Below are positions 1 to 64,000 of a DNA stretch of 64,000 nucleotides, piece by piece. Origin of the DNA: Parapedobacter defluvii (GTDB taxonomy: Bacteria; Bacteroidota; Bacteroidia; Sphingobacteriales; Sphingobacteriaceae); NCBI RefSeq assembly GCF_014642075.1, contig NZ_BMIK01000019.1, positions 1 to 64,000 of the forward strand, written 5' to 3'. A program made the position numbers and the translations under genes. The notes beneath the pieces are model-generated. The model was not told where the DNA came from. It searched no databases and saw nothing but the letters and a program-made list of their open reading frames with translations. Every line of letters starts with the position of its first letter. The stretch's first letter is position 1.

Positions 1-27
1 TGATTCATGATAACCTTCGCTTTTTTA

Positions 28-111
28 CCGCAAAGGTGTGTTATTCACCCGGGGCATGCCCCGGGTGAATAACACCGAAGCAGACTGAAATCATTCTGCA
101 CTAGTTGTTGC
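28..111. repeat. REP-like palindromic element, copy 1
   Basis: Positions 38-75 form a perfect 38-bp palindrome centred on GGCATGCC. It is preceded by CCGCAAAGGTG and followed by GAAATCATTCTGCACT and TTGCCGA. The same flanks and core recur at 16604-16690 with different arm sequences that still pair with each other. The form is that of a REP/MITE-like element or a mobile hairpin; as a plain terminator it lacks a T-run on either side. Confidence 0.7.
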
Positions 112-199
112 CGAAGTTGTGTAGGTATTGTTGCCGATTATTGTGTACCCTTATTTGCCAAAAGTTGTGTATTCTTATTTACCGATTACAGATTATTCC
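107..199. repeat. Four imperfect 23-24-bp tandem units
   Basis: Units at 107-129, 130-152, 153-176 and 177-199 follow the pattern (G/A)TTGCCGATTATTGTGTA. Related TTGCCGATAA words occur at 616-625 and 636-645, after the RecG-like fragment, and a TTGCCGATTA follows the second palindrome at 16681. They may be operator sites or coding repeats of a lost gene tail. Confidence 0.5.
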
Positions 200-633
200 G
201 GAGCCGCCCCGATTCAAATCTCATCTCCATGCCGTATAATCCCGATATTGCCAATGCATTTTTCCGGATGGGATATGTTGAAGCGTGGGGGCGCGGTTTC
301 ACGAAGATGATCGATCAGTGCCGTGAGGCAGGGCTTCCCGACCCACAGTACGAATATAGAACCTCTGGTGTTTGGGCTGTATTCAGAAAGGATATCTATC
401 ATGAAGCGTATTTGAAGGAGCTCGGATTGAACGAGAGACAGATAAAAGCACTTTTGTATTTTAAGGATAAAGGAGAAATCGTCAACGCTGAGTATGTAAA
501 GCTAAACCCTGTTTCGGAGCGAATAGCTCGCTATGATCTGACAGATTTGGTTAGTAAAAAAATGCTGGTCAAAATAGGAGAACGAAAAGCGACAAAGTAC
601 ATTTATTCCGATAAATTGCCGATAAAGGATTAA
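190..633 (+). pseudogene. C-terminal fragment of an AlbA_2/RecG-like putative DNA-binding regulator
   Basis: The ORF opens at ATG 229, but the frame continues upstream without a proper start, so this is a 3' remnant. The 134 residues contain the 'NPDIANAFFRMGYVEAWGRG' block typical of the ATPase-like C-terminal part of AlbA_2/'ATP-binding RecG-like' regulators, followed by a winged-helix-like end. The N-terminal AlbA_2 domain of these proteins (usually 400-550 aa) is absent. The stretch before it is occupied by tandem repeats and a palindrome, which probably mark the truncation point. Family assignment is by motif recognition only. The product is probably not functional. Confidence 0.6.
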
Positions 634-652
634 TATTGCCGATAACTCGCTA

Positions 653-895
653 TTGATAGGGTTGAGAGCTTACCCCACCGGGCGAAAATGTTCGGACGTT
701 TTCTGCTCCTTTCCCCGGAACATAGGTCAACTCTACAGTCAGTTTAGCGAGGAAGATATTCGAGAAAGGCTGACCGGAGAAGACCTTTCAAAATCGGGTG
801 CTGTTTCCTTAAAACGGGTTGTAGATACGGCCAAAATTTATTACAAAAATCCCGATATTCTCGAACAAAGCATTAAGGACATTCTTGGAGAATAA
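653..895 (+). pseudogene. Unidentified 3' gene fragment
   Basis: An 80-codon frame starting at TTG 653. The first third looks arbitrary, while the last about 50 residues (from 'FSEEDIRERL' to 'DILGE') look like a real charged helical C-terminus. A further short frame, M-A-N-R-Y-T-L-T-D-L-P..., begins at 901 just after its stop. I do not recognise a family. It lies between the RecG-like fragment and a helicase remnant and is most likely the tail of a deleted gene. Confidence 0.3.
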
Positions 896-952
896 CCAAT
901 GGCAAACCGATACACCTTAACCGACCTCCCAAATCTTACGACCAAACTGCTT

Positions 953-1056
953 CACTAATTACCCCACCGCCATTTTCGCCAAAGCATTCCATCGGCTTCT
1001 CCCCTTCGTACTTCACAAACCGTGCATCACCCAAGAATACATAGTACTGCGGGTTC
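953..1056 (-). pseudogene. Remnant of the 3' end of a DUF3427-type helicase
   Basis: This stretch matches the 3' end of the intact helicase gene (11299-11425) at high identity. It has lost 44 bp between two CAT words, so that 'GCATTCCAT' joins directly to 'CGGCTTCTCC'. The deletion is not a multiple of three and would shift the frame. It is a decayed partial duplicate and encodes nothing usable. Confidence 0.75.
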
Positions 1057-1084
1057 TCTTTTGATCTTTATAAAAAAACAACAC

Positions 1085-1475
1085 TCAAAAAACACATTCT
1101 TTCAGCCGTTGGAATTCTTTGATAACATAAAGTTTGAACTCAATCGATATCCATGAAACAAATTCAAAAGCTATGTCCTTATGTGCCAAAGTTCCTCCAT
1201 ACCGGCCTGGCTTTGACTTTATACCGATGGCATTTGTCGCATCTATCCACCGTTTTGGTGTAAGAACGAAACTGTTTAGTCCTGCTTGCTTTCTAAACCC
1301 GTCGAATTCGACGGGTTTAAAATCCGAATTATTTAAAATTTCCCAAAAACTTAGAAGTTCGATTGTATTTCTATTCCTTAACCAGTTTCTGATAATGTCA
1401 TCCGTATGTTCGGAATCTTTATATCTAGCCAAATCGGTCAGCGATATATAGTCGTTGGTTTTATTGAGATTCTGG
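1085..1475 (-). pseudogene. KilA-N domain protein, internal/5'-truncated fragment
   Basis: The 115-aa ORF from ATG 1432 covers the core of a KilA-N domain (DNA-binding domain of phage antirepressor-like proteins), with motifs 'DDIIRNWLRNRNTIE', 'FVLTPKRWI' and 'AHKDIAFEFVSW'. The frame stays open upstream to about 1475 and reads '..NKTNDYISLTDL', the normal N-terminal lead-in, but no start codon remains. Full proteins of this family are about 250-280 aa, so the 3' part is also gone. It abuts the end of the lipoprotein gene at 1484. Related fragments lie at 4207-4470 and 8829-8947. Confidence 0.75.
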
Positions 1476-1483
1476 GCTTTAGG

Positions 1484-2446
1484 CTATCGCCAGACGAAAT
1501 CGCCAACGATAGTCATACCAAGCCCGCTGGAATTTGATGCTCCTTTTTCAACTGGATGAATTACCCGTTTATCTTCTCCGGGATACACCTTGTAAACCTG
1601 GCCATCTGCGGGTATCAGACAGAGGTGGAATGCATTTTCAGAGCTGCCAGGTATTTCCGGTGACCTGGCGTTGGCTGCTATAGCAATAAATTTGCTGTCG
1701 GGAGAGAAGCTGGGCATAATCTCCTTCTGGCTGCTCTCGGTTATGGCATGAAAATCGCTGCCATCACTGTTCATCAGCCAGATATGGTTGCCTGCGGGGA
1801 TCGCGATCTTTTTACCATCCGGACTTGCCGTGGCTTCACCTTTCCAGTCTGAAAATGGGATATCGCGTACTTTTGTTGCCCTGGAAAAATCAGGCGAAGT
1901 ACGCCACAGGCCGCCATCTTTCTTGAAGAGGATGGCGCCGGATGGTTCCCAGGCTATTGGATCCAAATACTCAAAATCATGACTTACCCCATATCCGGAG
2001 ATATTTTTCAATACCCTGCCATCCATGTCCAGAATGACCAGTCCCTCGTCAAGTGTAGGACTCAAGGCAAGCAATTTACCATCCGGCGACAGATAAGGTA
2101 AACCGCCGCGATAGCCATCCGGCTCATAGTTTATCTCGCGGATCGTAGCGCCGTTTGCCACATCAAAGATAATATACCGGGTATCGTAGCTTGCCGGTTC
2201 TTCTTTTTTTACACCTGTTTTCCCATTCCAGCTAATATCCCAACCGGCATGGGGCCAGGGCGGTAATACGTCCGTAAGCTCTCCATTGCTAAGGTTGAGC
2301 TTTCTGATCCCCTGAAGACCTTGCTTATTGAAAATATAGCCCGTTCCATAGCCTTTGCCCCCTTCGTTCGGTTCGGGATCGTTATTCTTGCTGCAGGCAC
2401 TTAAAAGTAGGCCAATCGCAGTTCCGATGCAGAATAGTTTCTTCAT
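1484..2446 (-). CDS. Lipoprotein with TolB/WD40-like beta-propeller
   Basis: 320 aa. The N-terminus has a hydrophobic signal and a lipobox ending in L-S-A-C (Cys18), so the mature protein should be lipid-anchored. The body carries repeated 'LSPDGKLLALS', 'ASPDGKKIAI' and 'FSPDSKFIAIA' blades, the PD40/TolB-like signature, with 'IWLMNSDGSD' between. Such propellers usually act in protein binding in the periplasm or at the surface; the partner is unknown. Its ATG overlaps the stop of the upstream partial gene (ATGA at 2443-2446), indicating translational coupling in a former operon. The gene looks intact. Confidence 0.8.
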   Translation of the reverse strand: MKKLFCIGTAIGLLLSACSKNNDPEPNEGGKGYGTGYIFNKQGLQGIRKLNLSNGELTDVLPPWPHAGWDISWNGKTGVKKEEPASYDTRYIIFDVANGATIREINYEPDGYRGGLPYLSPDGKLLALSPTLDEGLVILDMDGRVLKNISGYGVSHDFEYLDPIAWEPSGAILFKKDGGLWRTSPDFSRATKVRDIPFSDWKGEATASPDGKKIAIPAGNHIWLMNSDGSDFHAITESSQKEIMPSFSPDSKFIAIAANARSPEIPGSSENAFHLCLIPADGQVYKVYPGEDKRVIHPVEKGASNSSGLGMTIVGDFVWR

Positions 2447-2724
2447 GACAATATTTTTAACTTGTTTTCTCGCAGGAAACGCTGCTGTACAGCATCAGAA
2501 TCCTGTTGCAGCAACTTGCTGTCAGTTGCCTTTCTTGAAATGTCCAGATGGTTGACCACCTGGTTATATACAGCGCCGATCTGCTCTTTTGTGGGATTGC
2601 TTGCCATACCGTTTCCAATCCGCCACATAGCTAACATATACCCTGTAAATACATCTGCATAGTCATGCTCAGGATCGAGTCCGACAACAAAAAAATCTTT
2701 CCTATATCTATGTTTTTTTAACGT
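2443..2724 (-). pseudogene. 3' part of an unidentified gene coupled to the lipoprotein
   Basis: The frame is open from a stop at 2725-2727 to the TGA at 2443. A possible internal ATG lies at 2637 (64 aa), but the reading before it ('KDFFVVGLDPEHDYADVFTG') looks like genuine coding sequence, so the gene has probably lost its 5' part near 2725. Its stop overlaps the ATG of the lipoprotein by the ATGA arrangement. I do not recognise the family. Confidence 0.4.
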
Positions 2725-2864
2725 TTATTTTCTGATGCTATTATCCCTATGACCAAAATTATTTCCAATTTAGCCATGAGGCAATACTCCCAAAGGAGTA
2801 TTTTTTAATTGCTTTTGCAGAGCCTCTGCATAGTCAGTCTTCTTTTAATATGGACAGCATAAGA

Positions 2865-3113
2865 CTGGAGGCCGATGCCGATCTGGTAGGACATTTCCTG
2901 GAAAATTGGAAACTGCTCGTCGCCACTCCGCATCAAGCGGATTTTACGCAACCCTTTTATTACCTGCAAAGCGATAAGGCCGATGGCGAACCTTTTTGGC
3001 ACCTAACCGGGCTTTACTATCAATGCACACATCGAAAGTGTGAACACGCTGGCCGAGGTACTTGATCCATGGAGAAGGTCAAAGACATAACATGCAAAAA
3101 TTTTAACACGTCT
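2865..3113 (+). pseudogene. HNH endonuclease fragment (copy of 14873-15265 region)
   Basis: Reads 'EADADLVGHFLENW...HQADFTQPFYYLQSDKADGEPFWHL' and then shifts frame, continuing as 'PGFTINAHIESVNTLAEVLDPW' in another frame up to the TAA at 3111-3113. Both the beginning of the gene and the HNH nuclease domain are missing. It is a non-functional duplicate. Confidence 0.75.
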
Positions 3114-3169
3114 TGAAAACGTGTTAAAGAAACTAAAAAACGTTAACATGTTTTTTTCATATGTTAAAG
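3102..3169. other. Two consecutive stem-loops inside the duplicated block
   Basis: The first stem is TTTAACACGT (3102-3111) with ACGTGTTAAA (3119-3128). The second stem is TTAACAT with ATGTTAA about 15 nt further on. The same pair is kept in the other copy at 15254-15319. No strong T-run follows. They may be terminators of the lost HNH gene or recombination-associated hairpins. Confidence 0.5.
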
Positions 3170-3276
3170 AATCCCTTCTTTTTAACCAAATTGTAGGGGG
3201 GGAATTTCATTACACTAAGTTGTTATTGTTGTAATGGGTTCTACCGATTGGGCAGGCGGGACCCCTTCCGAAAACA

Positions 3277-4187
3277 CTGCCGCTGACACTTCCGCATCCA
3301 ATGAAGATGGCATGTACAGGAATATTGCACGACATCTCCTCTCAACCAATGCCCCAATTCTGAAACTGAAAATTGATCGGAACGGGCAGGCTAAATTTAT
3401 TGAGAGTCCAACCTATCCAAATGGTACCATCGTAACCCAACCCTCCGGAAACGACAGCGTATTTAGACAATTGTCAAATACAATAGGCTATGTTAATCAT
3501 GGGTTACTTAAGAAATCAGATTTACCTCTATTGCGTGAGCAGATAAATGGATGTAAGGGGTTAATTATCGACATGCGGACACCTCCAAAAGCAACAATCG
3601 GTCTTGGATTTGCACATTACCTATTAGATACCGGTAAACCCTTCATTAAATTCACCCATTCAAGCCTAAGCGAAGCCGGTACCTTCCGGTATACACCCAA
3701 TTCGTTGGTTGGCCTGGAAAATTCCGAATATTTCCGTGGCCCAGTTGTAATCCTTGTCAATGAGTCCACACAAAGTAGTGCTGAATTTTACACTATGGCG
3801 TACCAACAGGCCCCGTATGCATGGACAATTGGCTCGCAAACCGCTGGAGCTGACGGCAACATTGCAATGATACAATTGCCATTTGACTATAAAGTTTTGA
3901 TTTCCAGTTTAGGTATCTATTATCCAGACGGCAGTGAAACCCAACAGGTGGGGATCCGGATTGACCAGGAAGTGAGACCCACGCTGAAAGGCATTCGTGA
4001 AGGAAGAGATGAACAATTGGAAAAAGCGGTCGAATACATCAACAAATCTGAATTTTCAAAGCCAACACAATTGTCCAAGAATGACCGCTTATACAAGTTT
4101 ATAATACCCTTTGTAATTATTTGCTTTGGTATTATTGCGAAATATTCCCGCCGAAATTATGGGCGAAAGCGCTTAAGGAAATATTAA
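3277..4187 (+). pseudogene. S41 family peptidase, 5'-truncated
   Basis: The open frame starts at 3234 inside the duplicated block; only the part after 3276 is peptidase. It has the S41 (C-terminal-processing/tail-specific protease) pattern 'GLIIDMR' and 'NESTQSSAEF', where the Ser of QSSAE is the expected nucleophile, followed by 'IGSQTAGADG'. A C-terminal hydrophobic segment ('IIPFVIICFGIIAKY') suggests a membrane anchor. The signal peptide and the N-terminal part of the family are missing, so the gene was cut by the event that placed the repeat block here. A chimeric product might be made but would lack export signals. Confidence 0.75.
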
Positions 4188-4206
4188 CTAACTCTATCAA
4201 GAAGGT

Positions 4207-4470
4207 TCTGCGGTCACAAATTCCACCATGCCTAATGTCCGCGTACAAATTCTTCCGGTTCACGCGGCATATCTGCCATTTCACGTAAGCCCAAAACCCA
4301 TTCGTTATCTCAATCCATCTCTTTGGTAATAAGAGAAAAGCTGTTTGATCCCGACTGATTTTTTAATTCCATCGAATTCGATGGAATTAAAATTTGGACT
4401 ATTGAATAATTCCCAAAGACCAATAAATTCAATCGTACTCCGATTCCTCATCCAGTTCTGCATAGATTTC
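4207..4470 (-). pseudogene. KilA-N fragment, frameshifted
   Basis: On the - strand 4455-4345 reads 'MQNWMRNRSTIEFIGLWELFNSPNF', clearly the KilA-N core seen at 1085-1475 and more diverged in DNA sequence. It then changes frame before 'ITKRWIEITN' and loses similarity. It is a decayed relative and not a recent copy of that fragment. Confidence 0.6.
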
Positions 4471-4585
4471 TTATTTGATCAAATAACATCTAAACCACAA
4501 TCCTTTGTTATCAGCTACTCTCCTTATTATTAATGATAGTTTATCCCCTACAATCAAATAACCATCAAATAAAAATAAACAACTT

Positions 4586-4806
4586 GGCTGATTCATCTTT
4601 ATCTATTTCAGATTCGCTTATGTAGTATTTACGATCATCCAATGCTGCTAAGCGGCTACGAAGCATGGTCGTAATGAGTTGTTCGTATATCCCTAGTTCC
4701 ATAAGGTATCGGCTTTCAGTTGTTCAACAATGGGTACATCGACAGGTGCCCAATCATATTGGTTCAAGTCATCCACAGTTACCCACTTGGCGTCTGCATG
4801 TTCTTC
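4586..4806 (-). pseudogene. Duplicate of the helicase-start/NUDIX-end junction
   Basis: Closely similar to 14320-14541: the first about 40 codons of the PLD/DUF3427 helicase plus the last about 35 codons of the NUDIX gene that overlaps it. Similarity stops abruptly at 4806. Neither gene is complete. Together with 953-1056 and 2865-3276 it shows that pieces of one helicase-NUDIX-HNH cluster are scattered over the first 5 kb. Between 4470 and 4586 I see nothing coding. Confidence 0.8.
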
Positions 4807-4899
4807 GGTGCTTACCCTTATAGAATACATTCTAGCAACCTACTAAAATACCTACTTATGGGTATTGCATACTGATAATAAAAGCTTTACCTTTATTCT

Positions 4900-5673
4900 A
4901 TGAGATTATCAACCTATAACAACTACGCACTCTTCATTATCGTTGATCATGGCAATCCTGGGGCCAGGAAGGACCTCGAATATATGACCACCTTACTCAA
5001 CTGGGTCGATCTTCCAATTGTTGAATCTAGAGTATTACAGCATCACCATTCAACAGCATCGGCTGTATTAGACTTATTGGATTATTTCAGCCACAAACTA
5101 TTGGCTGGTGATAGACTTTACATCTATTTCACCGGCCACGGGATCAGACAGCACGACGGGAGCGGAGATGAAACCGACGACCAAAAGGACGAGGTCATCA
5201 TACTTGAAGACGGCACCACAGTTACGGATGACGAGCTTTTTCTTCAATTCTGTAATTTCGCACCAGGCACCGAAATCATTTTCATTGCTGACTGCTGCAA
5301 CTCCGGGAGCCTTTACAGGATAGCTCCTTACAAGTCCGAAATATTTGGCCGCACTAATGTATTTATGCACCGTGATGAGTTTGCGAATTTGCGTACTGAA
5401 ATCATCTACTTGGGAGCGGCCTACGACGGTGGTCGATCAACTACCGGAAAAAAAGGATCTAGATTTACGCGAGCCCTGTTCAAAACGTTCCAAAGTTACC
5501 CTCAAATCCCCTTTTATGCAGGTTTCGAGCTCGTAAAGAAAGAAGTCAAACTCCTTCAACATCCAACTTACGCCGAAATCAGCCGTTTGGGAAAATGCGA
5601 GCAAATCAAAAATTGCCTTACAATAAGGCGCGAATTCAGGGAGCATCCCGCCTTCCCTCATTTTTCAAAATAA
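4900..5673 (+). CDS. Caspase-family (C14, metacaspase-like) protease
   Basis: 257 aa, no signal peptide, no membrane segment, so probably cytoplasmic. The caspase fold is marked by a beta strand ending 'LYIYFTGHG' (His80) and another ending 'EIIFIADCCNSGS' (Cys133), the His/Cys dyad with the usual spacing. An acidic loop 'GSGDETDDQKDE' sits between them, as in metacaspases/orthocaspases, which prefer basic P1 residues. The protein is essentially the bare catalytic domain with a short C-terminal tail. Its stop is 2 nt before the start of the LpxR-like gene, so the two are very likely co-transcribed. Bacterial caspase-like proteases often act as regulated killers or processing enzymes; no sensor domain is present here. 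Confidence 0.85.
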   Translation: MRLSTYNNYALFIIVDHGNPGARKDLEYMTTLLNWVDLPIVESRVLQHHHSTASAVLDLLDYFSHKLLAGDRLYIYFTGHGIRQHDGSGDETDDQKDEVIILEDGTTVTDDELFLQFCNFAPGTEIIFIADCCNSGSLYRIAPYKSEIFGRTNVFMHRDEFANLRTEIIYLGAAYDGGRSTTGKKGSRFTRALFKTFQSYPQIPFYAGFELVKKEVKLLQHPTYAEISRLGKCEQIKNCLTIRREFREHPAFPHFSK

Positions 5674-5675
5674 GT

Positions 5676-6791
5676 ATGAGTACACGACTATTTCTTTTAG
5701 TACTTTGTCTATCAATTGCTATTGGCAAGGCTGTTGGCCAAGGTCACAGTATTACCGGTTATACAGATGAAGATCTTAATCCAATATTACTTTTTAACGA
5801 CGCCAGCGATCAAAATTACACCATGGGTTTAGGCTTTGGTTTCGCATCGCCTTGGTTAAACGAGAGTTTAGTGTTACGCCCCCTCCAGCTTCTCAACCGG
5901 AAAATACTAGGGTGTAAATTTATGACTAATGAGCACACTTACGATTACTCGTCATCACTTAGTTTAAATGGAACCGCTTTCACGCCAGATGACCTCCGCG
6001 CCACGGCACCAGTGGTCGGTGATAGACCTTACGCTTTTCTTCTCGTCCTATCTACAAAAACAGCTTATTTAAAAAGTGATCAAAACTTGTTTGTTTTCGG
6101 CGAATTAAATGTAGGGGCACTGGGACTACAGCTTGGCAAGCACGTCCAAACGTGGATACATGAAGGCATGAACGATGGGGATACTAAACCGCCTTACACA
6201 CCGCGCGGCTGGAACCTACAGGTAGCCAACGGCTTTTCACCAGCACTTCTATACAGCCTAGGATTCGAAAAACTATTATTTCCCAAACATACACTGCCGG
6301 GAAACCGCTCCTATTTTGATCTCAAATACGGTGGACAAGCAATGGCAGGTTATTACACCGGTATTCAGGGATCCATAGCTTTACGAGCTGGCCTACTTGA
6401 CAGGCGCAGTTGGACACGCAGTTTCAACCCGCTTGGCAGTATGAATAAAGGTGGCGCTGCTGAAAAATCTGTTACGCCCCTGTCCAATGATCGTGCAAAG
6501 TTTGAACTTTATGCCTTTGCTTCCGTCAGGCCTACGGTTATGCTCTATAACACAATGCTCCACGGCAGTTTTTGGCGAAAGTCGGCTTACACACTGAACT
6601 TCGAAGATACTCAACCATTTTTTCTTGAATGGAGCGCGGGGATAAACACCCTTATTCCCCTCAACCCGAAAGACAAATATCGATCTATCGATTTAAGTTG
6701 GGTCGTAAATGCAGGCCGTACCAGCGAATTGCGTACAAGTTACGGACGGTCGCATCTATGGGGCGCCATTCTTCTCGGTTATAACTTTTGA
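5676..6791 (+). CDS. LpxR-like (DUF2219) outer-membrane protein
   Basis: Starting at ATG 5676 gives 371 aa with a clear signal peptide ending near 'AVGQG'. The longer frame from 5595 overlaps the caspase gene and is not used. The protein has the DUF2219/lipid A deacylase features: an N-D pair followed by 'QNYTMGLGFG' at the start of the first strands, 'GDRPYAF', and a terminal aromatic residue (Phe) of an outer-membrane barrel. LpxR removes the 3'-acyloxyacyl chain of lipid A in enterobacteria; many Bacteroidota homologues have no assigned function. It is coupled to the caspase gene (2-nt gap), an unusual partner. Barrel family is fairly secure; enzymatic role is inferred. Confidence 0.75.
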   Translation: MSTRLFLLVLCLSIAIGKAVGQGHSITGYTDEDLNPILLFNDASDQNYTMGLGFGFASPWLNESLVLRPLQLLNRKILGCKFMTNEHTYDYSSSLSLNGTAFTPDDLRATAPVVGDRPYAFLLVLSTKTAYLKSDQNLFVFGELNVGALGLQLGKHVQTWIHEGMNDGDTKPPYTPRGWNLQVANGFSPALLYSLGFEKLLFPKHTLPGNRSYFDLKYGGQAMAGYYTGIQGSIALRAGLLDRRSWTRSFNPLGSMNKGGAAEKSVTPLSNDRAKFELYAFASVRPTVMLYNTMLHGSFWRKSAYTLNFEDTQPFFLEWSAGINTLIPLNPKDKYRSIDLSWVVNAGRTSELRTSYGRSHLWGAILLGYNF

Positions 6792-6955
6792 AATACCATA
6801 CAATAAATATTGTACATTTGTATTGAACCAGTGAAAATCCGAATGGGTCGTAGCTGGTGGTTTATAAGATATTGGCCGCTTCATTTACTTGAGGGGGGTC
6901 TGTATTAAGCGAGCCCCATGAAAGATTTCCATTCCGAAACTTATTGTGGGTTGAC

Positions 6956-7579
6956 TTACCAAGATTTGATATACGAGGTATCACTCAATCTTTTGATAAT
7001 CCTTTTTCCTGCGTTTGTTTGGTGTAAAAATGAAACACCTCCACTTACACCGTACAAGTCAATTCTATTCAATATTTCAGCCTCTAAACCCAACCACATT
7101 ACATTAAATAGGCTCAATGTATCTCCGTGTGAAACAATAATGATATTTTCTTCATCATTGCTGATGATTTCGCCGTAGAAAGGTAATAGTCTTTGCCAAA
7201 CATCATATCTGGATTCTGCATCGTTAAAACATTTATCGTAAATTGTCTTTTCCTCATTTTCGATGTTTTCTTTTAGCCATTGCACTGACTTTCCGTTGGC
7301 TTTACCCAAACTCCTTTCTTTTAAAGCACCTGTTATCCGAGGTTGTATGTCCAGTTTTTCTCCAATGATTCCGGCAGTTTGCTTTGCTCTTTTAAGAGGT
7401 GATGAGAAGAGCGAAAATGCACTGTTTTTAATCTCCAATTGCAAATTATAGGCTATATTTTCTGCGTACTCAATTCCTTTTTCTGTTAGTTCCCAGTCTG
7501 TCCATGAACCAATCATTCCGTTGGTATGATGAATAGATTCGGGATGTTGGATTGTAATTATATTTTTCTGTACGGTCAT
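6956..7579 (-). CDS. Histidine phosphatase family protein
   Basis: 207 aa. The phosphoglycerate-mutase-like fold is indicated by 'ITIQHPESIHHTNG' near the N-terminus (His12 as the phospho-acceptor; the classical RHG is replaced by QHP), 'LFSSPLKRAKQTA' with the second-shell Arg, and 'IIIVSHGDTLSLF' with the second catalytic His. The family removes phosphate from small molecules or proteins; the substrate cannot be told. It stands alone on the - strand between unrelated genes. The sequence upstream (7583-7712) contains only short broken frames. Confidence 0.8.
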   Translation of the reverse strand: MTVQKNIITIQHPESIHHTNGMIGSWTDWELTEKGIEYAENIAYNLQLEIKNSAFSLFSSPLKRAKQTAGIIGEKLDIQPRITGALKERSLGKANGKSVQWLKENIENEEKTIYDKCFNDAESRYDVWQRLLPFYGEIISNDEENIIIVSHGDTLSLFNVMWLGLEAEILNRIDLYGVSGGVSFLHQTNAGKRIIKRLSDTSYIKSW

Positions 7580-7905
7580 TTTGTTTTACGGTTTCTATGC
7601 AAAGTCGTTTCTGTAATATCTTTCCAAAACGCTCACTTAGATTTTTAGCCGTTTCGCCCACCACCTGACATGAGAAAATACTCCCAACGGTCCTTTTTTC
7701 TTTTTAGCCATGTTTAAGATTGAATAACAAATGTATCGTTTTTTATAATTAATCTCCTATTTCTTATCTTTAAGTTCCCTAATCCCTAAAGATATTTCAC
7801 TACCTTTAGGCAACGGTTATGATTATTGCCTAAAGACCACAATCATGTTTGAAAATACATTAATTATCGGTATCACCACACGGCCAAACTCTGCATAGTC
7901 GTATT
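7580..7905. other. Gene-poor stretch with remnants
   Basis: On the - strand a short frame reads M-A-K-K-K-K-G-P-L-G-V-F-S from ATG 7712 and stops after 24 codons. A second frame, 'VGETAKNLSERFGKIL', overlaps it. These could be two halves of one frameshifted small gene, but I do not recognise it. The rest of the stretch shows no gene. Confidence 0.35.
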
Positions 7906-8072
7906 TCAGCAGATTTTTGGACACTTAAAAGTAAGTTTGTAATTTGCACTGGCGAGACCATTTATAAAAAGAGCCAAACAGCTTCGGCCAATCCAACCGT
8001 TGCAATAGCAATAAATAAAACGTTAATTAAATAATAGCTGCGTATGGAACAATTTGATACGTATGATGGAAG
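7906..8072 (+). repeat. Duplicated leader/promoter module, copy A
   Basis: Matches 9451-9588: TCAGCAGATTTTTGGA, then TTGTAATTTGCA, then CCAACCGTT, GCAATAAAT, AAACG and an ATGGA(A/C)CAATTTGA start. A TTTG, 20-nt spacer, TAATTTG pattern within it resembles the Bacteroidota -33/-7 promoter with one base missing in the -7 box. The two copies drive different downstream sequences. Confidence 0.6.
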
Positions 8073-8181
8073 CATCAGCGTTTTTGATCACAATCTCAAA
8101 AGCGTCTTCATCACGGAGGTACAGTTCTTTATGGAATTGATCCGCAAAAGAACGCGACTGTCGAGGACCTTAAAGAATTGA
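8044..8181 (+). CDS. Small ORF of 45 aa behind duplicated leader
   Basis: ATG 8044 to TGA 8181. The first residues (M-E-Q-F-D) match the start of the 9561 protein (M-D-Q-F-D), after which they differ. It could be a truncated relative of that gene with a fused unrelated tail, or a small real gene. Unrecognised. Confidence 0.35.
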   Translation: MEQFDTYDGSISVFDHNLKSVFITEVQFFMELIRKRTRLSRTLKN

Positions 8182-8201
8182 ATCCCTTCATTTGTTACTC
8201 G

Positions 8202-8636
8202 TCAATATTCCTTATAAATTTCGCCATCCAATTTAAATTCGCCCAGTTCCACCAACTTTTCCATGCGCGCCATGCCTTCGGCCCAAGCTTGGTCTCTTGT
8301 TTCAGCCAAGAAATAGCAGAACAGCCGCTCAGGCTCTCCATCTATTTCGATTATTTCATGCTCATTTTTGATCGCTTTGTCGCAGTCGGCGGGGTTGGAG
8401 ATGACAGACAACATTGCCATCCCACTCTTATACAAAATCGCGCAGTATGGGTTACGCTTCTTATCTCCCTGAAATTGGGGGTTTAATACCATTTCCCGGA
8501 TTTGAAGTTCATCTACGCGATCCTTGAAACGATTCAAAAATTCATCCACCCGTTCTTTGGAGTCAAATACACCATAGATATCGGTGGTGTCCATGTAGTC
8601 TGGCGAATAAACAATATAGACAGTTTTGGTCTCCAT
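8202..8636 (-). CDS. Hypothetical protein, 144 aa
   Basis: A soluble, acidic, mixed alpha/beta protein starting 'METKTVYIVYSPDY' with no signal peptide, no membrane segment and no recognised motif. The N-terminal strand followed by 'FDSKERVDEFLNRF' resembles many small bacterial proteins whose first part describes monitoring or counter-like domains, but I cannot name a family. The codon pattern and a start after an A-rich stretch support a real gene. It stands between two decayed loci. Confidence 0.6.
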   Translation of the reverse strand: METKTVYIVYSPDYMDTTDIYGVFDSKERVDEFLNRFKDRVDELQIREMVLNPQFQGDKKRNPYCAILYKSGMAMLSVISNPADCDKAIKNEHEIIEIDGEPERLFCYFLAETRDQAWAEGMARMEKLVELGEFKLDGEIYKEY

Positions 8637-8681
8637 AATTATAATTTAATTAGTGAAATAACTAACTTCTATCATTCGTAT

Positions 8682-8947
8682 CTATTCTTTCCCTCCCTTA
8701 ACCCCTTTCTTTCTCGCTATTTCGCGATGGTAAGCCAGGTGTTTATCCATTAACACGCCGAAGCCCTTATACCGTTGGTCTACTTGCGCAATAGGGATAT
8801 CCGGCATCGTCTTAAGAAAATTGTAAAGTCTTTATGCTCAGAATCTTTATATCTAGCCAAATCGGTCAGCGATATATAATCGTCGGTTTCATGTTGTAAA
8901 ATAGTTATCTCCGTCCCTTTTACTTCCAGTTTTTTGTTTTTTGCCAT
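8682..8947 (-). pseudogene. KilA-N gene 5' end fused to an unrelated tail
   Basis: From ATG 8947 the frame reads 'MAKNKKLEVKGTEITILQH' then 'DDYISLTDLARYKDSEHKD', the normal N-terminus of KilA-N domain proteins. It then leaves the family at about 8829. A second frame (M-P-D-I-P-I-A-Q-V-D..., ATG 8807 to TAG 8682, 41 aa) continues as a lysine-rich tail in a different phase. The KilA-N core is deleted. It keeps a complete promoter upstream. Confidence 0.65.
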
Positions 8948-8972
8948 GGGTAGGTTGTTGTTTGGTTATATG

Positions 8973-9003
8973 CAAAGATACATCTTGCAAAGTTCAAAGC
9001 AAA
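8973..9003 (-). promoter_or_regulatory. Bacteroidota-type promoter of the KilA-N remnant
   Basis: On the - strand: TTTG (9003-9000), 19-nt spacer, TATCTTTG (8980-8973), matching the TTTG-N19-TAnnTTTG consensus. It is nearly identical in sequence and position to the promoter/leader of dinD at 11220-11250. Confidence 0.7.
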
Positions 9004-9450
9004 TATTTTTAGTAAATCTCGCTTTCGTACCTTTACTCTGTTTTTCCCACAAATGTATCTTTTAACCTCCTGTAAATGCAAAATCTTTGACCAACCTCCC
9101 ACCTCGCTGCCAAAAGACTACCGAAAAACCACACTTCCTTCCCACTTTCTTCCACTTTGGCAAATTACTGCCTACGGAACGCTCAACTATTGTGTCGAAC
9201 CCCCGGTTTTCCTGTGTCGAATACCACCATTCGGAATGAAAAGTTAAGCAACTTTACTATCTTTACGATCGAGCAGACAAACCAATCCCTATTATGAAAC
9301 AACGAGAAGCAGATTCAAAACCACACACGTTCTACACCTACGCTGACCAACCGACTACGTGCCCCAAATGCGAAAATCGCACATGGCACACCTGCTTGTC
9401 CATAAGTTGTAGTTATTCCATTATCCAGGTTGCCGATGAATAATGCGAAG

Positions 9451-9588
9451 TCAGCAGATTTTTGGATAATTAAAAGCAAGATTGTAATTTGCAGCCTCCA
9501 CCAGTCCAACCGTTACAACAGCAATAAATCATAAAACGCTAACTACATAACAGCTTGAATATGGACCAATTTGACGGAGATGAATTAA
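9451..9588 (+). repeat. Duplicated leader/promoter module, copy B
   Basis: Counterpart of 7906-8072, shorter by about 28 nt between the promoter-like part and the start codon. It ends within the first codons of the 9561 gene. Confidence 0.6.
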
Positions 9589-9887
9589 TAACCATAAACC
9601 TAAGGAAATACGAATATCTGCTTGAATGCAGGAAAAAGGTAGCGAAGTTCGACTTTGTCATCCGTTTGCTGGAAATGGATGACGATAAACTTGCTAAAAA
9701 AATATCGGAGTTCGACGTTACCGAGCATCGCGCCAATGTCCTTAAAGATTCCGGTATAGTCACCGTTCGGGATTTGAAACACTTTATAATTAACAACTAT
9801 CCCACTGACGTTGATATCTCATCGGTGACTTTTCGTGGGTTTGGCTCCACCGGCTCGAAAAAGTTTTTATATAGCGTTCTAAAATAA
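9561..9887 (+). CDS. Hypothetical protein, about 108 aa
   Basis: ATG 9561 is preferred over the TTG at 9555. The first half is helical and charged ('LRKYEYLLECRKKVAKFDFVI'). The second half, 'EHRANVLKDSGIVTVRDLKHFI', followed by 'GFGSTGSKKFL', recalls a helix-hairpin-helix or RNA polymerase alpha-CTD-like unit, suggesting nucleic-acid binding; this is weak. It sits behind the duplicated leader. It looks intact, but its family is unknown to me. Confidence 0.55.
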   Translation: MDQFDGDELITINLRKYEYLLECRKKVAKFDFVIRLLEMDDDKLAKKISEFDVTEHRANVLKDSGIVTVRDLKHFIINNYPTDVDISSVTFRGFGSTGSKKFLYSVLK

Positions 9888-10348
9888 GCGAAAGGTGTGA
9901 ACACGGGAACTTACCAACATGGGCTATTGCAATACCGCCAATCCCAAGCACTTCTTACCACATCATCCCAGAAAAAACCATGCTGGGTATTTCAGCGGTT
10001 TCAGCCAGCGGGCCGAAGGATTTAATGCAAGTCCCGCGCTGTTTCCTGAAAACAACATCAATGGATTTCCGGGAGTTCGTTGAAAAAGAGTTTCTGCCGG
10101 CAGACTCGTCCGCACTACAGTTCCGTCTATACCGGTGCTGTAACGATTGAAGCTACCAAGCTTCGCACTTTGAATACCTTGCAGATTGTGTCAAACGGAT
10201 CAAACGCTTCATCCGGCACTCGGTTTCGCAACGATGCCAATCGGGGGTTATCCGGGTCAAAATCAAGCAACTCAGTGGAGACTAAATGATCAGCAGGCGT
10301 GTTGAAAAGTTTGGTCGTCATGGTTGTCAGATAATAGGCTGGTTTAAA
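9888..10348. other. Gene-poor stretch with ParB-like remnant
   Basis: Besides the ParB-like fragment on the - strand (10127-10321) I see no convincing gene. The + strand frame at about 9919-10080 has no family features. Confidence 0.5.
10127..10321 (-). pseudogene. N-terminal fragment of a ParB-like nuclease-domain protein
   Basis: 64 aa from ATG 10321. The opening 'HLVSTELLDFDPDNPRLA' is the characteristic first strand and 'DPxNPR' element of ParB/Sulfiredoxin-like domains. After about 45 residues similarity is lost and the frame ends. Full proteins are several hundred residues, so only the 5' end survives. Confidence 0.5.
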
Positions 10349-11194
10349 TTAAGGTTTTTTCCCTTTAACCTTTTTAATCTCTTTTCCTTTTTCCAGTTTT
10401 TTGATGCTATCTGCGGTTGGGAGGTCTTCGGGCATCGTACCTCCCAATTCCTTTATCGTTTTGCGGACGGTTTTGCCCACTTCATAGTGCGTCTGGTTGG
10501 CAGCGGTCTTCCCTTTGATATTTTCCCGCCGCAACTTCTCCTCCGTCTGTGTGGCGCGGAAAAGATTTGCCGCCAGCTCGGTGCTGCCCATATGGTCCAA
10601 AATTTGTTGACTTTTCTTAAGCCCTTTCCGTGTATGGATCGCTTTGGCGTCTAACCCACCGTACAACCCTTTGTAACCATGGTTTTGGAATATCGCATAA
10701 TCCACCGGTTCTACCACACCAGCATTTTTTGCGGCTGCAGCAAGCTGAGTATTGTGTCTGCTTAATTCGTTGCGTAGGAATAATCGCTTTTCTTCTTCCG
10801 TTGCGAGCCTATTGTAGGCCTCCATCTGTTGGATTTCCTGTATGCGCGTCTGTACCGCAAAGTAGGTTTGCCCCAGTGCAACCACTTCTTTGCCTGGGTC
10901 TGCATTTTGGACAATGAGGTAGCAAGCATAGCGGGAGAGCTTTACGTTTTCGACTTTCCGTTTGGCTCCTTTACCTAATTCGATCATTTCGAGGATATCC
11001 TCGAAATGATCGGCAATCTGCTGGCCACTATTCCGACAGGCTTCTTTTGCTCTATTAATTGCTGGAATAAAGTGCCGATATTCTGAATATTCCAGTACCT
11101 TGGCTAAATCCCGGGCACTCCAAAACTCATTTCCATCAGTATCAATCTGTTTAATCTGTTCGAAAATACTTTGCGCTTGTAATTGTTTTGCCAT
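10349..11194 (-). CDS. dinD: DNA damage-inducible protein D (DinD)
   Basis: 281 aa, the usual length for DinD. The N-terminal BRO/KilA-like part contains 'GNEFWSARDLAKVLEYSEYRHFIPAI'. The DinD-specific blocks 'LSRYACYLIVQNADPGKEVVALGQTYFAVQTR' and 'FQNHGYKGLYGGLDAKAIHTRKGL' follow (each longer than shown in part here by position: about residues 83-115 and 168-192). E. coli DinD is LexA-controlled and inhibits RecA filament activity; many homologues are mobile-element genes. A good promoter lies just upstream. Intact, and it belongs to the same accessory pool as the KilA-N fragments. Confidence 0.9.
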   Translation of the reverse strand: MAKQLQAQSIFEQIKQIDTDGNEFWSARDLAKVLEYSEYRHFIPAINRAKEACRNSGQQIADHFEDILEMIELGKGAKRKVENVKLSRYACYLIVQNADPGKEVVALGQTYFAVQTRIQEIQQMEAYNRLATEEEKRLFLRNELSRHNTQLAAAAKNAGVVEPVDYAIFQNHGYKGLYGGLDAKAIHTRKGLKKSQQILDHMGSTELAANLFRATQTEEKLRRENIKGKTAANQTHYEVGKTVRKTIKELGGTMPEDLPTADSIKKLEKGKEIKKVKGKKP

Positions 11195-11219
11195 GAGTAG
11201 GTTGTTGTTTGGTTATTGG

Positions 11220-11250
11220 CAAAGGTACATATTATCGAACAAAAAGCAAA
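11220..11250 (-). promoter_or_regulatory. Bacteroidota-type promoter of dinD
   Basis: On the - strand: TTTG (11250-11247), 19 nt, TACCTTTG (11227-11220), about 25 bp upstream of the start codon. The segment from here to the ATG is shared with the KilA-N remnant at 8945-9003 (GTAGGTTGTTGTTTGGTTAT in both). Confidence 0.75.
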
Positions 11251-11298
11251 TATTTTTAGCAAAAGTTTTTTCTCTTTTGAAACCACCATCCAGACACA

Positions 11299-14200
11299 CT
11301 ACCCCACCGCCATCTTCGCCGAAGCATTCCATAGGTAACTTGGAATAGGCTCGCGAAGTTCCCACGTGATGGACATCGGCTTCTCCCCTTCGTACTTCAC
11401 AAACCGGGCATCGCCCAAGAATACATAGCCAAGTGTATTACCCCATTCGTCGCGTTTGGTTTCCCGTACGAAGAGCAAGATATTTTTATTCAATTTCTCC
11501 TGGTTGATGTAAGACAATCCCTTATCCGAGTCTGCCCGCGTCCTGTTTTGCGACTGCCAATGGAAGAGCACATCGTTTATAGCATAGTCATCATACAACG
11601 TCGTAGGCGAGTAATCCTCTTCTGACTTTTGCAGGTCGATGAAAAGCAGCTCCGTATTGAGTCCCTTATTTTCGGCTACCCCTTCCCTATTGGTCGATTT
11701 CTTATCTACCGTACTTAATCCAAATGCAGCCAATATCTGGTCGCGCGTGTATCTCGCGTGCAACTTCAACGGTTGTTCATAGCCCAGCGTAGTAATATCC
11801 ATTTCCCTGAAGTCGAGGCCATCTAAGCGGTATCGTAAATACGCAATCAATTCTTTTACCAACAACTTATTGGCACCAATTGCCTCAATGCTTTCCAACA
11901 ATCCCACACCCGTCGGTTCGGGATAAAAATCATAATACAACATCAACAACATGGCTCGCTCGCTTTCGGTAAACTCGCGCTTCTGCATAGCAAACCCACG
12001 CTCGGCCAGTTCCAATACAAACGAAAAATAAGCATCCGATGCTGTGCCAGACCATTTATTTCTGATCATTGCGAGGTATAATTTCCCGTTGTGATCGTCC
12101 CACGCCGAAATTACTCCCGCCTCATAGCAAAGGCGGGACCACAAGTCGCGCGCATATACTGCGCGAACGTCCATACTATACATATAGAGAAAATTCGCCA
12201 ATGTAAGTGGTAAGTTCGTGTGGTGACGGAAAGCCTGTATCTTGGCTATCAAGTTCCGCCTCGAAAGGTTTGTTGCCTGCCTGATGTTCGCCAAAATTGT
12301 TTCCTTGGCTACCTTCTCTAATACAATGGCGCAGCCCAGCGGCAGATGCGGAAAGTCATCTTGAATTTCCTTCTGCACCGTTGTATTCGTCTTGCCGATC
12401 AACGCCCGAAACTTCGACTCAAAGTCATATTCCGGCCGTGCATTGCCCACAAAGTCCAATACCGTCAATACATCTTTCCCATCCCACAAGCGAAGGCCAC
12501 GCCCCAACTGCTGCAAAAACACCGTCAAGCTCTCCGTAGGGCGGAGGAATAAAACCGTATCCACTTCCGGTATATCTACGCCCTCGTTAAAAATATCCAC
12601 AATAAAGAGGTAATTAATCTCCTTCGTACGTAGCTTACGTTGGATGTCTCCACGCACTTCGCGCGAAGAGTCGCTCGTCAAATACGCAGCTTTCAAGCCC
12701 GCCTCATTAAACGAGTTGCACATAAATGCCGCGTGTTCTTTACTCACACAAAACCCCAACGCTATTACGTCATGCATATCGCGTGTGTATTGCTCCAAAC
12801 TCGCGATGATTGCCCCCACGCGCGACTTATTTTTGATATACAGCCCGGTTAGCTCTTGTGTTGCATAACGGCCCTTATCCCACCGCACATGCGTAAGATC
12901 TACCTGGTCTGCTATCGCGAAGTAGTGAAACGGCGTCAGCAATTTATTATTCAGTGCTTCCGGCAATCGAATTTCCGCTGCTATATGATTACAAAAATTA
13001 GGGAGAATCGATTGCCCGTCCATCCGTTCCGGCGTGGCGGTCAGTCCGAGCAATATGTTGGGCGTAAAGAAATCGATCACCCGCTTGTAGCTCGCCGCCT
13101 CCACGTGGTGTACTTCATCAAACACGATGTAGTCGTAATAGGCAGGAGCCATATCTTCGTATGGTAGCCGACTATTCAAGGTTTGCACCGAAGCAAACAC
13201 ATGCCGCCTATCCGTGGGTTCCTCGCCATCCACCCACAGCTCGCCAAAGTTCTGGTCACGCAAGATGTTACGAAATGTATTCCGTGCATGCATCAATATT
13301 TCCTTCCGGTGGGCGGTAAACAAAAACGTCGCATTCGGAAGCACCTGTCGATACCGCTTAAAATCAAATGCAGAAATGATTGTTTTGCCCGTACCCGTAG
13401 CCGCCACCACCAAGTTCCGAAACCGCCCATGGCGCGACCGCTCCACATCCAATTTTTCCAGCACCTCTTGTTGGTAATGGTAAGGCTTGATGTCAAAAAA
13501 GCTAATCGCATTGTCTCCGCTTTTAGCGGCACCACTTTGCTTTAATGCGCGCGCCAATCGCTCATGTGACGCTTCCGGATCATAAATTTCAAACTCCGCA
13601 CTTTGCCAATACGTTTCAAACGTCTTTTGAAACTTATCAATCACATGCGGAATTTCTCGCGTAGTTACTTTCACATTCCACTCTAAGCCATCGGTCAGCG
13701 CCGAGCGCGAGAAATTAGACGATCCAATATACCCGGTATGAAAACCTGTGTTTCGATAAAACAAATACGCTTTGGCGTGTAAGCGTTCATTTGCTGTATT
13801 GTACGAGACCTTTACCGTCGTATTTGGCAGTCCTGCCAATTCCCTTATCGCTTTCGCGTCGGTAGCCCCCATGTATGTGGTAGTGAGTATTCGCAACTGC
13901 CCTCCTCGCGCCGTAAGGTCCCGGAAAGCCTCGCGCAATATCACCACCGCTTTCCATTTGATAAACGACACCAATAGGTCTACGCGGTCTGCCGAAGCAA
14001 TTTCCTTCTTTAACTCGCTATCCAACGCTAGCCCCACATTGCCTCCCGTAAACAGCTCACTATGTGTAAGGCGGGTATAGGGCATAATTTCCTTCAGCCG
14101 CAAGTCCAAATTCGGGTAGTGGCTATTCAGCCGATCAAACACCGCTTTCAATACCTGGCCAGAAGCATCAACCAAATCTTGCTCATGTTCATATTTGTCT

Positions 14201-14436
14201 ATCTCTGCCTTGAGCAGTAAGACAATTTGGTTAGCAATTTCTATCTGCTTCGTTACGTCCGCTTTAATCATCGTCAGCGCCCGTTGTATCGCCCATGAAA
14301 GGTGTTGGGCAAGTAGCCGGGCCGACTCCTCTTTATCGATCTCCGTTTCGCTGATGTAGTACTTCCGATCATCCAATACTGCTAAGCGGCTGCGTAGCAT
14401 GGTGGTAATGAGTTGTTCGTATATCCCTAGTTCCAT
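11299..14436 (-). CDS. PLD-nuclease/DEAD helicase with DUF3427
   Basis: 1045 aa. In order: a helical N-terminus; a phospholipase-D-like nuclease domain around residues 150-270 with the HKD-type motif 'HAKAYLFYR...GSSNFS'; a superfamily II helicase core with Walker A 'AATGTGKT', motif II 'FDEVHH', motif III 'GLTATPER' and motif VI 'QQLGRGLRLW'; and a long C-terminal DUF3427 region. Such proteins resemble the restriction subunits of Type III-like enzymes and are frequent in defence islands. Its 5' end overlaps the NUDIX gene by 10 bp, so the two are coupled. Parts of both its ends exist as decayed copies at 953-1056 and 4586-4806. Intact. The function in defence or repair is inferred from domains. 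Confidence 0.9.
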   Translation of the reverse strand: MELGIYEQLITTMLRSRLAVLDDRKYYISETEIDKEESARLLAQHLSWAIQRALTMIKADVTKQIEIANQIVLLLKAEIDKYEHEQDLVDASGQVLKAVFDRLNSHYPNLDLRLKEIMPYTRLTHSELFTGGNVGLALDSELKKEIASADRVDLLVSFIKWKAVVILREAFRDLTARGGQLRILTTTYMGATDAKAIRELAGLPNTTVKVSYNTANERLHAKAYLFYRNTGFHTGYIGSSNFSRSALTDGLEWNVKVTTREIPHVIDKFQKTFETYWQSAEFEIYDPEASHERLARALKQSGAAKSGDNAISFFDIKPYHYQQEVLEKLDVERSRHGRFRNLVVAATGTGKTIISAFDFKRYRQVLPNATFLFTAHRKEILMHARNTFRNILRDQNFGELWVDGEEPTDRRHVFASVQTLNSRLPYEDMAPAYYDYIVFDEVHHVEAASYKRVIDFFTPNILLGLTATPERMDGQSILPNFCNHIAAEIRLPEALNNKLLTPFHYFAIADQVDLTHVRWDKGRYATQELTGLYIKNKSRVGAIIASLEQYTRDMHDVIALGFCVSKEHAAFMCNSFNEAGLKAAYLTSDSSREVRGDIQRKLRTKEINYLFIVDIFNEGVDIPEVDTVLFLRPTESLTVFLQQLGRGLRLWDGKDVLTVLDFVGNARPEYDFESKFRALIGKTNTTVQKEIQDDFPHLPLGCAIVLEKVAKETILANIRQATNLSRRNLIAKIQAFRHHTNLPLTLANFLYMYSMDVRAVYARDLWSRLCYEAGVISAWDDHNGKLYLAMIRNKWSGTASDAYFSFVLELAERGFAMQKREFTESERAMLLMLYYDFYPEPTGVGLLESIEAIGANKLLVKELIAYLRYRLDGLDFREMDITTLGYEQPLKLHARYTRDQILAAFGLSTVDKKSTNREGVAENKGLNTELLFIDLQKSEEDYSPTTLYDDYAINDVLFHWQSQNRTRADSDKGLSYINQEKLNKNILLFVRETKRDEWGNTLGYVFLGDARFVKYEGEKPMSITWELREPIPSYLWNASAKMAVG

Positions 14437-14819
14437 AAGGCATCGGCTTTCAGTTGTTCAACAATGGGCACATCGGCAGGTGCCCAGTCGTATTGGTCCA
14501 AGTCATCCACAGTTACCCACCTAGCGTCTGCATGCTCTTCTAGCACCAATTCTCCATCTACCACATTGGCGATAAAGGGAACCAGTCGAATCCGGAAAGT
14601 CGGATAATCGTGTTCCACCGGTTCAAGCCGTTTCACCACTTCGATATCCAAATGCAACTCTTCCTTAATCTCACGCACAATGGTTGCTTTTTCATCCTCG
14701 CCTGGTTCCACTTTCCCTCCCGGAAACTCCCATTTCAGCGGCAGGTTCATCGTGCTGCTACGCTGGCAAATTAATATTTTGCGTTCACGGATGATGATTG
14801 CACAGGTCACGATGAGCAT
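14427..14819 (-). CDS. NUDIX hydrolase (MutT-like)
   Basis: 130 aa with a full Nudix box at residues 35-57: G35-x5-E41-x7-R49-E50-x2-E53-E54. The start 'MLIVTCAIIIRERKILICQRS' and the 'KWEFPGGKVEPGE' context are those of MutT/(deoxy)nucleoside triphosphate pyrophosphohydrolases, which hydrolyse oxidised or modified NTPs to monophosphates. It overlaps the helicase start by 10 bp and precedes it in the transcript. The pairing with a DUF3427 helicase suggests a joint role, perhaps acting on nucleotides used or released during restriction. The substrate cannot be told. Confidence 0.88.
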   Translation of the reverse strand: MLIVTCAIIIRERKILICQRSSTMNLPLKWEFPGGKVEPGEDEKATIVREIKEELHLDIEVVKRLEPVEHDYPTFRIRLVPFIANVVDGELVLEEHADARWVTVDDLDQYDWAPADVPIVEQLKADALWN

Positions 14820-14872
14820 GGGAAGCGTTTTGTTTGGCTAAAGGTACAATCTTTCCATTATCTTTACAATCT

Positions 14873-15265
14873 GTGACAGACACATTAAAATCATATCTCC
14901 ACGCCCTTACCCACCTCAAACGGGGAGGCACCCGATATGGAATCGCCCCGCATAAACCCGTGTTGGTGCTTACGCTTATGGAATTGGTGGAGAAAGGTAT
15001 CATTATAGACAATCGCCTCGAGGCCAATGCCGATCTGGTTGGACATTTTCTGGAAAATTGGCAACTGCTCGTCGCCACTCCGCATCAAGCGGATTTTACG
15101 CAACCCTTTTATTACCTGCAAAGCGATAAGGCCGATGGCGAACCTTTTTGGCACCTAACCGGGCTTTACTATCAATGCACACATCGAAAGTGTGAACACG
15201 CTGGCCGAGGTACTTGATCCATGGAGAAGGTCAAAGACATAACATGCAAAAATTTTAACACGTCT
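14873..15265 (+). pseudogene. Putative HNH restriction endonuclease, frameshifted and truncated
   Basis: GTG 14873 is a likely start ('VTDTLKSYLHALTHLKRG'). The reading continues through 'HKPVLVLTLMELVEKG' and 'DFTQPFYYLQSDKADGEPFWHL', the conserved N-terminal domain of a family of HNH endonucleases, some of which carry a sulfur-binding domain that recognises phosphorothioate DNA. After 'FWHL' the frame is broken: the ORF ends at 15217, while the true continuation 'PGFTINAHIESVNTLAEVL' is in another frame to the TAA at 15263-15265. The HNH domain itself is gone. With a Dnd locus 2 kb away, a lost phosphorothioate-dependent nuclease is plausible; that subfamily call is from memory. Confidence 0.65.
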
Positions 15266-15430
15266 TGAAAACGTGTTAAAGAAACCAAAAAACGTTAACA
15301 TGTTTCTTTCATATGTTAAAGAATCCCTTCTTTTTAACCACATTGTAGGGGGGGGCAATTTCATTAGGCTAAGTTGTTATTGTTGTAATGGGTTCTACCG
15401 ATTGGGCAGGCGGGACCCCTTCCGAAAACA
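15017..15430. repeat. Duplicated ~412-bp block, copy 2
   Basis: Second copy of 2865-3276. Here the block continues leftward into the beginning of the HNH gene, so this is the more complete copy. Its right end at CCGAAAACA meets the 3' end of the Fic gene. Confidence 0.9.
15254..15319. other. Two consecutive stem-loops (copy 2)
   Basis: TTTAACACGT (15254-15263) pairs with ACGTGTTAAA (15271-15280). TTAACAT (15295-15301) pairs with ATGTTAA (15313-15319). Preserved in both copies of the block. Confidence 0.5.
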
Positions 15431-16484
15431 AATTATACAACGGGTCATTTATATAAAAATTACTTTTGCCAATTTTGATTTTTACAAGCAAGCCTGCTTC
15501 TGCCAATTTGTTTAGATAAGTGGCTGCTGTTTGTCGCGTCACTTTAATGTCTTGTTCCAAGAACTCAATTTTGGTATAAGGATGCTTGAATAAGTTGTTC
15601 AACAAATCCTGGCTATAGATTTTCGGAAACTCAGACCGTATTCGGTTTTTATACGCCTGCATCAATCTTTTGATGCCGTCTATCAAGTGAAGCGTTTGCT
15701 TCGATGTCTCTTCTACCCCTTTTAGTATAAATATAATCCAAGGTTCCCAATCGCCATCCTCCCGTACCTGTTGAAGCAAGCGATAATAATCCCCTTTATA
15801 CTGGATGATATAACGGCTGAGATAGAGTATAGGCAAAGTCAACAAATCCTCTTTCACAAGATAAAGAATATTGATAATTCTTCCCGTTCTACCATTACCA
15901 TCGTAAAAAGGATGTATCGTCTCAAAACGATGGTGGATGATTGCCATTTTGATCAATGCATCAATGCCGCTCATTTCTTCATCGTTCATGAAATGTACCA
16001 AGTTATCCATGAGCTTTTGAATGGTGGGATGGTCTTGGGGAGGTGTATAAACCACTTCGCCCGTTCTTTCATTCTTCAATACGGTACCCGCATTACGTCG
16101 GTAACCCGCGTCATTGTTCTCCAATGTACGCTGGATGTTTTGGATATGGACTTGTGTTATAAGCTTATTTTTTCTTACCTCTTGAAAACCATGCTTTAAT
16201 GCTTGTGCATATCGATGTACTTCTTTCGCTGCGGCATCGTTGAAAAAGCTCTCAAATAATTCTGCTTTGTAAACCTCATCATGGGTGGTTATAATGTTTT
16301 CTATGGCTGAGCTTTCTTTAGCTTCCTGCAGGGCTAATGTATTTATTAGAATATTTTCGTTAGGAATGGTGGCACATCGCCCATTTAAAAGGGCGAGGTA
16401 ACGATGAGCCGCAGCTAATTGCTTTAAAACCATTTTGGTTTCAACATCAGTATTTGGAGGCAACAAGGGTATATTAAATCTCAT
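15369..16484 (-). CDS. Fic family protein (AMPylase-like)
   Basis: 371 aa. The Fic motif 'HPFYDGNGRTGR' is at residues 191-202 with all catalytic positions present. An inhibitory motif S58-x3-E62-N63 ('SSAIEN') lies N-terminal to it, making this a self-inhibited class II protein. A C-terminal winged-helix-like domain ('IKVTRQTAATYLNKLAEAGLL') follows. Fic enzymes transfer AMP or other nucleotides to target proteins; stand-alone Fic proteins of this build have been reported in phage defence. The last about 18 residues come from the duplicated block, so the natural C-terminus was replaced, but only by a few residues judging from the family. Expected still to fold. Confidence 0.85.
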   Translation of the reverse strand: MRFNIPLLPPNTDVETKMVLKQLAAAHRYLALLNGRCATIPNENILINTLALQEAKESSAIENIITTHDEVYKAELFESFFNDAAAKEVHRYAQALKHGFQEVRKNKLITQVHIQNIQRTLENNDAGYRRNAGTVLKNERTGEVVYTPPQDHPTIQKLMDNLVHFMNDEEMSGIDALIKMAIIHHRFETIHPFYDGNGRTGRIINILYLVKEDLLTLPILYLSRYIIQYKGDYYRLLQQVREDGDWEPWIIFILKGVEETSKQTLHLIDGIKRLMQAYKNRIRSEFPKIYSQDLLNNLFKHPYTKIEFLEQDIKVTRQTAATYLNKLAEAGLLVKIKIGKSNFYINDPLYNLFSEGVPPAQSVEPITTITT

Positions 16485-16680
16485 AATCCACAGTTTGATT
16501 TAATACAGTCAAATGTAAATCATAATATCCTGTTTTGAAAATAAACACTAAAAATATTATCAAACACATTGCGAGTCATCTATCTCAATCTGATAAGTTG
16601 GCTTCCGCAAAGGTGGCTTTTTCCAACCGAGGCATGCCCCGGTTGGAAACCTGATCCCTGAAATTATTCTGCACTTCTAT
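16485..16680. other. Intergenic stretch with second palindrome
   Basis: AT-rich leader of the Fic gene, followed by the REP-like element. No gene seen. Confidence 0.5.
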
Positions 16681-16690
16681 TTGCCGATTA
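16604..16690. repeat. REP-like palindromic element, copy 2
   Basis: The arms TTTCCAACCG (16620-16629) and CGGTTGGAAA (16640-16649) surround the same GGCATGCC core (16631-16638) as copy 1, with one A/C mismatch. The flanks CCGCAAAGGTG before and GAAATTATTCTGCACT then TTGCCGATTA after are shared with positions 28-111. The arms differ from copy 1 yet remain complementary. Confidence 0.7.
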
Positions 16691-16971
16691 CACCTGCCCA
16701 TTTCCGAGTCCTCAATACATTAAGGCATTGGGATGTTTATATAGATGCCATTTTCTTCTTAGGAGGTATTTCAAAAGATCAGGTACTCGAAGCCTTTAAA
16801 GCACAAATATTTTTTGACGACCAAGACACCCATCTAAAGCCGGCGTCTATTTTAGTCCCATCGGGGAAAGTTCCCTACCGAAGCAACTCCCAGCTACAGC
16901 TTATTGATCTAAAAACTTTAACTCTGAAGCGAGTAGACGCCCTTAAAGCGCTAAAAGGAAAAAAGAAATAA
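16681..16971 (+). pseudogene. Unidentified 3' gene fragment, about 95 codons
   Basis: Open from TTG 16681, which belongs to the repeat, so the start is not genuine. The body ('HFRVLNTLRHWDVYIDAIFFLGG', 'QVLEAFKAQIFFDD', lysine-rich end) looks like the C-terminal part of a real protein. I do not recognise it. It lies between the palindromic element and dndA. Confidence 0.35.
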
Positions 16972-16976
16972 TGTTC

Positions 16977-17020
16977 CTACATTTGTATTGATAAATCATT
17001 ATTTAATATTGATATATCAA
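16977..17020 (+). promoter_or_regulatory. dndA upstream region with TACATTTG box and palindrome
   Basis: TACATTTG fits the -7 box (TAnnTTTG), although a good TTTG -33 box is not evident. A 14-bp palindrome, ATTGATATATCAAT, lies about 17004-17017 between this box and the start codon and could be an operator. A very similar TACATTTGTATTGA occurs at about 6817, after the LpxR-like gene. Confidence 0.4.
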
Positions 17021-17054
17021 TTATTTGAGTCTAACACGGAAGTTATTTTTCGAT

Positions 17055-18215
17055 ATGCTAAATGATGTCCTCTATCTCGACTACGCTGCCACCACTCCAA
17101 CCGATTCGAGGGTAGTAGATGCCATGCTGCCTTATTTTACGACCAAATTCGGCAATCCAGCCAGCCGCACGCATGATTATGGCAATGAAGCCAAAGAGGC
17201 TGTTAAAAATGCACGCGAACAAATAGCTGATCTGATCGGGGCAAAGCAGCCTGAGGAAGTTATTTTTACTTCTGGAGCTACTGAAGCCATCAACCTTGCT
17301 ATCAAAGGTATCTACGAGAACTATCAAGACAAAGGCAACCACATCATCACCACAAAGACCGAACACAAAGCGGTGCTTGATACCTGCGCCTACCTCGAAA
17401 AACAAGGAGCCAAAATCACGTATCTACCGGTTGACCAAGATGGTCTTATCAACTTAAATGAGTTGGAGGCTTCCATCACGCCTGAAACGGTATTGATTTC
17501 GGTCATCTACGTCAATAATGAAACAGGCGTTGTCCAACCCATAAAAGATATTGCCGCAATCGCTGCCAAGCACGATGTATTTTTCATGACAGATGCCACC
17601 CAAGCGTTGGGTAAGGTTCCGATTGATGTCAATATTGATGGAATAGACCTTTTAACCTGTTCGGCCCACAAAATCTATGGCCCTAACGGTGTCGGCGCGC
17701 TATATGTCAAAAGTAAATTCCCTCGAATTAAAGTTGCTCCGCAAATCCATGGCGGCGGGCATGAAAACGGCTTCCGATCTGGCACCCTAAATACACCTGC
17801 TATCGTGGGCTTTGGACAGGCCGCGGCTATAGCTAAACAAGTCCTTACCGAAGAATCTTCCCGCTTAGCGGCATTACGAGAAAGCATTAAAGAGAAGCTA
17901 TCCTCATTCCCCAACTGTGTCTTTCATGCTGAAAAAGTACCCAAAGCACCCCATGTCATTAGCTTTTACTTTAAGGGATTGGATGCCGAAGCAATGATTA
18001 TCCAGTTACGGGAAAAGTTGGCGCTGTCAAACGGTTCCGCCTGTACGTCAAAGGAAGTCTTACCCTCCCATGTTATCATGGCTATGAATCATGACGAAGA
18101 CATTGCTTACTGTACCCTTCGATTGAGCATTGGCCGTTTTACACCTAATGATGCCGCAGAAAAGATTTATCAAGCTTTTGATGTAGCACTCAAGGAAATG
18201 GCTAATTTTGTTTAA
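17055..18215 (+). CDS. dndA: Cysteine desulfurase DndA
   Basis: 386 aa from ATG 17055; the TTG at 17025 adds ten residues outside the family. A PLP-dependent NifS/IscS-type enzyme that takes sulfur from L-cysteine and, in the phosphorothioation pathway, supplies it to DndC. Visible: 'LDYAATTP' at the N-terminus, 'TEHKAVL', the PLP lysine in 'SAHKIYGP' (Lys206) and the catalytic loop 'SNGSACTS' (Cys330). It is alone on the + strand and its 3' end overlaps dndE (opposite strand) by 14 bp. The assignment as DndA rather than a general IscS rests on this context. Confidence 0.88.
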   Translation: MLNDVLYLDYAATTPTDSRVVDAMLPYFTTKFGNPASRTHDYGNEAKEAVKNAREQIADLIGAKQPEEVIFTSGATEAINLAIKGIYENYQDKGNHIITTKTEHKAVLDTCAYLEKQGAKITYLPVDQDGLINLNELEASITPETVLISVIYVNNETGVVQPIKDIAAIAAKHDVFFMTDATQALGKVPIDVNIDGIDLLTCSAHKIYGPNGVGALYVKSKFPRIKVAPQIHGGGHENGFRSGTLNTPAIVGFGQAAAIAKQVLTEESSRLAALRESIKEKLSSFPNCVFHAEKVPKAPHVISFYFKGLDAEAMIIQLREKLALSNGSACTSKEVLPSHVIMAMNHDEDIAYCTLRLSIGRFTPNDAAEKIYQAFDVALKEMANFV

Positions 18216-18606
18216 CAGAAAAGGTCTCTGCCTCCGATAAACCCTGTTCAATACAACGCATTACAAAATCCATCCCGTCGTTATTCGCATAAGGCTCCAT
18301 TTCTTGCAGTCCATGGTCGATGTGCAACTTCACGTATTTAGGAATATCCTTATCGTTGCTTGCTATCCCATATAATTCGCATAACATTGCCATATAGATG
18401 TCGATATGGTTGCCAAATAGCACTTTGGCCGAATAGGTCTTTCCCTGCCCCTCTTTGACACTTTTCAAGTCCAATTGCTTACCCTTCGCAAGCGAGTAAG
18501 CGAAAGCTAATCTTGCAATCACGTTTTCTGCCCCCAACCCCAACTTATTGGTGAGGTGAGTGATGACTATCTTATTCTCCGGAGAAGTCGTAATCGTGTT
18601 AAACAT
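18202..18606 (-). CDS. dndE: DNA sulfur modification protein DndE
   Basis: 134 aa, small and basic/helical, matching DndE in size, order and motifs ('LTNKLGLGAENVIARLAFAYSL', shown in part; 'GKTYSAKVLFG'). In known systems DndE is a tetramer that binds nicked double-stranded DNA and is required for phosphorothioate insertion together with DndC and DndD. It overlaps the dndD stop by 8 bp and is the last gene of the - strand operon. Its 3' end overlaps that of dndA. Confidence 0.88.
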   Translation of the reverse strand: MFNTITTSPENKIVITHLTNKLGLGAENVIARLAFAYSLAKGKQLDLKSVKEGQGKTYSAKVLFGNHIDIYMAMLCELYGIASNDKDIPKYVKLHIDHGLQEMEPYANNDGMDFVMRCIEQGLSEAETFSVKQN

Positions 18607-20683
18607 GTTGCCGTTTTAGATCATAATCTTCCATATACGCATATAGTTGTCCATTATCAATGGGCACCAATTTGGATGAATCCAACTCCGGCCGATGCTC
18701 GATAAGATGACAGCTTTTCACATAGGGCTCGATGATTTTATATTCAATGGCAGATATTTCTTTATTCAACAGCGGTAAAATCACCACCTGCTTTGATACA
18801 TTGGGATAAAACTCCGTGAGGATATTTTCCGCATGTGCCCTATCCAGCTTTTGCATCGGGCTATCAATAAATACCGGAAATTCAATTTTTGATTCTTTTA
18901 CTAACGCTTGGAAGATGGCTGTGGCATACAATTGCTTTTCGCCCATGGACAAATCTTCCTTATTAATTTTATCACCGTTTTCACCAATCAAGTCAATCTC
19001 GATAATTTCCTCCTCGATACTGATAGAGACCAGCTTTACGAAGTGCTTTTTATGCATGAGGGAGTTGAGTCCTCTACGGATAGACTCCTCCAAAAGATGC
19101 CGCTTTTCCAGTTGGATTTTTTTAATAAATTCATCCAGCTCTCCGATCAGACGTGTGGCTACTTCATCTTTCTCCCGAAGATCCGCATTGATATCCAATT
19201 TCTTTTGAAACTCCGACAGCACCTTTTTTCGGTTATTCAATTCATTTTGTAACACGCCTTCTCCCATCAACACCTGTTCTTGGTCCTTCTTTATATTTTT
19301 CAGGGTATTAAATAGGGCTTCCGCTTTTACTTTATAATCTTTTATGGTTGCATCATTCCCCTTTGATTTCGCGTGGTTCAATAAGCGCGTTACCTCATTC
19401 AGCTCATAGCGGCATCGCTTTATTTCTTGGGTGAGACGTTTGAATTCATCTTTATACGATTGGCGCAATTGCTTCGCTATGGCCATCAATTCATTGTAGC
19501 TATCCTTACCCAAAAACAGCCGTTCGTCCAATTGCCAATCATTGGCTTGACGTTGCCAAAGATGCAGTTTTTTGAGTACTGGAGCGAAAGACGATTCGGC
19601 CGCCTTTCTATTAAGATTTTGAGGAAAACCGTCGAGGATAGTTTCTATTTGTTGAGTCAGTTTGCTGATTTCTTGAGCAGATACCACATTTGCATCACGC
19701 TGTTGTTGCTCAGCTTCGGCTTGTGCTACCGCCTTGAAGAAAAGACCACCCGCGATTGCAAAAGGAGCCAAATCCAACAATCCTTTCAAATGCGTTTTCA
19801 ATTGATCACTTGTAGCACTTAGTACTTTGCGCTTCTCATCAAGCTGCGCTATCTCTTCAATACTTAGCGTATTACCTGCGCGTAATAGGTTCGTTTGTAT
19901 AGCAAGGAGTCTCTTTTGTGTTTCTTCCAGCTTTTGATCTATTTGATGTTTAGCGGTTCGTTGGTAAGTCAACTCATGTTCCAGTTTCCCAATTTCGTCT
20001 TCCAACTGCTCAATACGTTCCAAATCAGTCTCAGAAGCCGACTCCTTCTGATATTTCGCTTGGAGTATTGTCAGGTTGTTTCGAAGATCAACGTATTTTT
20101 TTATTCCAAGCACCTCCGCGTAAGCACGCCCTAATTGCCGCTTTTGTTCGAGGCTTTGATTTTCAGCCAGCGCGGTGATCTTCTCCGCATCAAAAAAGAA
20201 AAACTTGGCGATCTCCTTAGGCAAGATGAAATCCTGAATAAAGATTTCATATCCCACATCCATCACCAGTTCGTTCTTATTGCCATCGATGAAAATTTCC
20301 AGATGATCCGTTTGGTTACCCAATTTATACGAACGCTTTACCAACACTTCGTTGGCCATGATGCCCGGAATCTCCATGTTAGCAAATACAACAGACACAC
20401 TGTATTCGGTTTCCATGTCTGTTGCCGCCGAGCGGTTCATGCAACTTTCCAAAAACTTGGGATATCCGCCCGCCTCTCGTATCCGTCGTCTGAACGTTTC
20501 ATCCACTTCTTGCATCTGGTTTCCATATAAACACCAAACGAGTGAAGTCAAAAACGTCGTCTTGCCATATCCATTATAGCCGCTGATGATGTGCACATTA
20601 CGTACACCATCCTGTTCAAAGGACACTTCGTTTACCCCCTTGTATACACGGAAATTATCGAGCGCTATCCGCTTGATTAGCAT
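18599..20683 (-). CDS. dndD: DNA sulfur modification ATPase DndD
   Basis: 694 aa, SMC/Rad50-like. Walker A G35-Y-N-G-Y-G-K-T42 near the N-terminus, long coiled coils from about residue 210 to 300 and 400 to 540, the ABC signature 'LSMGEKQL' and Walker B 'FPVFIDSP' near the C-terminus. DndD is thought to use ATP to open or nick DNA for sulfur incorporation; the family length is about 650-700 aa. It lies 2 bp after dndC and overlaps dndE, so the three are one translational unit. No Cys-x2-Cys hook is seen in the coiled coil. Confidence 0.92.
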   Translation of the reverse strand: MLIKRIALDNFRVYKGVNEVSFEQDGVRNVHIISGYNGYGKTTFLTSLVWCLYGNQMQEVDETFRRRIREAGGYPKFLESCMNRSAATDMETEYSVSVVFANMEIPGIMANEVLVKRSYKLGNQTDHLEIFIDGNKNELVMDVGYEIFIQDFILPKEIAKFFFFDAEKITALAENQSLEQKRQLGRAYAEVLGIKKYVDLRNNLTILQAKYQKESASETDLERIEQLEDEIGKLEHELTYQRTAKHQIDQKLEETQKRLLAIQTNLLRAGNTLSIEEIAQLDEKRKVLSATSDQLKTHLKGLLDLAPFAIAGGLFFKAVAQAEAEQQQRDANVVSAQEISKLTQQIETILDGFPQNLNRKAAESSFAPVLKKLHLWQRQANDWQLDERLFLGKDSYNELMAIAKQLRQSYKDEFKRLTQEIKRCRYELNEVTRLLNHAKSKGNDATIKDYKVKAEALFNTLKNIKKDQEQVLMGEGVLQNELNNRKKVLSEFQKKLDINADLREKDEVATRLIGELDEFIKKIQLEKRHLLEESIRRGLNSLMHKKHFVKLVSISIEEEIIEIDLIGENGDKINKEDLSMGEKQLYATAIFQALVKESKIEFPVFIDSPMQKLDRAHAENILTEFYPNVSKQVVILPLLNKEISAIEYKIIEPYVKSCHLIEHRPELDSSKLVPIDNGQLYAYMEDYDLKRQHV

Positions 20684-20685
20684 GG

Positions 20686-22029
20686 TCAGTAATTGTCAAG
20701 TTTCGTAAATGTAGGCCGCACATATTCTTGGAGAATGTTCTCCAAATCACTTTGCAAGCCCATTTTCTTTAACAAAAGGCCTTTGTTCTTTTGCGCATTG
20801 AGCAACCGTTGGATGAGTTGAACGTCTTCCGAATTTTCAGCACATACAGTATTGAGCAGTTCTTTTTCACGGTCTATTTCCAGAGCCGTTTGCCCAAACT
20901 CCACGCTTTCGCCAAACACCTCTTTGTACGCATCACTCACCGTATGTTCGTAAATATGGTCACGGTTCCATACGATCTGAATAGCCGAAAGTTCTTGCAG
21001 GGTAATCAATTGGTTATTGGGGTCCGCTTTTGAAGCAGCCTTTTGGGCTTCCAATACCATTTTCAATATCTTATATCGATACTTAGGCCAATAAGGGCCG
21101 ATCCCTTCCGCTTTATTTCGCCGTATGGGCATACGGTATTTTTCCGCACTGTAATTTTCATCCAGGCGATCGATGGTTTCATAAAGAAAATCACGCACAC
21201 GCACTAATGGTACCATCCAATCTTCGCCATTGTCGATCAAGGCCTCCATGGAGCGGTCGCGTTTTACCACGGTACAAACCCAGCAACCAAAACGGGAATT
21301 ACCACAGCTTGGCGTTTGAGTATCCATTACAATAGGACAATCGCCGCCACTTCCGTTTAAATAAAGCGTGCGAAGCTCATGATTCCGGTCGCCTGTCCAG
21401 GGGTTCTTATTGGATTCTAAATATGCCCATACTTCGCTCGTGGTCATGTCCTTAATTGGTGCATAAGCTTTGGCATTGGGCAGCGGGTGATTCCGTAGGC
21501 GCTCGCCTTTGACTTCATGCTTTTTTATAGATGCAGCCCGAGCGCTACTCTCATCAGACCGAGTACCGATCAGGATAATCACCTCCCCATAGTCCGCTAT
21601 TTTTTCTTTTATATAGTGTGTAGTAGGCGATATTTTAAGTCGTTCGGTACACCAGCGGAACATGTTGTTTGGAGCGGGATACCCGCGTCCAATCAGATTA
21701 ACCCAAAAACTGTCATCCAAACGAGGCACTGTATGATGAACATAAATTGGCAGCTCTTTATCGAGGGCTCTATTTCGGATAGCCTCTAATTGTTTGTTCA
21801 CAAATTTCAACACACGTGGATTCTCCACAAGTGTATTGTTGCAAATCACAAACACATCGCGCTTTTTTTGTTCAATCGGCGTAAGTCCAACTAATGCTTC
21901 CCACACCAACATCAATAATGTCGTGGAATCCTTACCGCCACTAAACGCCACAATCCAAGGCCTACGTCCGTCATCTTCAAGATATTGTTCTTGAATTTCC
22001 GATATTAGTGCTTGTTTATTGAATGCCAT
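20686..22029 (-). CDS. dndC: DNA phosphorothioation protein DndC
   Basis: 447 aa. PAPS-reductase-like ATP pyrophosphatase with the PP-loop S30-G-G-K-D-S35. Four cysteines (231, 242, 249 and 252, around 'CGNSRFGCWVC') fit the [4Fe-4S] ligands of DndC. It activates the DNA backbone with ATP and passes sulfur from DndA to it. Length and motifs are normal. The gap to the upstream HNH-STAND gene is about 80 bp, the largest within this part of the operon, so an additional promoter for dndCDE may lie there. Confidence 0.93.
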   Translation of the reverse strand: MAFNKQALISEIQEQYLEDDGRRPWIVAFSGGKDSTTLLMLVWEALVGLTPIEQKKRDVFVICNNTLVENPRVLKFVNKQLEAIRNRALDKELPIYVHHTVPRLDDSFWVNLIGRGYPAPNNMFRWCTERLKISPTTHYIKEKIADYGEVIILIGTRSDESSARAASIKKHEVKGERLRNHPLPNAKAYAPIKDMTTSEVWAYLESNKNPWTGDRNHELRTLYLNGSGGDCPIVMDTQTPSCGNSRFGCWVCTVVKRDRSMEALIDNGEDWMVPLVRVRDFLYETIDRLDENYSAEKYRMPIRRNKAEGIGPYWPKYRYKILKMVLEAQKAASKADPNNQLITLQELSAIQIVWNRDHIYEHTVSDAYKEVFGESVEFGQTALEIDREKELLNTVCAENSEDVQLIQRLLNAQKNKGLLLKKMGLQSDLENILQEYVRPTFTKLDNY

Positions 22030-22112
22030 GGCAAGACTTTTTCACGAAAATACAAAGAATAGAAGAGAAAGTATGGCTTTAAGTTAGGGTATAATTTTCC
22101 ACTACTCACATA

Positions 22113-25010
22113 TTATGGATCAAATTCATCATATTCATCTGCTTGCAACATACCCACAGCTAACATAAATTCTTTGGTTTCATTGTAAAGAGTAATAGGC
22201 ATTGCCCCATCCGTAATCCCATTATGTTCTAACCAATATGCTAACCATCTATATGGCTTAAAGTTTTCATGTTCATAAGATAAACCTTTTAAGAAACACA
22301 ATATGTTTAAATCTCTTATCTCCTCCTCACTAATCGTGTTTTCTTTTAAAACTTTTCCCACAATCTCAGCAATCATAATAAAAGTAAGGGGATAAGCAGC
22401 CCAGTTCGGAATAAATTTTTTGAAATTTGTAGCCCAGTCATGCAAAATGTGACCGTCATCATGGAAGCTGGCTAACTGTATAATGTAAAAGAGCTTATTT
22501 ATAATTTCGATGGGTAGATTTCCCCCAACATCTTTATCTTTTTTCTCGTTTTGCTTGAATAGGATTTTTATCTCCGCCTCAATATCTTGTAAGCCCTCAC
22601 TTAACAATTCTTTGGTCAAAAAGCTAAAATCAAGCTCTGGATGTGTAACTCTTAATCTTCCTAATTCAGACAGTGAATTTCCTATGTATTGTTGTTGTCC
22701 CAGTTCTACGAACCCTTCAAGAGCTTCCCTATAAAATTTAATGGCAGACTTATAATCTCCGATACCGCTATAACAGTTGCCTAAATGGTGGGAATTGCAA
22801 TACATGTTTGCGTAATCCTTCATTCCTTTCTGAATCTCGTATCCTTTCAAATAATACGGTAATGCTTTGTTCTCGTCATGTAAATTCCTTTCATAAGTGC
22901 GGCCTATTTCACTGAATAACACCGCCATATTTCCATTTGCTGAACTATGGCTCTTTAATTGCTTTCTTTCAAAAGTTAATTTCTCTTCAACTTTTATCTC
23001 ATTTTCGCATAACTTGATACCTTCTTTAAACTTCGAAATCGCGGCATTAGGATCTCCATCTCTTAATAATTCACCTTCTATTTGACGAACCACAGCGAAT
23101 TTTCTGTTAGCTTTTGATTCGCAGTTTAGCATCTGTTGCAGGACTTTTTTGGTTTCCTCAACATTATATAGTCTCCAGTTCAGGACTGCAACCTGAGCCA
23201 AATCTTCTATGGCAAAATCATATTCATCTAACTCAATATGGGCCCTTGCCCCTTGCTTATTTACATAGATGCCGTAGTGAAAATATCCACGTGTAAAGAA
23301 AAATTTATATAGACCAGTAGATAAACCAGTAATAATTCTTAGATAATCTTTAGAATTTGAATACTTCTTACAGTCTTTACAATACGCGGAATGTACGCAT
23401 TCTTGTATGGCCATTAGGTAATTCGGCAACTCTATCTCGTATCTCGCAATAACGTATTCCATTTCATCGGACAGTAAGAAATTACTGTATAACGCTATTG
23501 CCTCCATCATTAAATTAGTATAAGCTTCAATTTTTATCTGGTGAAATACACTTTTCGATTCTTCAATTGTCTTACCTCTTACAAAGAGCCTGATTGGGTT
23601 GAGTGTATGGGCTCTTTCAAATCCTATAAGATCTTCTTTGATATATATGAAGTTAAATTGCTTTAATGTTGAAAGTGCAAGATTTAAAGTGAATTCATTA
23701 GGAAAAAATTGTTGTTGGCCTTTAGTCAATATTTCTAAGAAAGGAATTTTACTTCCAGCTGGAAAATGCGTTAAATACCTCAGCAACCATTTTTGATTAG
23801 TTTCCAGATTTTCATATGCGGCTAAAAGACATATTTGTAATGAAGTCTGTCTGTTTTGCTGTTTATATTTAGGATTTTGGATGATTTTTGCGCCAGCATG
23901 TTCTATTGCGTTTGATACTTTTGCTGGGCTTACCATGAACTGTAGTAATCCAGATATTATTGTAATTGTTAAGGGATGTCCATCAGCGAACTTTATTAGC
24001 TTTCTTATAGAATTATCTCTTATATCTACAGATGGGACGTGCTTTTGGATTATCTCTATGCTTTCGTTCTGGCTTACATTTGTCAATGTAAGCACGCTTG
24101 CTGCCATTTCAACATCTAAAAAATTTATTTGGCTTGTTATAATTAATTTAGTTTCTTTCGTGTGCGTATAAAGACTTTTTAAGAAACTGACAGTATTATC
24201 TTGTTCTTTATGCCACAATATCTCGAAACCATCTAATACCAAGACAGTCTTTTCCCGATCTAATGTAGTGGCTAAATCGTCTAAATTTGAAACACCTAAT
24301 CTTTTACCAAGCTCATATTTTAAATCTGTTAATGTGCCATATTGATCCAAATCTATCCATACGACCTCTATTTGATTGTTTTTGATGAACTGCAATAAAA
24401 ATTGAGTTTTACCAATTCCGCCTATTCCTTCGATTAATGTAAAACGGTTCTGATTAAATAAAGAATGTAATTTCTCTAATTCGGAACTTCGACCGGTGAA
24501 GTTTTTTGTCGGATTAGGTAATGTAGAAAAGCTCTGATCTTTAAAGCTGATATCTGCTAAGATATCGGCTTTAATCCTTTTGATTTTTTCATTCTTTATT
24601 TTTAGGATTTCCTCTCTTGAAATTATGCCATCGTCATATTTAATATGACAGTCTGTGCAAAGTCGAATTAAGTTATGAGGATGATGAGATAAAGACTCTC
24701 GCCATGGGATAATATGTGCATTGTCTAATCGGTGACCACTACCGCAACGAACACATTTTCCTCCGCTTTCTACTTTGAGGTATTCTTTGATGAAAGAGGG
24801 GATTTCTGGCTTTTCGGTACTACTTAAAGACCAGGCTTCTTTTAAAAACAAATTCCAAGCATTCAGTTCCTCCCTTTTGAAAAAGTTGTTCTCTCTATTT
24901 ACATTTACGGGCAATGTTTTACCTTTTACGCCTGTTTTTACAAATGCGTATAAAAGTTCCTTAGTTATTCCAAGAAATAACGCTGCCTCGTTTTCGCTGA
25001 CGAACATCAC
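22113..25010 (-). CDS. HTH-HNH-STAND NTPase-TPR protein inside the Dnd operon
   Basis: 965 aa. Residues 1-55 resemble an excisionase/HTH_17-like domain. Residues 84-130 form an HNH nuclease: C86-x2-C89, H99 in 'DNAHI', N113, then C118-x2-C121-H122. Residues 170-450 are a STAND/NB-ARC-type NTPase with 'FTGRSSELEKL', Walker A G195-I-G-G-I-G-K-T202 and Walker B 'TVLVLDGFE' (256-264). Residues 600-800 carry TPR-like helical repeats ('KALPYYLKGYEIQKG', 'SAIKFYREALEGF'). The layout is that of bacterial NLR-like defence proteins (Avs and relatives) with a nuclease at the N-terminus, activated when the repeats recognise a target. It sits between dndC and dndB, in the same direction, 12 bp after dndB. 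I know of no Dnd system with such a component. The start gives the full HTH. Confidence 0.85.
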   Translation of the reverse strand: MMFVSENEAALFLGITKELLYAFVKTGVKGKTLPVNVNRENNFFKREELNAWNLFLKEAWSLSSTEKPEIPSFIKEYLKVESGGKCVRCGSGHRLDNAHIIPWRESLSHHPHNLIRLCTDCHIKYDDGIISREEILKIKNEKIKRIKADILADISFKDQSFSTLPNPTKNFTGRSSELEKLHSLFNQNRFTLIEGIGGIGKTQFLLQFIKNNQIEVVWIDLDQYGTLTDLKYELGKRLGVSNLDDLATTLDREKTVLVLDGFEILWHKEQDNTVSFLKSLYTHTKETKLIITSQINFLDVEMAASVLTLTNVSQNESIEIIQKHVPSVDIRDNSIRKLIKFADGHPLTITIISGLLQFMVSPAKVSNAIEHAGAKIIQNPKYKQQNRQTSLQICLLAAYENLETNQKWLLRYLTHFPAGSKIPFLEILTKGQQQFFPNEFTLNLALSTLKQFNFIYIKEDLIGFERAHTLNPIRLFVRGKTIEESKSVFHQIKIEAYTNLMMEAIALYSNFLLSDEMEYVIARYEIELPNYLMAIQECVHSAYCKDCKKYSNSKDYLRIITGLSTGLYKFFFTRGYFHYGIYVNKQGARAHIELDEYDFAIEDLAQVAVLNWRLYNVEETKKVLQQMLNCESKANRKFAVVRQIEGELLRDGDPNAAISKFKEGIKLCENEIKVEEKLTFERKQLKSHSSANGNMAVLFSEIGRTYERNLHDENKALPYYLKGYEIQKGMKDYANMYCNSHHLGNCYSGIGDYKSAIKFYREALEGFVELGQQQYIGNSLSELGRLRVTHPELDFSFLTKELLSEGLQDIEAEIKILFKQNEKKDKDVGGNLPIEIINKLFYIIQLASFHDDGHILHDWATNFKKFIPNWAAYPLTFIMIAEIVGKVLKENTISEEEIRDLNILCFLKGLSYEHENFKPYRWLAYWLEHNGITDGAMPITLYNETKEFMLAVGMLQADEYDEFDP

Positions 25011-25022
25011 CTAAAAATATTA

Positions 25023-26390
25023 TCACCTATTCAATTCAGTCACAAAATTTGCTAGGTATTCTTTTTTATAAGTATTCATAAAATCATCAAAACTATCTGG
25101 ATTATTAAGATATAAAAGACGTTGGACAATATCTTCTTTTATCTTATTTATACTTCCTGCGCTACCAGTTTTTGCATAAGGTCCATCATTTGTTGAAAAA
25201 TCGACTTCTTCCAGCCCGGATAAAAATTCTTCATAATTTTCTATTGTTAAATCTTGGATCTTACTCCAATCATTCTTCAGTTCCTTTTTGAATATGATTG
25301 GGAATAAAAGATTGAAGACTTTAATGAGAGCACCAATTCCCATTCCTTTAGACAATAAGCTATTGGCTGGGTCTGACCAATCGGGCTTTATCCTCCTAAC
25401 AGCATTAAAAAATCTAGCTATTGCTCTTACTATTAGAATATGATCCTCTTGATTATTATAATACTTAAGAAATATAGGTGGATAGGAAGAACCCTTTGCT
25501 GTAATAGATATGTAGCGAATTAAGGCATCAATCAAAAATGCCTGTGATATAGAAAGCAGTTGTTTTTCTTCTTTGCTTAAGGATTTGTTAGCCTTACCTA
25601 ACATTTTCACTCTACCAAAGAATGGGCTCTCCTCCAATTCGTTTAGAAGCTTAACGACATTATGCATAAAAGAAAGCTCATCCACTTCTGTAGAAAACTC
25701 TCCTGTAAGTTGGTACAACAATGACTTATTAACTGCTTTTTGCTCATAATTGATTGTGTAAAATTGTTTAGCAATTACGGACCTGTCAAACCCAATTATA
25801 AAGGCAATGATAAGTTCATACTTATCCCTAATCTCATCATCTGCCTTCTTTAATCCCTCTAATCTATGCTGTCCATCAATGATTAGAATTGAATTACTTA
25901 TATAAGGCACATACAAACTATACTTGCCTTCATCATTTTCGAGAAAAGAGATATAATTCGGTCTTTTTTTAAAAGATAAGAAATCATCAAATTTATTAGC
26001 TTCAGTAATATTCGAATCAGGCCAATCATTGATTAACTCGCAATTTGCAATAATAGTATTTGGGAAGAAAGCATGTTCTTCATTGTTGATGAACTTAGCA
26101 ATTTTATTAATTCTATCTTCGTTTGGGTCTCGCTGAAAGTCTTCTCTCTCTAAATTTTTTTTATCATGGTTAATTAGATGTTTAAAATATTCATCATCAT
26201 CAGGGAATGATTTGGCTAATTCTGTATGCTTAGTCAAATCATATCTTGCTGGTCTTACAGTATACAATTCAAGAAAATCCCTCGCCTGAATTTTGCCTAT
26301 AAAAAAAGACTCATTCTTTTGCAGCACTTCTTCTAAATCAATCTTTAGAAAGCGCTCTTCTTCATTTATTGTAAGGATTTCTGTTTTCAT
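25023..26390 (-). CDS. dndB: DGQHR-domain protein DndB
   Basis: 455 aa with the hallmark D172-G-Q-H-R176 in 'IDGQHRLEGL'. DndB in Dnd loci is a transcriptional repressor of the cluster that limits the number of modified sites and is usually dispensable for the modification. Length is somewhat above the typical 350-380 aa, so the C-terminal part may be specific to this branch. Its ATG overlaps the stop of the upstream membrane-protein gene (TAATG at 26388-26392), so the two are translationally coupled. It lies between that gene and the HNH-STAND gene. Confidence 0.85.
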   Translation of the reverse strand: MKTEILTINEEERFLKIDLEEVLQKNESFFIGKIQARDFLELYTVRPARYDLTKHTELAKSFPDDDEYFKHLINHDKKNLEREDFQRDPNEDRINKIAKFINNEEHAFFPNTIIANCELINDWPDSNITEANKFDDFLSFKKRPNYISFLENDEGKYSLYVPYISNSILIIDGQHRLEGLKKADDEIRDKYELIIAFIIGFDRSVIAKQFYTINYEQKAVNKSLLYQLTGEFSTEVDELSFMHNVVKLLNELEESPFFGRVKMLGKANKSLSKEEKQLLSISQAFLIDALIRYISITAKGSSYPPIFLKYYNNQEDHILIVRAIARFFNAVRRIKPDWSDPANSLLSKGMGIGALIKVFNLLFPIIFKKELKNDWSKIQDLTIENYEEFLSGLEEVDFSTNDGPYAKTGSAGSINKIKEDIVQRLLYLNNPDSFDDFMNTYKKEYLANFVTELNR

Positions 26391-27106
26391 TATAAACCTC
26401 CTTTTTCCGCAAGGTTCTTCAAATTGGCATATTCCTCTTCTCCTTTATAGTTGAGTAACTTCATCCATATAGCAATCAAATTATCATTATCAGTAAAATT
26501 TGATTGTATAGCAGTAATTATTCGTCCAATAAAAATGGAAAAAAAACATAAAATAAAGAAAGACAACACATACCACTTTACTACTGTTTCTTTTGCATCC
26601 AATAATGTCCCTGCTTGTACAAAATAAAAAATACCTCCTATGAAAGTTAGCATAATAGCCCAAAGTCTTAATTTAGTTCTCACAGATTCGATATCACCAG
26701 TAACATTCTTCAAAAACTCTGGTGGTATTTTATTTTCATTTAATTTTTCACTTAGTAAAGAGGAACTTGTCCTTATAACGTTTATTCCAAGCAAACTTAA
26801 GGCTCCAGTTATGCTTAGTTCATAAAATGACTTGGTAAAATTTACCTTATGAAAATGCGCACTAAGTAATGTTAATAGATAAGGGGAATAAATTATTACA
26901 ATAGGTATTATCAAATTGTTTGCGTACCACATAATGCTCTTCTTTTTATTCGATGATAACGCTACCGTAATCGTTACGAATTCGTTTCGAGTAAATAAGA
27001 GCATCCAGAAAAAAAATCTTTTCAAATTGAACAAACACTTTGTAACGAACAAACCTATTTCAGAATACGTTTGTTTAATCTTATCTGTAAAAGATTTCCA
27101 ACTCAT
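26390..27106 (-). CDS. Four-TM membrane protein coupled to dndB
   Basis: 238 aa. Hydrophobic segments at about residues 65-85 ('IIPIVIIYSPYLLTLLSA'), 95-115, 148-168 ('LWAIMLTFIGGIFYFV') and 180-200 ('VLSFFILCFFSIFIG'), with a charged N-terminal helix in front and a short cytoplasmic tail. No family recognised. Its stop overlaps the ATG of dndB and its start is 12 bp after the 150-aa gene, so it is a true operon member. Membrane proteins are not a standard part of Dnd loci. It could be an effector or an anchor for the HNH-STAND protein. Confidence 0.75.
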   Translation of the reverse strand: MSWKSFTDKIKQTYSEIGLFVTKCLFNLKRFFFWMLLFTRNEFVTITVALSSNKKKSIMWYANNLIIPIVIIYSPYLLTLLSAHFHKVNFTKSFYELSITGALSLLGINVIRTSSSLLSEKLNENKIPPEFLKNVTGDIESVRTKLRLWAIMLTFIGGIFYFVQAGTLLDAKETVVKWYVLSFFILCFFSIFIGRIITAIQSNFTDNDNLIAIWMKLLNYKGEEEYANLKNLAEKGGL

Positions 27107-27118
27107 ATTGATATGTGT

Positions 27119-27571
27119 CTACGTATTCAAAAACTGATAATACTCCACCAAAAAACCATCTAATGTACGAGGCGGCTCTAAGAATTGGTTTTGCAATTCC
27201 CTAAACCCGCCATAAGCATAACGGTTCATCTCTCTCATACCTTCTTCGCTCAGCCCGGTTGCAGAAATGGGATCGATAAGACGTGTTAGCTGCTTATTAA
27301 GGGCTGAGCGTTCTTCTAAGGAAATCCCCAAACTTTTAAGTTCCGCATTGAGAAACATGGCAATTATCAAATGACGGTTCGGTTTGTATTCATTTGGAAA
27401 TTGCTGCACGAACTCCGTGGTTTCAGCATTGGGCAAGCTCTGTTTTTTCCCTTTTGAAATGCCCAGTACAAGACAGAAGTAATAACTGTCAAACTCAAGT
27501 TCAAAACCACTGTTCTTATGCTGGATATGCTTGAACCATTGTTTTGCTTTATCAGGAATTCTGAATGCCAT
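27119..27571 (-). CDS. Dnd-associated 150-aa protein
   Basis: 150 aa, soluble, mostly helical ('RIPDKAKQWFKHI' at the start, 'LNKQLTRLIDPISATGLS' in the middle). By position, next to the SMC-like ATPase and PLD-helicase, and by size it fits the small 'DNA phosphorothioation-associated protein 4'-type family or an equivalent component of an alternative restriction module; the match is from memory and not certain. It lies 11 bp after the ATPase gene and 12 bp before the membrane-protein gene. Confidence 0.55.
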   Translation of the reverse strand: MAFRIPDKAKQWFKHIQHKNSGFELEFDSYYFCLVLGISKGKKQSLPNAETTEFVQQFPNEYKPNRHLIIAMFLNAELKSLGISLEERSALNKQLTRLIDPISATGLSEEGMREMNRYAYGGFRELQNQFLEPPRTLDGFLVEYYQFLNT

Positions 27572-27582
27572 GGCTATAAAAA

Positions 27583-29556
27583 TTATTCTTGTCTATCTGT
27601 GTGAAAGGCTGAAAAATAGGTTTGTCCGCTTACCCAAATTCCATCTTCACTTTCTCTATATCCACTGACGGACCTGGCAGAGGCTTCTAAAGCTTTATCC
27701 CCTTTTTTAAAGAGTGTAAGAAAATAAATGCTTTCGCTTGCCGCCTGGGACAATGGGGCTACAAACCCATCCCGCTCACTGGATATCGTGAATGCTATAA
27801 ATTGGTCTCCTAATTTGGGAATCAACCTTGCTATTTCCGGACGAATCTGTAAGTCAATAGAACCCGTAGGACTATCTACTACTGACGGCAAATTGTGCGT
27901 GGCACTGGATAACAAAGAAGAAAGAAAGGCATAGCCAACAGTAAGCGTTTCACCTACGCTACCGGCCTCTTTTTCTACTAACCGCAAGCATTTGTCAATA
28001 GAAGCTATTCGGATATCATTATTTGGCATCAAGACTTTTATTTTTTCGTTGGCATCCGCGCATACGTCTTCACTTAAAGCCCGCCTTGCATAAATCAAAG
28101 CATTATCCAAAATGCGACATAAGACATCCCTTTTGGCCTTTTGGGAAATCGTACCAGTGGCCTCGGCTAAATCAGCGTTTGCTTTTTTTAGTTTTTCGTT
28201 CAAATTGTCGACGTTCCAACTGGAATCGGACATGTCTGTTTTATCGTAGTACTTTTCAATTTTTGTTTCCAGCTTTATTTTTTGTTCCTTTAGTTGGTCG
28301 ATGCGCTCGTTGATTTGCTTTATTTGGGGGTCGTTTTGGCCTGCCAGATGCTTAATGGCATCCAATTTTTGCCTCGCCAAGATTTCGGCATGTTGTGCAC
28401 CGTCAATTTCCTGCATCAATTGCTCAAGCTTTGTTTCTGCAGCAGAAAGATTACTGTTAGCTATTCGATCTTTTATATCCGATTTCATGGCATTGAGCAC
28501 GGCTACTTCTTCAGAGCCAAGATATTTTTTTGCACCATCCCTGATTACCTTTTGGATCGCAGGATCTATTTCCCTACCACAAATACAATGAGGTTCATCC
28601 GCTATCTCTTCAAAAAACTCGCGAGCTGCAATACCCGGTAGTTTCACTTTATCAAGGCTGTCTTTTAAGAAAACGATATTTTGAGCAAGTGAAGCTGATA
28701 ATTCCGCGGGATTTTTCATCAAAAGTGCGATGTCTTTTGCCTTTTCGGAAACCAACTGAATTGTTGAACTAAGATTGGCTTCTGCATCGGCAAGAGCCTT
28801 TTTATCCGTGTCGCTTTTGTTTATTTCCTGCTGAAATTCGTTTTCGAGTCGTTGTATCTCTTTATTAATATCTTCCAGTTGTCCCTCTTCGCCGCTTTTG
28901 ATTGACTTGACCTCATCAATACGAGCTTTGAGTGCTTCAACTTTGTTTCTTCGCTGTGTAAATTCTCGTTGACTTCCTTTAGAACCGGCATTATTTGCCA
29001 ATGTATTCCAATACTCGTCGATACGGTCTTTCATTCGCTGTAAGAATAGAAGCTGATACATCTCTTCGATCGCTTTTTGTGCATTGGTATGCTCTGGGTT
29101 AAGCAGGTTGGCGGCCAGTTCTCCATCGAACATGAGTAGATTGACGAAATCAGGTTTTAAAACACTGGTTAGTCCCACAGGGGGATTGAACCCACTATCC
29201 ATACCGTGAGGCCCAGTAGTGATGTAATTAACTGCTCCTTCATTTGAAAAGTCAAAATCAAGCACTATGGTCAACCTTTTATGTTTGGCATACAGGAGTT
29301 TAAGTTCGAATTGACCGTGTAGCGTTTGTTTATTCTTACGGAACTGTTGAGGTTTGTCAAAATTGTCCTCCCATATCTTAGGACCAGCCAATGCAGCGCG
29401 AAGTAATTTTAATGTTGTGGTTTTTCCTGTACCATTGGGCATTTGAATCAGTGCGATTTTATGCACCCTATTGTCTCCTTTCTCAAAGGAAATATCATGG
29501 TCTGGACACCTTAACCCTTTAGCTGACCAACCCAATATTTTAAAGTCAACCGCCAT
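27583..29556 (-). CDS. SMC/Rad50-like ATPase of the Dnd restriction module
   Basis: 657 aa. Walker A N41-G-T-G-K-T46 near the N-terminus, coiled coil from about residue 185 to 280 and 370 to 470, a 'CICGREI' element between the coils that recalls a metal hook (Cys-x-Cys rather than Cys-x2-Cys), and a C-terminal Walker B/D-loop 'LPSVVDSPTGSID'. Expected to be a DNA-bound ATPase working with the PLD-helicase two genes upstream. Its ATG overlaps the stop of the 66-aa gene (TAATG). It is distinct from DndD, which is encoded in the same operon. The role in restricting unmodified DNA is inferred from context. Confidence 0.8.
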   Translation of the reverse strand: MAVDFKILGWSAKGLRCPDHDISFEKGDNRVHKIALIQMPNGTGKTTTLKLLRAALAGPKIWEDNFDKPQQFRKNKQTLHGQFELKLLYAKHKRLTIVLDFDFSNEGAVNYITTGPHGMDSGFNPPVGLTSVLKPDFVNLLMFDGELAANLLNPEHTNAQKAIEEMYQLLFLQRMKDRIDEYWNTLANNAGSKGSQREFTQRRNKVEALKARIDEVKSIKSGEEGQLEDINKEIQRLENEFQQEINKSDTDKKALADAEANLSSTIQLVSEKAKDIALLMKNPAELSASLAQNIVFLKDSLDKVKLPGIAAREFFEEIADEPHCICGREIDPAIQKVIRDGAKKYLGSEEVAVLNAMKSDIKDRIANSNLSAAETKLEQLMQEIDGAQHAEILARQKLDAIKHLAGQNDPQIKQINERIDQLKEQKIKLETKIEKYYDKTDMSDSSWNVDNLNEKLKKANADLAEATGTISQKAKRDVLCRILDNALIYARRALSEDVCADANEKIKVLMPNNDIRIASIDKCLRLVEKEAGSVGETLTVGYAFLSSLLSSATHNLPSVVDSPTGSIDLQIRPEIARLIPKLGDQFIAFTISSERDGFVAPLSQAASESIYFLTLFKKGDKALEASARSVSGYRESEDGIWVSGQTYFSAFHTDRQE

Positions 29557-29756
29557 TATTCTTCAGGATTTTGAGGTACTATCGTGTTTTCAAAACAAAG
29601 AGAGCTTCTTGGTGTATAAGATCCTGGATCAGCGATATCCGCATCTCCTTCGGTAAGAGCCTCCATCCAAGCCTTGATTTTCATCGCTAAGAGAGGAGAC
29701 TGTCCTTCTTCTTGCACGGCGTTCTCTATTGCTTGTTTGATTTTTCCATTTAACAT
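29556..29756 (-). CDS. Small acidic protein (66 aa) between helicase and ATPase
   Basis: 66 aa, helical start 'NGKIKQAIENAVQEEG' and an acidic tail. Coupled to the ATPase gene by TAATG and 12 bp after the helicase gene, which argues strongly that it is real. Small middle components of this kind accompany SMC-like ATPases in several defence systems. Family not recognised. Confidence 0.7.
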   Translation of the reverse strand: MLNGKIKQAIENAVQEEGQSPLLAMKIKAWMEALTEGDADIADPGSYTPRSSLCFENTIVPQNPEE

Positions 29757-29768
29757 AGGTTTTTAATT

Positions 29769-31841
29769 TTAGTTGTCCGGCCTTATAGTCGAAAGATGTT
29801 GTAAAAATGCCTGACGCTCTTCGTCTGTATTCATATGGCCTTTGTTTTCTTTATCATCGCTCCGTATAAAATCCACTACGTTGGCAATCTTTTCTGGATT
29901 GTGAGGATCGGTGCGTAAACATCGGCCAATGCGTTGAATGGTCTCAAGTTTTGCTTTCGAAGAAGATAAGAGAATAACATTTTGGAGAGACTGGATATCT
30001 ATTCCTTCAGATAAGCGATGACATGTAAGTAAGCATTCTATCTCTCCCTTCGAAAACCTACTTAATACATTTGAGTCATCTTCGTTAAAGTAAGTATGAA
30101 AGACACTATGATGTTTGTGTATTATTTCCAGAATTTCTTCTCCATACTCTTTGGTTTCTACAAAAACAATACACCTTTCCAACATTGCCGGATGTTTAGC
30201 GATGAAACTCCGAAATGCGACTACTTTTCCTTCGGCTGTTTTATAAACTCTCGCTAGTTCGTTCCAAAAATCCTCATCGCTCACTGGATTACCGGCCTTT
30301 TCTCGGGCTGCTTTTCTTTTGTGTACATCCCGCAGCCGTGTTTTGTCTTTCCCTGTTAAACGATATTGAACTGGGAAATAATTGAATGGAGCAAGAATAC
30401 CTTTTCTAATCGCATCTTCTAACGTAAACTCAAAAATAACGGGACCAATATGATCAAATATGAACTGGGTTCCGTAATCATCGTATTCCCGCTCTGGTGT
30501 AGCACTCAGCCCAAGCCGGTATCGTATATGATGGGATAGATTAATAAGTCGTTCTCTATTCCCTTCACTTCCTAATTTATGGACTTCATCGTGAATCAGT
30601 AATGTGCGATTGGCCGCCTCAACGTTTAACTTTGCTATACCTAAATGGAGTTGTAACCGTGATGTCAGTAAAATCCTATGTCGAGGATTGATTCTAAACT
30701 TATCACTTTCTTTCCGACCGCCATATTGTCTAAGAATACCCCAAGATAAATTGGAGTCAGTTATCAGTTTTAATAATTCTCGATACCACTGATGCAACAA
30801 GTCTGTTCCATCACATGAGATAATAATACTATCAACGTGGCTTTGATTAATTAACTGCTTGCAAATGCGCAAAGACGTGCGTGTTTTTCCTGTGCCGGTC
30901 GCCATGTTAAGAACCCCACGTTCATGTTTCAAGAAAGCAGCAATAGCATCATCTTGATGTTGCCATTTGTTAGGTATTTCAATATTGTCTGTTTCAGCGT
31001 TTGCCGCCTGATCCCTTTTTAGTCGCTGAATGATCGTTTCCAACTTCTGCTTGAACACTTCGGGTGTTGTACTATGTTCCATTACCTCTTTAGCCAACTC
31101 ACATTCCATTTCTATTAATTCCTTTAAAGGTTTTTTGGGAAATTTCTGGTGAATTATTGTTTTTACTTGTTCTATTGGAATGACTCTCACGGCAGAAGAC
31201 TGCCCGTTCCAAGTTCTTTCAAAAAGTTGAACCATTTTATCAATTCGTTCACGAGTGTAGCTGCTTTCATTCCAAGAGTATTCACACCAAATGTTTTCCA
31301 CATTGTACTGCAAAGCGTACTGCGAAAAATTAAGAGAGCCACTGAAAGCAGCTTGATCACCTCTCTCATCAGTAAAGACACCGAACTTATGGTGCACAAT
31401 ACCTACTTTATTCTTGGCAGGCACTATGGCGATTATTTGTAGTCGGTTTGAAGAAATGAGCCAAGAAAGGCAATTAAAGAAATGTTGATTTCGCTTGGTT
31501 AGTGTGGTGGTAAGTTTGTTTAGATCGTCCAAAAGTTCCTGTTCATACTCCTCATCAGACTGTTCTTGCAAACCCCTCACTATTGCATTTTTATCTTTTT
31601 CTGCTAAACTATCGTTGATGATAAACCGCATAGAACCACCTCGTTGTAGAAATGAAGCAAACCCAAGAGCTAGAGAGCTAAATCCCGTTGATCGGAAATA
31701 GCCAAGCGCCAAATCAAATTGGGAGCCATTCGTAAGTCCATCAAACATGAATCCGCTAGGTTCGTCATCATCACCAGATGTGTATAATAGCTTGAAGTCT
31801 GCGTCCCTAAGCATGATAAATCTGTATTTTGTTTTGCTCAA
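29769..31841 (-). CDS. PLD-DEAD helicase, phosphorothioation-linked restriction enzyme-like
   Basis: 690 aa. N-terminal PLD-like nuclease domain (H151-x-K in 'HHKFGVF', then 'GSLNFS' at 168-173). Superfamily II helicase with Walker A 'MATGTGKT' (313-320), 'HDEVH', 'GLSATPER' and 'QRIGRCLRT'. This build corresponds to the 'DNA phosphorothioation system restriction enzyme' type found near dnd genes that lack dndFGH. With the 66-aa, SMC-like and 150-aa genes it makes a four-gene module comparable in gene number to PbeABCD; equivalence is not shown. The C-terminus is shorter than in the DUF3427 helicase at 11299. Intact; 81 bp separate it from the YhcG gene upstream. Confidence 0.82.
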   Translation of the reverse strand: MSKTKYRFIMLRDADFKLLYTSGDDDEPSGFMFDGLTNGSQFDLALGYFRSTGFSSLALGFASFLQRGGSMRFIINDSLAEKDKNAIVRGLQEQSDEEYEQELLDDLNKLTTTLTKRNQHFFNCLSWLISSNRLQIIAIVPAKNKVGIVHHKFGVFTDERGDQAAFSGSLNFSQYALQYNVENIWCEYSWNESSYTRERIDKMVQLFERTWNGQSSAVRVIPIEQVKTIIHQKFPKKPLKELIEMECELAKEVMEHSTTPEVFKQKLETIIQRLKRDQAANAETDNIEIPNKWQHQDDAIAAFLKHERGVLNMATGTGKTRTSLRICKQLINQSHVDSIIISCDGTDLLHQWYRELLKLITDSNLSWGILRQYGGRKESDKFRINPRHRILLTSRLQLHLGIAKLNVEAANRTLLIHDEVHKLGSEGNRERLINLSHHIRYRLGLSATPEREYDDYGTQFIFDHIGPVIFEFTLEDAIRKGILAPFNYFPVQYRLTGKDKTRLRDVHKRKAAREKAGNPVSDEDFWNELARVYKTAEGKVVAFRSFIAKHPAMLERCIVFVETKEYGEEILEIIHKHHSVFHTYFNEDDSNVLSRFSKGEIECLLTCHRLSEGIDIQSLQNVILLSSSKAKLETIQRIGRCLRTDPHNPEKIANVVDFIRSDDKENKGHMNTDEERQAFLQHLSTIRPDN

Positions 31842-31922
31842 TCACATATTAAGCAGCACCTATTACTCTTTTGATGTCTATTTATCGCCGTTTGTTCAGA
31901 TACCACAAATTGTAATATCCAA

Positions 31923-32972
31923 CTATTTTAACTTTTTCATTGCCGATTCCAATTCCTCGATTGTTGGCATTTCGCTTTTCAGTTTCTTAGGAAGTTGATA
32001 ATCGGCTACGCCTAATGGTGACTCGATGCCCTTGAGCGAATATCTGATAATTGTTTCGTTAGGGGTCTTGCAGAGCAATACACCAATGGTCTGCTTGTCT
32101 TCTTTGCTTTTGATTTGTTCGTCTATGGCGTTGACATAGAAGTTGAGCTTTCCCGCATATTCAGGTTTGAAATCACCGATTTTCAACTCAAACACAACAA
32201 AACAGTGGAGGTGGAAATTATAGAACAGTAAGTCCAAATAAAAATCTTCGTTTCCTATTTGCAAGTGGTACTGATTGCCCACATATGCAAAACCTTTTCC
32301 TAATTCTAATAGGAATTTCCGGATGTGCTGTACCAAGGCTTTCTCCAACTCACGTTCTTGAATGTCTTCACCAATTCCCAAAAAGTCAAAAAGGTATGGG
32401 TTCTTTAGGGTATCCTTGGCGAGATCAGACTGTGGTTTGGGTAGCGTCCGCTCAAAGTTGGTGATAGCTTGCCCTTGGCGTTCATGGAGTCTATTTTCTA
32501 TTTGTAAAGCCAATACATCTTTACTCCATCCATTCTCCAAAGTTTTCCGTATATAATACATCCTTATATTCGCATCTTTTACCCTATCTAATATGACTGT
32601 ATGGTGCGACCAGGGAATTTGTGCAACCGGCAGTTGCATAAATTCATCACCCTGTTTTTCAGCACTTTTCAATTGTGCAACCGGTGGTTGCACAAATTCC
32701 GAATAGGCGTCGGCAAAAGCTCTCATGTATTTCAGGTTCCGCACAGAAAAACCTTTGATATCCGGAAATTCGCTTTTTAAGTCAGCAGATAATCGATCTA
32801 TTACCTTTGCACCCCAACCTGCTTCCATAATTTGTTTTGAAATGATACTGCCGATGTACCAATACAATTCCAGCATCTCGGTGTTTACCGCTAATGCTGC
32901 TCGCTGTTGTGCATGTCGGATTCTCTCCTTTAGCTCACCAAGCAATTGAATATAAGTATTGTCTATACTCAT
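31923..32972 (-). CDS. DUF1016 (YhcG-type) PDDEXK nuclease
   Basis: 349 aa from ATG 32972, which overlaps the stop of the GIY-YIG-like gene (ATGA). N-terminal DUF1016 domain ('LYWYIGSIISKQ', 'GFSVRNLKYMRAFADAY'). C-terminal PDDEXK nuclease with D247 in 'EDFYLDLLFYN' and E262-L-K in 'FVVFELKIGDF'. YhcG-type proteins are common near restriction systems, where they are thought to act as accessory nucleases. Residues 93-119 contain a peculiar duplicated 'PVAQ' stretch encoded by two palindromic DNA repeats. It probably belongs to the front of the Dnd operon. Confidence 0.88.
   Translation of the reverse strand: MSIDNTYIQLLGELKERIRHAQQRAALAVNTEMLELYWYIGSIISKQIMEAGWGAKVIDRLSADLKSEFPDIKGFSVRNLKYMRAFADAYSEFVQPPVAQLKSAEKQGDEFMQLPVAQIPWSHHTVILDRVKDANIRMYYIRKTLENGWSKDVLALQIENRLHERQGQAITNFERTLPKPQSDLAKDTLKNPYLFDFLGIGEDIQERELEKALVQHIRKFLLELGKGFAYVGNQYHLQIGNEDFYLDLLFYNFHLHCFVVFELKIGDFKPEYAGKLNFYVNAIDEQIKSKEDKQTIGVLLCKTPNETIIRYSLKGIESPLGVADYQLPKKLKSEMPTIEELESAMKKLK
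32615..32699. repeat. In-frame pair of palindromic repeats in the YhcG gene
   Basis: GTGCAACCGG...GTTGCATAAATTC (32621-32645) and GTGCAACCGG...GTTGCACAAATTC (32675-32699). The second is a near-perfect palindrome (TTGTGCAACC GGT GGTTGCACAA, 32673-32695). They encode the two 'PVAQ' segments. Confidence 0.6.
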
Positions 32973-33424
32973 GAGAAAATCCAATTCGCAAGCTTTGACT
33001 GCTTATTGTTATTCCACTTGGGGAACCTACCGTGATTGTCTATATATTCCGATTTCATCGTATCTATCACATCCTCAGGGTTATCTTGGTATGTTTCATC
33101 ATAAGTAACCCACCATTTAATCGTTACTTCATCGATATTTTCAGAAACAAGCTTTTGGTGAATTCTTTGTCGACCTACTCCGGGCAACTTACCTCCTGTT
33201 ATTCTTCCCCAAAGGCCACCCCCATCGGCTTCACGTACTTTCGGCTCATCTGAATTAGCTCTTACCAAGCCAGAGCAACTTATATATAGAACTTCATCTC
33301 CGCGAAGTACAACATACACGCCCCTACCGTCTTTCGGGGCATCGCATCTTTTAGAATGACTTTGCCCTTTTCCCAAAGGATATTCTCCGTGAATTTTATA
33401 TTTATTAAGGAATTCAAACATCAT
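32969..33424 (-). CDS. GIY-YIG-like small protein
   Basis: 151 aa. 'GRGVYVVLRGDEVLYISCSG' at residues 34-52 matches the GIY...YIG core with both motifs slightly altered (GVY, YIS). 'GLWGRITGG', a basic 'RQRIHQKL' helix and a late Glu ('KSEYIDNHGRFPKWNN') fit the remaining conserved positions. The family cleaves or, if altered, only binds DNA. First gene of the long - strand operon; its stop overlaps the YhcG start. The altered motifs leave activity open. Confidence 0.65.
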   Translation of the reverse strand: MMFEFLNKYKIHGEYPLGKGQSHSKRCDAPKDGRGVYVVLRGDEVLYISCSGLVRANSDEPKVREADGGGLWGRITGGKLPGVGRQRIHQKLVSENIDEVTIKWWVTYDETYQDNPEDVIDTMKSEYIDNHGRFPKWNNNKQSKLANWIFS

Positions 33425-33716
33425 TTAGGTTTTTATATCTAATCAGTTAATAATCTTCGGTTGTGTTATTCATCGCCTACTTTGCTATACATTATCTCAA
33501 ATTTAATCCTCCAACCTGATCCCTCTTTCCGGTTTCCGTAATTTCAAAACTGTTAGCGAGGTATCACATCTTGTGATACCATTAATCCTTAATTCGATAC
33601 TGGATTTTCTTCATCTTCCAACTATTCATCCCCAACCTTCTTTAGTGCTTTTTCAATCATCTCCGGCTTAATTTATAACTAATTGGTAATCAAAAATGAT
33701 AAACACCCTTTCATTC
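33425..33716. other. Intergenic stretch upstream of the Dnd operon
   Basis: No gene. A perfect inverted repeat, GGTATCACA-TCT-TGTGATACC, at 33560-33580 could be a regulator site or a terminator of the 205-aa gene. On the - strand, broken frames such as 'ITRCDTSLTVLKLRKPERG' hint at an old gene end. I could not find a consensus promoter for the operon. Confidence 0.45.
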
Positions 33717-34334
33717 TTAATTTCTCTTCTTTTTTTGAACTCCTTTTAGCCATTCTTCGCCAACATTCTCCTTAGCTTTATCTAAAACGAGGGGGTCAAC
33801 ACTCTTTACTATTTCATAAATAGCTTCTCTATGTTTTTTGCCGTCCTTATCTATATAGTAGCGTGATGTTTTGGTATTCTTTACAATTCCTTTCAGTAGA
33901 CCTTTGCCCCAATCAATAGATTTATCCTTATTGGCTGGAGATGGAAGCGATGGGATGATTTCAGAATTGGTGAATTTATGGCCGATAGGAAAGTCATTTA
34001 TCAGTATCGTAACATAGCTTGCTTTGTTCTTTGTACCTTTAGAGCCAACCCTGTTTCCGCTATTCTCCTTATTTTGAATGTAGTTCTGCGTGGCTTTAGG
34101 CAAATCTTCCAGTGCCGGAATAGCGATATCTTCTTTTTTGAATTCACAGTACTCGATGCCATATATCAATGGATATGCCTCTGCAAGTTCCAGAGTGAGT
34201 GTACGTGAACCTAGCTCTAAACCTTTATATTTTAGATTTTTGTTCGATAAGAATGCATCAATTTCTTCTTCACTAAGACCAAAATGAAGTCTGAATAACT
34301 TACTTTTCTCTATGAATCTCTCCTCGTTGGTCAT
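33717..34334 (-). CDS. Hypothetical protein, possibly HTH-containing
   Basis: 205 aa. Residues 1-65 ('RLHFGLSEEEIDAFLSN', then 'RTLTLELAEAYPLIYGIEY') loosely follow a Cro/C1-type helix-turn-helix with the usual 'ELA...YG' end. The rest is basic and ends in K/R-rich sequence. It could be a regulator of the adjoining Dnd operon; that is a guess from position. No nuclease or membrane signature. Confidence 0.55.
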   Translation of the reverse strand: MTNEERFIEKSKLFRLHFGLSEEEIDAFLSNKNLKYKGLELGSRTLTLELAEAYPLIYGIEYCEFKKEDIAIPALEDLPKATQNYIQNKENSGNRVGSKGTKNKASYVTILINDFPIGHKFTNSEIIPSLPSPANKDKSIDWGKGLLKGIVKNTKTSRYYIDKDGKKHREAIYEIVKSVDPLVLDKAKENVGEEWLKGVQKKKRN

Positions 34335-34696
34335 TGTTTTAAAATAGATATATTAAAATATTTGCATTTCTAATTATTTGTTGCTATACTTGTTGCGTAT
34401 TTAAGCGAATAAGTTAAGCGGGAGTATTTCCTGCTTATTACGATGTTTGCTCGCCCACATTCCGCCAGAATAGCCCGCGAGTTAAACCTTGAGTTCGCCG
34501 ATTGCTGGATTTGTCATATATTTACCATATGTAAGTCCAGCGGGGCGGCCTCTTGATAAACTTGAGGGTTCCTATGTTCTCTGAACGTAGGCGGTCTGGC
34601 GGCCGAAAAGTGGTCAAGCTAAAAGAGGTTCGTCTTGCTGGCATTTCTGTTAATAGCCAATTAATAAGTCTTCCTCTACGCTTGCCGAGTGACCAT

Positions 34697-34731
34697 CGTT
34701 TTCATAATAGACTATCTAAATGATGAAAACG
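34697..34731 (+). promoter_or_regulatory. Inverted repeat covering the small-ORF start
   Basis: CGTTTTCAT (34697-34705) pairs with ATGAAAACG (34723-34731), so the second ATG of the small ORF would be held in a stem. Confidence 0.4.
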
Positions 34732-34857
34732 AAAAAACCAGACCCAAAAGCTACCCACTACCGCAACTTAGGAGGTGATCGACAGCACTCTTCCTCGCAA
34801 CTGCGCAACACCTCATTAAAATCTAATACAAAGAACATAATCAGTCCGCCAGACTGA
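34720..34857 (+). CDS. Small basic ORF, 45 aa
   Basis: ATG 34720 to TGA 34857. Basic and Ser/Asn-rich, no hydrophobic stretch, no ORF of normal size overlaps it. Possibly a leader peptide of the SusC operon. Unrecognised. Confidence 0.35.
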   Translation: MMKTKKPDPKATHYRNLGGDRQHSSSQLRNTSLKSNTKNIISPPD

Positions 34858-35142
34858 GGATAAACCAAGGTATCTATCGGACAGCAAAAGCAAAGCGTTA
34901 GGCTGCGCTTGCCACTGGCATAAAATACCACTGGCCGCTACCCGATAGTACCGACCCTGCGCCATAAGGAAACTGCATCGTTTGCTTTAGGTGAGGTACG
35001 GTTGTTTGCCTCGGTCAATAAATCAGTCATGCTAAAGGTAAGCGCTTATCTCCACATACGCAAATTTTGCTGAATTTTCCTGTTGGCGTCGCGGTCGGTT
35101 TTTGAAACAACTTTTCTTAAACCACTCATAACCAATGAACAA

Positions 35143-38100
35143 ATGAAGCGAAATTTACGCTTAAAGACTTGCTATACCCAAATTATTCGTATCTTTAGAT
35201 GCCCAAAACCAACATATAGCAGCCTGTTGGCTGTCTTAACGATCATGTGTTTGGAAGCCCGCGCGCAGTCCCCGGAACAATCCGGGGCTGCGATGTCGGG
35301 CATTGTTACTGACACTGCAAACGCACCGGTTGAAGGGGCCACCATTACCATAAAAGGTACGCGTGTAAAAGCGATCACCAATAGTAACGGCCAATTTAAA
35401 CTCAGATCGCCAACCACGTCCGGAGTTTTAATAGTCAGTTATCTCGGCTACCAAACAGTCAACGTAGAATTTGCCGAAAATACCGCCAAACCGTTACACC
35501 TCGTTCTTATTCCCAATGAAAACTTGTTGCAAGAGGTGGAGGTATCTACCGGATATCAAACCATACCCAAGGAGCGAGCCACGGGCAGCTTCGTGCAGAT
35601 AGACAATGAACTACTGAATAGAAGTGTGTCTACCAATATTCTTGACAGGCTTAAAGGCGTGACAAGTGGGGTGCTGTTTGACCAAACCACGGGTAACTCC
35701 ACAGGCTTCAGCATCAGGGGAAGAAGCACCATTTTTGCAAACACCGAACCACTTATTATCGTCGATAACTTTCCCTACGACGGTGACCTCAGCACCATCA
35801 ATCCCAATGACGTTGAGAGCGTAAGCATTTTACGCGATGCTGCCGCTGCGTCCATCTGGGGCGTGAGGGCCTCAAATGGTGTGGTGGTCATTACCACCAA
35901 GTCGGGGCGGCTAAATGAGCCGATAAAAATAAACGTTAATAGCAACGTTACAGTAGGAGAAAAACCAAGGTTGTATTCCGCTCCCCAACTCGGCCCACGG
36001 GATATTGTAGAATTAGAGCAGTTTTTATATGAGAAAGGTGCATATACCAATGCCATAGCGAGGTCTTACACCTATATCTCGCCTGTGGTACAAATCCTTT
36101 CCGACCGAGACCGGGGTCTGATCTCCGAGGCGGAAGCTTCACAGCAGATAATGGCACTGCAAGCCCACGATATGCGCGATGACCAAATGAAGTACTACTA
36201 TCGCAACACATGGAAACAGCAGTATGCCCTTAGTATCAGTGGTGGAGGCAGGCAAAACCGGTATTACCTGTCTGCGGGGTACGATAAAAACCTGCAAGAA
36301 CTGGTAAGCAACAGCAACGACCGGCTAACGATAAATGCGCAGAATACCTATTTCCTCCTCAACAATAGGTTGCAGGCTTCCGCCGGGATAAACCTATCTG
36401 TTGCCAACACCATCACGCATAGCGGCAACATCCTGAATACGGCAAACATGCGGGCATATACCAGACTTGCCGATGAGCAAGGTAATCACCTAGCCGTTCC
36501 TACATACAAACAGGCTTGGTTGGATACCGTTGGTGCGGGTAGGTTATTGGATTGGACATGGAAACCGCTTGATGAATTGGAGCGCAGCAATAACAACCGG
36601 AAGCTAACCAACTACCTGCTCAACCTGAACCTTGCCTACAAACTAATGGACGGTTTGGACCTCGCGGTAAAATACCAGTATGACAACGGAGCTACCGAAA
36701 TCAATGACTTGTCGGTTTTGGAATCGTACTACACCCGTAACATGATCAACACGTTCTCACAGATAGACGCCCAAACGGGTGAGGTAGTCAGACCCGTCCC
36801 CTTGGGAGATATCTTATCGCGCGGAAACATGGCGTACCAATCCCACCAACTGAGGGGACAGATTTCTTTTGACCGAAAATTGGGATTACACGACATCACA
36901 GCCATCGCGGGCGCGGAAGTAAAGGATTATAACCAGGAATCTAATTTTGTTACGCTCTACGGGTATGACCAAAACCTCGGTACGGTGGCAAACATAGACC
37001 ACGCAAACCAATACCGGAATTTCGTAACCGGCAGTAATACCAGAATTGGAGGCAGCCCCTCGCAATCCGGCGCTACAGACCGATATGTCTCCATGTTTGC
37101 CAACGCACTGTACACGTACCGCGAACGATACAGCTTCTCGGCCAGTGCAAGACGGGACGAGTCGAATATCTTCGGCGTAAAAGCCAACCAAAAGGGTGTA
37201 CCCTTATGGTCGTTGGGTGCCAGCTGGGCAATAAGCAAAGAGGAGTTTTTTGCCCTGCCCTGGGTAACGGACCTGAAACTCCGGATTACCAATGGCTATA
37301 ATGGAAACGTGGATAAGACACTATCTGCCTATGTAACCGCACAAGCTTCTTCTCGTAACTCTTTCGGCGGTCAGATGGCCACACTTGTGAATCCGCCCAA
37401 TCCGTCACTGCGTTGGGAAAAAGTAAACATGACCAACCTCGCGGTTGACTTTGTCCTTTTCGGGAATCGCCTGAGTGGGTCTTTGGAATATTATTACAAA
37501 AAAGGAAAGGACATTATTGGGAGCAGCCCGCTACCCCCGTCTACGGGTATCATTACATTCAGGGGAAATTCTGCTGATATATCCGGAAATGGCGTGGATG
37601 TTTCATTGACTTCCCGCAATATCGCCCGAACGAATTTTAGCTGGCAAACAACCTTCCTGCTCAGCAGAACCACGGATAAAATCGATGACTATAAGGCAAA
37701 CACCACGCCATTGGGTTTCCATGTCGGGTATCCTTACAATGGTCTTTTTACGTTCCGTTGGGCGGGCCTCGATCCGGAAAATGGCGACCCCAGAGGGTAT
37801 TTGAATGGAGCGGTCAGTTCCGATTGGGGTAGCATTGCAAACACGGACAGCTTGGGCGACAACATTGTATACAACGGCTCCCGTACACCGGTGTATTTCG
37901 GCAGCTTGCGCAACAGCTTGAGCGTGGGCAACTGGTCGTTTTCTTTTAACTTAATTTATAAACTGGGCCACTATTTCGTTGCACCCACGGTAAACTATGG
38001 TTCACTGTATTCACTGTCATTAAGCCATATAGATTATAACCGCCGCTGGAAGCAGCCGGGCGATGAAGCAATTACCATCATCCCTTCTGCAGCATATCCG

Positions 38101-38367
38101 GCAAACTTTGCCAGGGATAATTTCTTCACAAATGCCGATGTACTGGTTCAAAATGGCGCACAACTCCGTTTACAGGATATCCAGGTAACCTATGACTTCC
38201 GTATAGGGAAATCTACCCACCCGTTAAATACCCGACTGTGCAGCATTTACCTATATGCGAATAACCTGGGTTTGGTTTGGAAGGCAAACAGGCAAGGACT
38301 CGATCCGGAATACCTTGACCTTGCGCCGCAAAGGTATCTTTCGCTTGGATTTAAAACCTCATTCTAA
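35143..38367 (+). CDS. SusC/RagA-type TonB-dependent outer-membrane receptor
   Basis: Start chosen at ATG 35143 ('MKRNLRLKTCY'), giving a signal sequence; the frame extends to 35083 without support. 1074 aa. In order: signal, CarboxypepD_reg-like domain ('GIVTDTANAPVEGATITIKG'), TonB-dependent plug ('SGVLFDQTTGNSTGFSIRGR', 'DVESVSILRDAAAASIWGVR', in part; the second has W in place of the usual Y) and a large beta barrel ending in Phe. No N-terminal STN domain, so not sigma-regulator linked. It imports large ligands together with SusD. First gene of a SusC-SusD-thioredoxin operon. Confidence 0.92.
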   Translation: MKRNLRLKTCYTQIIRIFRCPKPTYSSLLAVLTIMCLEARAQSPEQSGAAMSGIVTDTANAPVEGATITIKGTRVKAITNSNGQFKLRSPTTSGVLIVSYLGYQTVNVEFAENTAKPLHLVLIPNENLLQEVEVSTGYQTIPKERATGSFVQIDNELLNRSVSTNILDRLKGVTSGVLFDQTTGNSTGFSIRGRSTIFANTEPLIIVDNFPYDGDLSTINPNDVESVSILRDAAAASIWGVRASNGVVVITTKSGRLNEPIKINVNSNVTVGEKPRLYSAPQLGPRDIVELEQFLYEKGAYTNAIARSYTYISPVVQILSDRDRGLISEAEASQQIMALQAHDMRDDQMKYYYRNTWKQQYALSISGGGRQNRYYLSAGYDKNLQELVSNSNDRLTINAQNTYFLLNNRLQASAGINLSVANTITHSGNILNTANMRAYTRLADEQGNHLAVPTYKQAWLDTVGAGRLLDWTWKPLDELERSNNNRKLTNYLLNLNLAYKLMDGLDLAVKYQYDNGATEINDLSVLESYYTRNMINTFSQIDAQTGEVVRPVPLGDILSRGNMAYQSHQLRGQISFDRKLGLHDITAIAGAEVKDYNQESNFVTLYGYDQNLGTVANIDHANQYRNFVTGSNTRIGGSPSQSGATDRYVSMFANALYTYRERYSFSASARRDESNIFGVKANQKGVPLWSLGASWAISKEEFFALPWVTDLKLRITNGYNGNVDKTLSAYVTAQASSRNSFGGQMATLVNPPNPSLRWEKVNMTNLAVDFVLFGNRLSGSLEYYYKKGKDIIGSSPLPPSTGIITFRGNSADISGNGVDVSLTSRNIARTNFSWQTTFLLSRTTDKIDDYKANTTPLGFHVGYPYNGLFTFRWAGLDPENGDPRGYLNGAVSSDWGSIANTDSLGDNIVYNGSRTPVYFGSLRNSLSVGNWSFSFNLIYKLGHYFVAPTVNYGSLYSLSLSHIDYNRRWKQPGDEAITIIPSAAYPANFARDNFFTNADVLVQNGAQLRLQDIQVTYDFRIGKSTHPLNTRLCSIYLYANNLGLVWKANRQGLDPEYLDLAPQRYLSLGFKTSF

Positions 38368-38386
38368 CTCTAAAACATACCATATC

Positions 38387-39781
38387 ATGAAACAACTGAT
38401 ACTAGCCGCCGGTATACTGGTTTTCTGCGGATGCAACAAGGGTGAGTTTTTAGATAAAAAACCGCAAACATCCCTCCTCGTGCCAACGAAATTGGAAGAC
38501 TTCGAAAAACTGCTGGACAATTACTCGATCATCAATGTATCGGGAAAGCTCGGGGAGATTTCTTCAGACAATATCTACATCGAAAACGAACAGACCTGGG
38601 CAGCTTTATACACGCCGGATGAGCGGAATGCCTATATCTGGGCACCCGACCTTTTTGAAGGAATGGGTAACATCAACGATTGGGTATTTCCGTATCGACA
38701 AATCCTATATGCTAATATCGTACTCGAAGGGTTAGAAAAGATCACCCCGGTAGCGGCTACACAAGCTGATTACGACCGCATAAAAGGATGGGCGCTGTTT
38801 ACTAGAGGACATGCGTTGTTCAATTTAGCACAGCATTTTGCACCGGTTTATCACAAACAAAACGCTTCGGGGTTGTTGGGGCTGCCCATACGGCTTGAGG
38901 CCGATGTGACGGCTCCCTCAAAACGGGCCAATCTGGAGCAAACTTATCAGCAAATCCTCTCAGACGTACTGGCCGCAACAGAGTACCTGCCTTACAAAGC
39001 ACCGGGTATAGATCGCAACCGCCCGTATAAAAATGCGGCCCAAGCCCTTCTATCGCGCATTTACCTAAGTATGGGCTTATATGAAGAGTCACTGAAATTC
39101 GCCGAATACGCTTTGGACGCCTATGATAAACTGATCAACTTTTCAGATTTGGATACCACAAGCAACGCTCCCATCTCTAAAGAAAACGAGGAAGTGCTAT
39201 ATTCCTGCCTCCCCTCCAGCGCGCAAAGTTTGCTATTTGCGGTATCCCGAGGCACACCGAATGCGCTTGCAGATACGGCACTATTTGCTTCCTACCACGA
39301 AAATGATTTGCGGAAAAAGGTACTGTACCGCATCCTGCCGGCAAACGGCAAACCGGTGTTCAAAGCTTCTTATACCGGTACTACCAGTGCATTTACAGGT
39401 ATTGCTAATGATGAGCTTTACCTCACCAAGGCAGAATCACTCGTAAGGTTAGGCAAATACGAGGAAGGAATAGAAACCTTAAATAAGTTGTTGATGACGC
39501 GTTGGAAACCAGACACCTTTCTGCCGTATGAGGTAACAACCGAGGAGCAGATGATAACGGACATATTAACCGAACGACGTAAAGAACTACCGTTTAGGGG
39601 TCTGAGGTGGATGGATCTGAGGCGTCTAAACGCAGCCGGTTATAACTGGCAGATCAAAAGGGTACTAGACGGAAAACAATATGTTTTGCCGCCAAACAGC
39701 CCTTTGTATGTGCTACCCATACCTCCAGACGAATTGCTCTTGAGCAAAATCGAGCCAAACAACAGAGCGTCAACAAACTAA
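38387..39781 (+). CDS. SusD/RagB family lipoprotein
   Basis: 464 aa from ATG 38387, 19 bp after SusC; the frame runs further up inside SusC but the lipobox 'LVFCGC' fixes the start. SusD-type features: 'FLDKKPQTS' after the anchor, TPR-like helices 'GHALFNLAQHFAPVY' and 'QALLSRIYLSMGLYEESL', and the C-terminal 'LTERRKELPFRGLRWMDLRR'. Surface ligand-binding partner of the preceding SusC. Shorter than many SusD proteins (about 500-550 aa). Confidence 0.92.
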   Translation: MKQLILAAGILVFCGCNKGEFLDKKPQTSLLVPTKLEDFEKLLDNYSIINVSGKLGEISSDNIYIENEQTWAALYTPDERNAYIWAPDLFEGMGNINDWVFPYRQILYANIVLEGLEKITPVAATQADYDRIKGWALFTRGHALFNLAQHFAPVYHKQNASGLLGLPIRLEADVTAPSKRANLEQTYQQILSDVLAATEYLPYKAPGIDRNRPYKNAAQALLSRIYLSMGLYEESLKFAEYALDAYDKLINFSDLDTTSNAPISKENEEVLYSCLPSSAQSLLFAVSRGTPNALADTALFASYHENDLRKKVLYRILPANGKPVFKASYTGTTSAFTGIANDELYLTKAESLVRLGKYEEGIETLNKLLMTRWKPDTFLPYEVTTEEQMITDILTERRKELPFRGLRWMDLRRLNAAGYNWQIKRVLDGKQYVLPPNSPLYVLPIPPDELLLSKIEPNNRASTN

Positions 39782-39792
39782 AAAACAAAACC

Positions 39793-41292
39793 ATGCTACA
39801 AATAAAGAGAACGATTTCGTGCCTCGTGCTATTTTTTACCTGCACACTTTCTGGGGTTGCGGGCCAGCAATACCCAGTCAGAAAGACAGCGATAACCATA
39901 AAGCTATCGCAACCAGTGAGATCCGACTCCTTACAGTTGATTGTATTCGGACACAGCTATTTGGAAGGCCTCCCAACTATCCATCAAGTGGATATGCTTA
40001 CGACAACCGAACCGGTAGCAGACGGCATATGCCATTTTGTTGTAGACCTTGAGGCTACTCCCCATTACTACCTGATTAAAGAAAACCAAGGCAGCTTCAT
40101 TGAAAGTAAACACATTGTATTACGCAAAAACATCCTTACAGGCGGCGACGACGTTTTAATCCAAATAGGCGGCGACAGTACGCTTGATTTTTCCGGTAAA
40201 GGAGCACGGAAGATGGTGCGATTTAACGAGCTACCCCTATGGTGCAGCCGTGAAGAGCAATCCATTTCCAAAGAGATTGCCGCCCCCGTGTTTCCAAATA
40301 AAGAACTGACCTATGTTTACCATTATTTCGAACAAACAAACCGGCTCTCCAAATTATGGATGAACAGACTAGCGGATGAAAAGCCTCTCTATTCAGACGA
40401 GGAATACCAGCTGCTGCTAGCCGATGGAGTCAGTTATATCCAGAAGTCGCTGATTTTTGCCGTCGAAGTGAAAGCGCTTTTAAACAAGTCATTCAGTCGT
40501 GATGAAATAGGCCAAATAACAAAGCTGATGGACCAAAAAATCATCGACCTGAGGAGTTCTGTTTCAGAGTCGATACTAGCACGTTCGGACAACTGGATAA
40601 AATTTATGGACAAATGGATTTCCGTAGATCAAAAATTGAAGCATGACCGTTCGTTTTCAAAGTACGATTATTTGAAGAAAAACTACTCCGGCGGTATCCG
40701 GGATAAGCTGACCATGCTTTATCTGATCAAAAACGCGAAATACGTTGCCAACGTAGACAGCTTGGCCCAAGATTTCATAGCGACATCACAAGATGAATCC
40801 TATACGGAGTTGCTGTCACAGGTAATGCATGGCCGTACCAAAGGAAAAAAAGCCAAAGACTTTTCACTTTTCGATCAATATGGCAATCAGGTAAAACTAA
40901 CTGATTTCTACGGTAAAGTTGTTTTCCTCGATTTCTGGTTTCCGGGCTGCTTTCCTTGCATGAAATACTTTGCTGAAACCATTAGCTACGCAGAAGAAAA
41001 GTTCAAACATAACCCCGATGTAATTTTCATTTCCATCGGAATCTGTAGCGACAAAGGGAAATGGATGGATGCTTTGCAAACAAACAAATACACGTCTCCA
41101 TCCGCCATCAATCTGTTTACAGGTGAAGCGGGTTGGAACCATCCCGTAATTATGGATTATGCGATAACGAGTGCACCCACACCAATGGTGATAGACAAAA
41201 GCGGCCATATTTTTTCGACAAATTCAAATGAACTGGGCAAGGGAAATAAGGAAAAACTAATTGAAACCATAGACAACTGTTTGGCACAATAA
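39793..41292 (+). CDS. TlpA-like thioredoxin-fold protein
   Basis: 499 aa with a signal peptide ('SCLVLFFTCTLSGVAGQQ'). Residues 1-330 are a helical Bacteroidota-specific extension. The C-terminal 150 residues are an AhpC/TSA-type thioredoxin domain with the redox motif C-F-P-C in 'WFPGCFPCMKYF' and 'ITSAPTPMVIDKSGHI' with the cis-Pro. Typical thiol-disulfide protein of the periplasm that accompanies SusCD pairs in this group. It is 11 bp after SusD, followed by a bidirectional terminator. Confidence 0.88.
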   Translation: MLQIKRTISCLVLFFTCTLSGVAGQQYPVRKTAITIKLSQPVRSDSLQLIVFGHSYLEGLPTIHQVDMLTTTEPVADGICHFVVDLEATPHYYLIKENQGSFIESKHIVLRKNILTGGDDVLIQIGGDSTLDFSGKGARKMVRFNELPLWCSREEQSISKEIAAPVFPNKELTYVYHYFEQTNRLSKLWMNRLADEKPLYSDEEYQLLLADGVSYIQKSLIFAVEVKALLNKSFSRDEIGQITKLMDQKIIDLRSSVSESILARSDNWIKFMDKWISVDQKLKHDRSFSKYDYLKKNYSGGIRDKLTMLYLIKNAKYVANVDSLAQDFIATSQDESYTELLSQVMHGRTKGKKAKDFSLFDQYGNQVKLTDFYGKVVFLDFWFPGCFPCMKYFAETISYAEEKFKHNPDVIFISIGICSDKGKWMDALQTNKYTSPSAINLFTGEAGWNHPVIMDYAITSAPTPMVIDKSGHIFSTNSNELGKGNKEKLIETIDNCLAQ

Positions 41293-41297
41293 AAATA

Positions 41298-41327
41298 AAG
41301 GGTGGCTTATTTGACAAGGCCACCCTT
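41298..41327. terminator. Bidirectional terminator
   Basis: AAGGGTGGC (41298-41306) pairs with GCCACCCTT (41319-41327), with A-rich sequence before and TATT after. It lies between the convergent thioredoxin and MauE-like genes. Confidence 0.8.
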
Positions 41328-41377
41328 ATTCACAAGAGAATCATTATCACACCCAAATGAATTGAAAACTTACTCCA

Positions 41378-42181
41378 TTAGTTTTCAATAAGCTCGAAAT
41401 GTTCGTCTTGAGGCTCAGACGGATAATCCACTTCTGAATCATTGTAGGTCCCGTCTTCGTTGGGCATAGCATCCTCCTTTAGAGTGCCGGTACAGACATC
41501 CCCTGTGGAAAAACAATCCCAAGTATCCTCTTTGTCATTTGGATCTACAATTATCCACCTATTTGGCGCCAAACGCCCCACCAACTCTCCATCCATGTGT
41601 TTTGAACTTACAGTGGTAAACGCACTGAACCCGATTGTTACCGCAGCCACCATCATCCCGAAGATGGCTTTCTTGATTTTTGAATTTATAGCTTTCATAG
41701 CTGTAAGAATTTTATGTTTAACATTTACCTTGTAATGATACAGCAGCAACCCAGCGGCCAAGGCAATGAAACCGCAATTGAATAACAGGTGCTGCCCCCA
41801 GGTGAGTTTTTCAATGGCACCGCCGCAATGGCAGGGAAGTTTCTCTGCAAAAAGCAGCATGAAGCCGATGTAAACCGTGAAGATCACCATCAGACCCAAC
41901 GCTCCCCATAGTGCCAGCCGGTTGGTATCCGGCCAGATCAGCAGTAACGCCACCAACGCCTCGGCGCCCAGCACGCCCCATGCTACCTCCTCGGAATACG
42001 TACCAACCAAAGGTATTTTCGCGATGCCTCGTGCAAAAGCGTCAACAGCTATCGCTTTATGATAAACCGTATACAGAAAGAGTATGACAAAAAGTAAAGA
42101 TAATCCGTAAGCCAGCATTTCTTTGGCGGCAGTGCCGAGCCGGAGGCGCGATACTTGCATATAACGGATAATATGTGCCAT
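41378..42181 (-). CDS. MauE/DoxX-like membrane protein fused to a Cys-containing tail
   Basis: 267 aa. Residues 25-150 hold four membrane segments and the 'LPCHCGG' motif of MauE-type proteins, which supply disulfide-reducing or -forming power. From M162 the sequence reads like an independent small protein of the DUF6520 kind: basic start, hydrophobic signal ('AIFGMMVAAVTIGFSAFT'), then a short acidic tail with two cysteines ('WDCFSTGDVCTG'). No stop codon separates them. Elsewhere in Bacteroidota a DUF6520-type peptide gene often stands next to MauE. A fusion or a translational read-through product is possible. Confidence 0.75.
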   Translation of the reverse strand: MAHIIRYMQVSRLRLGTAAKEMLAYGLSLLFVILFLYTVYHKAIAVDAFARGIAKIPLVGTYSEEVAWGVLGAEALVALLLIWPDTNRLALWGALGLMVIFTVYIGFMLLFAEKLPCHCGGAIEKLTWGQHLLFNCGFIALAAGLLLYHYKVNVKHKILTAMKAINSKIKKAIFGMMVAAVTIGFSAFTTVSSKHMDGELVGRLAPNRWIIVDPNDKEDTWDCFSTGDVCTGTLKEDAMPNEDGTYNDSEVDYPSEPQDEHFELIEN

Positions 42182-42267
42182 TGCTTTGTTTTTTGATAAT
42201 GCGATTGATTACTCACCGACTGCTGTTGCAGTTCCCGGCCCTCGGCCGGAAACCGTGCCGTTTCTGG

Positions 42268-42603
42268 TCACGGGTCCATAACCTTACCTCCTTCCGCTTT
42301 CTCCGTCAGAAATTCTTCTTCCGGCAGGTAATTATCCAGTGGCGGTTCCACATAGAACCACTCGTATTTAATCCTTTCATCACAGGGCGGGCAATCCACG
42401 AGCGTATCGTAGTAAAAGGGTTCGCTGCCGATACTATCAAGAAATTCTTCGGATACGTAGTCACCCGGTACGGGCTGATCGACAGTGAGCCGATTCAACA
42501 AGTAAGCGATCAACGCACCGGTTGTGATCAGCACAAGGATATCGAATTGATAGTTACGCCATCCCTGCCTGCGAGGCACTGAGTTTTTCTGTTCGCTGTC
42601 CAT
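42268..42603 (-). CDS. Single-TM protein with CPPC motif
   Basis: 111 aa. One membrane segment ('FDILVLITTGALIAYLL') near the N-terminus and a C-terminal domain with 'VDCPPCDERIKYEW'. The C-x2-C could be redox active or bind metal. It precedes the MauE-like gene by 86 bp on the same strand, and both probably belong to one thiol-linked unit. Family unknown. Confidence 0.6.
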   Translation of the reverse strand: MDSEQKNSVPRRQGWRNYQFDILVLITTGALIAYLLNRLTVDQPVPGDYVSEEFLDSIGSEPFYYDTLVDCPPCDERIKYEWFYVEPPLDNYLPEEEFLTEKAEGGKVMDP

Positions 42604-42810
42604 AGATGATACCTTCCTTTCTGTTTTTTCAAGCGGGTGGGGCGGTCTTCACTCCCGCCCTACCGGCTTATCCCGAAACCTATGCCCATCGATCGGCTCA
42701 CCTACCCTTCGTGTTCGGTAGTAGCAAAATTAGGGTGGGGTAGCCCCTTAAAATTGCCCACAATGGGTCGTTATAAATCAGATATTTTTTGTACGGGAGA
42801 AGAAGAGACA

Positions 42811-43392
42811 CTACCGCTTGCGATAATACTGTTGTTTGGCCCGTTGGTAAGTAGATGAACTGATTTGCAGGATGGCACATACCTGCTGTATGGGCAACTG
42901 CGGAGCCAACCGCGGGTAGGCATCGAAAAACGCCATCAAGCGGGCTTCGCCCGTAGGTTGCCGGAAAAGGGAATCAAACACCGCATCCTGCTCCAACCGC
43001 CGCTGCTTGAGAATATTGATGAGCTCACTGAAGGCATGGTACAATTGCTGCGCTTCCTGCAACCGATAATTGGGCAATAGCACCACCCGGGTATCATCAA
43101 GCGCCCGGATGAACACTTCATCGTGCCGCTCGGTAAAGGCATGCACGGTGCCGGTAAAATAGCCGCCCTTGGTGACGAGCCACGGCACCACCACCGAACC
43201 GTCTTCATCATAACGCATCGCCATCACAGCCCCCTCCAGCACAAAATTCCAATACGGCCAGTAATCGCCTGCCCGCGCAAGGTATGTACCCGGAGGATAT
43301 ACCATTACTTTGGCGTAGGCCTGCACAAAGCCAATAGCTGCGTTTGGGGTATGTGGCACGTGGGAGGTCCAGAAGTTGATAAAGGTCTGCAT
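42811..43392 (-). CDS. CRP/FNR-type cyclic nucleotide-binding domain regulator
   Basis: Start taken at ATG 43392 ('MQTFINFWTSHVP'), 193 aa; the long frame from 43674 enters the neighbouring gene. The N-terminal two thirds form a cNMP-binding barrel ('VYPPGTYLARAGDYWPYWNFVLEGAVMAM', in part), the rest a short helix-turn-helix-like end ('QLPIQQVCAILQISSSTYQRAK'). Such Bacteroidota proteins usually act as transcription regulators without cAMP. The target may be the redox genes downstream. Confidence 0.75.
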   Translation of the reverse strand: MQTFINFWTSHVPHTPNAAIGFVQAYAKVMVYPPGTYLARAGDYWPYWNFVLEGAVMAMRYDEDGSVVVPWLVTKGGYFTGTVHAFTERHDEVFIRALDDTRVVLLPNYRLQEAQQLYHAFSELINILKQRRLEQDAVFDSLFRQPTGEARLMAFFDAYPRLAPQLPIQQVCAILQISSSTYQRAKQQYYRKR

Positions 43393-43559
43393 GACATTCT
43401 CTTCTCTTTTCAGGGCATCAGGGTATTCTACGGCCAACCGTCTGGCCGCTTGCATAGGCGGCCCCCGCCCATAAGCACCGCCCGTTAGGCAAACCGGAGG
43501 CACTGGGTTGCCCTCAATGGGCGGCGTTAAGTGTAGATCGTGCGAGCTAAGCATACGCG

Positions 43560-43961
43560 CTATTTCCGATAATACCGTGAGATAAACTGGAACGATCCGG
43601 TTGCTCCACTCGTAAATAGTTCGCTGGTAGAAGCCTGCGAAACATTGTCTGTAGTGGTAATGATCTTGCCCCATTCCTTCTCCTCCTTGGCTGGTGGCTT
43701 GCTAAACACGCTATACGTAATCGGCAGCCGGTGTTCCATCACAAAGGGGACCCGTGAGGAAACAAAGGCAATAAAGGAGGCCGATAGCTCATTTTCGATG
43801 AACTGTGCCTGACTGGGCGTGAGCGTAAAATGCTCCGAGATCCATCCACTGAAATCAAAAGCAAGCCCGCGGGCTTGTTGCTGCAATTGCTCATCGGGGA
43901 GCGCATACAATTCATTCAGAACGGTTTGAACACCTGTCGGTGTTAAGGGTTGTTTTTCCAT
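43560..43961 (-). CDS. Hypothetical protein, 133 aa
   Basis: Start chosen at ATG 43961 ('MEKQPLTPTGVQ'). Helical and soluble, with 'LAFDFSGWISEHFTLTPSQAQFI' (in part) as the best-ordered stretch and a Ser/Thr-rich end. No signal. Unrecognised; it lies upstream of the CRP-like gene on the same strand, 167 bp away. Confidence 0.6.
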   Translation of the reverse strand: MEKQPLTPTGVQTVLNELYALPDEQLQQQARGLAFDFSGWISEHFTLTPSQAQFIENELSASFIAFVSSRVPFVMEHRLPITYSVFSKPPAKEEKEWGKIITTTDNVSQASTSELFTSGATGSFQFISRYYRK

Positions 43962-44141
43962 ACTTTTTGTAAATTTTAAGTGATTAAACATGTTTTTTCG
44001 GAGATTAAAACTATATTAGCCCGGCTAAACCGTCAAGCACGTAACCGTAATCTACCAGATTTTGAGAATCTTGACGGCATTTTTGAGAATGCTTAGCCGC
44101 ACGTTTACCAATTTAAACAGCTTAACCAAACACAAAACCAA

Positions 44142-45122
44142 ATGACCTACTTCATTCATTTTTTATGTAGAAAGCCCCTTTTCTTCGATGTATTTATTTT
44201 CTTGCTGCTTTCTATTTACTGTCATGTGATTACCGTTTTTCATCGACGTGAGTCAACCTGGGAGCTTGTACATATGCCTCAATATTGGAAAGCACTGGGA
44301 TTTACCTGGGCATGCGCATTAGTCGTGATGGTTTACATCCGATTGAACAACCGGCACTTCGGCAAGCAATATGGAATACACGACGGTGTGTTAAAACGCC
44401 TGTCAAAACAATGGTTATGGAATTTTCTGCCGCCTGTGTTTTTCGTACCGATTGCCGTAACTGTTTATTATGCCGTCAATAACACCAGCATCGGCGAACG
44501 TGGCTATTTCCAAAACGAATTTGCCTTTGTGTTTCTCGGTATCTTCTGTCTGGTACTGCTCTACAGCAGTTTTGATATACTCTGCTTTGTGGTCAGCGAA
44601 ACAGAAGAGCGACGCGCATTTGAAGCTTTCAAAGCGCAGGTGCTGAGCGAACAGTCTGCCACTCCCATACCAACGGCACCTGTACCCGAAACGGCTCCGG
44701 CCATCCAGGTTCAACACTATTTCAGAAATGAGCTTCACAGCCTGCCATTCAGCCAGATTGCCCTGATCGAGCATCGGAATAATAAAACCACCTGCTACAC
44801 CTACGATAGCGGAAAATACCGGTTGCCGACCACGAAAGAGGAGCTGCTGCGATTTTCCGAAGCACAGGGATTCCATTGGTTTTCGCCTTTCTACGGCTTT
44901 GCGCTTAATGCCATTGCATACCTCGTCTCAGGAGGAGACGGCTCGTTGCTCATAGCACTCAAATCCGGCATCCAACCAACACTTCAAAAACAAGTGATAC
45001 CGCCCAAAGAAGAAGCGCAGCAATTCTTTATCAAAATCCACAAAAACAAGGCGCATAAAGTGCGCAATTGGTACAAGGAGCTGATGGAAAAAAAAGGCCG
45101 CCCCGGCTCGGAGCGGCCTTGA
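44142..45122 (+). CDS. Membrane protein with degenerate LytTR-like domain
   Basis: 326 aa. Four membrane segments in residues 10-165, then a short linker with Pro/Ala ('PIPTAPVPETAPAI') and a C-terminal domain with 'LPFSQIALIEHRNNKTTCYTYDSGKY' (in part), which resembles LytTR DNA-binding domains of the Bacteroidota membrane-anchored kind. The last codons overlap the terminator of the opposite-strand cluster, giving the unusual end 'GRPGSERP'. Possible one-component membrane regulator. Confidence 0.7.
   Translation: MTYFIHFLCRKPLFFDVFIFLLLSIYCHVITVFHRRESTWELVHMPQYWKALGFTWACALVVMVYIRLNNRHFGKQYGIHDGVLKRLSKQWLWNFLPPVFFVPIAVTVYYAVNNTSIGERGYFQNEFAFVFLGIFCLVLLYSSFDILCFVVSETEERRAFEAFKAQVLSEQSATPIPTAPVPETAPAIQVQHYFRNELHSLPFSQIALIEHRNNKTTCYTYDSGKYRLPTTKEELLRFSEAQGFHWFSPFYGFALNAIAYLVSGGDGSLLIALKSGIQPTLQKQVIPPKEEAQQFFIKIHKNKAHKVRNWYKELMEKKGRPGSERP
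45092..45120 (-). terminator. Terminator of the DUF5675 cluster, inside the LytTR gene
   Basis: AAGGCCGC / GCGGCCTT stem with a GC-rich loop. Read on the - strand it is followed by eight T's. It lies within the last codons of the 44142 gene, so the two transcripts share this DNA. Confidence 0.8.
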
Positions 45123-45125
45123 AAG

Positions 45126-45302
45126 CTATTGCCTCCGCCTACGTACCAGGCGTTGCAGCAACCATGCAGTGAGAAAGCTCACCGCGGCACCTACCGCTGC
45201 CAATATAGCGGTGTGCAATACATCCGCCCAAGGCGGGAAACCGGCAGCGCTGAGCAGCGTGCCACCCAGGATGCCAGCCAGCAGCTTGCTATCGCTATGC
45301 AT
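45126..45302 (-). CDS. Small membrane protein, 58 aa (phage-like)
   Basis: ATG 45302, TAG 45126. Two hydrophobic segments ('KLLAGILGGTLLSAAGF' and 'TAILAAVGAAVSFLTAWLL') and a basic end 'RLVRRRRQ'. Overlaps the upstream gene by 8 bp and lies just before the terminator. Size and build resemble small holin-like proteins; that role is a guess. Confidence 0.6.
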   Translation of the reverse strand: MHSDSKLLAGILGGTLLSAAGFPPWADVLHTAILAAVGAAVSFLTAWLLQRLVRRRRQ

Positions 45303-45519
45303 CGGGCGGTTCCTCCTGCCCCGCTTCCCCCTCCCCGCCAGTCGGCGGCCGGTCCGGCTGTCCGGCCTCTAAGGCATCAAGCAAACCCATGACCAAGGCA
45401 ACATACCGCGCGCCGGCCACCACCTTGGGCGGCAGTTTCAACGGTGCGGCAAGGACGGCCCCGGCAACGGTGGAAAGCCCCTCCTTTAACCGCCGGTACC
45501 ACGGCAACCACCCGCTCAT
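45295..45519 (-). CDS. Small hypothetical of the DUF5675 cluster
   Basis: 74 aa from ATG 45519, which overlaps the DUF5675 stop by ATGA. Amphipathic or weakly hydrophobic segment ('STVAGAVLAAPLKLPPKVVAGARYVALVMGLL', in part) and an acidic Gly/Pro/Glu-rich tail. No family known to me. The couplings on both sides show it is translated with the cluster. Confidence 0.6.
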   Translation of the reverse strand: MSGWLPWYRRLKEGLSTVAGAVLAAPLKLPPKVVAGARYVALVMGLLDALEAGQPDRPPTGGEGEAGQEEPPDA

Positions 45520-45926
45520 CGCACACCCTCCTGTACAATGGTAAGCCATACCGCTTCTCCTGCTTCCAGTGCGGGGTAGGCGATGTCCTTGAGGCGCTCA
45601 AGAGCCACCCGGCTGAATACACCCTTGCCCGGAGCCATCACCTTGGTAACCGGCGCAATGCATCCCTGCAGTTCGGCAAGTGCAAAGTTGGCCGGATGGA
45701 TGAGAATGGCCTCACGCCCCGGCACACCGGTTACAGCCAGCTGGTCGCCGTGCTTGAAGTGCTCCCGCCGGATAAGCCGGTAGCGCCCTTCGGGAATGCA
45801 GCTGATCATCCGCCGGTTATTGCGCCACGGAAGCTCGATGGTTTGGCAGATCTGCTTTTCCCCGTGCCACAGCACACCGTTGGTACCTTCAGGATGGTAG
45901 GTCCGGATGAGTCGTAGCTCGGTCAT
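45516..45926 (-). CDS. DUF5675 family protein
   Basis: 136 aa. Start 'MTELRLIRTYHPEGTNGVLWHG' followed by 'CQTIELPWRNN', 'SCIPEGRYRL', 'ILIHPANFA' and 'LQGCIAP', the conserved blocks of DUF5675, found mainly in phages and phage-like loci and suspected to be a peptidoglycan- or tail-associated protein. Its ATG shares a base with the upstream stop (TGATG). Confidence 0.8.
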   Translation of the reverse strand: MTELRLIRTYHPEGTNGVLWHGEKQICQTIELPWRNNRRMISCIPEGRYRLIRREHFKHGDQLAVTGVPGREAILIHPANFALAELQGCIAPVTKVMAPGKGVFSRVALERLKDIAYPALEAGEAVWLTIVQEGVR

Positions 45927-46681
45927 CAGACGGTGAGGTTAATGACAGACATCGGATTGTACGCCCCGTTGTTGAGCGGATAAACAGCCCCACGGTCTTC
46001 AATGTAGAACGCTACGCCGAATACCACCGCAATGGGCAACCCCGCATCTGCCGGAAGCGGTAGCGACAACACCGTTTCCTCCACCACCGGTTCTTTAACC
46101 GCATGCTGTGCACTCGAGGCCATCGATAACGTAGACTCGCCGTCCTCACTGAAATCCAGCGCCACGGCGCCCGCAACGAATTGGAAGTGCGTAGCCTCCA
46201 CAGGTTTGGCCAACCGTACTTTCGGATCAATTGCTGGCACCGTTACCTGCACCTCGCCGCTTTCGGCATCCACCGTGATAGCGAGCTTGGCAAACAGGGT
46301 GTTGGCCAACGAGGTGGCGGAGTTGAAGTTGAAACGATTCAGGATAGCCAGGTTGGCAGGTTGCACCTGCCCCTCGCCCCTTACGTTTTCAGAGTCGGCC
46401 CGCACCACCCGTACCATCCGGCTGCCCAGCCGGTTAGGCATACCCGGATCATAGGTAAAGAGGATGAGCGGCCGCAAGGCATCGCGCAGGTGCTTCGCCG
46501 CCCGCGAAGCCGTACGGAAATCCGCATTGTTTTCGCGCGTACGCTGGTACTTCGGGTCCGTGGCAATGCGCTGGGCAGTTACACCGCCCTTTTCACGTAC
46601 CTGATGCCCATTCTTCGTTTTGTAAAAGGTCAAATCCCCGATTCTTCCTTTTAATTTTAAGAAACTGTCTTGTTGTGCCAT
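45926..46681 (-). CDS. Hypothetical protein of the DUF5675 cluster, 251 aa
   Basis: Starts 'MAQQDSFLKLKGRIGDLTFYK' and ends in beta-rich sequence ('PIAVVFGVAFYIED'). No signal or membrane segment. The opening short beta-hairpin with 'GRIGDL' recalls Bacteroidota structural proteins of the DUF6266 sort, but I do not claim the family. It is the first gene of a tight four-gene cluster, and its product may be the main structural component of a phage-like particle remnant. Confidence 0.55.
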   Translation of the reverse strand: MAQQDSFLKLKGRIGDLTFYKTKNGHQVREKGGVTAQRIATDPKYQRTRENNADFRTASRAAKHLRDALRPLILFTYDPGMPNRLGSRMVRVVRADSENVRGEGQVQPANLAILNRFNFNSATSLANTLFAKLAITVDAESGEVQVTVPAIDPKVRLAKPVEATHFQFVAGAVALDFSEDGESTLSMASSAQHAVKEPVVEETVLSLPLPADAGLPIAVVFGVAFYIEDRGAVYPLNNGAYNPMSVINLTV

Positions 46682-47079
46682 GATATGACTTTTTTAACAA
46701 CCCGACAAAGTTCCGGACTGTGAATTTGGCGCATGTCGCCCCATGCCGCATGTGGCGCAATTGGCGTTATTGCCGTAAGGACACCCAATTGTCGCTTTTG
46801 TCGCTTGGATGGTTTAAGCACCACGCTTATATTTGTGAATAGTAAACCGTCATATCCGGGGAATAAGCCCCCCCTTGGCCGTAGCCCATTCGCCCCCTAT
46901 CCGCCCCTGCGCCGCATATGCGTCGCTATATATTCGCTAAAAAGCGGCAAAAGCGGCAGGTTAGCGATACGTAAGCGTAGGGAAGGCGGCAAAACGGGGG
47001 TGGGAGGCACCTTTGACACCCGCACGGCATTTGATCAACGGCTCACCGGCTTTTGGCCGGGGCCTAAATCTTTCTAACC
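46682..47079. other. Intergenic stretch between DUF5675 cluster and HTH gene
   Basis: About 400 bp with no gene. Contains several imperfect repeats of GCATGT/GGCGCA words (46731-46765) and a run of GGCAAAA/AGCGG words near 46940-46970. No promoter recognised with confidence. Confidence 0.4.
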
Positions 47080-47280
47080 ATGAAGAACACAAAAGTTGTG
47101 ATAAACGCACACGAAATAAGCATCATTCTAGGCGTAAGCATACGTCAGGCGCAACGACACAGGCGGCTGATATTAAAGGAACTGGGTAAAAAAAGCAACC
47201 AGGCAGTCACTTACGAAGAGTTTTCCGAGTATTCGGGTATTCCGCTGGAAATCGTATTAAAGGCATGCTTCGGCCGCTAA
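47080..47280 (+). CDS. Small helix-turn-helix protein, 66 aa
   Basis: ATG 47080. 'AHEISIILGVSIRQAQRHRRLILKELGK' (in part) reads as a helix-turn-helix; the second half 'YEEFSEYSGIPLEIVLK' is a further helix pair. Likely DNA-binding, opposite in direction to the DUF5675 cluster, which it may control. Family not named. Confidence 0.6.
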   Translation: MKNTKVVINAHEISIILGVSIRQAQRHRRLILKELGKKSNQAVTYEEFSEYSGIPLEIVLKACFGR

Positions 47281-47513
47281 CGTGTAGTTGACCTTGCGCG
47301 TGTTTAGTCTCTCGCTGAAGTAACTTTTCCATTTAATAGAGTCAGCGCGTATTCAGACAGTTACGCGGCAGCCTGGAGCTGCGGACTGGAACGATTGAAT
47401 CGGAAACCGGAAATCTCCTTGATTTCCGGTATTGCCAACACGATGCCGGCATCGCCTGGAAGATGCTCACCCTTATGTTTAGCAACTGGGGAGCGTTAGC
47501 GTAAATTTGTTTG

Positions 47514-48116
47514 CTATCTGTTTGATGCGTAAAACTCCCCATCGATTACAAGGGGCGTTTCCAAGTTAACGACATTTCCCTGGGGCGTCGAGTAAGGTAA
47601 TAATCCCCGAGCCATTACGCCGTGAAATGTTCCCTTAATGTAAGTTGAGGTAACCTCTTTCAAAATAACGTGAGCTGAACCGGTTTGAAACGAGTCGTTC
47701 ATCACAAAAACATACTGGCCCGCCAGCGCTTCGTTGAGATAGTGTAAATCTATTTGATCTTGTTTGTCAGCGCTACCCGTGGTTTCGTCTGGCTCGAAAG
47801 TGTTTTCGTATTTTTTGTTTGGTTTCCAGGAGTCGTACACAAAACAATTCAGGGAAAGCGCCTCTTTTCCTTTCATACTCCCACTACCTGCCACCGTTAA
47901 ACTGAACTGTTGGTAATCGATAGTCTCATCGGGAGCTTCACTCAGCAACGCCGTTACGCCCGACTTATACTCAACACGCTCGCCATTGACGGTCATCGTC
48001 ACATAATAACCATCTTCGTCGTCCTCAATCTCCGGCAATTCATTTTTTGCACAAGCCGATATGACCAAAACCCATGCGATCAGCGCAAGTTTGTTCCATA
48101 ACAAAAAAGTCTTCAT
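47514..48116 (-). CDS. Lipoprotein, 200 aa
   Basis: Start chosen at ATG 48116, giving a signal with lipobox 'VISAC'; the frame runs to 48167 without need. The body is beta-rich ('YYVTMTVNGERVEYKSG', 'AHVILKEVTSTYIKGTFHG') like DUF6252-type Bacteroidota lipoproteins; unnamed here. Lies downstream of the GxGYxYP gene, separated by its terminator, so is likely a separate transcript. Confidence 0.7.
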   Translation of the reverse strand: MKTFLLWNKLALIAWVLVISACAKNELPEIEDDEDGYYVTMTVNGERVEYKSGVTALLSEAPDETIDYQQFSLTVAGSGSMKGKEALSLNCFVYDSWKPNKKYENTFEPDETTGSADKQDQIDLHYLNEALAGQYVFVMNDSFQTGSAHVILKEVTSTYIKGTFHGVMARGLLPYSTPQGNVVNLETPLVIDGEFYASNR

Positions 48117-48270
48117 TGTTGCGATCTTCCTTTTCATTTCATTAAGTTGTTTTAGTAGACCCGACAAATCTAACGGCGTTTCCCGTCAAATGAAATACTC
48201 AATAGTGAGTATTTTAGACAGTTTTTTCATCACAGCCCGCAGACACCGGGCCGCAGATTCAGGTAAAAGA

Positions 48271-48290
48271 GGCTGTCAAAAGAGACAGCC
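48271..48290 (-). terminator. Terminator of the PUL operon
   Basis: GGCTGTC / GACAGCC stem. On the - strand followed by CTCTTTTACC. 24-43 bp past the stop of the GxGYxYP gene. Confidence 0.75.
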
Positions 48291-48313
48291 CCTCCAGGCG
48301 ACCGCAGTACGCG

Positions 48314-50215
48314 CTAATAAAAAGTCTTCAGGTACTGCTCCGTTTGCTCCGGCTTGTAGTGCATACGGATACGCCAGATCAGTTCCTGCGGATTGATAAC
48401 CTCAAATTCGTCGCCCAGGTGATTTTTCATCAGTTTAGCGGCAGATGCCCCATTCAAATCCCCGTCGGTATTTTCGCCGGTCAGGTCGGTACGGTTACCT
48501 GTATCCCGGAATTTACTCCATGCGTGCACACTGATTAGGGAAAAATCGTTGTCGGCTTCCTGTGTCAACTGCTGCGCAATGTAGGCAGGGGTGCCTTCCC
48601 GTTCGTTATTATAAGAGCCGAAGTTCCACAGCGAGTAACGCGCCGTTACCACCGGAATTTCAAAACCGGCGCTGTTCTTTAGCCAAAATATTTCCCCGGC
48701 TCCGCCCGCGTAAGGCGAATATTGAAGTGCCACGATGCCTTCAAGCTGGTCGTTGGCATCAATAAACGCCTGGTAACCGGCCATCGCATCGGCAGAGGTT
48801 ACGTCTTTGGCCATCAGACCGAGCAGCTTGACACGGTGCTGGCGCATGCTGTTGGCCACGCGGTCGGCAAGTTTGGCAAGCAGCTCCGTCCGGTTGCCTT
48901 CACGCCCGTAATTATCCGCATACTGGTAGCCCCCACCCAATGCCTCAATCAGTGTGGCATCACGGTGCTGAGATCCGATGATGTGATTAAACTGTGCAGG
49001 TGCCATCTGATTGAGGTTAGACACCGGTATGCCAAATCCCATTTTCATTTCAGCTACATCGCCGTTCTCATAAAACCCGCCTACAAAATCATTCATCATC
49101 CACTGGATATTGTCGCCATCCGAAAGGTAAAACGAAACGAATTTTTTGTTTTTCTCCCAATCAATAAACTGTGGATTTACCACCTTGGCCAAAACCGGCT
49201 GCTGACGCTCGCGGTATGCGAGGGAGGTAAGCGGCAGGTTGTAGCTCCAGTCATTGGGTACCCATACGTGTCCCGTGATGGACGCTCTATTGACAAAAAC
49301 CTCCTCATCTACGCCCTGCTCCCACCCGTAAATCGGGGCGCCGGGCTCCAGCCACTTCAAGATCTCTTCAAAAAGAGGGAGGTTCTGCCCGGCACCGGGG
49401 TTGTTATACTCCTTATTGATATTGACCACGAATAGGTTATGCATGATCGCGAAATCGCGCAGCTCGCCCGTCTGCACGGGCATAACAACCAGTGCCTTGT
49501 TGCTTACCTGCCCTTTAAACTCCTGCCAGGCGTCTGCGGTGGTTTTCGTACGCGCATCGTACACCATGGCATAACCTGCATTGTCGTAATTGGCGCGGTC
49601 CCGCACGTCCACGATGATGCCGTTATGGACGGATGCCGCCACGGAGGCGACAATACCGCTTTCGGGATTATTCGTCACATCGGTAAGGACGTAGCCATCA
49701 AAAAGATCTTTGAGCTGTAAGGCAATACCGTCTGACGGTCCGTAGTTATTGCGTGCCAGTTCAATACCACTTTGCATACCCTGCTCACTGATCCCGAGGT
49801 CACTCAGGGCTTGCTTGGAGAGGCTATAGGACGAACGCCCGGCATGGTCATGCAGCCACACACCCACCTCGCTGCGGCCCTGCTGTACAGCACGGTTAGC
49901 CAACCCGGCGAGCGACTGGCAGAGCAGGTGGTACTGCAACCCGCGTATTTCTTCCGTCTCGCCGATGTTGTTCCGGCTGCCCACGTTGAGTACCTCCACG
50001 CAGTTCCAGTAACGTTTGGGCTTTACGGTCATCTCCGGCAGATTGTATTGCCCGTTATCTCCAATGGGGTCAACTAATTCTTCATATAAGCCGGGGAGCT
50101 GTTCATCCAGTCCTTGGTTGATTTTTGGTGAATTGTACTTGCTGCAGCCTGCAACATTGACGCAGGCCACTAATAAGAGGGTCTTGAAAAACATAGTTTT
50201 TGTTGTCATGATCAT
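48314..50215 (-). CDS. GxGYxYP-family putative glycoside hydrolase, lipoprotein
   Basis: 633 aa. Lipoprotein signal with 'VNVAGC'. The N-terminal part has 'KRYWNCVEVLNVGSRNN' and 'GLQYHLLCQSLAGLANR'; the C-terminal part has 'LGGGYQYADNYG', corresponding to the GxGYxYP motif of this domain (last Pro replaced), and 'FYLSDGDNIQWMMNDF'. The family is a putative carbohydrate-active enzyme of polysaccharide utilization loci. Last gene of the SusC-SusD operon, 5 bp after SusD. Confidence 0.82.
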   Translation of the reverse strand: MIMTTKTMFFKTLLLVACVNVAGCSKYNSPKINQGLDEQLPGLYEELVDPIGDNGQYNLPEMTVKPKRYWNCVEVLNVGSRNNIGETEEIRGLQYHLLCQSLAGLANRAVQQGRSEVGVWLHDHAGRSSYSLSKQALSDLGISEQGMQSGIELARNNYGPSDGIALQLKDLFDGYVLTDVTNNPESGIVASVAASVHNGIIVDVRDRANYDNAGYAMVYDARTKTTADAWQEFKGQVSNKALVVMPVQTGELRDFAIMHNLFVVNINKEYNNPGAGQNLPLFEEILKWLEPGAPIYGWEQGVDEEVFVNRASITGHVWVPNDWSYNLPLTSLAYRERQQPVLAKVVNPQFIDWEKNKKFVSFYLSDGDNIQWMMNDFVGGFYENGDVAEMKMGFGIPVSNLNQMAPAQFNHIIGSQHRDATLIEALGGGYQYADNYGREGNRTELLAKLADRVANSMRQHRVKLLGLMAKDVTSADAMAGYQAFIDANDQLEGIVALQYSPYAGGAGEIFWLKNSAGFEIPVVTARYSLWNFGSYNNEREGTPAYIAQQLTQEADNDFSLISVHAWSKFRDTGNRTDLTGENTDGDLNGASAAKLMKNHLGDEFEVINPQELIWRIRMHYKPEQTEQYLKTFY

Positions 50216-50220
50216 ACGCG

Positions 50221-51867
50221 TTAATATCCCTGATTCTGCTCCAGTCCGTTGGTCTTGTTGATCTCGTCCTGTGGGATGGGGCGCAGTAAGTGATTTTCAT
50301 TGATGTTGTCATACTTCTGAACGAAGATATTTTTCGCCTTGGCCCGCTCAATGAGTTTACCGGTGCGTTTGAGGTCAAACCAACGGTCGTGCTCGCCCAG
50401 TAATTCGCGTGCACGCTCATCCAGCAGGTAGTCCAAATCCACTGTACTTACCTTCAGATGGTCCTCAAATGCAGCTTGGTCTATTGCTGCCCGCTCGCGC
50501 AGTGTGTTGACACGCTCGGTTGCCTGGGCAACTTGCCCCGCACCCAAGTAAGCCTCGGCTGCAAGGAGATAGGCATCACTCAACCGGAAAATCACGTCTT
50601 CACGTGTTCCGGCGGCTCCCCAATCCATTTTGGTATCCTGGAACTTGCGGATGATGGGCATGCGGTCAATCGCAGCGCTCAGTACCGGAAGCGCCGTGGA
50701 TTGCGGATACCAATTATAGTCATCTCCGTTACGGTAGGGGTAATAGTACACCGCCCCCTCGTCTTCGCCCGATTGGTCGTCCCAACGTGGGAAATAGATT
50801 CCCAATGAACCATAATCTGCATGGGAAGGGTTATTGATGTAGAAGTGTCTTTTGAAGGTGGCGTCATAGCGCGTATCCAGCTCGGAATCCGTAAAGTATT
50901 CATGCACGCTGGGGATGATCCAGTACCCCCTGTTCATCGCAGAGTAATCCGATTGGACTCGGGTAAACATGGCCGGCTCAAGCGCAACGACATTGAACCC
51001 AAACAGCGCCTGCTGTGGGTTTCCGCCTCCTTGAAAATTTCGGTCAGAGCCATACTGTATGGCCCAGATAACCTCACTGTTGTGCTGATTGCTTTCATCG
51101 TAGACAGATGCATAACTGGACAGCAGGCGATAATCGCCCTGCTCACGGATGCTGTCAAACAGCGCAGCCGCTTTCGTGAAATCTGTGACATTACCGAAAG
51201 GTTTGTATGCCCGGGTGAGGTATAGCTTTCCCAACAGGAATGTCACGGCTGCATCGTTCACTTCTCCGGCCGTTCCGTTACCGAATGCCAATACACCGCG
51301 AACGCGTTCCAGATCTTCAATGAGATACGAGTAGATGGTCTCTTCAGGTGTACGGCTCACCTCGTAAAGCACCTCACGCTGCTCTTCGGTGTAGAAAGGC
51401 ACAGGGCCGAACGTCTCCACCAGGTAGTAGTAAGCCAGCGCCCGGAAAAAGGTACCCCGGGCATTCATGCTTGCGTAATCAGTACCGGCAATTTCAGGGG
51501 TGCATCGCGCAAGCAGGATGTTGCTCTCCTGGACAATCTTATAGAGGTTGTTCCAGTATCCGCTCACTACAGGCGCCGTTGAATTGAATGTCTGGTCGTA
51601 ACCATTAAACATCCGTTCGGTTTCGCTTTCCGTAATGGCCATGTACAGGTCGGTTCCGTAGTACTGCAATTCGCCGGTATTGAAAACATTCCTGAACTTG
51701 GTGTACAGGTCGACAATCAATTTTTGTTGTCCATCCTTGGTTTCGTAAAAATCATCCGTAACCACAGATGGTGTGTCTGCATCCAGGTAAGAAGAACATC
51801 CCGAATGCAGCAGACCCAATGCAAAACAGAGGGTTAGGAAGGTGAGTGTTTTGATATATTTGTTCAT
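50221..51867 (-). CDS. SusD/RagB family lipoprotein
   Basis: 548 aa, lipobox 'LLHSGC', then 'SYLDADTPSVVTDDFYETKDG'-type SusD start (in part) and the conserved 'LLGEHDRWFDLKRTG' close to the C-terminus followed by 'RPIPQDEIN'. Surface glycan-binding partner of the SusC gene 7 bp upstream. Typical length. Confidence 0.93.
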   Translation of the reverse strand: MNKYIKTLTFLTLCFALGLLHSGCSSYLDADTPSVVTDDFYETKDGQQKLIVDLYTKFRNVFNTGELQYYGTDLYMAITESETERMFNGYDQTFNSTAPVVSGYWNNLYKIVQESNILLARCTPEIAGTDYASMNARGTFFRALAYYYLVETFGPVPFYTEEQREVLYEVSRTPEETIYSYLIEDLERVRGVLAFGNGTAGEVNDAAVTFLLGKLYLTRAYKPFGNVTDFTKAAALFDSIREQGDYRLLSSYASVYDESNQHNSEVIWAIQYGSDRNFQGGGNPQQALFGFNVVALEPAMFTRVQSDYSAMNRGYWIIPSVHEYFTDSELDTRYDATFKRHFYINNPSHADYGSLGIYFPRWDDQSGEDEGAVYYYPYRNGDDYNWYPQSTALPVLSAAIDRMPIIRKFQDTKMDWGAAGTREDVIFRLSDAYLLAAEAYLGAGQVAQATERVNTLRERAAIDQAAFEDHLKVSTVDLDYLLDERARELLGEHDRWFDLKRTGKLIERAKAKNIFVQKYDNINENHLLRPIPQDEINKTNGLEQNQGY

Positions 51868-51874
51868 CGCGGAA

Positions 51875-54844
51875 TCAGAATGTAAAGTTAACGCCCAGGT
51901 TAAAACTCATTGGAAACAGGGAAAGCTGCGTGTATACGTTCTCTCCGATGGTTTCCGGATCAGGTCCCTTGTAATCGGTAAACGTAAAGGGGTTTAGTGC
52001 CGTGGCAAATACCCGGGCACCTCTGCCGCCAATGCGCGTCAGGATATGCTGCGGCAGCGTATAACCCAGGGTCACGTTCTGGATTTTGACAAACGTGCCG
52101 GGCACTTTGGCAAGCACCTGTGTGTGGTACGATTGCGCACCAATCTGCGGGTATTCATTACTGCGGTTTTCCGGAGTCCAATAATGGACATCCAGCTTAT
52201 TCCAATGCTCGTTATCCCACGCGGTAAACATGTAGGTGAAATCGTCGTTATACAAGCCACCGATGCGGCCGTAAACAAAAACCGAGAGATCCCAGTTGCG
52301 GTAGCTAAAACTGTTGGTCAAACCGAAAGTCCAACTGGGCGAGGGTGTTCCCAGCACTAGATAGTCTCGCTCATCAAGTACACCATCGTCGTTCTGGTCT
52401 TTCACCTTGATATGCCCGGGCGATTGCCCATAGCGCCGGGCTTCATCAATTTCCTCCTCCTGCCAGATGCCCAGGGATTCAAAATCGTAAATAACCCGGA
52501 TGGGCTGCCCGATGAACCAACGGTTTGCCAAGTCATCAGCCCCGGTGCCGTAGAGTTCTTTGATACGGTTACGATTGAGGCTGAATACCGCATTTGTTTT
52601 CCACTGGAATCGTTCACGGGAAATGTTGGTGCTGTTCAGCCCGAACTCAACACCCCGGTTGCCGGTACTGCCGATGTTGCGCAGGATGGACGTATAACCG
52701 TTAAGACCGGCCACCGCCTGACGGAAAATCAGGTCGTCGGTTGTACGGTCGTAAACCTCTACCGTACCCGAAAGGCGGTTGTTCCACACCGCAAAATCAA
52801 GACCGGCATTCCATTCAGAGGTCATCTCCCAACGCAGGTCGGGGTTCCCTTTCGAGCCTCCCAGCCCATACCCATTCGTTCCCGTCCCGCCAATGGGGTA
52901 TTTGGAGAGATCCAGGCGGCTGAACACCACGTCGTAATCAATGTTATTATTGCCGCTTTTGCCCCAGCTAAGACGGAGTTTTAAGTCATTGAAAAGGCCG
53001 CCGCGCATAAACGTTTCTTCCGAAAGTCGCCACGCCACCGCTGCCGAGGGCATAAACCCCCACCGGTTGCCCCGGGCTAAGCGGGAGGAACCGTCTGCCC
53101 GGCCGGTAAGCGTAACAAGGTATTTATCCTGAAAGCTATAGTTTAAACGCCCCATGTATGACAGCATACTGGATTCCCAGTAATAGCTGCTTACGTCGGT
53201 AATTTCTTCCGCCGATTCGATAGCATGCCAATCGGAGTCAAAGGGCATGCCGATGCCGCGCATCTGAGACCCTTGGTGTGTCTCTTGTTGCATGCTGAAA
53301 AGGCCGATGAAATTCAGGTGATGCCGATCGTTGAACCACTTGTCGTACGTAGCGGTGTTATCCCACACATAGTTGGTGTTTTTGCTTTCTCTTCGGAAGG
53401 CATCCGGCGCATTCACGCCCTGCTTACCCTGCGTGTAGGTGCCGATCCATTCGCCGTACAGGTCGTTGTCCAGCTGCATGGCCAACTGCGATTTGAGGAT
53501 CAATCCTTCAATAAGCTTATACGACGCAAACCCCGCCATGTTTACATAGGTAGCATCCGTGATTTTTCGGTTGTTCTCAATCTGCACGAAGGGATTTATT
53601 TTGCTGGACGTAGGCTGGACTTCAAAGGCATAGTTACCTTCGTAGTCGTACGGGCTGGCTACCGGCGGGATAAAGTATGCGTTGAGCAGCGCATCATCCG
53701 CACCGTGGTTCGTTTTATTGAGTGATAGGTAGCTGTTCATGCCAACTTTGAAGCGATCGGATGCACGGTGCTCCAACCCCAGGCTAAAGGTATAACGCCT
53801 GAAATTCTCATTACCCACCATGCCGTCATCATCGTTAAACCCGAGGCCGAAGGCATAACTGTTTTTTTCGGTGCTGCCGTTTGCATTGACGTGGTGCTGG
53901 TGGCTCATCGAAGGCCCCGAAACCTCACGGAGCCAATCGTAATACTCGCCGTATTTTATCCGTCGCTTTTCGTCATCGGTCAGGAAATCGGTCCTGCCCA
54001 GTGAGCTTTCACCGTATTTGGCCCGCCAAAGTGCAATTTTGTAATCGACATATTCCAGCCCATTTCCCAGGTTTCCGATCATGTCCGGGATGCGGGTGGG
54101 CGTTTTAAGGGATAGATTCCCGCTATACTCCACCTGAAAACCGGGCGCGCGGTTAGCCGCTTTGGTGGTGATAATCACCACACCATTGGCGCCCCGGGAA
54201 CCGTAGATTGCCGATGAGGAGGCGTCTTTGAGAATATCGATTGTCTCAATATCGGCGGCGTTCAGGTGTCGCATACCGGAGTAAGACGGAATGCCGTCAA
54301 TTACGTAAAGGGGCTCGTTGGAGAAGTTGAAGGAGTTGGTTCCCCGGATCTGGATACTCATATCGGTACCCGGTCTGTTGTTGGTTTTGGTAACCAATAC
54401 GCCACTGACCCTTCCATTGAGCGCCTCGGTCACGTTGGTAGCCTGCGCACGTACAAGGTCGGCACTTCCTACTTGCTGGATGGCTCCGGTGAGATCCTTC
54501 TTCTTGACGGTCCCATATCCAAATACAACAACGTCTTCCAGCATATTCGAACCGGGCTGCAACGCAACGGATAGCGGATCAAAAGAAGTTACCGCATGGG
54601 TGTAGGTATCGTACCCCATAAAAGTGATCGTAAGTAAATCTCCCGTTGAAACCGCAATGCTGAACGCGCCGGACTCATCGGTTGCCGTGGTCTGTTGATT
54701 AGACGCGCGCACGGTGGCTCCACTGATGGGCAATCCGGTTTCATCCGTTACGGTACCGCGGAGCGCTTGTTGCGATTGGGCTGATGCAAAGAAACACAGG
54801 CCCGTCATCAGTGCAACAATAAAACTGCTTATTAGTTTATTCAT
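51875..54844 (-). CDS. SusC/RagA-type TonB-dependent receptor
   Basis: 989 aa. Signal ('ALMTGLCFFASAQS'), CarboxypepD_reg-like domain ('RGTVTDETGLPISGATV'), TonB box region 'VVFGYGTVKKKDLTGAI', plug motifs 'NEPLYVIDGIPSYSG' and 'DASSSAIYGSRGANGVVII' and a beta barrel ending 'LGVNFTF'. No STN domain. Main importer of the polysaccharide utilization locus. Confidence 0.94.
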   Translation of the reverse strand: MNKLISSFIVALMTGLCFFASAQSQQALRGTVTDETGLPISGATVRASNQQTTATDESGAFSIAVSTGDLLTITFMGYDTYTHAVTSFDPLSVALQPGSNMLEDVVVFGYGTVKKKDLTGAIQQVGSADLVRAQATNVTEALNGRVSGVLVTKTNNRPGTDMSIQIRGTNSFNFSNEPLYVIDGIPSYSGMRHLNAADIETIDILKDASSSAIYGSRGANGVVIITTKAANRAPGFQVEYSGNLSLKTPTRIPDMIGNLGNGLEYVDYKIALWRAKYGESSLGRTDFLTDDEKRRIKYGEYYDWLREVSGPSMSHQHHVNANGSTEKNSYAFGLGFNDDDGMVGNENFRRYTFSLGLEHRASDRFKVGMNSYLSLNKTNHGADDALLNAYFIPPVASPYDYEGNYAFEVQPTSSKINPFVQIENNRKITDATYVNMAGFASYKLIEGLILKSQLAMQLDNDLYGEWIGTYTQGKQGVNAPDAFRRESKNTNYVWDNTATYDKWFNDRHHLNFIGLFSMQQETHQGSQMRGIGMPFDSDWHAIESAEEITDVSSYYWESSMLSYMGRLNYSFQDKYLVTLTGRADGSSRLARGNRWGFMPSAAVAWRLSEETFMRGGLFNDLKLRLSWGKSGNNNIDYDVVFSRLDLSKYPIGGTGTNGYGLGGSKGNPDLRWEMTSEWNAGLDFAVWNNRLSGTVEVYDRTTDDLIFRQAVAGLNGYTSILRNIGSTGNRGVEFGLNSTNISRERFQWKTNAVFSLNRNRIKELYGTGADDLANRWFIGQPIRVIYDFESLGIWQEEEIDEARRYGQSPGHIKVKDQNDDGVLDERDYLVLGTPSPSWTFGLTNSFSYRNWDLSVFVYGRIGGLYNDDFTYMFTAWDNEHWNKLDVHYWTPENRSNEYPQIGAQSYHTQVLAKVPGTFVKIQNVTLGYTLPQHILTRIGGRGARVFATALNPFTFTDYKGPDPETIGENVYTQLSLFPMSFNLGVNFTF

Positions 54845-54985
54845 GAGAAAATAATCTGTTCTTTAATGGCCTCATGGAACCTGTATTTTCATTGCCACCA
54901 GTTGCTTTCAGCGGTAATGAAGCTTGCGTTTCCTTTTATGTCAGGTGCCGGCATGACAGGTTTCATATGATCTGTAGCCGCTTGG

Positions 54986-56059
54986 TTAATTAATGAGTTT
55001 ATGCCATTTATGTTGACCGACGATTTTAGCACTGAATTTGCCGGTCTTATCCGCAATATGTTCCGGATTGTCAGGAACCTCGGTAAAGTCCCACGCGCAG
55101 ATCAGGTTGGATTCACTTCCGCTTACCTCGCTTGTCATCAAGGATTTGATGTCATCCTGACTCTTTGCGGTATCCCACAGCCTGAATTTACGGATGTAGC
55201 CGGTCATGCTCCGGTTGTTATCTTCCGGCTCAATAAAGGCCCACATTTTCAGATTACGCGTGTTGGGTTGATATTTCTGCAATATTCCTGCGTCGTCCCG
55301 GATATCGTTGGTCTTCGTGAAAAAAACCTCGCCGTTGACGTACATTTTCAGTTGGTCTGCCGAAAGTGATTCGTCATAAACCGCTACGATGTGGTTCCAC
55401 TGCCCATAATTGGTCGGAAAGGCTGCTCCCCATTCCAAAACGCGGTCTTGCTGGGGTCCCATACCCAGCGTGGTACGCAGATTTGACCCCATGAAGTTAA
55501 GCATCCAACCTTGCTTGATACCATTGCCGTCGTGGCTGAACGTAGCGATAAAATCGCCGATGGCAAACTCGAAAAATCCCGGATCATACTTCAGCCAGGC
55601 TTCTACCGTAAACCGGTTGGACCCACCGTACGCTGGCGACTCTCCAAAATCGATGTACCCCCTTCCGTCGATACCGAACACCTGAAGCTCCGCCGGGGTG
55701 CCGGGAGCCAGTGTGGTTTGATACGCGTTCATGAACGTAGAAATGGCCTTAGAGGCGGCAATGCAATAGGCCTCGGTTTCAAAAGGCAAAACAAAATAGC
55801 CTGCCTTCGCCTTGGAAATTCCGGTACGGAGTTCGTCAATGGCCGATTGGAATTCATCCGCACTTTCTTGCGGAAATGTACCATCAACCGCCCCGATTTT
55901 GGCCGTGTCAATAATGCTTTGCATGCTGTCCAGATGGGTCATCAGACAACTGAGGTCTAACTCAACGACCTGCTGCGGTTTCTCGCTGCATCCGTTAAAG
56001 ACACCTCCGACTATCCCCACAAGGAATAGCCACCTCGTCAATTGTTTACGTACACTCAT
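54986..56059 (-). CDS. LamG-domain surface lipoprotein
   Basis: 357 aa. Lipobox 'VFNGC'. Helical N-terminal region with 'CLMTHLDSMQSIIDTAKIG' (DUF4972-like), then a laminin-G/concanavalin-A-like jelly roll from about residue 140 ('RFTVEAWLKYDPGFFEFAIG', 'GQWNHIVAVYDESLSADQLKMYVNG', in part). Such proteins bind glycans on the cell surface. It precedes SusC by about 140 bp, on the same strand. Confidence 0.82.
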   Translation of the reverse strand: MSVRKQLTRWLFLVGIVGGVFNGCSEKPQQVVELDLSCLMTHLDSMQSIIDTAKIGAVDGTFPQESADEFQSAIDELRTGISKAKAGYFVLPFETEAYCIAASKAISTFMNAYQTTLAPGTPAELQVFGIDGRGYIDFGESPAYGGSNRFTVEAWLKYDPGFFEFAIGDFIATFSHDGNGIKQGWMLNFMGSNLRTTLGMGPQQDRVLEWGAAFPTNYGQWNHIVAVYDESLSADQLKMYVNGEVFFTKTNDIRDDAGILQKYQPNTRNLKMWAFIEPEDNNRSMTGYIRKFRLWDTAKSQDDIKSLMTSEVSGSESNLICAWDFTEVPDNPEHIADKTGKFSAKIVGQHKWHKLIN

Positions 56060-56216
56060 AAATTTACTTTATACAGGTTCTTAAAATTGGCAACCATCGA
56101 CACCCTACCTGCCGATAGCTAAATCGATTTCAATATTACATTAACCGGGTTAACGCATGGGTTAATTTCGGGGTTAATAGCCTTTTTATTTTGCTAATCC
56201 TGTTGAGGAGGTTAGT

Positions 56217-58727
56217 TTAGGAGCGGCGCTTTTCCAAATCTCTGAAGGTGAGAGGAAGGGATTCATTCATTAGGCTTTGGTAAAAATGGCTGAAATGCTC
56301 AAAACGTCTCATCGCCTCTGTGCGTTGTCTGAGATGTATCATGGCCTGAATTTCATACTGAAAGACTTCCAGGTTTGTGGGAGCGGTTTCTAAGCATAAT
56401 TTAGCAACCTGAATAACCCGCTCGTAGTCACCCTGCGCGTAGTCCGTTTCAAGCTGTTGCTGCAATACTTGCACAACCATACGATCTACCTCATCCTTGA
56501 TGTCATCAAGCAACTCATGTTCCGCAGTTTTGAGAAACTTACCCCGGCTCAGAATAGCCTGGCTCATCGGGCCGGATCCTTCCCCCGATAGGTACGCTTC
56601 TTTAAAATGCAGGTAATCTACAAAGCAGTTCGTTACCTGCAGCCTGTAGTGATTATCCTGATAGACCAACGAGATACCGGTGAAGTTGGCGAGCAACTTG
56701 CGGAACTGGTTGAGCGTAACACCCCGGATGTTTTTGGTCGATGTGAGTTCTTTTTCGGGCCACAGCAAATTGCTCAGTTCACTGGATTCGATGCCCTTAT
56801 TAGGGTATCGGGACAGAAAAAGTACCAGTACGTGCTTGAGACGGCTGCTGAAAAGATGCGATATATGGACACCTTTTTTATCAAACACCTCGAATTTTCC
56901 GAATAAGTAAATGGCGTTGCTGAGTGGCAGTGCAAAGGGTTCCGCTGACCCAGTTTGAGGCGATTGATCCACGGATACGGTTTGGCCGGCTTTTTTGGCC
57001 CGTCTTTTATATACCGCAAACACAACGGATGCTACAGCCGCTATGCAGGCTATCCACAGGTACCAGCGGCCGGTGCGGCTGTTGCCGACGCTGGCATATT
57101 GAATCAACTCGGCATGGCTTACAGCGGGGGCTTTCAATTCGTACACGGTAATCTTCGAGGAAACTTCTTTGCTATCGAAAACCTGCGTAACAGCGTAAAA
57201 CGTGTTGAGTGGTGGATAGAAAAACAAGTTGGCATTCGTCTTGATCTTTTCGGACGTAATGGGTATCGTGTCGCCCAGCGCCACATAGTTACCTTTATCG
57301 ATCGAAAATCGGTAAAGCTGCAAGGCCGAAGCGGAACGGTACTCAGGATAAAGGAGCGTATAAAACGAGGATATCCCATCATATACCATATTTCTGACGG
57401 GGACAACGTTATCAGCTGACCACGGTTGTTCCCAAAGACGCTGCATCCGGTAGGTATCTAAGTTTAGCCGGTAAAGATCATAGCGGTAAACCCGACCAAT
57501 GGTGTTGTCTGCAGCATCATTGCCCATGCCACCGAAGAGATACAGGTCGTTCGTTCGCTGATCATAAAAGGATGAGGTAAAGTACCGTGGCATGATGCGG
57601 TCGCCACTCGTGGCTACGGTGTCCCACTTACCATCCTGCGTATCCAATGATAGAAACACGTTGCTGTAGCGGTCATTGCCGAACCCGCCGAATAACAAAT
57701 AGGGGATCCGCACGGTGGGCTGTCCCGTGTGATGATGCAATTGCATCGGGACAAAATCCGTGCTAATCACTGTTGAGCGCAGCGTAGTGAGGTCTACCTC
57801 TACAATTGTCGGTGAGTCAATCGGAAGATCGTTAACTTCATAAATATACAGCTTCTCCTGGCGTAAAAAACTAGTGCCAAGTCGGATATCGATAGGCAGG
57901 GGTGCCGTGAAACGGTGGTTGGATAGGGTATTAGACTGGAGGTCTAGCTCGAAAAGCTGATAACGATCAAAAAATAACAGGCGTCCGTTCGCCGCATCAA
58001 ATTGATATCCACCTGCATCGGCCATTTCAATGACACGGCCAGATTGCCAGTAATACGATTCGTTGATCAGCCAAATGGGGTTTTCTACCTTACCAAGCGA
58101 CTTACCCCCTAACGCATGAATGGTATTTCCGCTGCTTTCCCTAAGCGGGAACGTGAGGTGCTCGTTATCTAACGAGACCTTCAGGTTGCGTATCGAAAAA
58201 TCTGCAATATCAATGCTGAAATCACTTTTGCCAAAAAAAACATTATTGTAGGTGATGGTTCGGTACGGAAACGGGATGACCAAAATCTTGTCAAGGACAT
58301 GCCAGGTAATCGCTTGCTGGCCTAAATCAAAATTCAACAGCAGGTGAATCCATTGATCTTTCTCGAAATTTTTAGGGTCGAGGAAGATAGCGCCCAACTG
58401 ATCGAGCCCTTCCTCGACCAGCTTGATCTCCAAACGTCCGTCATCTAATTTTCGACAGAAAACATTCAGTGTTTTATTGGGCGCTTCGAGCTTAAGCCGC
58501 ATGAGGTTTCCATACCCTTGGGGCTGGTCTAACCTGAAATCAAATTGAAATGTAAACTGTTCGAGTAGTTTGCGGTGTTGGAACGAGGAACGGAAATGAA
58601 AAAGGTCGATGGCAGTACGATCCTCAATCGGGTAGCTATTGCCCTTAATGCGAAGCCCATGGCCAAAGCTACCTATTGCAGACAGCAATAGCAGTGTACA
58701 TAAGCCGTATGAAAGCAATCTGCACAT
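56217..58727 (-). CDS. Kelch/LamG sensor-TM-winged-helix one-component regulator
   Basis: 836 aa from ATG 58727 ('MCRLLSYGLCTLLLLSAIG', a signal peptide); the frame up to 58787 has no support. Periplasmic part: a LamG-like beta domain (to about residue 200) and kelch-type repeats ('YLLFGGFGNDRYSNVFLSLD', 'DLYLFGGMGNDAADNTIG'). One membrane segment 'WYLWIACIAAVASVVFAVY' near residue 590. Cytoplasmic part: an OmpR/SARP-like winged helix ('IYLFGKFEVFDKKG', 'LLWPEKELTSTKNIRGVTLNQFRKLL' in part) and a bacterial transcriptional activator-type TPR domain. Likely senses a carbohydrate or surface signal and regulates the locus downstream. Neither phosphorylation site nor kinase domain. Confidence 0.8.
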   Translation of the reverse strand: MCRLLSYGLCTLLLLSAIGSFGHGLRIKGNSYPIEDRTAIDLFHFRSSFQHRKLLEQFTFQFDFRLDQPQGYGNLMRLKLEAPNKTLNVFCRKLDDGRLEIKLVEEGLDQLGAIFLDPKNFEKDQWIHLLLNFDLGQQAITWHVLDKILVIPFPYRTITYNNVFFGKSDFSIDIADFSIRNLKVSLDNEHLTFPLRESSGNTIHALGGKSLGKVENPIWLINESYYWQSGRVIEMADAGGYQFDAANGRLLFFDRYQLFELDLQSNTLSNHRFTAPLPIDIRLGTSFLRQEKLYIYEVNDLPIDSPTIVEVDLTTLRSTVISTDFVPMQLHHHTGQPTVRIPYLLFGGFGNDRYSNVFLSLDTQDGKWDTVATSGDRIMPRYFTSSFYDQRTNDLYLFGGMGNDAADNTIGRVYRYDLYRLNLDTYRMQRLWEQPWSADNVVPVRNMVYDGISSFYTLLYPEYRSASALQLYRFSIDKGNYVALGDTIPITSEKIKTNANLFFYPPLNTFYAVTQVFDSKEVSSKITVYELKAPAVSHAELIQYASVGNSRTGRWYLWIACIAAVASVVFAVYKRRAKKAGQTVSVDQSPQTGSAEPFALPLSNAIYLFGKFEVFDKKGVHISHLFSSRLKHVLVLFLSRYPNKGIESSELSNLLWPEKELTSTKNIRGVTLNQFRKLLANFTGISLVYQDNHYRLQVTNCFVDYLHFKEAYLSGEGSGPMSQAILSRGKFLKTAEHELLDDIKDEVDRMVVQVLQQQLETDYAQGDYERVIQVAKLCLETAPTNLEVFQYEIQAMIHLRQRTEAMRRFEHFSHFYQSLMNESLPLTFRDLEKRRS

Positions 58728-58827
58728 GAACGGTACAATATTACACTTCCACGGCGCAAATTGCAACTCAGTCGGGAGCTCGTTCAACTCTATACGTTGC
58801 CTGCCGTTCAGCGAAACTCATATTCAT

Positions 58828-58882
58828 GATAGCCATCCCTCCCGCATAAAACATTCCCTTGATGCCGGCAGAGATGGCTATC
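58828..58882. repeat. Interrupted inverted repeat between regulator and oxidoreductase
   Basis: GATAGCCATC (58828-58837) and GATGGCTATC (58873-58882) flank a 35-bp middle part; GCATAAAACATTC and GCAAAACATTC are also repeated directly. Possible operator or recombination relic. Confidence 0.4.
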
Positions 58883-58892
58883 CGCAAAACAT

Positions 58893-60323
58893 TCAGAACT
58901 TCCGGTACTCGCCGCTGAGATACTGATTGGCCTTTTCTTCTTTGAACTGGGCCGTTTCAGCATCCCAGTGCAGGGTTTCACCGGGAAAACGCCCGGCAAT
59001 GGTACCCAAAAGGATGGTCTCCGTAAGCCGTGAAGCATACTCAAAAGGTGCAGAACACTCCCCTTTACCCAAACAGGCATCCACAAACTGGTGGTAGTGC
59101 TTCGGCCCTTCGGTATCGTAGTTGCGGATCGGCTCGCCCAAACCATTGGCTTCACTCACCTTGGCTATTTCCTTTGAAATATCAACATACTTACCCTTAA
59201 CGATTTTGCGGGGCAACTGCATGAAATGGGGCAGCAACAGGCGCCCCTTCGTACCCACAAACATGGCTCCCTGATCCGGCAACTCGTTTTCACCTGCTAC
59301 CATCGGATCCAGTGAAACTTTCCCCTCGCTGTCTACGCTTGCAACTGACTTCTTCCCGTCTGCCTTGGCGTCCATGCCCGGCAGTACCAAGTCTTCGTGC
59401 TTAGCAGGGGCTCCCGGCCCATCGTACCAAATCCATTTCAGGGACTTGGCGGTATATTTCGTGCCCGGAAACTCATAGGTCACCGTATTGTGCTCCGGAA
59501 AGCCAAACCCGTTGGTAGGCCGGCACTCGTTGGTGATGGTGCGCGGCACATCCAGTTGCAGCGCATTGTAGGGCGTGTCAAAAATATGCACCCCCATATC
59601 GCCCAGGGTACCGCAGCCATAGTCCATCAATTTCCGCCACACTCCCGGGTGATAAAACCCTTCTTTGTAGGGCGGCTTGGGCGAGGTACCCGCCCACAGG
59701 TTCCAGTCCAGTTGTGTGGGTACCGGATCTTCGCCCTCCGGGGGAGGACCGTCGTACCCGTGGTTCTTCGGCGACCACGCGTGTACCGTATGTACCTTCC
59801 CGATAATGCCGGATTGGATCAACAGCGTGGCAAGCTTGTAGTCATAAAAAGAGTGTACCTGAATGCCCATTTGGGTAACCAACCCTTTTTCAGCCGCCAG
59901 CTTTTTCATCGCACGCGATTCAGATACATAGTGGGAGAGCGGCTTCTGGCAATACACGGGTTTATTTTTCTGCATGGCCAGCATGGAAGCCGGAGCATGG
60001 GTATGATCCGGCGTGGATACGATAACCGCATCAATTTCATCGGCCATCTCGTCCAGCATGGCACGGTAATCAAAAAACACCCGGGCCTTGGGATGCAGTT
60101 TGTGCGCGGTGGACAGATTCAGGGCGTCCACGTCGCAAAGGGCCACCACATCCACATCGGGATGGGAAGAAATGGCCTTCAGGTCTTCGGCCCCCATATT
60201 TCCTATGCCGATATGTGCGGTCCGCAAACGTTTCCCGGCCGGGAAAGCTCTCAATAAAGAAGGGGCCAGCATAATCCCCAGCGCGCCTATTGCACTATTT
60301 TTTAAGAATTCGCGTTTATTCAT
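58893..60323 (-). CDS. Gfo/Idh/MocA family oxidoreductase
   Basis: 476 aa from ATG 60323; the frame extends to 60461 without support. The N-terminus 'NKREFLKNSAIGALGIMLAPSLL' (in part) is a Tat-like or hydrophobic signal, then the Rossmann motif 'AHIGIGNMGAEDL', 'CDVDALN', and the family blocks 'VSTPDHTHAP' and 'VYCQKPLSH' ('EKP' replaced by QKP). C-terminal oxidoreductase domain with 'DYGCGTLGDMGVHIFD'. Uses NAD(P) to oxidise or reduce a sugar derivative; Bacteroidota homologues are often exported and located in glycan loci. Located upstream of the regulator. Confidence 0.88.
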   Translation of the reverse strand: MNKREFLKNSAIGALGIMLAPSLLRAFPAGKRLRTAHIGIGNMGAEDLKAISSHPDVDVVALCDVDALNLSTAHKLHPKARVFFDYRAMLDEMADEIDAVIVSTPDHTHAPASMLAMQKNKPVYCQKPLSHYVSESRAMKKLAAEKGLVTQMGIQVHSFYDYKLATLLIQSGIIGKVHTVHAWSPKNHGYDGPPPEGEDPVPTQLDWNLWAGTSPKPPYKEGFYHPGVWRKLMDYGCGTLGDMGVHIFDTPYNALQLDVPRTITNECRPTNGFGFPEHNTVTYEFPGTKYTAKSLKWIWYDGPGAPAKHEDLVLPGMDAKADGKKSVASVDSEGKVSLDPMVAGENELPDQGAMFVGTKGRLLLPHFMQLPRKIVKGKYVDISKEIAKVSEANGLGEPIRNYDTEGPKHYHQFVDACLGKGECSAPFEYASRLTETILLGTIAGRFPGETLHWDAETAQFKEEKANQYLSGEYRKF

Positions 60324-60554
60324 AATTTGGTGTTGATTCCATTTAATCGTAGCCGAAAATAGAACTATTGTCTGTTTATTCCAAATATCCGGATATTTTT
60401 TACGGGTTCTCATCTGCTGCACGTTGTGCTTGCCGTGCATGGAGCATTTTGTCGATATCACTCTTCACCTTCGTCGGGTATTGTTTCAGCCAATTGGATA
60501 GGTGATAAATGACGATGCTGATGGCTAATAAAACACTTGTGCAGAAATAATCGA

Positions 60555-60562
60555 TACATTTG
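60555..60562 (+). promoter_or_regulatory. -7 box of the sigma-factor gene
   Basis: TACATTTG matches TAnnTTTG. The TTG start candidate at 60560 would lie inside it, which favours the GTG at 60581. A perfect -33 TTTG was not found. Confidence 0.45.
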
Positions 60563-60580
60563 CGACAACGAATTCACAAC

Positions 60581-61177
60581 GTGCCATCCGACACCACATA
60601 CAACGAACGGGAAACACTCAGTCTGCTGCGTGATGGCAATGCACGGGCATTTGAGGCGATTTACCAGCGCCATAAACGCACGCTCGCCACGAATGTACTC
60701 GCCCTGGTCAAATCGGAAATACTGGCAGAGGAAATTCTTCAAGAGGTGTTTTTAAGGGTGTGGCGGCACCGCGAGCGGATTGATATCGATAAGCCTTTTG
60801 AACATTATCTGAATACCATCGGCCGGAACCTGGTGTATGATACATTTAGGAAATTAGTAAGGGATAAGCAATTAGCAAACGAACTCCAGACTTCACAGAC
60901 AGAAAGTTACTTGCACGTGGAAGAAGCACTACTGAAAGCGGAAAATCGCCAGCTCCTGCACGCCGCAATCGAAAAGCTGCCACCGCAACGGAAAAAAGTA
61001 TACACTCGCTTCGTGATCGATGAGAAAAGCTACAAAGAAATCAGTGAAGAGCTGGGTATATCCAAAGCAACCATCAACGAGCATATCCAACTAGCCAACC
61101 GTGCCATTGTGCTGTTCTTCAAGCAATCCGGCAATCACTGGATAGAAATCGTACTCATCACCTTGTTGCTTTCTTAA
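60581..61177 (+). CDS. ECF RNA polymerase sigma-70 factor (FecI-like)
   Basis: 198 aa from GTG 60581 ('VPSDTTYNERETLSLLRDG'). Region 2 'AFEAIYQRHKRTLATNVLALV...ILAEEILQEVFLRVWRHRERI' and region 4 'LPPQRKKVYTRFVIDEKSYKEISEELGISKATINEHI' (in part). A short hydrophobic tail ('IVLITLLLS') is common in this group. Transcribes the FecR/SusC genes downstream on release by the anti-sigma. Confidence 0.93.
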   Translation: MPSDTTYNERETLSLLRDGNARAFEAIYQRHKRTLATNVLALVKSEILAEEILQEVFLRVWRHRERIDIDKPFEHYLNTIGRNLVYDTFRKLVRDKQLANELQTSQTESYLHVEEALLKAENRQLLHAAIEKLPPQRKKVYTRFVIDEKSYKEISEELGISKATINEHIQLANRAIVLFFKQSGNHWIEIVLITLLLS

Positions 61178-61246
61178 AAAAAATATTCAGCCCACCCCTT
61201 ACTTTTTCTTTTCCAATCGTATTCTAATAAAATTGAGGGATACATT

Positions 61247-62446
61247 TTGGACCAACATATTGCCTATTTACTAGCTCAATACAAGGCAGGACGCTGTACA
61301 ATGGAGGAACTCAGCGAGCTGCAACAGCTTTTCGAATCGGAAACGCACCGGGAAGTATTGGAATCAGCGCTGATGAAGATGCTGCAGGAGAAAGGGGAAG
61401 CCCATCCATCCGTAGAACAAGCGTTAGCCCGTGTGCTACAGCATACGGACCGCCGATTGTATGCACAATCGCCACTCAATGAGCTCAAATCAAAATCACG
61501 GAGCATCCAAAAGAGCGTAGTACACATCAATAACCGTTGGATAGCAGTGGCTGCCGCACTGCTACTGTGCGGTACAATAGGGTACTTCATCTGGCAGTAT
61601 GAAAACCAGCCACAAGATACAGCCACGGTGGCACAGTCAAGTGCGCCTATCCAGCCGGCAAGCGGCAAAGCTACGCTGATGCTTCCCGACGGCCGGGTAA
61701 TCAACCTCGGTAGCAATGGAAAGATTACGACCTTGGATATGGTCGAAGAAACAAAAGACCGTGTGATTTACCACTTGAATGACCAAGCTAAATCTAACAT
61801 ACCTCAACTGCACACCATCGCCACGCCAAGGGGTGGCACTTACCAGGTGCAGCTGGCCGATGGTACGGAAGTATGGCTGAATGCCGCTTCATCCATTACC
61901 TTCCCCACACGGTTTACGGGAGAGACAAGGGAAATCGAGATACAAGGTGAGGTCTTTATACAAGTAACCCCTCATAAAAATAGGCCGTTTTTGGTGCATA
62001 CTGGCAGCCAGACAATCGAGGTGCTTGGTACGGCTTTCAATATTTCGGCATATGCCGACCAGCGGGAAATAACCACGGCCCTGGTAGAAGGCGGGCTGCG
62101 TGTCATCGATGGCGGCAACTCGGTACGGCTTACACCGGGTGAAATGGCCATCAATACACGAGGGAGCAGGCCCACGCTCGTGAAGGAAAAAGCAGATCTG
62201 GACCGGATACTGGCCTGGCGGAACGGTATTTTCCGATACAATGGTCAACCGATCGAAGACATTATGGCCGAAGTGGGGAGATGGTATGACGTAGACGTAC
62301 GGTTTGAGGGCGACGTATTCGCAAAACGCTTTGCCGGCGAAATATCACGGTTCCAAAACGTTACAGACGTGCTGGATATCATCGCGCTTACCGGCTCGGT
62401 TAACATTAAATTGGAAGGGAGGGAAATTATAGTAAAACCGCGCTGA
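61247..62446 (+). CDS. FecR-family anti-sigma factor
   Basis: 399 aa from TTG 61247; no ATG or GTG fits the family start 'DQHIAYLLAQYKAGRC'. Cytoplasmic N-terminal anti-sigma part, one membrane segment ('WIAVAAALLLCGTIGYFIW', residues 100-118), then the periplasmic FecR domain ('TPRGGTYQVQLADGTEVWLNAASS', in part) and DUF4974 ('NGQPIEDIMAEVGRWYDVDV', in part). Relays the signal from the receptor STN domain downstream to the ECF sigma. Confidence 0.93.
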   Translation: MDQHIAYLLAQYKAGRCTMEELSELQQLFESETHREVLESALMKMLQEKGEAHPSVEQALARVLQHTDRRLYAQSPLNELKSKSRSIQKSVVHINNRWIAVAAALLLCGTIGYFIWQYENQPQDTATVAQSSAPIQPASGKATLMLPDGRVINLGSNGKITTLDMVEETKDRVIYHLNDQAKSNIPQLHTIATPRGGTYQVQLADGTEVWLNAASSITFPTRFTGETREIEIQGEVFIQVTPHKNRPFLVHTGSQTIEVLGTAFNISAYADQREITTALVEGGLRVIDGGNSVRLTPGEMAINTRGSRPTLVKEKADLDRILAWRNGIFRYNGQPIEDIMAEVGRWYDVDVRFEGDVFAKRFAGEISRFQNVTDVLDIIALTGSVNIKLEGREIIVKPR

Positions 62447-62563
62447 AATCTGAAAATTGAGGAGAAAAATACCTGAGGCGATAGCAGCGCCCCAGGTAAG
62501 ATGTGGGTGCCTTACCCACATTGATCAATAACCGTATTAGAAACTATATTAATCAATTATCAA

Positions 62564-64000
62564 ATGTATAAAAATTTATGTGCATTTAGATGGGGTAGCT
62601 ATGCCTCAACGAAACTGATCATCATCATGAAATTAATAGCCTTGCTGATTCCCTTGTTCGTCCTCAAATCGTATGGTACTTCGATTGCCCAGCAAGTCTC
62701 CATCCAAGTGAAGAATGCGACGCTCGAAGAGGTGATCGCCAGGCTAAGACCGCAAACTCCCTATAAATTCTACTATGACGTAGACATGATCAAAAAGGCT
62801 AATCCGCTCACGCTGGATATCGTAAACACAACCCTTGAAAACGCGCTGGAAAAATGCTTCGAAGGACAGCCTCTTTATTACTCCATCCGAAAGGGCATCG
62901 TGGTCATTCATCCGCGCGGAAAAGAGGCAACACCAGCGGCGTCCGAACCCGCTCTCCAACAGCAGACCGTGCGCGGTACCGTGCTGGACGAAAACCGCCA
63001 GCCACTGGAGGGGGTGAACATAAAGGTAAAAAATACGTCTGCCACCGCATTTACCGGCCGGAATGGCACGTTTGAAATTGCAGCAGATGGCACGCAAAAC
63101 ACGCTCGTCTTTTCTTACCTCGGATACCGCACGCAAGAGCAAGTGATCGTAGGAGACGAGCAGGATTTGCTCGTACGTATGGAACCTGAGGAAAAGGATA
63201 TAGAAGAAGTGGTGGTGGTTGGATATGGTACACAGCTGAAGCGCGATGTAACAGGTGCAATCACGTCCATCAAGGCGAAAGACCTGCGCGAACGGCCGGT
63301 TACCAGTGTGCGCCAGATGTTGCTTGGCAGGGGTGCCGGCGTATATGTAACAAACAACGGCAACAGGCCCGGAAACGAAGCAACGGTGCTCATCCGTGGC
63401 AGAAGGTCTTTCAATGCGGGTAACGATCCGCTCTACGTCATAGACGGCATACCGATAAACGGCGGATTCAACGATATCAATCCGGATGATGTCGCGTCTA
63501 TCGAAATCCTTAAAGATGCTTCAGCGGTTGCCATCTACGGATCGCGGGGCGCTAACGGCGTGGTATTGATCACCACGAAACGCGGCGTATCCGGAGAGCC
63601 GTCCATCCGCTACAATGCATACTTCGGGCTGTCCAATCCCGTGCGCTATATCGACGTGATGGACGGTAATGCTTTTGCCGAGTACAAACGCGAATCACGC
63701 AGGGCATACGGACGGTACGATGACAGCGACCCCGAAGCGGACACCAAACTTTTTGAGCCTATTGAACTCGAAATGCTCCAACGCGGGCAATATACCGACT
63801 GGCAGCGTCTATTGGTGCAAAATGGCCAGCGGCAAAACCACGAGCTGAATATATCCGGTGGCAGTGATAAAACCAATTATTCCGTATCATTGGGTTACTT
63901 CAATGAAAAGGGATACCTGCCGGGGCAGTATTTTACGCGCTATACATCGCGTATTAACCTGGATCAGGAAATCGGCCGGCGCATTAAATTTGGTCTCTCC
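62564..64000 (+). CDS. SusC/RagA receptor with STN domain (partial)
   Basis: Starts at ATG 62564 and runs off the window; about 479 codons are seen. An additional hydrophobic signal from 'MKLIALLIPLFVLKSYG'. STN domain ('VKNATLEEVIARLRPQTPYKFYYD', in part, residues 45-115), CarboxypepD_reg-like domain ('GTVLDENRQPLEGVNIKVK'), TonB-dependent plug ('DPLYVIDGIPINGGFND', 'GSRGANGVVLITTKRG'). Presence of STN fits a receptor that signals to FecR and the ECF sigma encoded just upstream. SusD should follow beyond the edge. Confidence 0.94.
   Translation, partial: MYKNLCAFRWGSYASTKLIIIMKLIALLIPLFVLKSYGTSIAQQVSIQVKNATLEEVIARLRPQTPYKFYYDVDMIKKANPLTLDIVNTTLENALEKCFEGQPLYYSIRKGIVVIHPRGKEATPAASEPALQQQTVRGTVLDENRQPLEGVNIKVKNTSATAFTGRNGTFEIAADGTQNTLVFSYLGYRTQEQVIVGDEQDLLVRMEPEEKDIEEVVVVGYGTQLKRDVTGAITSIKAKDLRERPVTSVRQMLLGRGAGVYVTNNGNRPGNEATVLIRGRRSFNAGNDPLYVIDGIPINGGFNDINPDDVASIEILKDASAVAIYGSRGANGVVLITTKRGVSGEPSIRYNAYFGLSNPVRYIDVMDGNAFAEYKRESRRAYGRYDDSDPEADTKLFEPIELEMLQRGQYTDWQRLLVQNGQRQNHELNISGGSDKTNYSVSLGYFNEKGYLPGQYFTRYTSRINLDQEIGRRIKFGLS

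Follow-up and report, generated by a model that had tools for sequence, protein, structure and literature searches.

Nucleases of DNA phosphorothioation (PT) loci and STAND proteins of phage defence provide the closest described counterparts of the protein reported here. DndI and SspE, each a DUF262 NTPase joined to a DUF1524 HNH nuclease, are PT-responsive NTPases with HNH (PMC11662687). Several nucleases are encoded immediately 3′ of Dnd modification genes, HARE-HTH+REase among them; such proteins have been proposed to be restriction enzymes, and the HARE-HTH+REase kind is proposed to discriminate modified DNA (PMC10853773). Avs1–4 are STAND proteins with nuclease effectors that respond to phage proteins (PMC12931631). 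In the literature searched, with the supplements of PMC10853773 outside its scope, we found no STAND-HNH-TPR protein in PT loci, and the parts of PMC10853773 covered place STAND NTPases in Orc/Cdc6 contexts only; the novelty of such a protein is limited to that literature.

Here we describe an HTH-HNH-STAND-TPR protein (HNH-STAND) encoded by Parapedobacter defluvii in a window of 64,000 nucleotides, the whole stretch of DNA that was analysed. It is probably an NLR-type nuclease effector that serves as an exchangeable cassette of PT loci, both Dnd and Ssp. Like DndI and SspE, HNH-STAND is a PT-linked single protein that joins an NTPase to an HNH nuclease. Unlike in those proteins, however, the NTPase is a STAND module with TPR repeats, the HNH is N-terminal and of the HNH_2 type, an excisionase-like HTH stands in front, and DUF262 is unrecognised. 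With HARE-HTH+REase proteins it shares a slot right after dndE and the fusion of a DNA-binding HTH to a nuclease (PMC10853773), whereas their nuclease is of the Mrr PD-(D/E)XK kind and comes without NTPase or repeats. The pairing of HTH and HNH in PT neighbourhoods recalls wHTH(SBD)+SAD+HNH proteins of the ScoMcrA type (PMC10853773), but SAD/SRA is unrecognised in HNH-STAND and STAND and TPR parts are added. Finally, its order of N-terminal effector, STAND NTPase and C-terminal repeats is that of Avs (AVAST) proteins (PMC12931631), from which it differs in its HNH effector and its linkage to PT loci. In PADLOC (2023 library), it had no Avs-named match at E 0.01 or better, and it matched PDC-M01B at E 0.007–0.01.

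The genes on the minus strand run in the order PbeA, PbeC, 150-aa protein, 238-aa protein, DndB-like DGQHR protein, HNH-STAND, dndC, dndD and dndE, with dndA convergent (Table 1). The HNH-STAND reading frame is intact, with no interrupting stop; its GTG codon lies 12 bases past the stop of the DGQHR gene, and dndC begins 83 bases downstream. A scan for promoters and terminators gave results no better than shuffles.

Table 1. Features of HNH-STAND and its neighbours, in window coordinates.
Feature	Position	Strand	Basis
HTH-HNH-STAND-TPR protein (HNH-STAND)	22113..25010	(-)	965 aa, GTG start; six full-length homologues
Excisionase/MerR-like winged HTH, residues 1-60	24831..25010	(-)	weak HTH_17; AlphaFold2 secondary structure; weak RacA, RdfS matches
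HNH nuclease domain, residues 86-131	24618..24755	(-)	Pfam; IscB HNH structure via profile; alignment
STAND/NB-ARC NTPase, residues 165-400	23811..24518	(-)	Pfam NB-ARC; fold matches to Apaf-1, NRC2, 6mfv
P-loop GIGGIGKT, residues 195-202	24405-24428	(-)	within STAND NTPase
TPR-type helical repeat array, residues about 490-865, putative sensor	22416..23543	(-)	Pfam TPR at 695-766; fold matches
PbeA (PLD-type nuclease + SF2 helicase)	29769..31841	(-)	PADLOC PbeA, 695.9 bits
PbeC-like CxC ABC ATPase, CIC at residue 324	27583..29556	(-)	PADLOC PbeC, 74.2 bits
150-aa protein adjoining PbeC, kind unassigned	27119..27571	(-)	no family match; position alone
238-aa protein with hydrophobic stretches (by eye)	26390..27106	(-)	no family match above cut-off
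DndB-like DGQHR protein, 455 aa	25023..26390	(-)	TIGR03187 + Pfam DndB
dndC	20686..22029	(-)	TIGR03183, 424.7 bits
dndD	18599..20683	(-)	TIGR03185, 272.9 bits
dndE	18202..18606	(-)	Pfam DndE, 77.4 bits
dndA/iscS-like cysteine desulfurase, convergent	17025..18215	(+)	TIGR03235, 438.3 bits, below cut-off 480

A first-pass annotation had placed the gene between dndC and dndB, 12 bp after the latter, in a Dnd operon. The spacing and dndC hold, but "dndB" is a DndB-like DGQHR protein: it scores 133 bits with TIGR03187 (cut-off 58.85) and 40.8 bits with Pfam DndB (cut-off 29.1), and the DndB equivalog TIGR03233 is missing from its NCBIfam matches up to E 0.01. Moreover, the operon also holds PbeA and a CxC-type PbeC, and the locus is therefore, by gene content, a Dnd plus CxC-ATPase ("Pbe") hybrid. 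The DGQHR protein is distinct from canonical DndB, and DGQHR-type genes occur in 10 of 13 other annotated DndC loci. Further out, a YhcG-type PDDEXK nuclease (31923–32984, minus strand; PADLOC candidate PDC-S02, 488 bits) adjoins PbeA, and SusD and TonB-plug genes lie near the locus, which together with the kinship of the sequence matches points to Bacteroidota. A Fic-type protein (15369–16484, minus strand; NF046030, 390.8 bits, below the cut-off of 550) sits between dndA and a helicase module, made up of a large helicase (11299–14436, minus strand; PADLOC mREase_IV, 770.9 bits) and a nudix-like gene (14427–14819, minus strand). G901 (L076, 2084–5278) and G948 (L077) each have a helicase 62% identical to this mREase_IV protein two genes upstream of dndC, so the helicase may likewise travel with Dnd loci.

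The four-part domain build given by the first-pass annotation proved real, and C86, C89, H99, N113, C118, C121, H122 and the P-loop are where it had put them. Above their Pfam cut-offs are HNH_2 at residues 86–131 (25.1 bits against 21), HNH at 86–125 (21.5 against 21.4) and NB-ARC at 189–392 (24.2 against 23.5), while TPR_12 at 695–766 falls below (28.7 against 30.1). The HTH is recognised through a weak HTH_17 match (E 0.01, below cut-off; at a limit of E 10 it is seen in three of nine N-terminal sequences) and a model: residues 1–58 form an HTH with a wing in AlphaFold2 (pLDDT 65–87 by block of ten). RacA is among its weak fold matches (E 0.1), as is the excisionase RdfS (E 0.18). Confidence for the HNH portion was low across the predicted models; that of residues 1–170 had a pLDDT of 61 with the HNH fold poorly resolved, and its fold matches to the HNH protein Cap5 (E 0.07) carry low weight. 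The profile match together with the catalytic His-Asn-His residues characterises this portion as a predicted HNH endonuclease. In addition to the P-loop, the STAND domain contains a Walker B-like LVLDGFE and a GHPL motif, and the fold of the domain with its repeat array resembles Apaf-1, NRC2 and the STAND-TPR protein 6mfv; 6mfv and Apaf-1 differ in having no HNH and in their biology. These motifs, the NB-ARC-like fold and the C-terminal repeats make HNH-STAND a STAND NTPase of the NB-ARC/NACHT class, with the TPR-type repeats as putative sensor. Pfam searches up to E 0.1 recovered neither the DUF262 (DGQxR) and DUF1524 pair of DndI/SspE nor an SRA domain beside the HNH, and PADLOC gave no SspE or Orf5 match up to E 0.01.

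Searches with the protein sequence as sole query, ignoring gene context, yielded six further full-length homologues at 26–48% identity, seven with the window protein. The N-terminal 165 residues found one full-length relative besides the window among 395 genomes of the phylum (G460). A single-sequence scan of a genome-contig collection was unproductive; an alignment of the window protein and G460 found four full-length loci there, in Flavobacterium (L044), a Bacteroides MAG (L045), Duganella (L046) and a Chlorobiaceae MAG (L047, the same as G460), plus one HNH-only locus. A profile of residues 1–620 added two from 400 genomes of the order (G824 and G1066), no further one from 395 genomes of the class, and none besides that of L044 from 299 genomes of Flavobacterium's family. 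HNH-STAND thus occurs in 3 of the 400 order genomes, compared with 35 for DndC (34 above cut-off), and the family is therefore rare. Two of the 35 DndC genomes carry it, the third carrier, G1066, having Ssp genes instead, and of the remaining DndC loci, 13 of those 35 were annotated and all lack it. A core protein of the host family can be rejected, with a full-length match in none of 99 other relatives and the matches listed in 31 of them all inside the repeat region (residues 618–807). Phage cargo is unlikely: the viral scans went no further than an HNH match of 45 residues, and the first 640 residues of the Duganella homologue had no counterpart in a phage collection. In the plasmid searches, no record matched as much as 80% of the query at a single site.

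Mean pairwise identity among the seven proteins peaks in residues 61–131 with the HNH, the best-conserved region (54%), followed by the HTH (45%), the TPR stretch 691–800 (34%), the STAND domain (33%), residues 421–690 (28–30%) and the C-terminus (23%); residues 691–800 are as conserved as the NTPase, and not faster-changing. H99, N113, H122, K201, T202, D260 and the P-loop are invariant in all seven, and P346 is kept in six. The zinc-knuckle cysteines are complete in five; the Bacteroides and G1066 proteins are each missing Cys 89, 118 and 121 as a set and therefore represent a subgroup without a full zinc knuckle. Between the two closest homologues, Flavobacterium and G824, dN/dS is 0.10 at a high dS (1.4).

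All seven full-length homologues, the window protein included, lie within 12 kb of PT modification genes (neighbours named by HMM and blastp), five of the Dnd and two of the Ssp kind, which bears out the tie to PT genes proposed at first pass. HNH-STAND follows dndE by 18 bases in Flavobacterium, with DndFGH on the opposite strand, and by 29 bases in G824. The Chlorobiaceae gene comes after Orf5/DndI-DndB-C-D-E-A and one 367-aa gene, where we infer that the PADLOC Orf5 is a DndI relative, and the Duganella gene lies between SspH plus two genes and SspBCD. In the remaining two loci the nearest Dnd/Ssp modification genes are 6–12 kb off: G1066 has HNH-STAND 6.3 kb after SspD, and the Bacteroides MAG has PbeA/PbeC at 5–9 kb, DndE at about 9 kb and DndC (two ORFs) at about 12 kb. 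As controls, no PT genes were found near six STAND-only relatives checked or near three relatives with the HNH part only (the HTH-HNH protein L021, L048 and L049), in windows of 10–20 kb, some ended by contig ends; these controls leave out L057 (a seventh STAND-only place), STAND-only plasmid matches and 18 short matches, mostly HNH only. The seven-of-seven linkage rejects a chance neighbour, and its recurrence in separate lineages marks HNH-STAND, on gene-neighbourhood grounds, as a component of PT (Dnd/Ssp) loci. At least four loci hold another restriction module or part beside it, namely PbeA/PbeC, DndFGH, DndI, or SspH with two genes. The L021 protein, from a Methylobacterium plasmid (9965–11524, plus strand), has the same HTH-HNH head with DnaJ-type zinc repeats behind, and the 10 kb around it are free of PT genes. 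The Bacteroides MAG encodes two further proteins between its HNH-STAND and PbeA genes (L045, 14884–17364, minus strand), one of 358 aa of the HNH_2 kind and one of 443 aa with TIR+SIR2.

Flavobacterium and G824 are the two loci of the seven in which HNH-STAND comes directly after dndE. The DNA of G824 and G901 is 96.9% identical over 3951 bases, spanning dndC, dndD and most of dndE, and the match stops just short of completing dndE, within its 3′ end. What follows dndE is HNH-STAND in G824 and, in G901, a gene for a 272-aa HARE-HTH+Mrr nuclease (Mrr_cat 91 bits, HARE-HTH 28.6 bits). Near-identical dndCDE genes with two different nucleases constitute a ready natural experiment. A 48% identical Mrr protein has the same place after dndE in G987, and the Mrr protein follows dndE in 3 of the 13 other annotated DndC loci. 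In G948 an insert that bears a transposase-like gene (by eye) splits the G901-type gene close to its 5′ end. Other genes after dndE encode RelA/SpoT-type (L083, 4943–6409, minus strand) and HATPase (L089, 4734–6314, minus strand) proteins, which suggests a general effector slot. In L087, a 517-aa fusion of DndE to a HerA/FtsK-like ATPase comes right after dndC-dndD (12379–13932, plus strand).

A maximum-likelihood tree of the seven proteins, its four inner branches all strongly supported, groups the Ssp-linked Duganella protein with the Dnd-linked one of Chlorobiaceae, and the Ssp-linked G1066 protein with the Dnd-linked one of Bacteroides. By these sequence groupings, at least two changes of partner type between Dnd and Ssp are therefore forced, on a tree of seven sequences that gives no direction.

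Our preferred reading, a nuclease effector of NLR type exchanged among PT loci, takes domain make-up, PT linkage, partner switching and slot position from sequence, and we infer oligomerisation, DNA cutting, the trigger and host protection by PT. It is framed as an NTPase-gated HNH effector because of the precedents of DndI/SspE (PMC11662687) and Avs1–4 (PMC12931631). At rest, the STAND module would keep the protein closed in an ADP form. Binding of an infection cue by the TPR array would prompt nucleotide exchange and oligomerisation, bringing HNH domains together to cut DNA, with the HTH helping to place the HNH on DNA; self-damage would be limited by the PT carried on the host's DNA or by the PT machinery. 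In its working the protein would resemble DndI/SspE, an HNH encoded beside PT genes and gated by an NTPase, which here is Apaf-1/Avs-like where theirs is DUF262. Counting against this reading are the rarity of the family, with seven proteins known, the 6–12 kb distances in two loci, the low confidence of the modelled HNH portion, the three zinc cysteines lost in two proteins, and a repeat stretch, cast as sensor by analogy, that changes no faster than the NTPase. The dependence on PT draws on linkage, since no PT reader of a known kind was recognised among SRA, DUF262 and DGQHR, SBD lying outside the comparison. The first-pass annotation had envisaged a backup or PT-sensing killer: PT-locus membership, the effector-STAND-repeat layout and the conserved HNH catalytic residues stand, so neither outcome that it had named as refuting (homologues mostly unlinked to dnd genes, or an HNH site not conserved) was observed. 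The presence of a second restriction module, or part of one, in at least four loci makes a backup role plausible, but the slot swap with HARE-HTH+Mrr fits front-line restriction as well.

The strongest alternative, which we nevertheless regard as unlikely, is a restriction enzyme that reads PT itself: the HTH-HNH part would scan DNA, PT or its absence would set the STAND cycle, only unmodified DNA would be cut, and no phage protein would be sensed. A slot shared with a nuclease of the kind proposed to discriminate modified DNA (PMC10853773) and the PT-responsive, HNH-bearing NTPases DndI and SspE (PMC11662687) argue for it, although sensors of other molecules typically have such a STAND-TPR layout, and SRA, DUF262 and DGQHR domains are unrecognised. 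Partner switching cuts both ways, pointing to the mark and away from any single partner protein, yet demanding one reader for the differing Dnd (GAAC/GTTC) and Ssp (CCA) contexts (PMC11662687).

Improbable, in our judgement, is a guard of the PT machinery, held off while the modification proteins are intact and destroying DNA as a suicide backup when an infecting phage blocks them or breaks them down. PT loci have been proposed to contain suicide backups (PMC10853773), and HNH-STAND does coexist with PbeA/PbeC, DndFGH, DndI or SspH; however, Dnd and Ssp modification proteins differ save for the PAPS-reductase subunits DndC/SspD (PMC12839542, in part), and it is therefore hard to point to one partner that would be guarded. 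Very improbable is a third possibility, in which the protein regulates transcription of the locus as a STAND regulator and uses its HNH fold only to bind DNA: STAND proteins with DNA-binding parts are common, and many plasmid matches listed carry winged-HTH, BTAD or LuxR regulator annotation, but the invariance of H99, N113 and H122 in the most conserved part of the protein, and the replacement of a nuclease in G824, argue against it.

Many nucleases are known in PT loci; an NLR-type STAND effector tied to them is absent from the literature searched, and HNH-STAND moves between both main PT chemistries. Tentatively, and with more doubt than expectation, it may belong to a separate class of PT-sensing immune receptors, NLR-type STAND proteins in which the DNA's sulfur state decides whether the HTH-HNH effector may act, under both Dnd and Ssp marks. 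If so, a PT-sensing STAND protein would be a third NTPase design besides DndFGH and the DUF262 proteins, coupling backbone sulfur to nuclease control. Should PT, or its failure, gate the STAND receptor, restriction-modification logic would be joined to NLR-type immunity.
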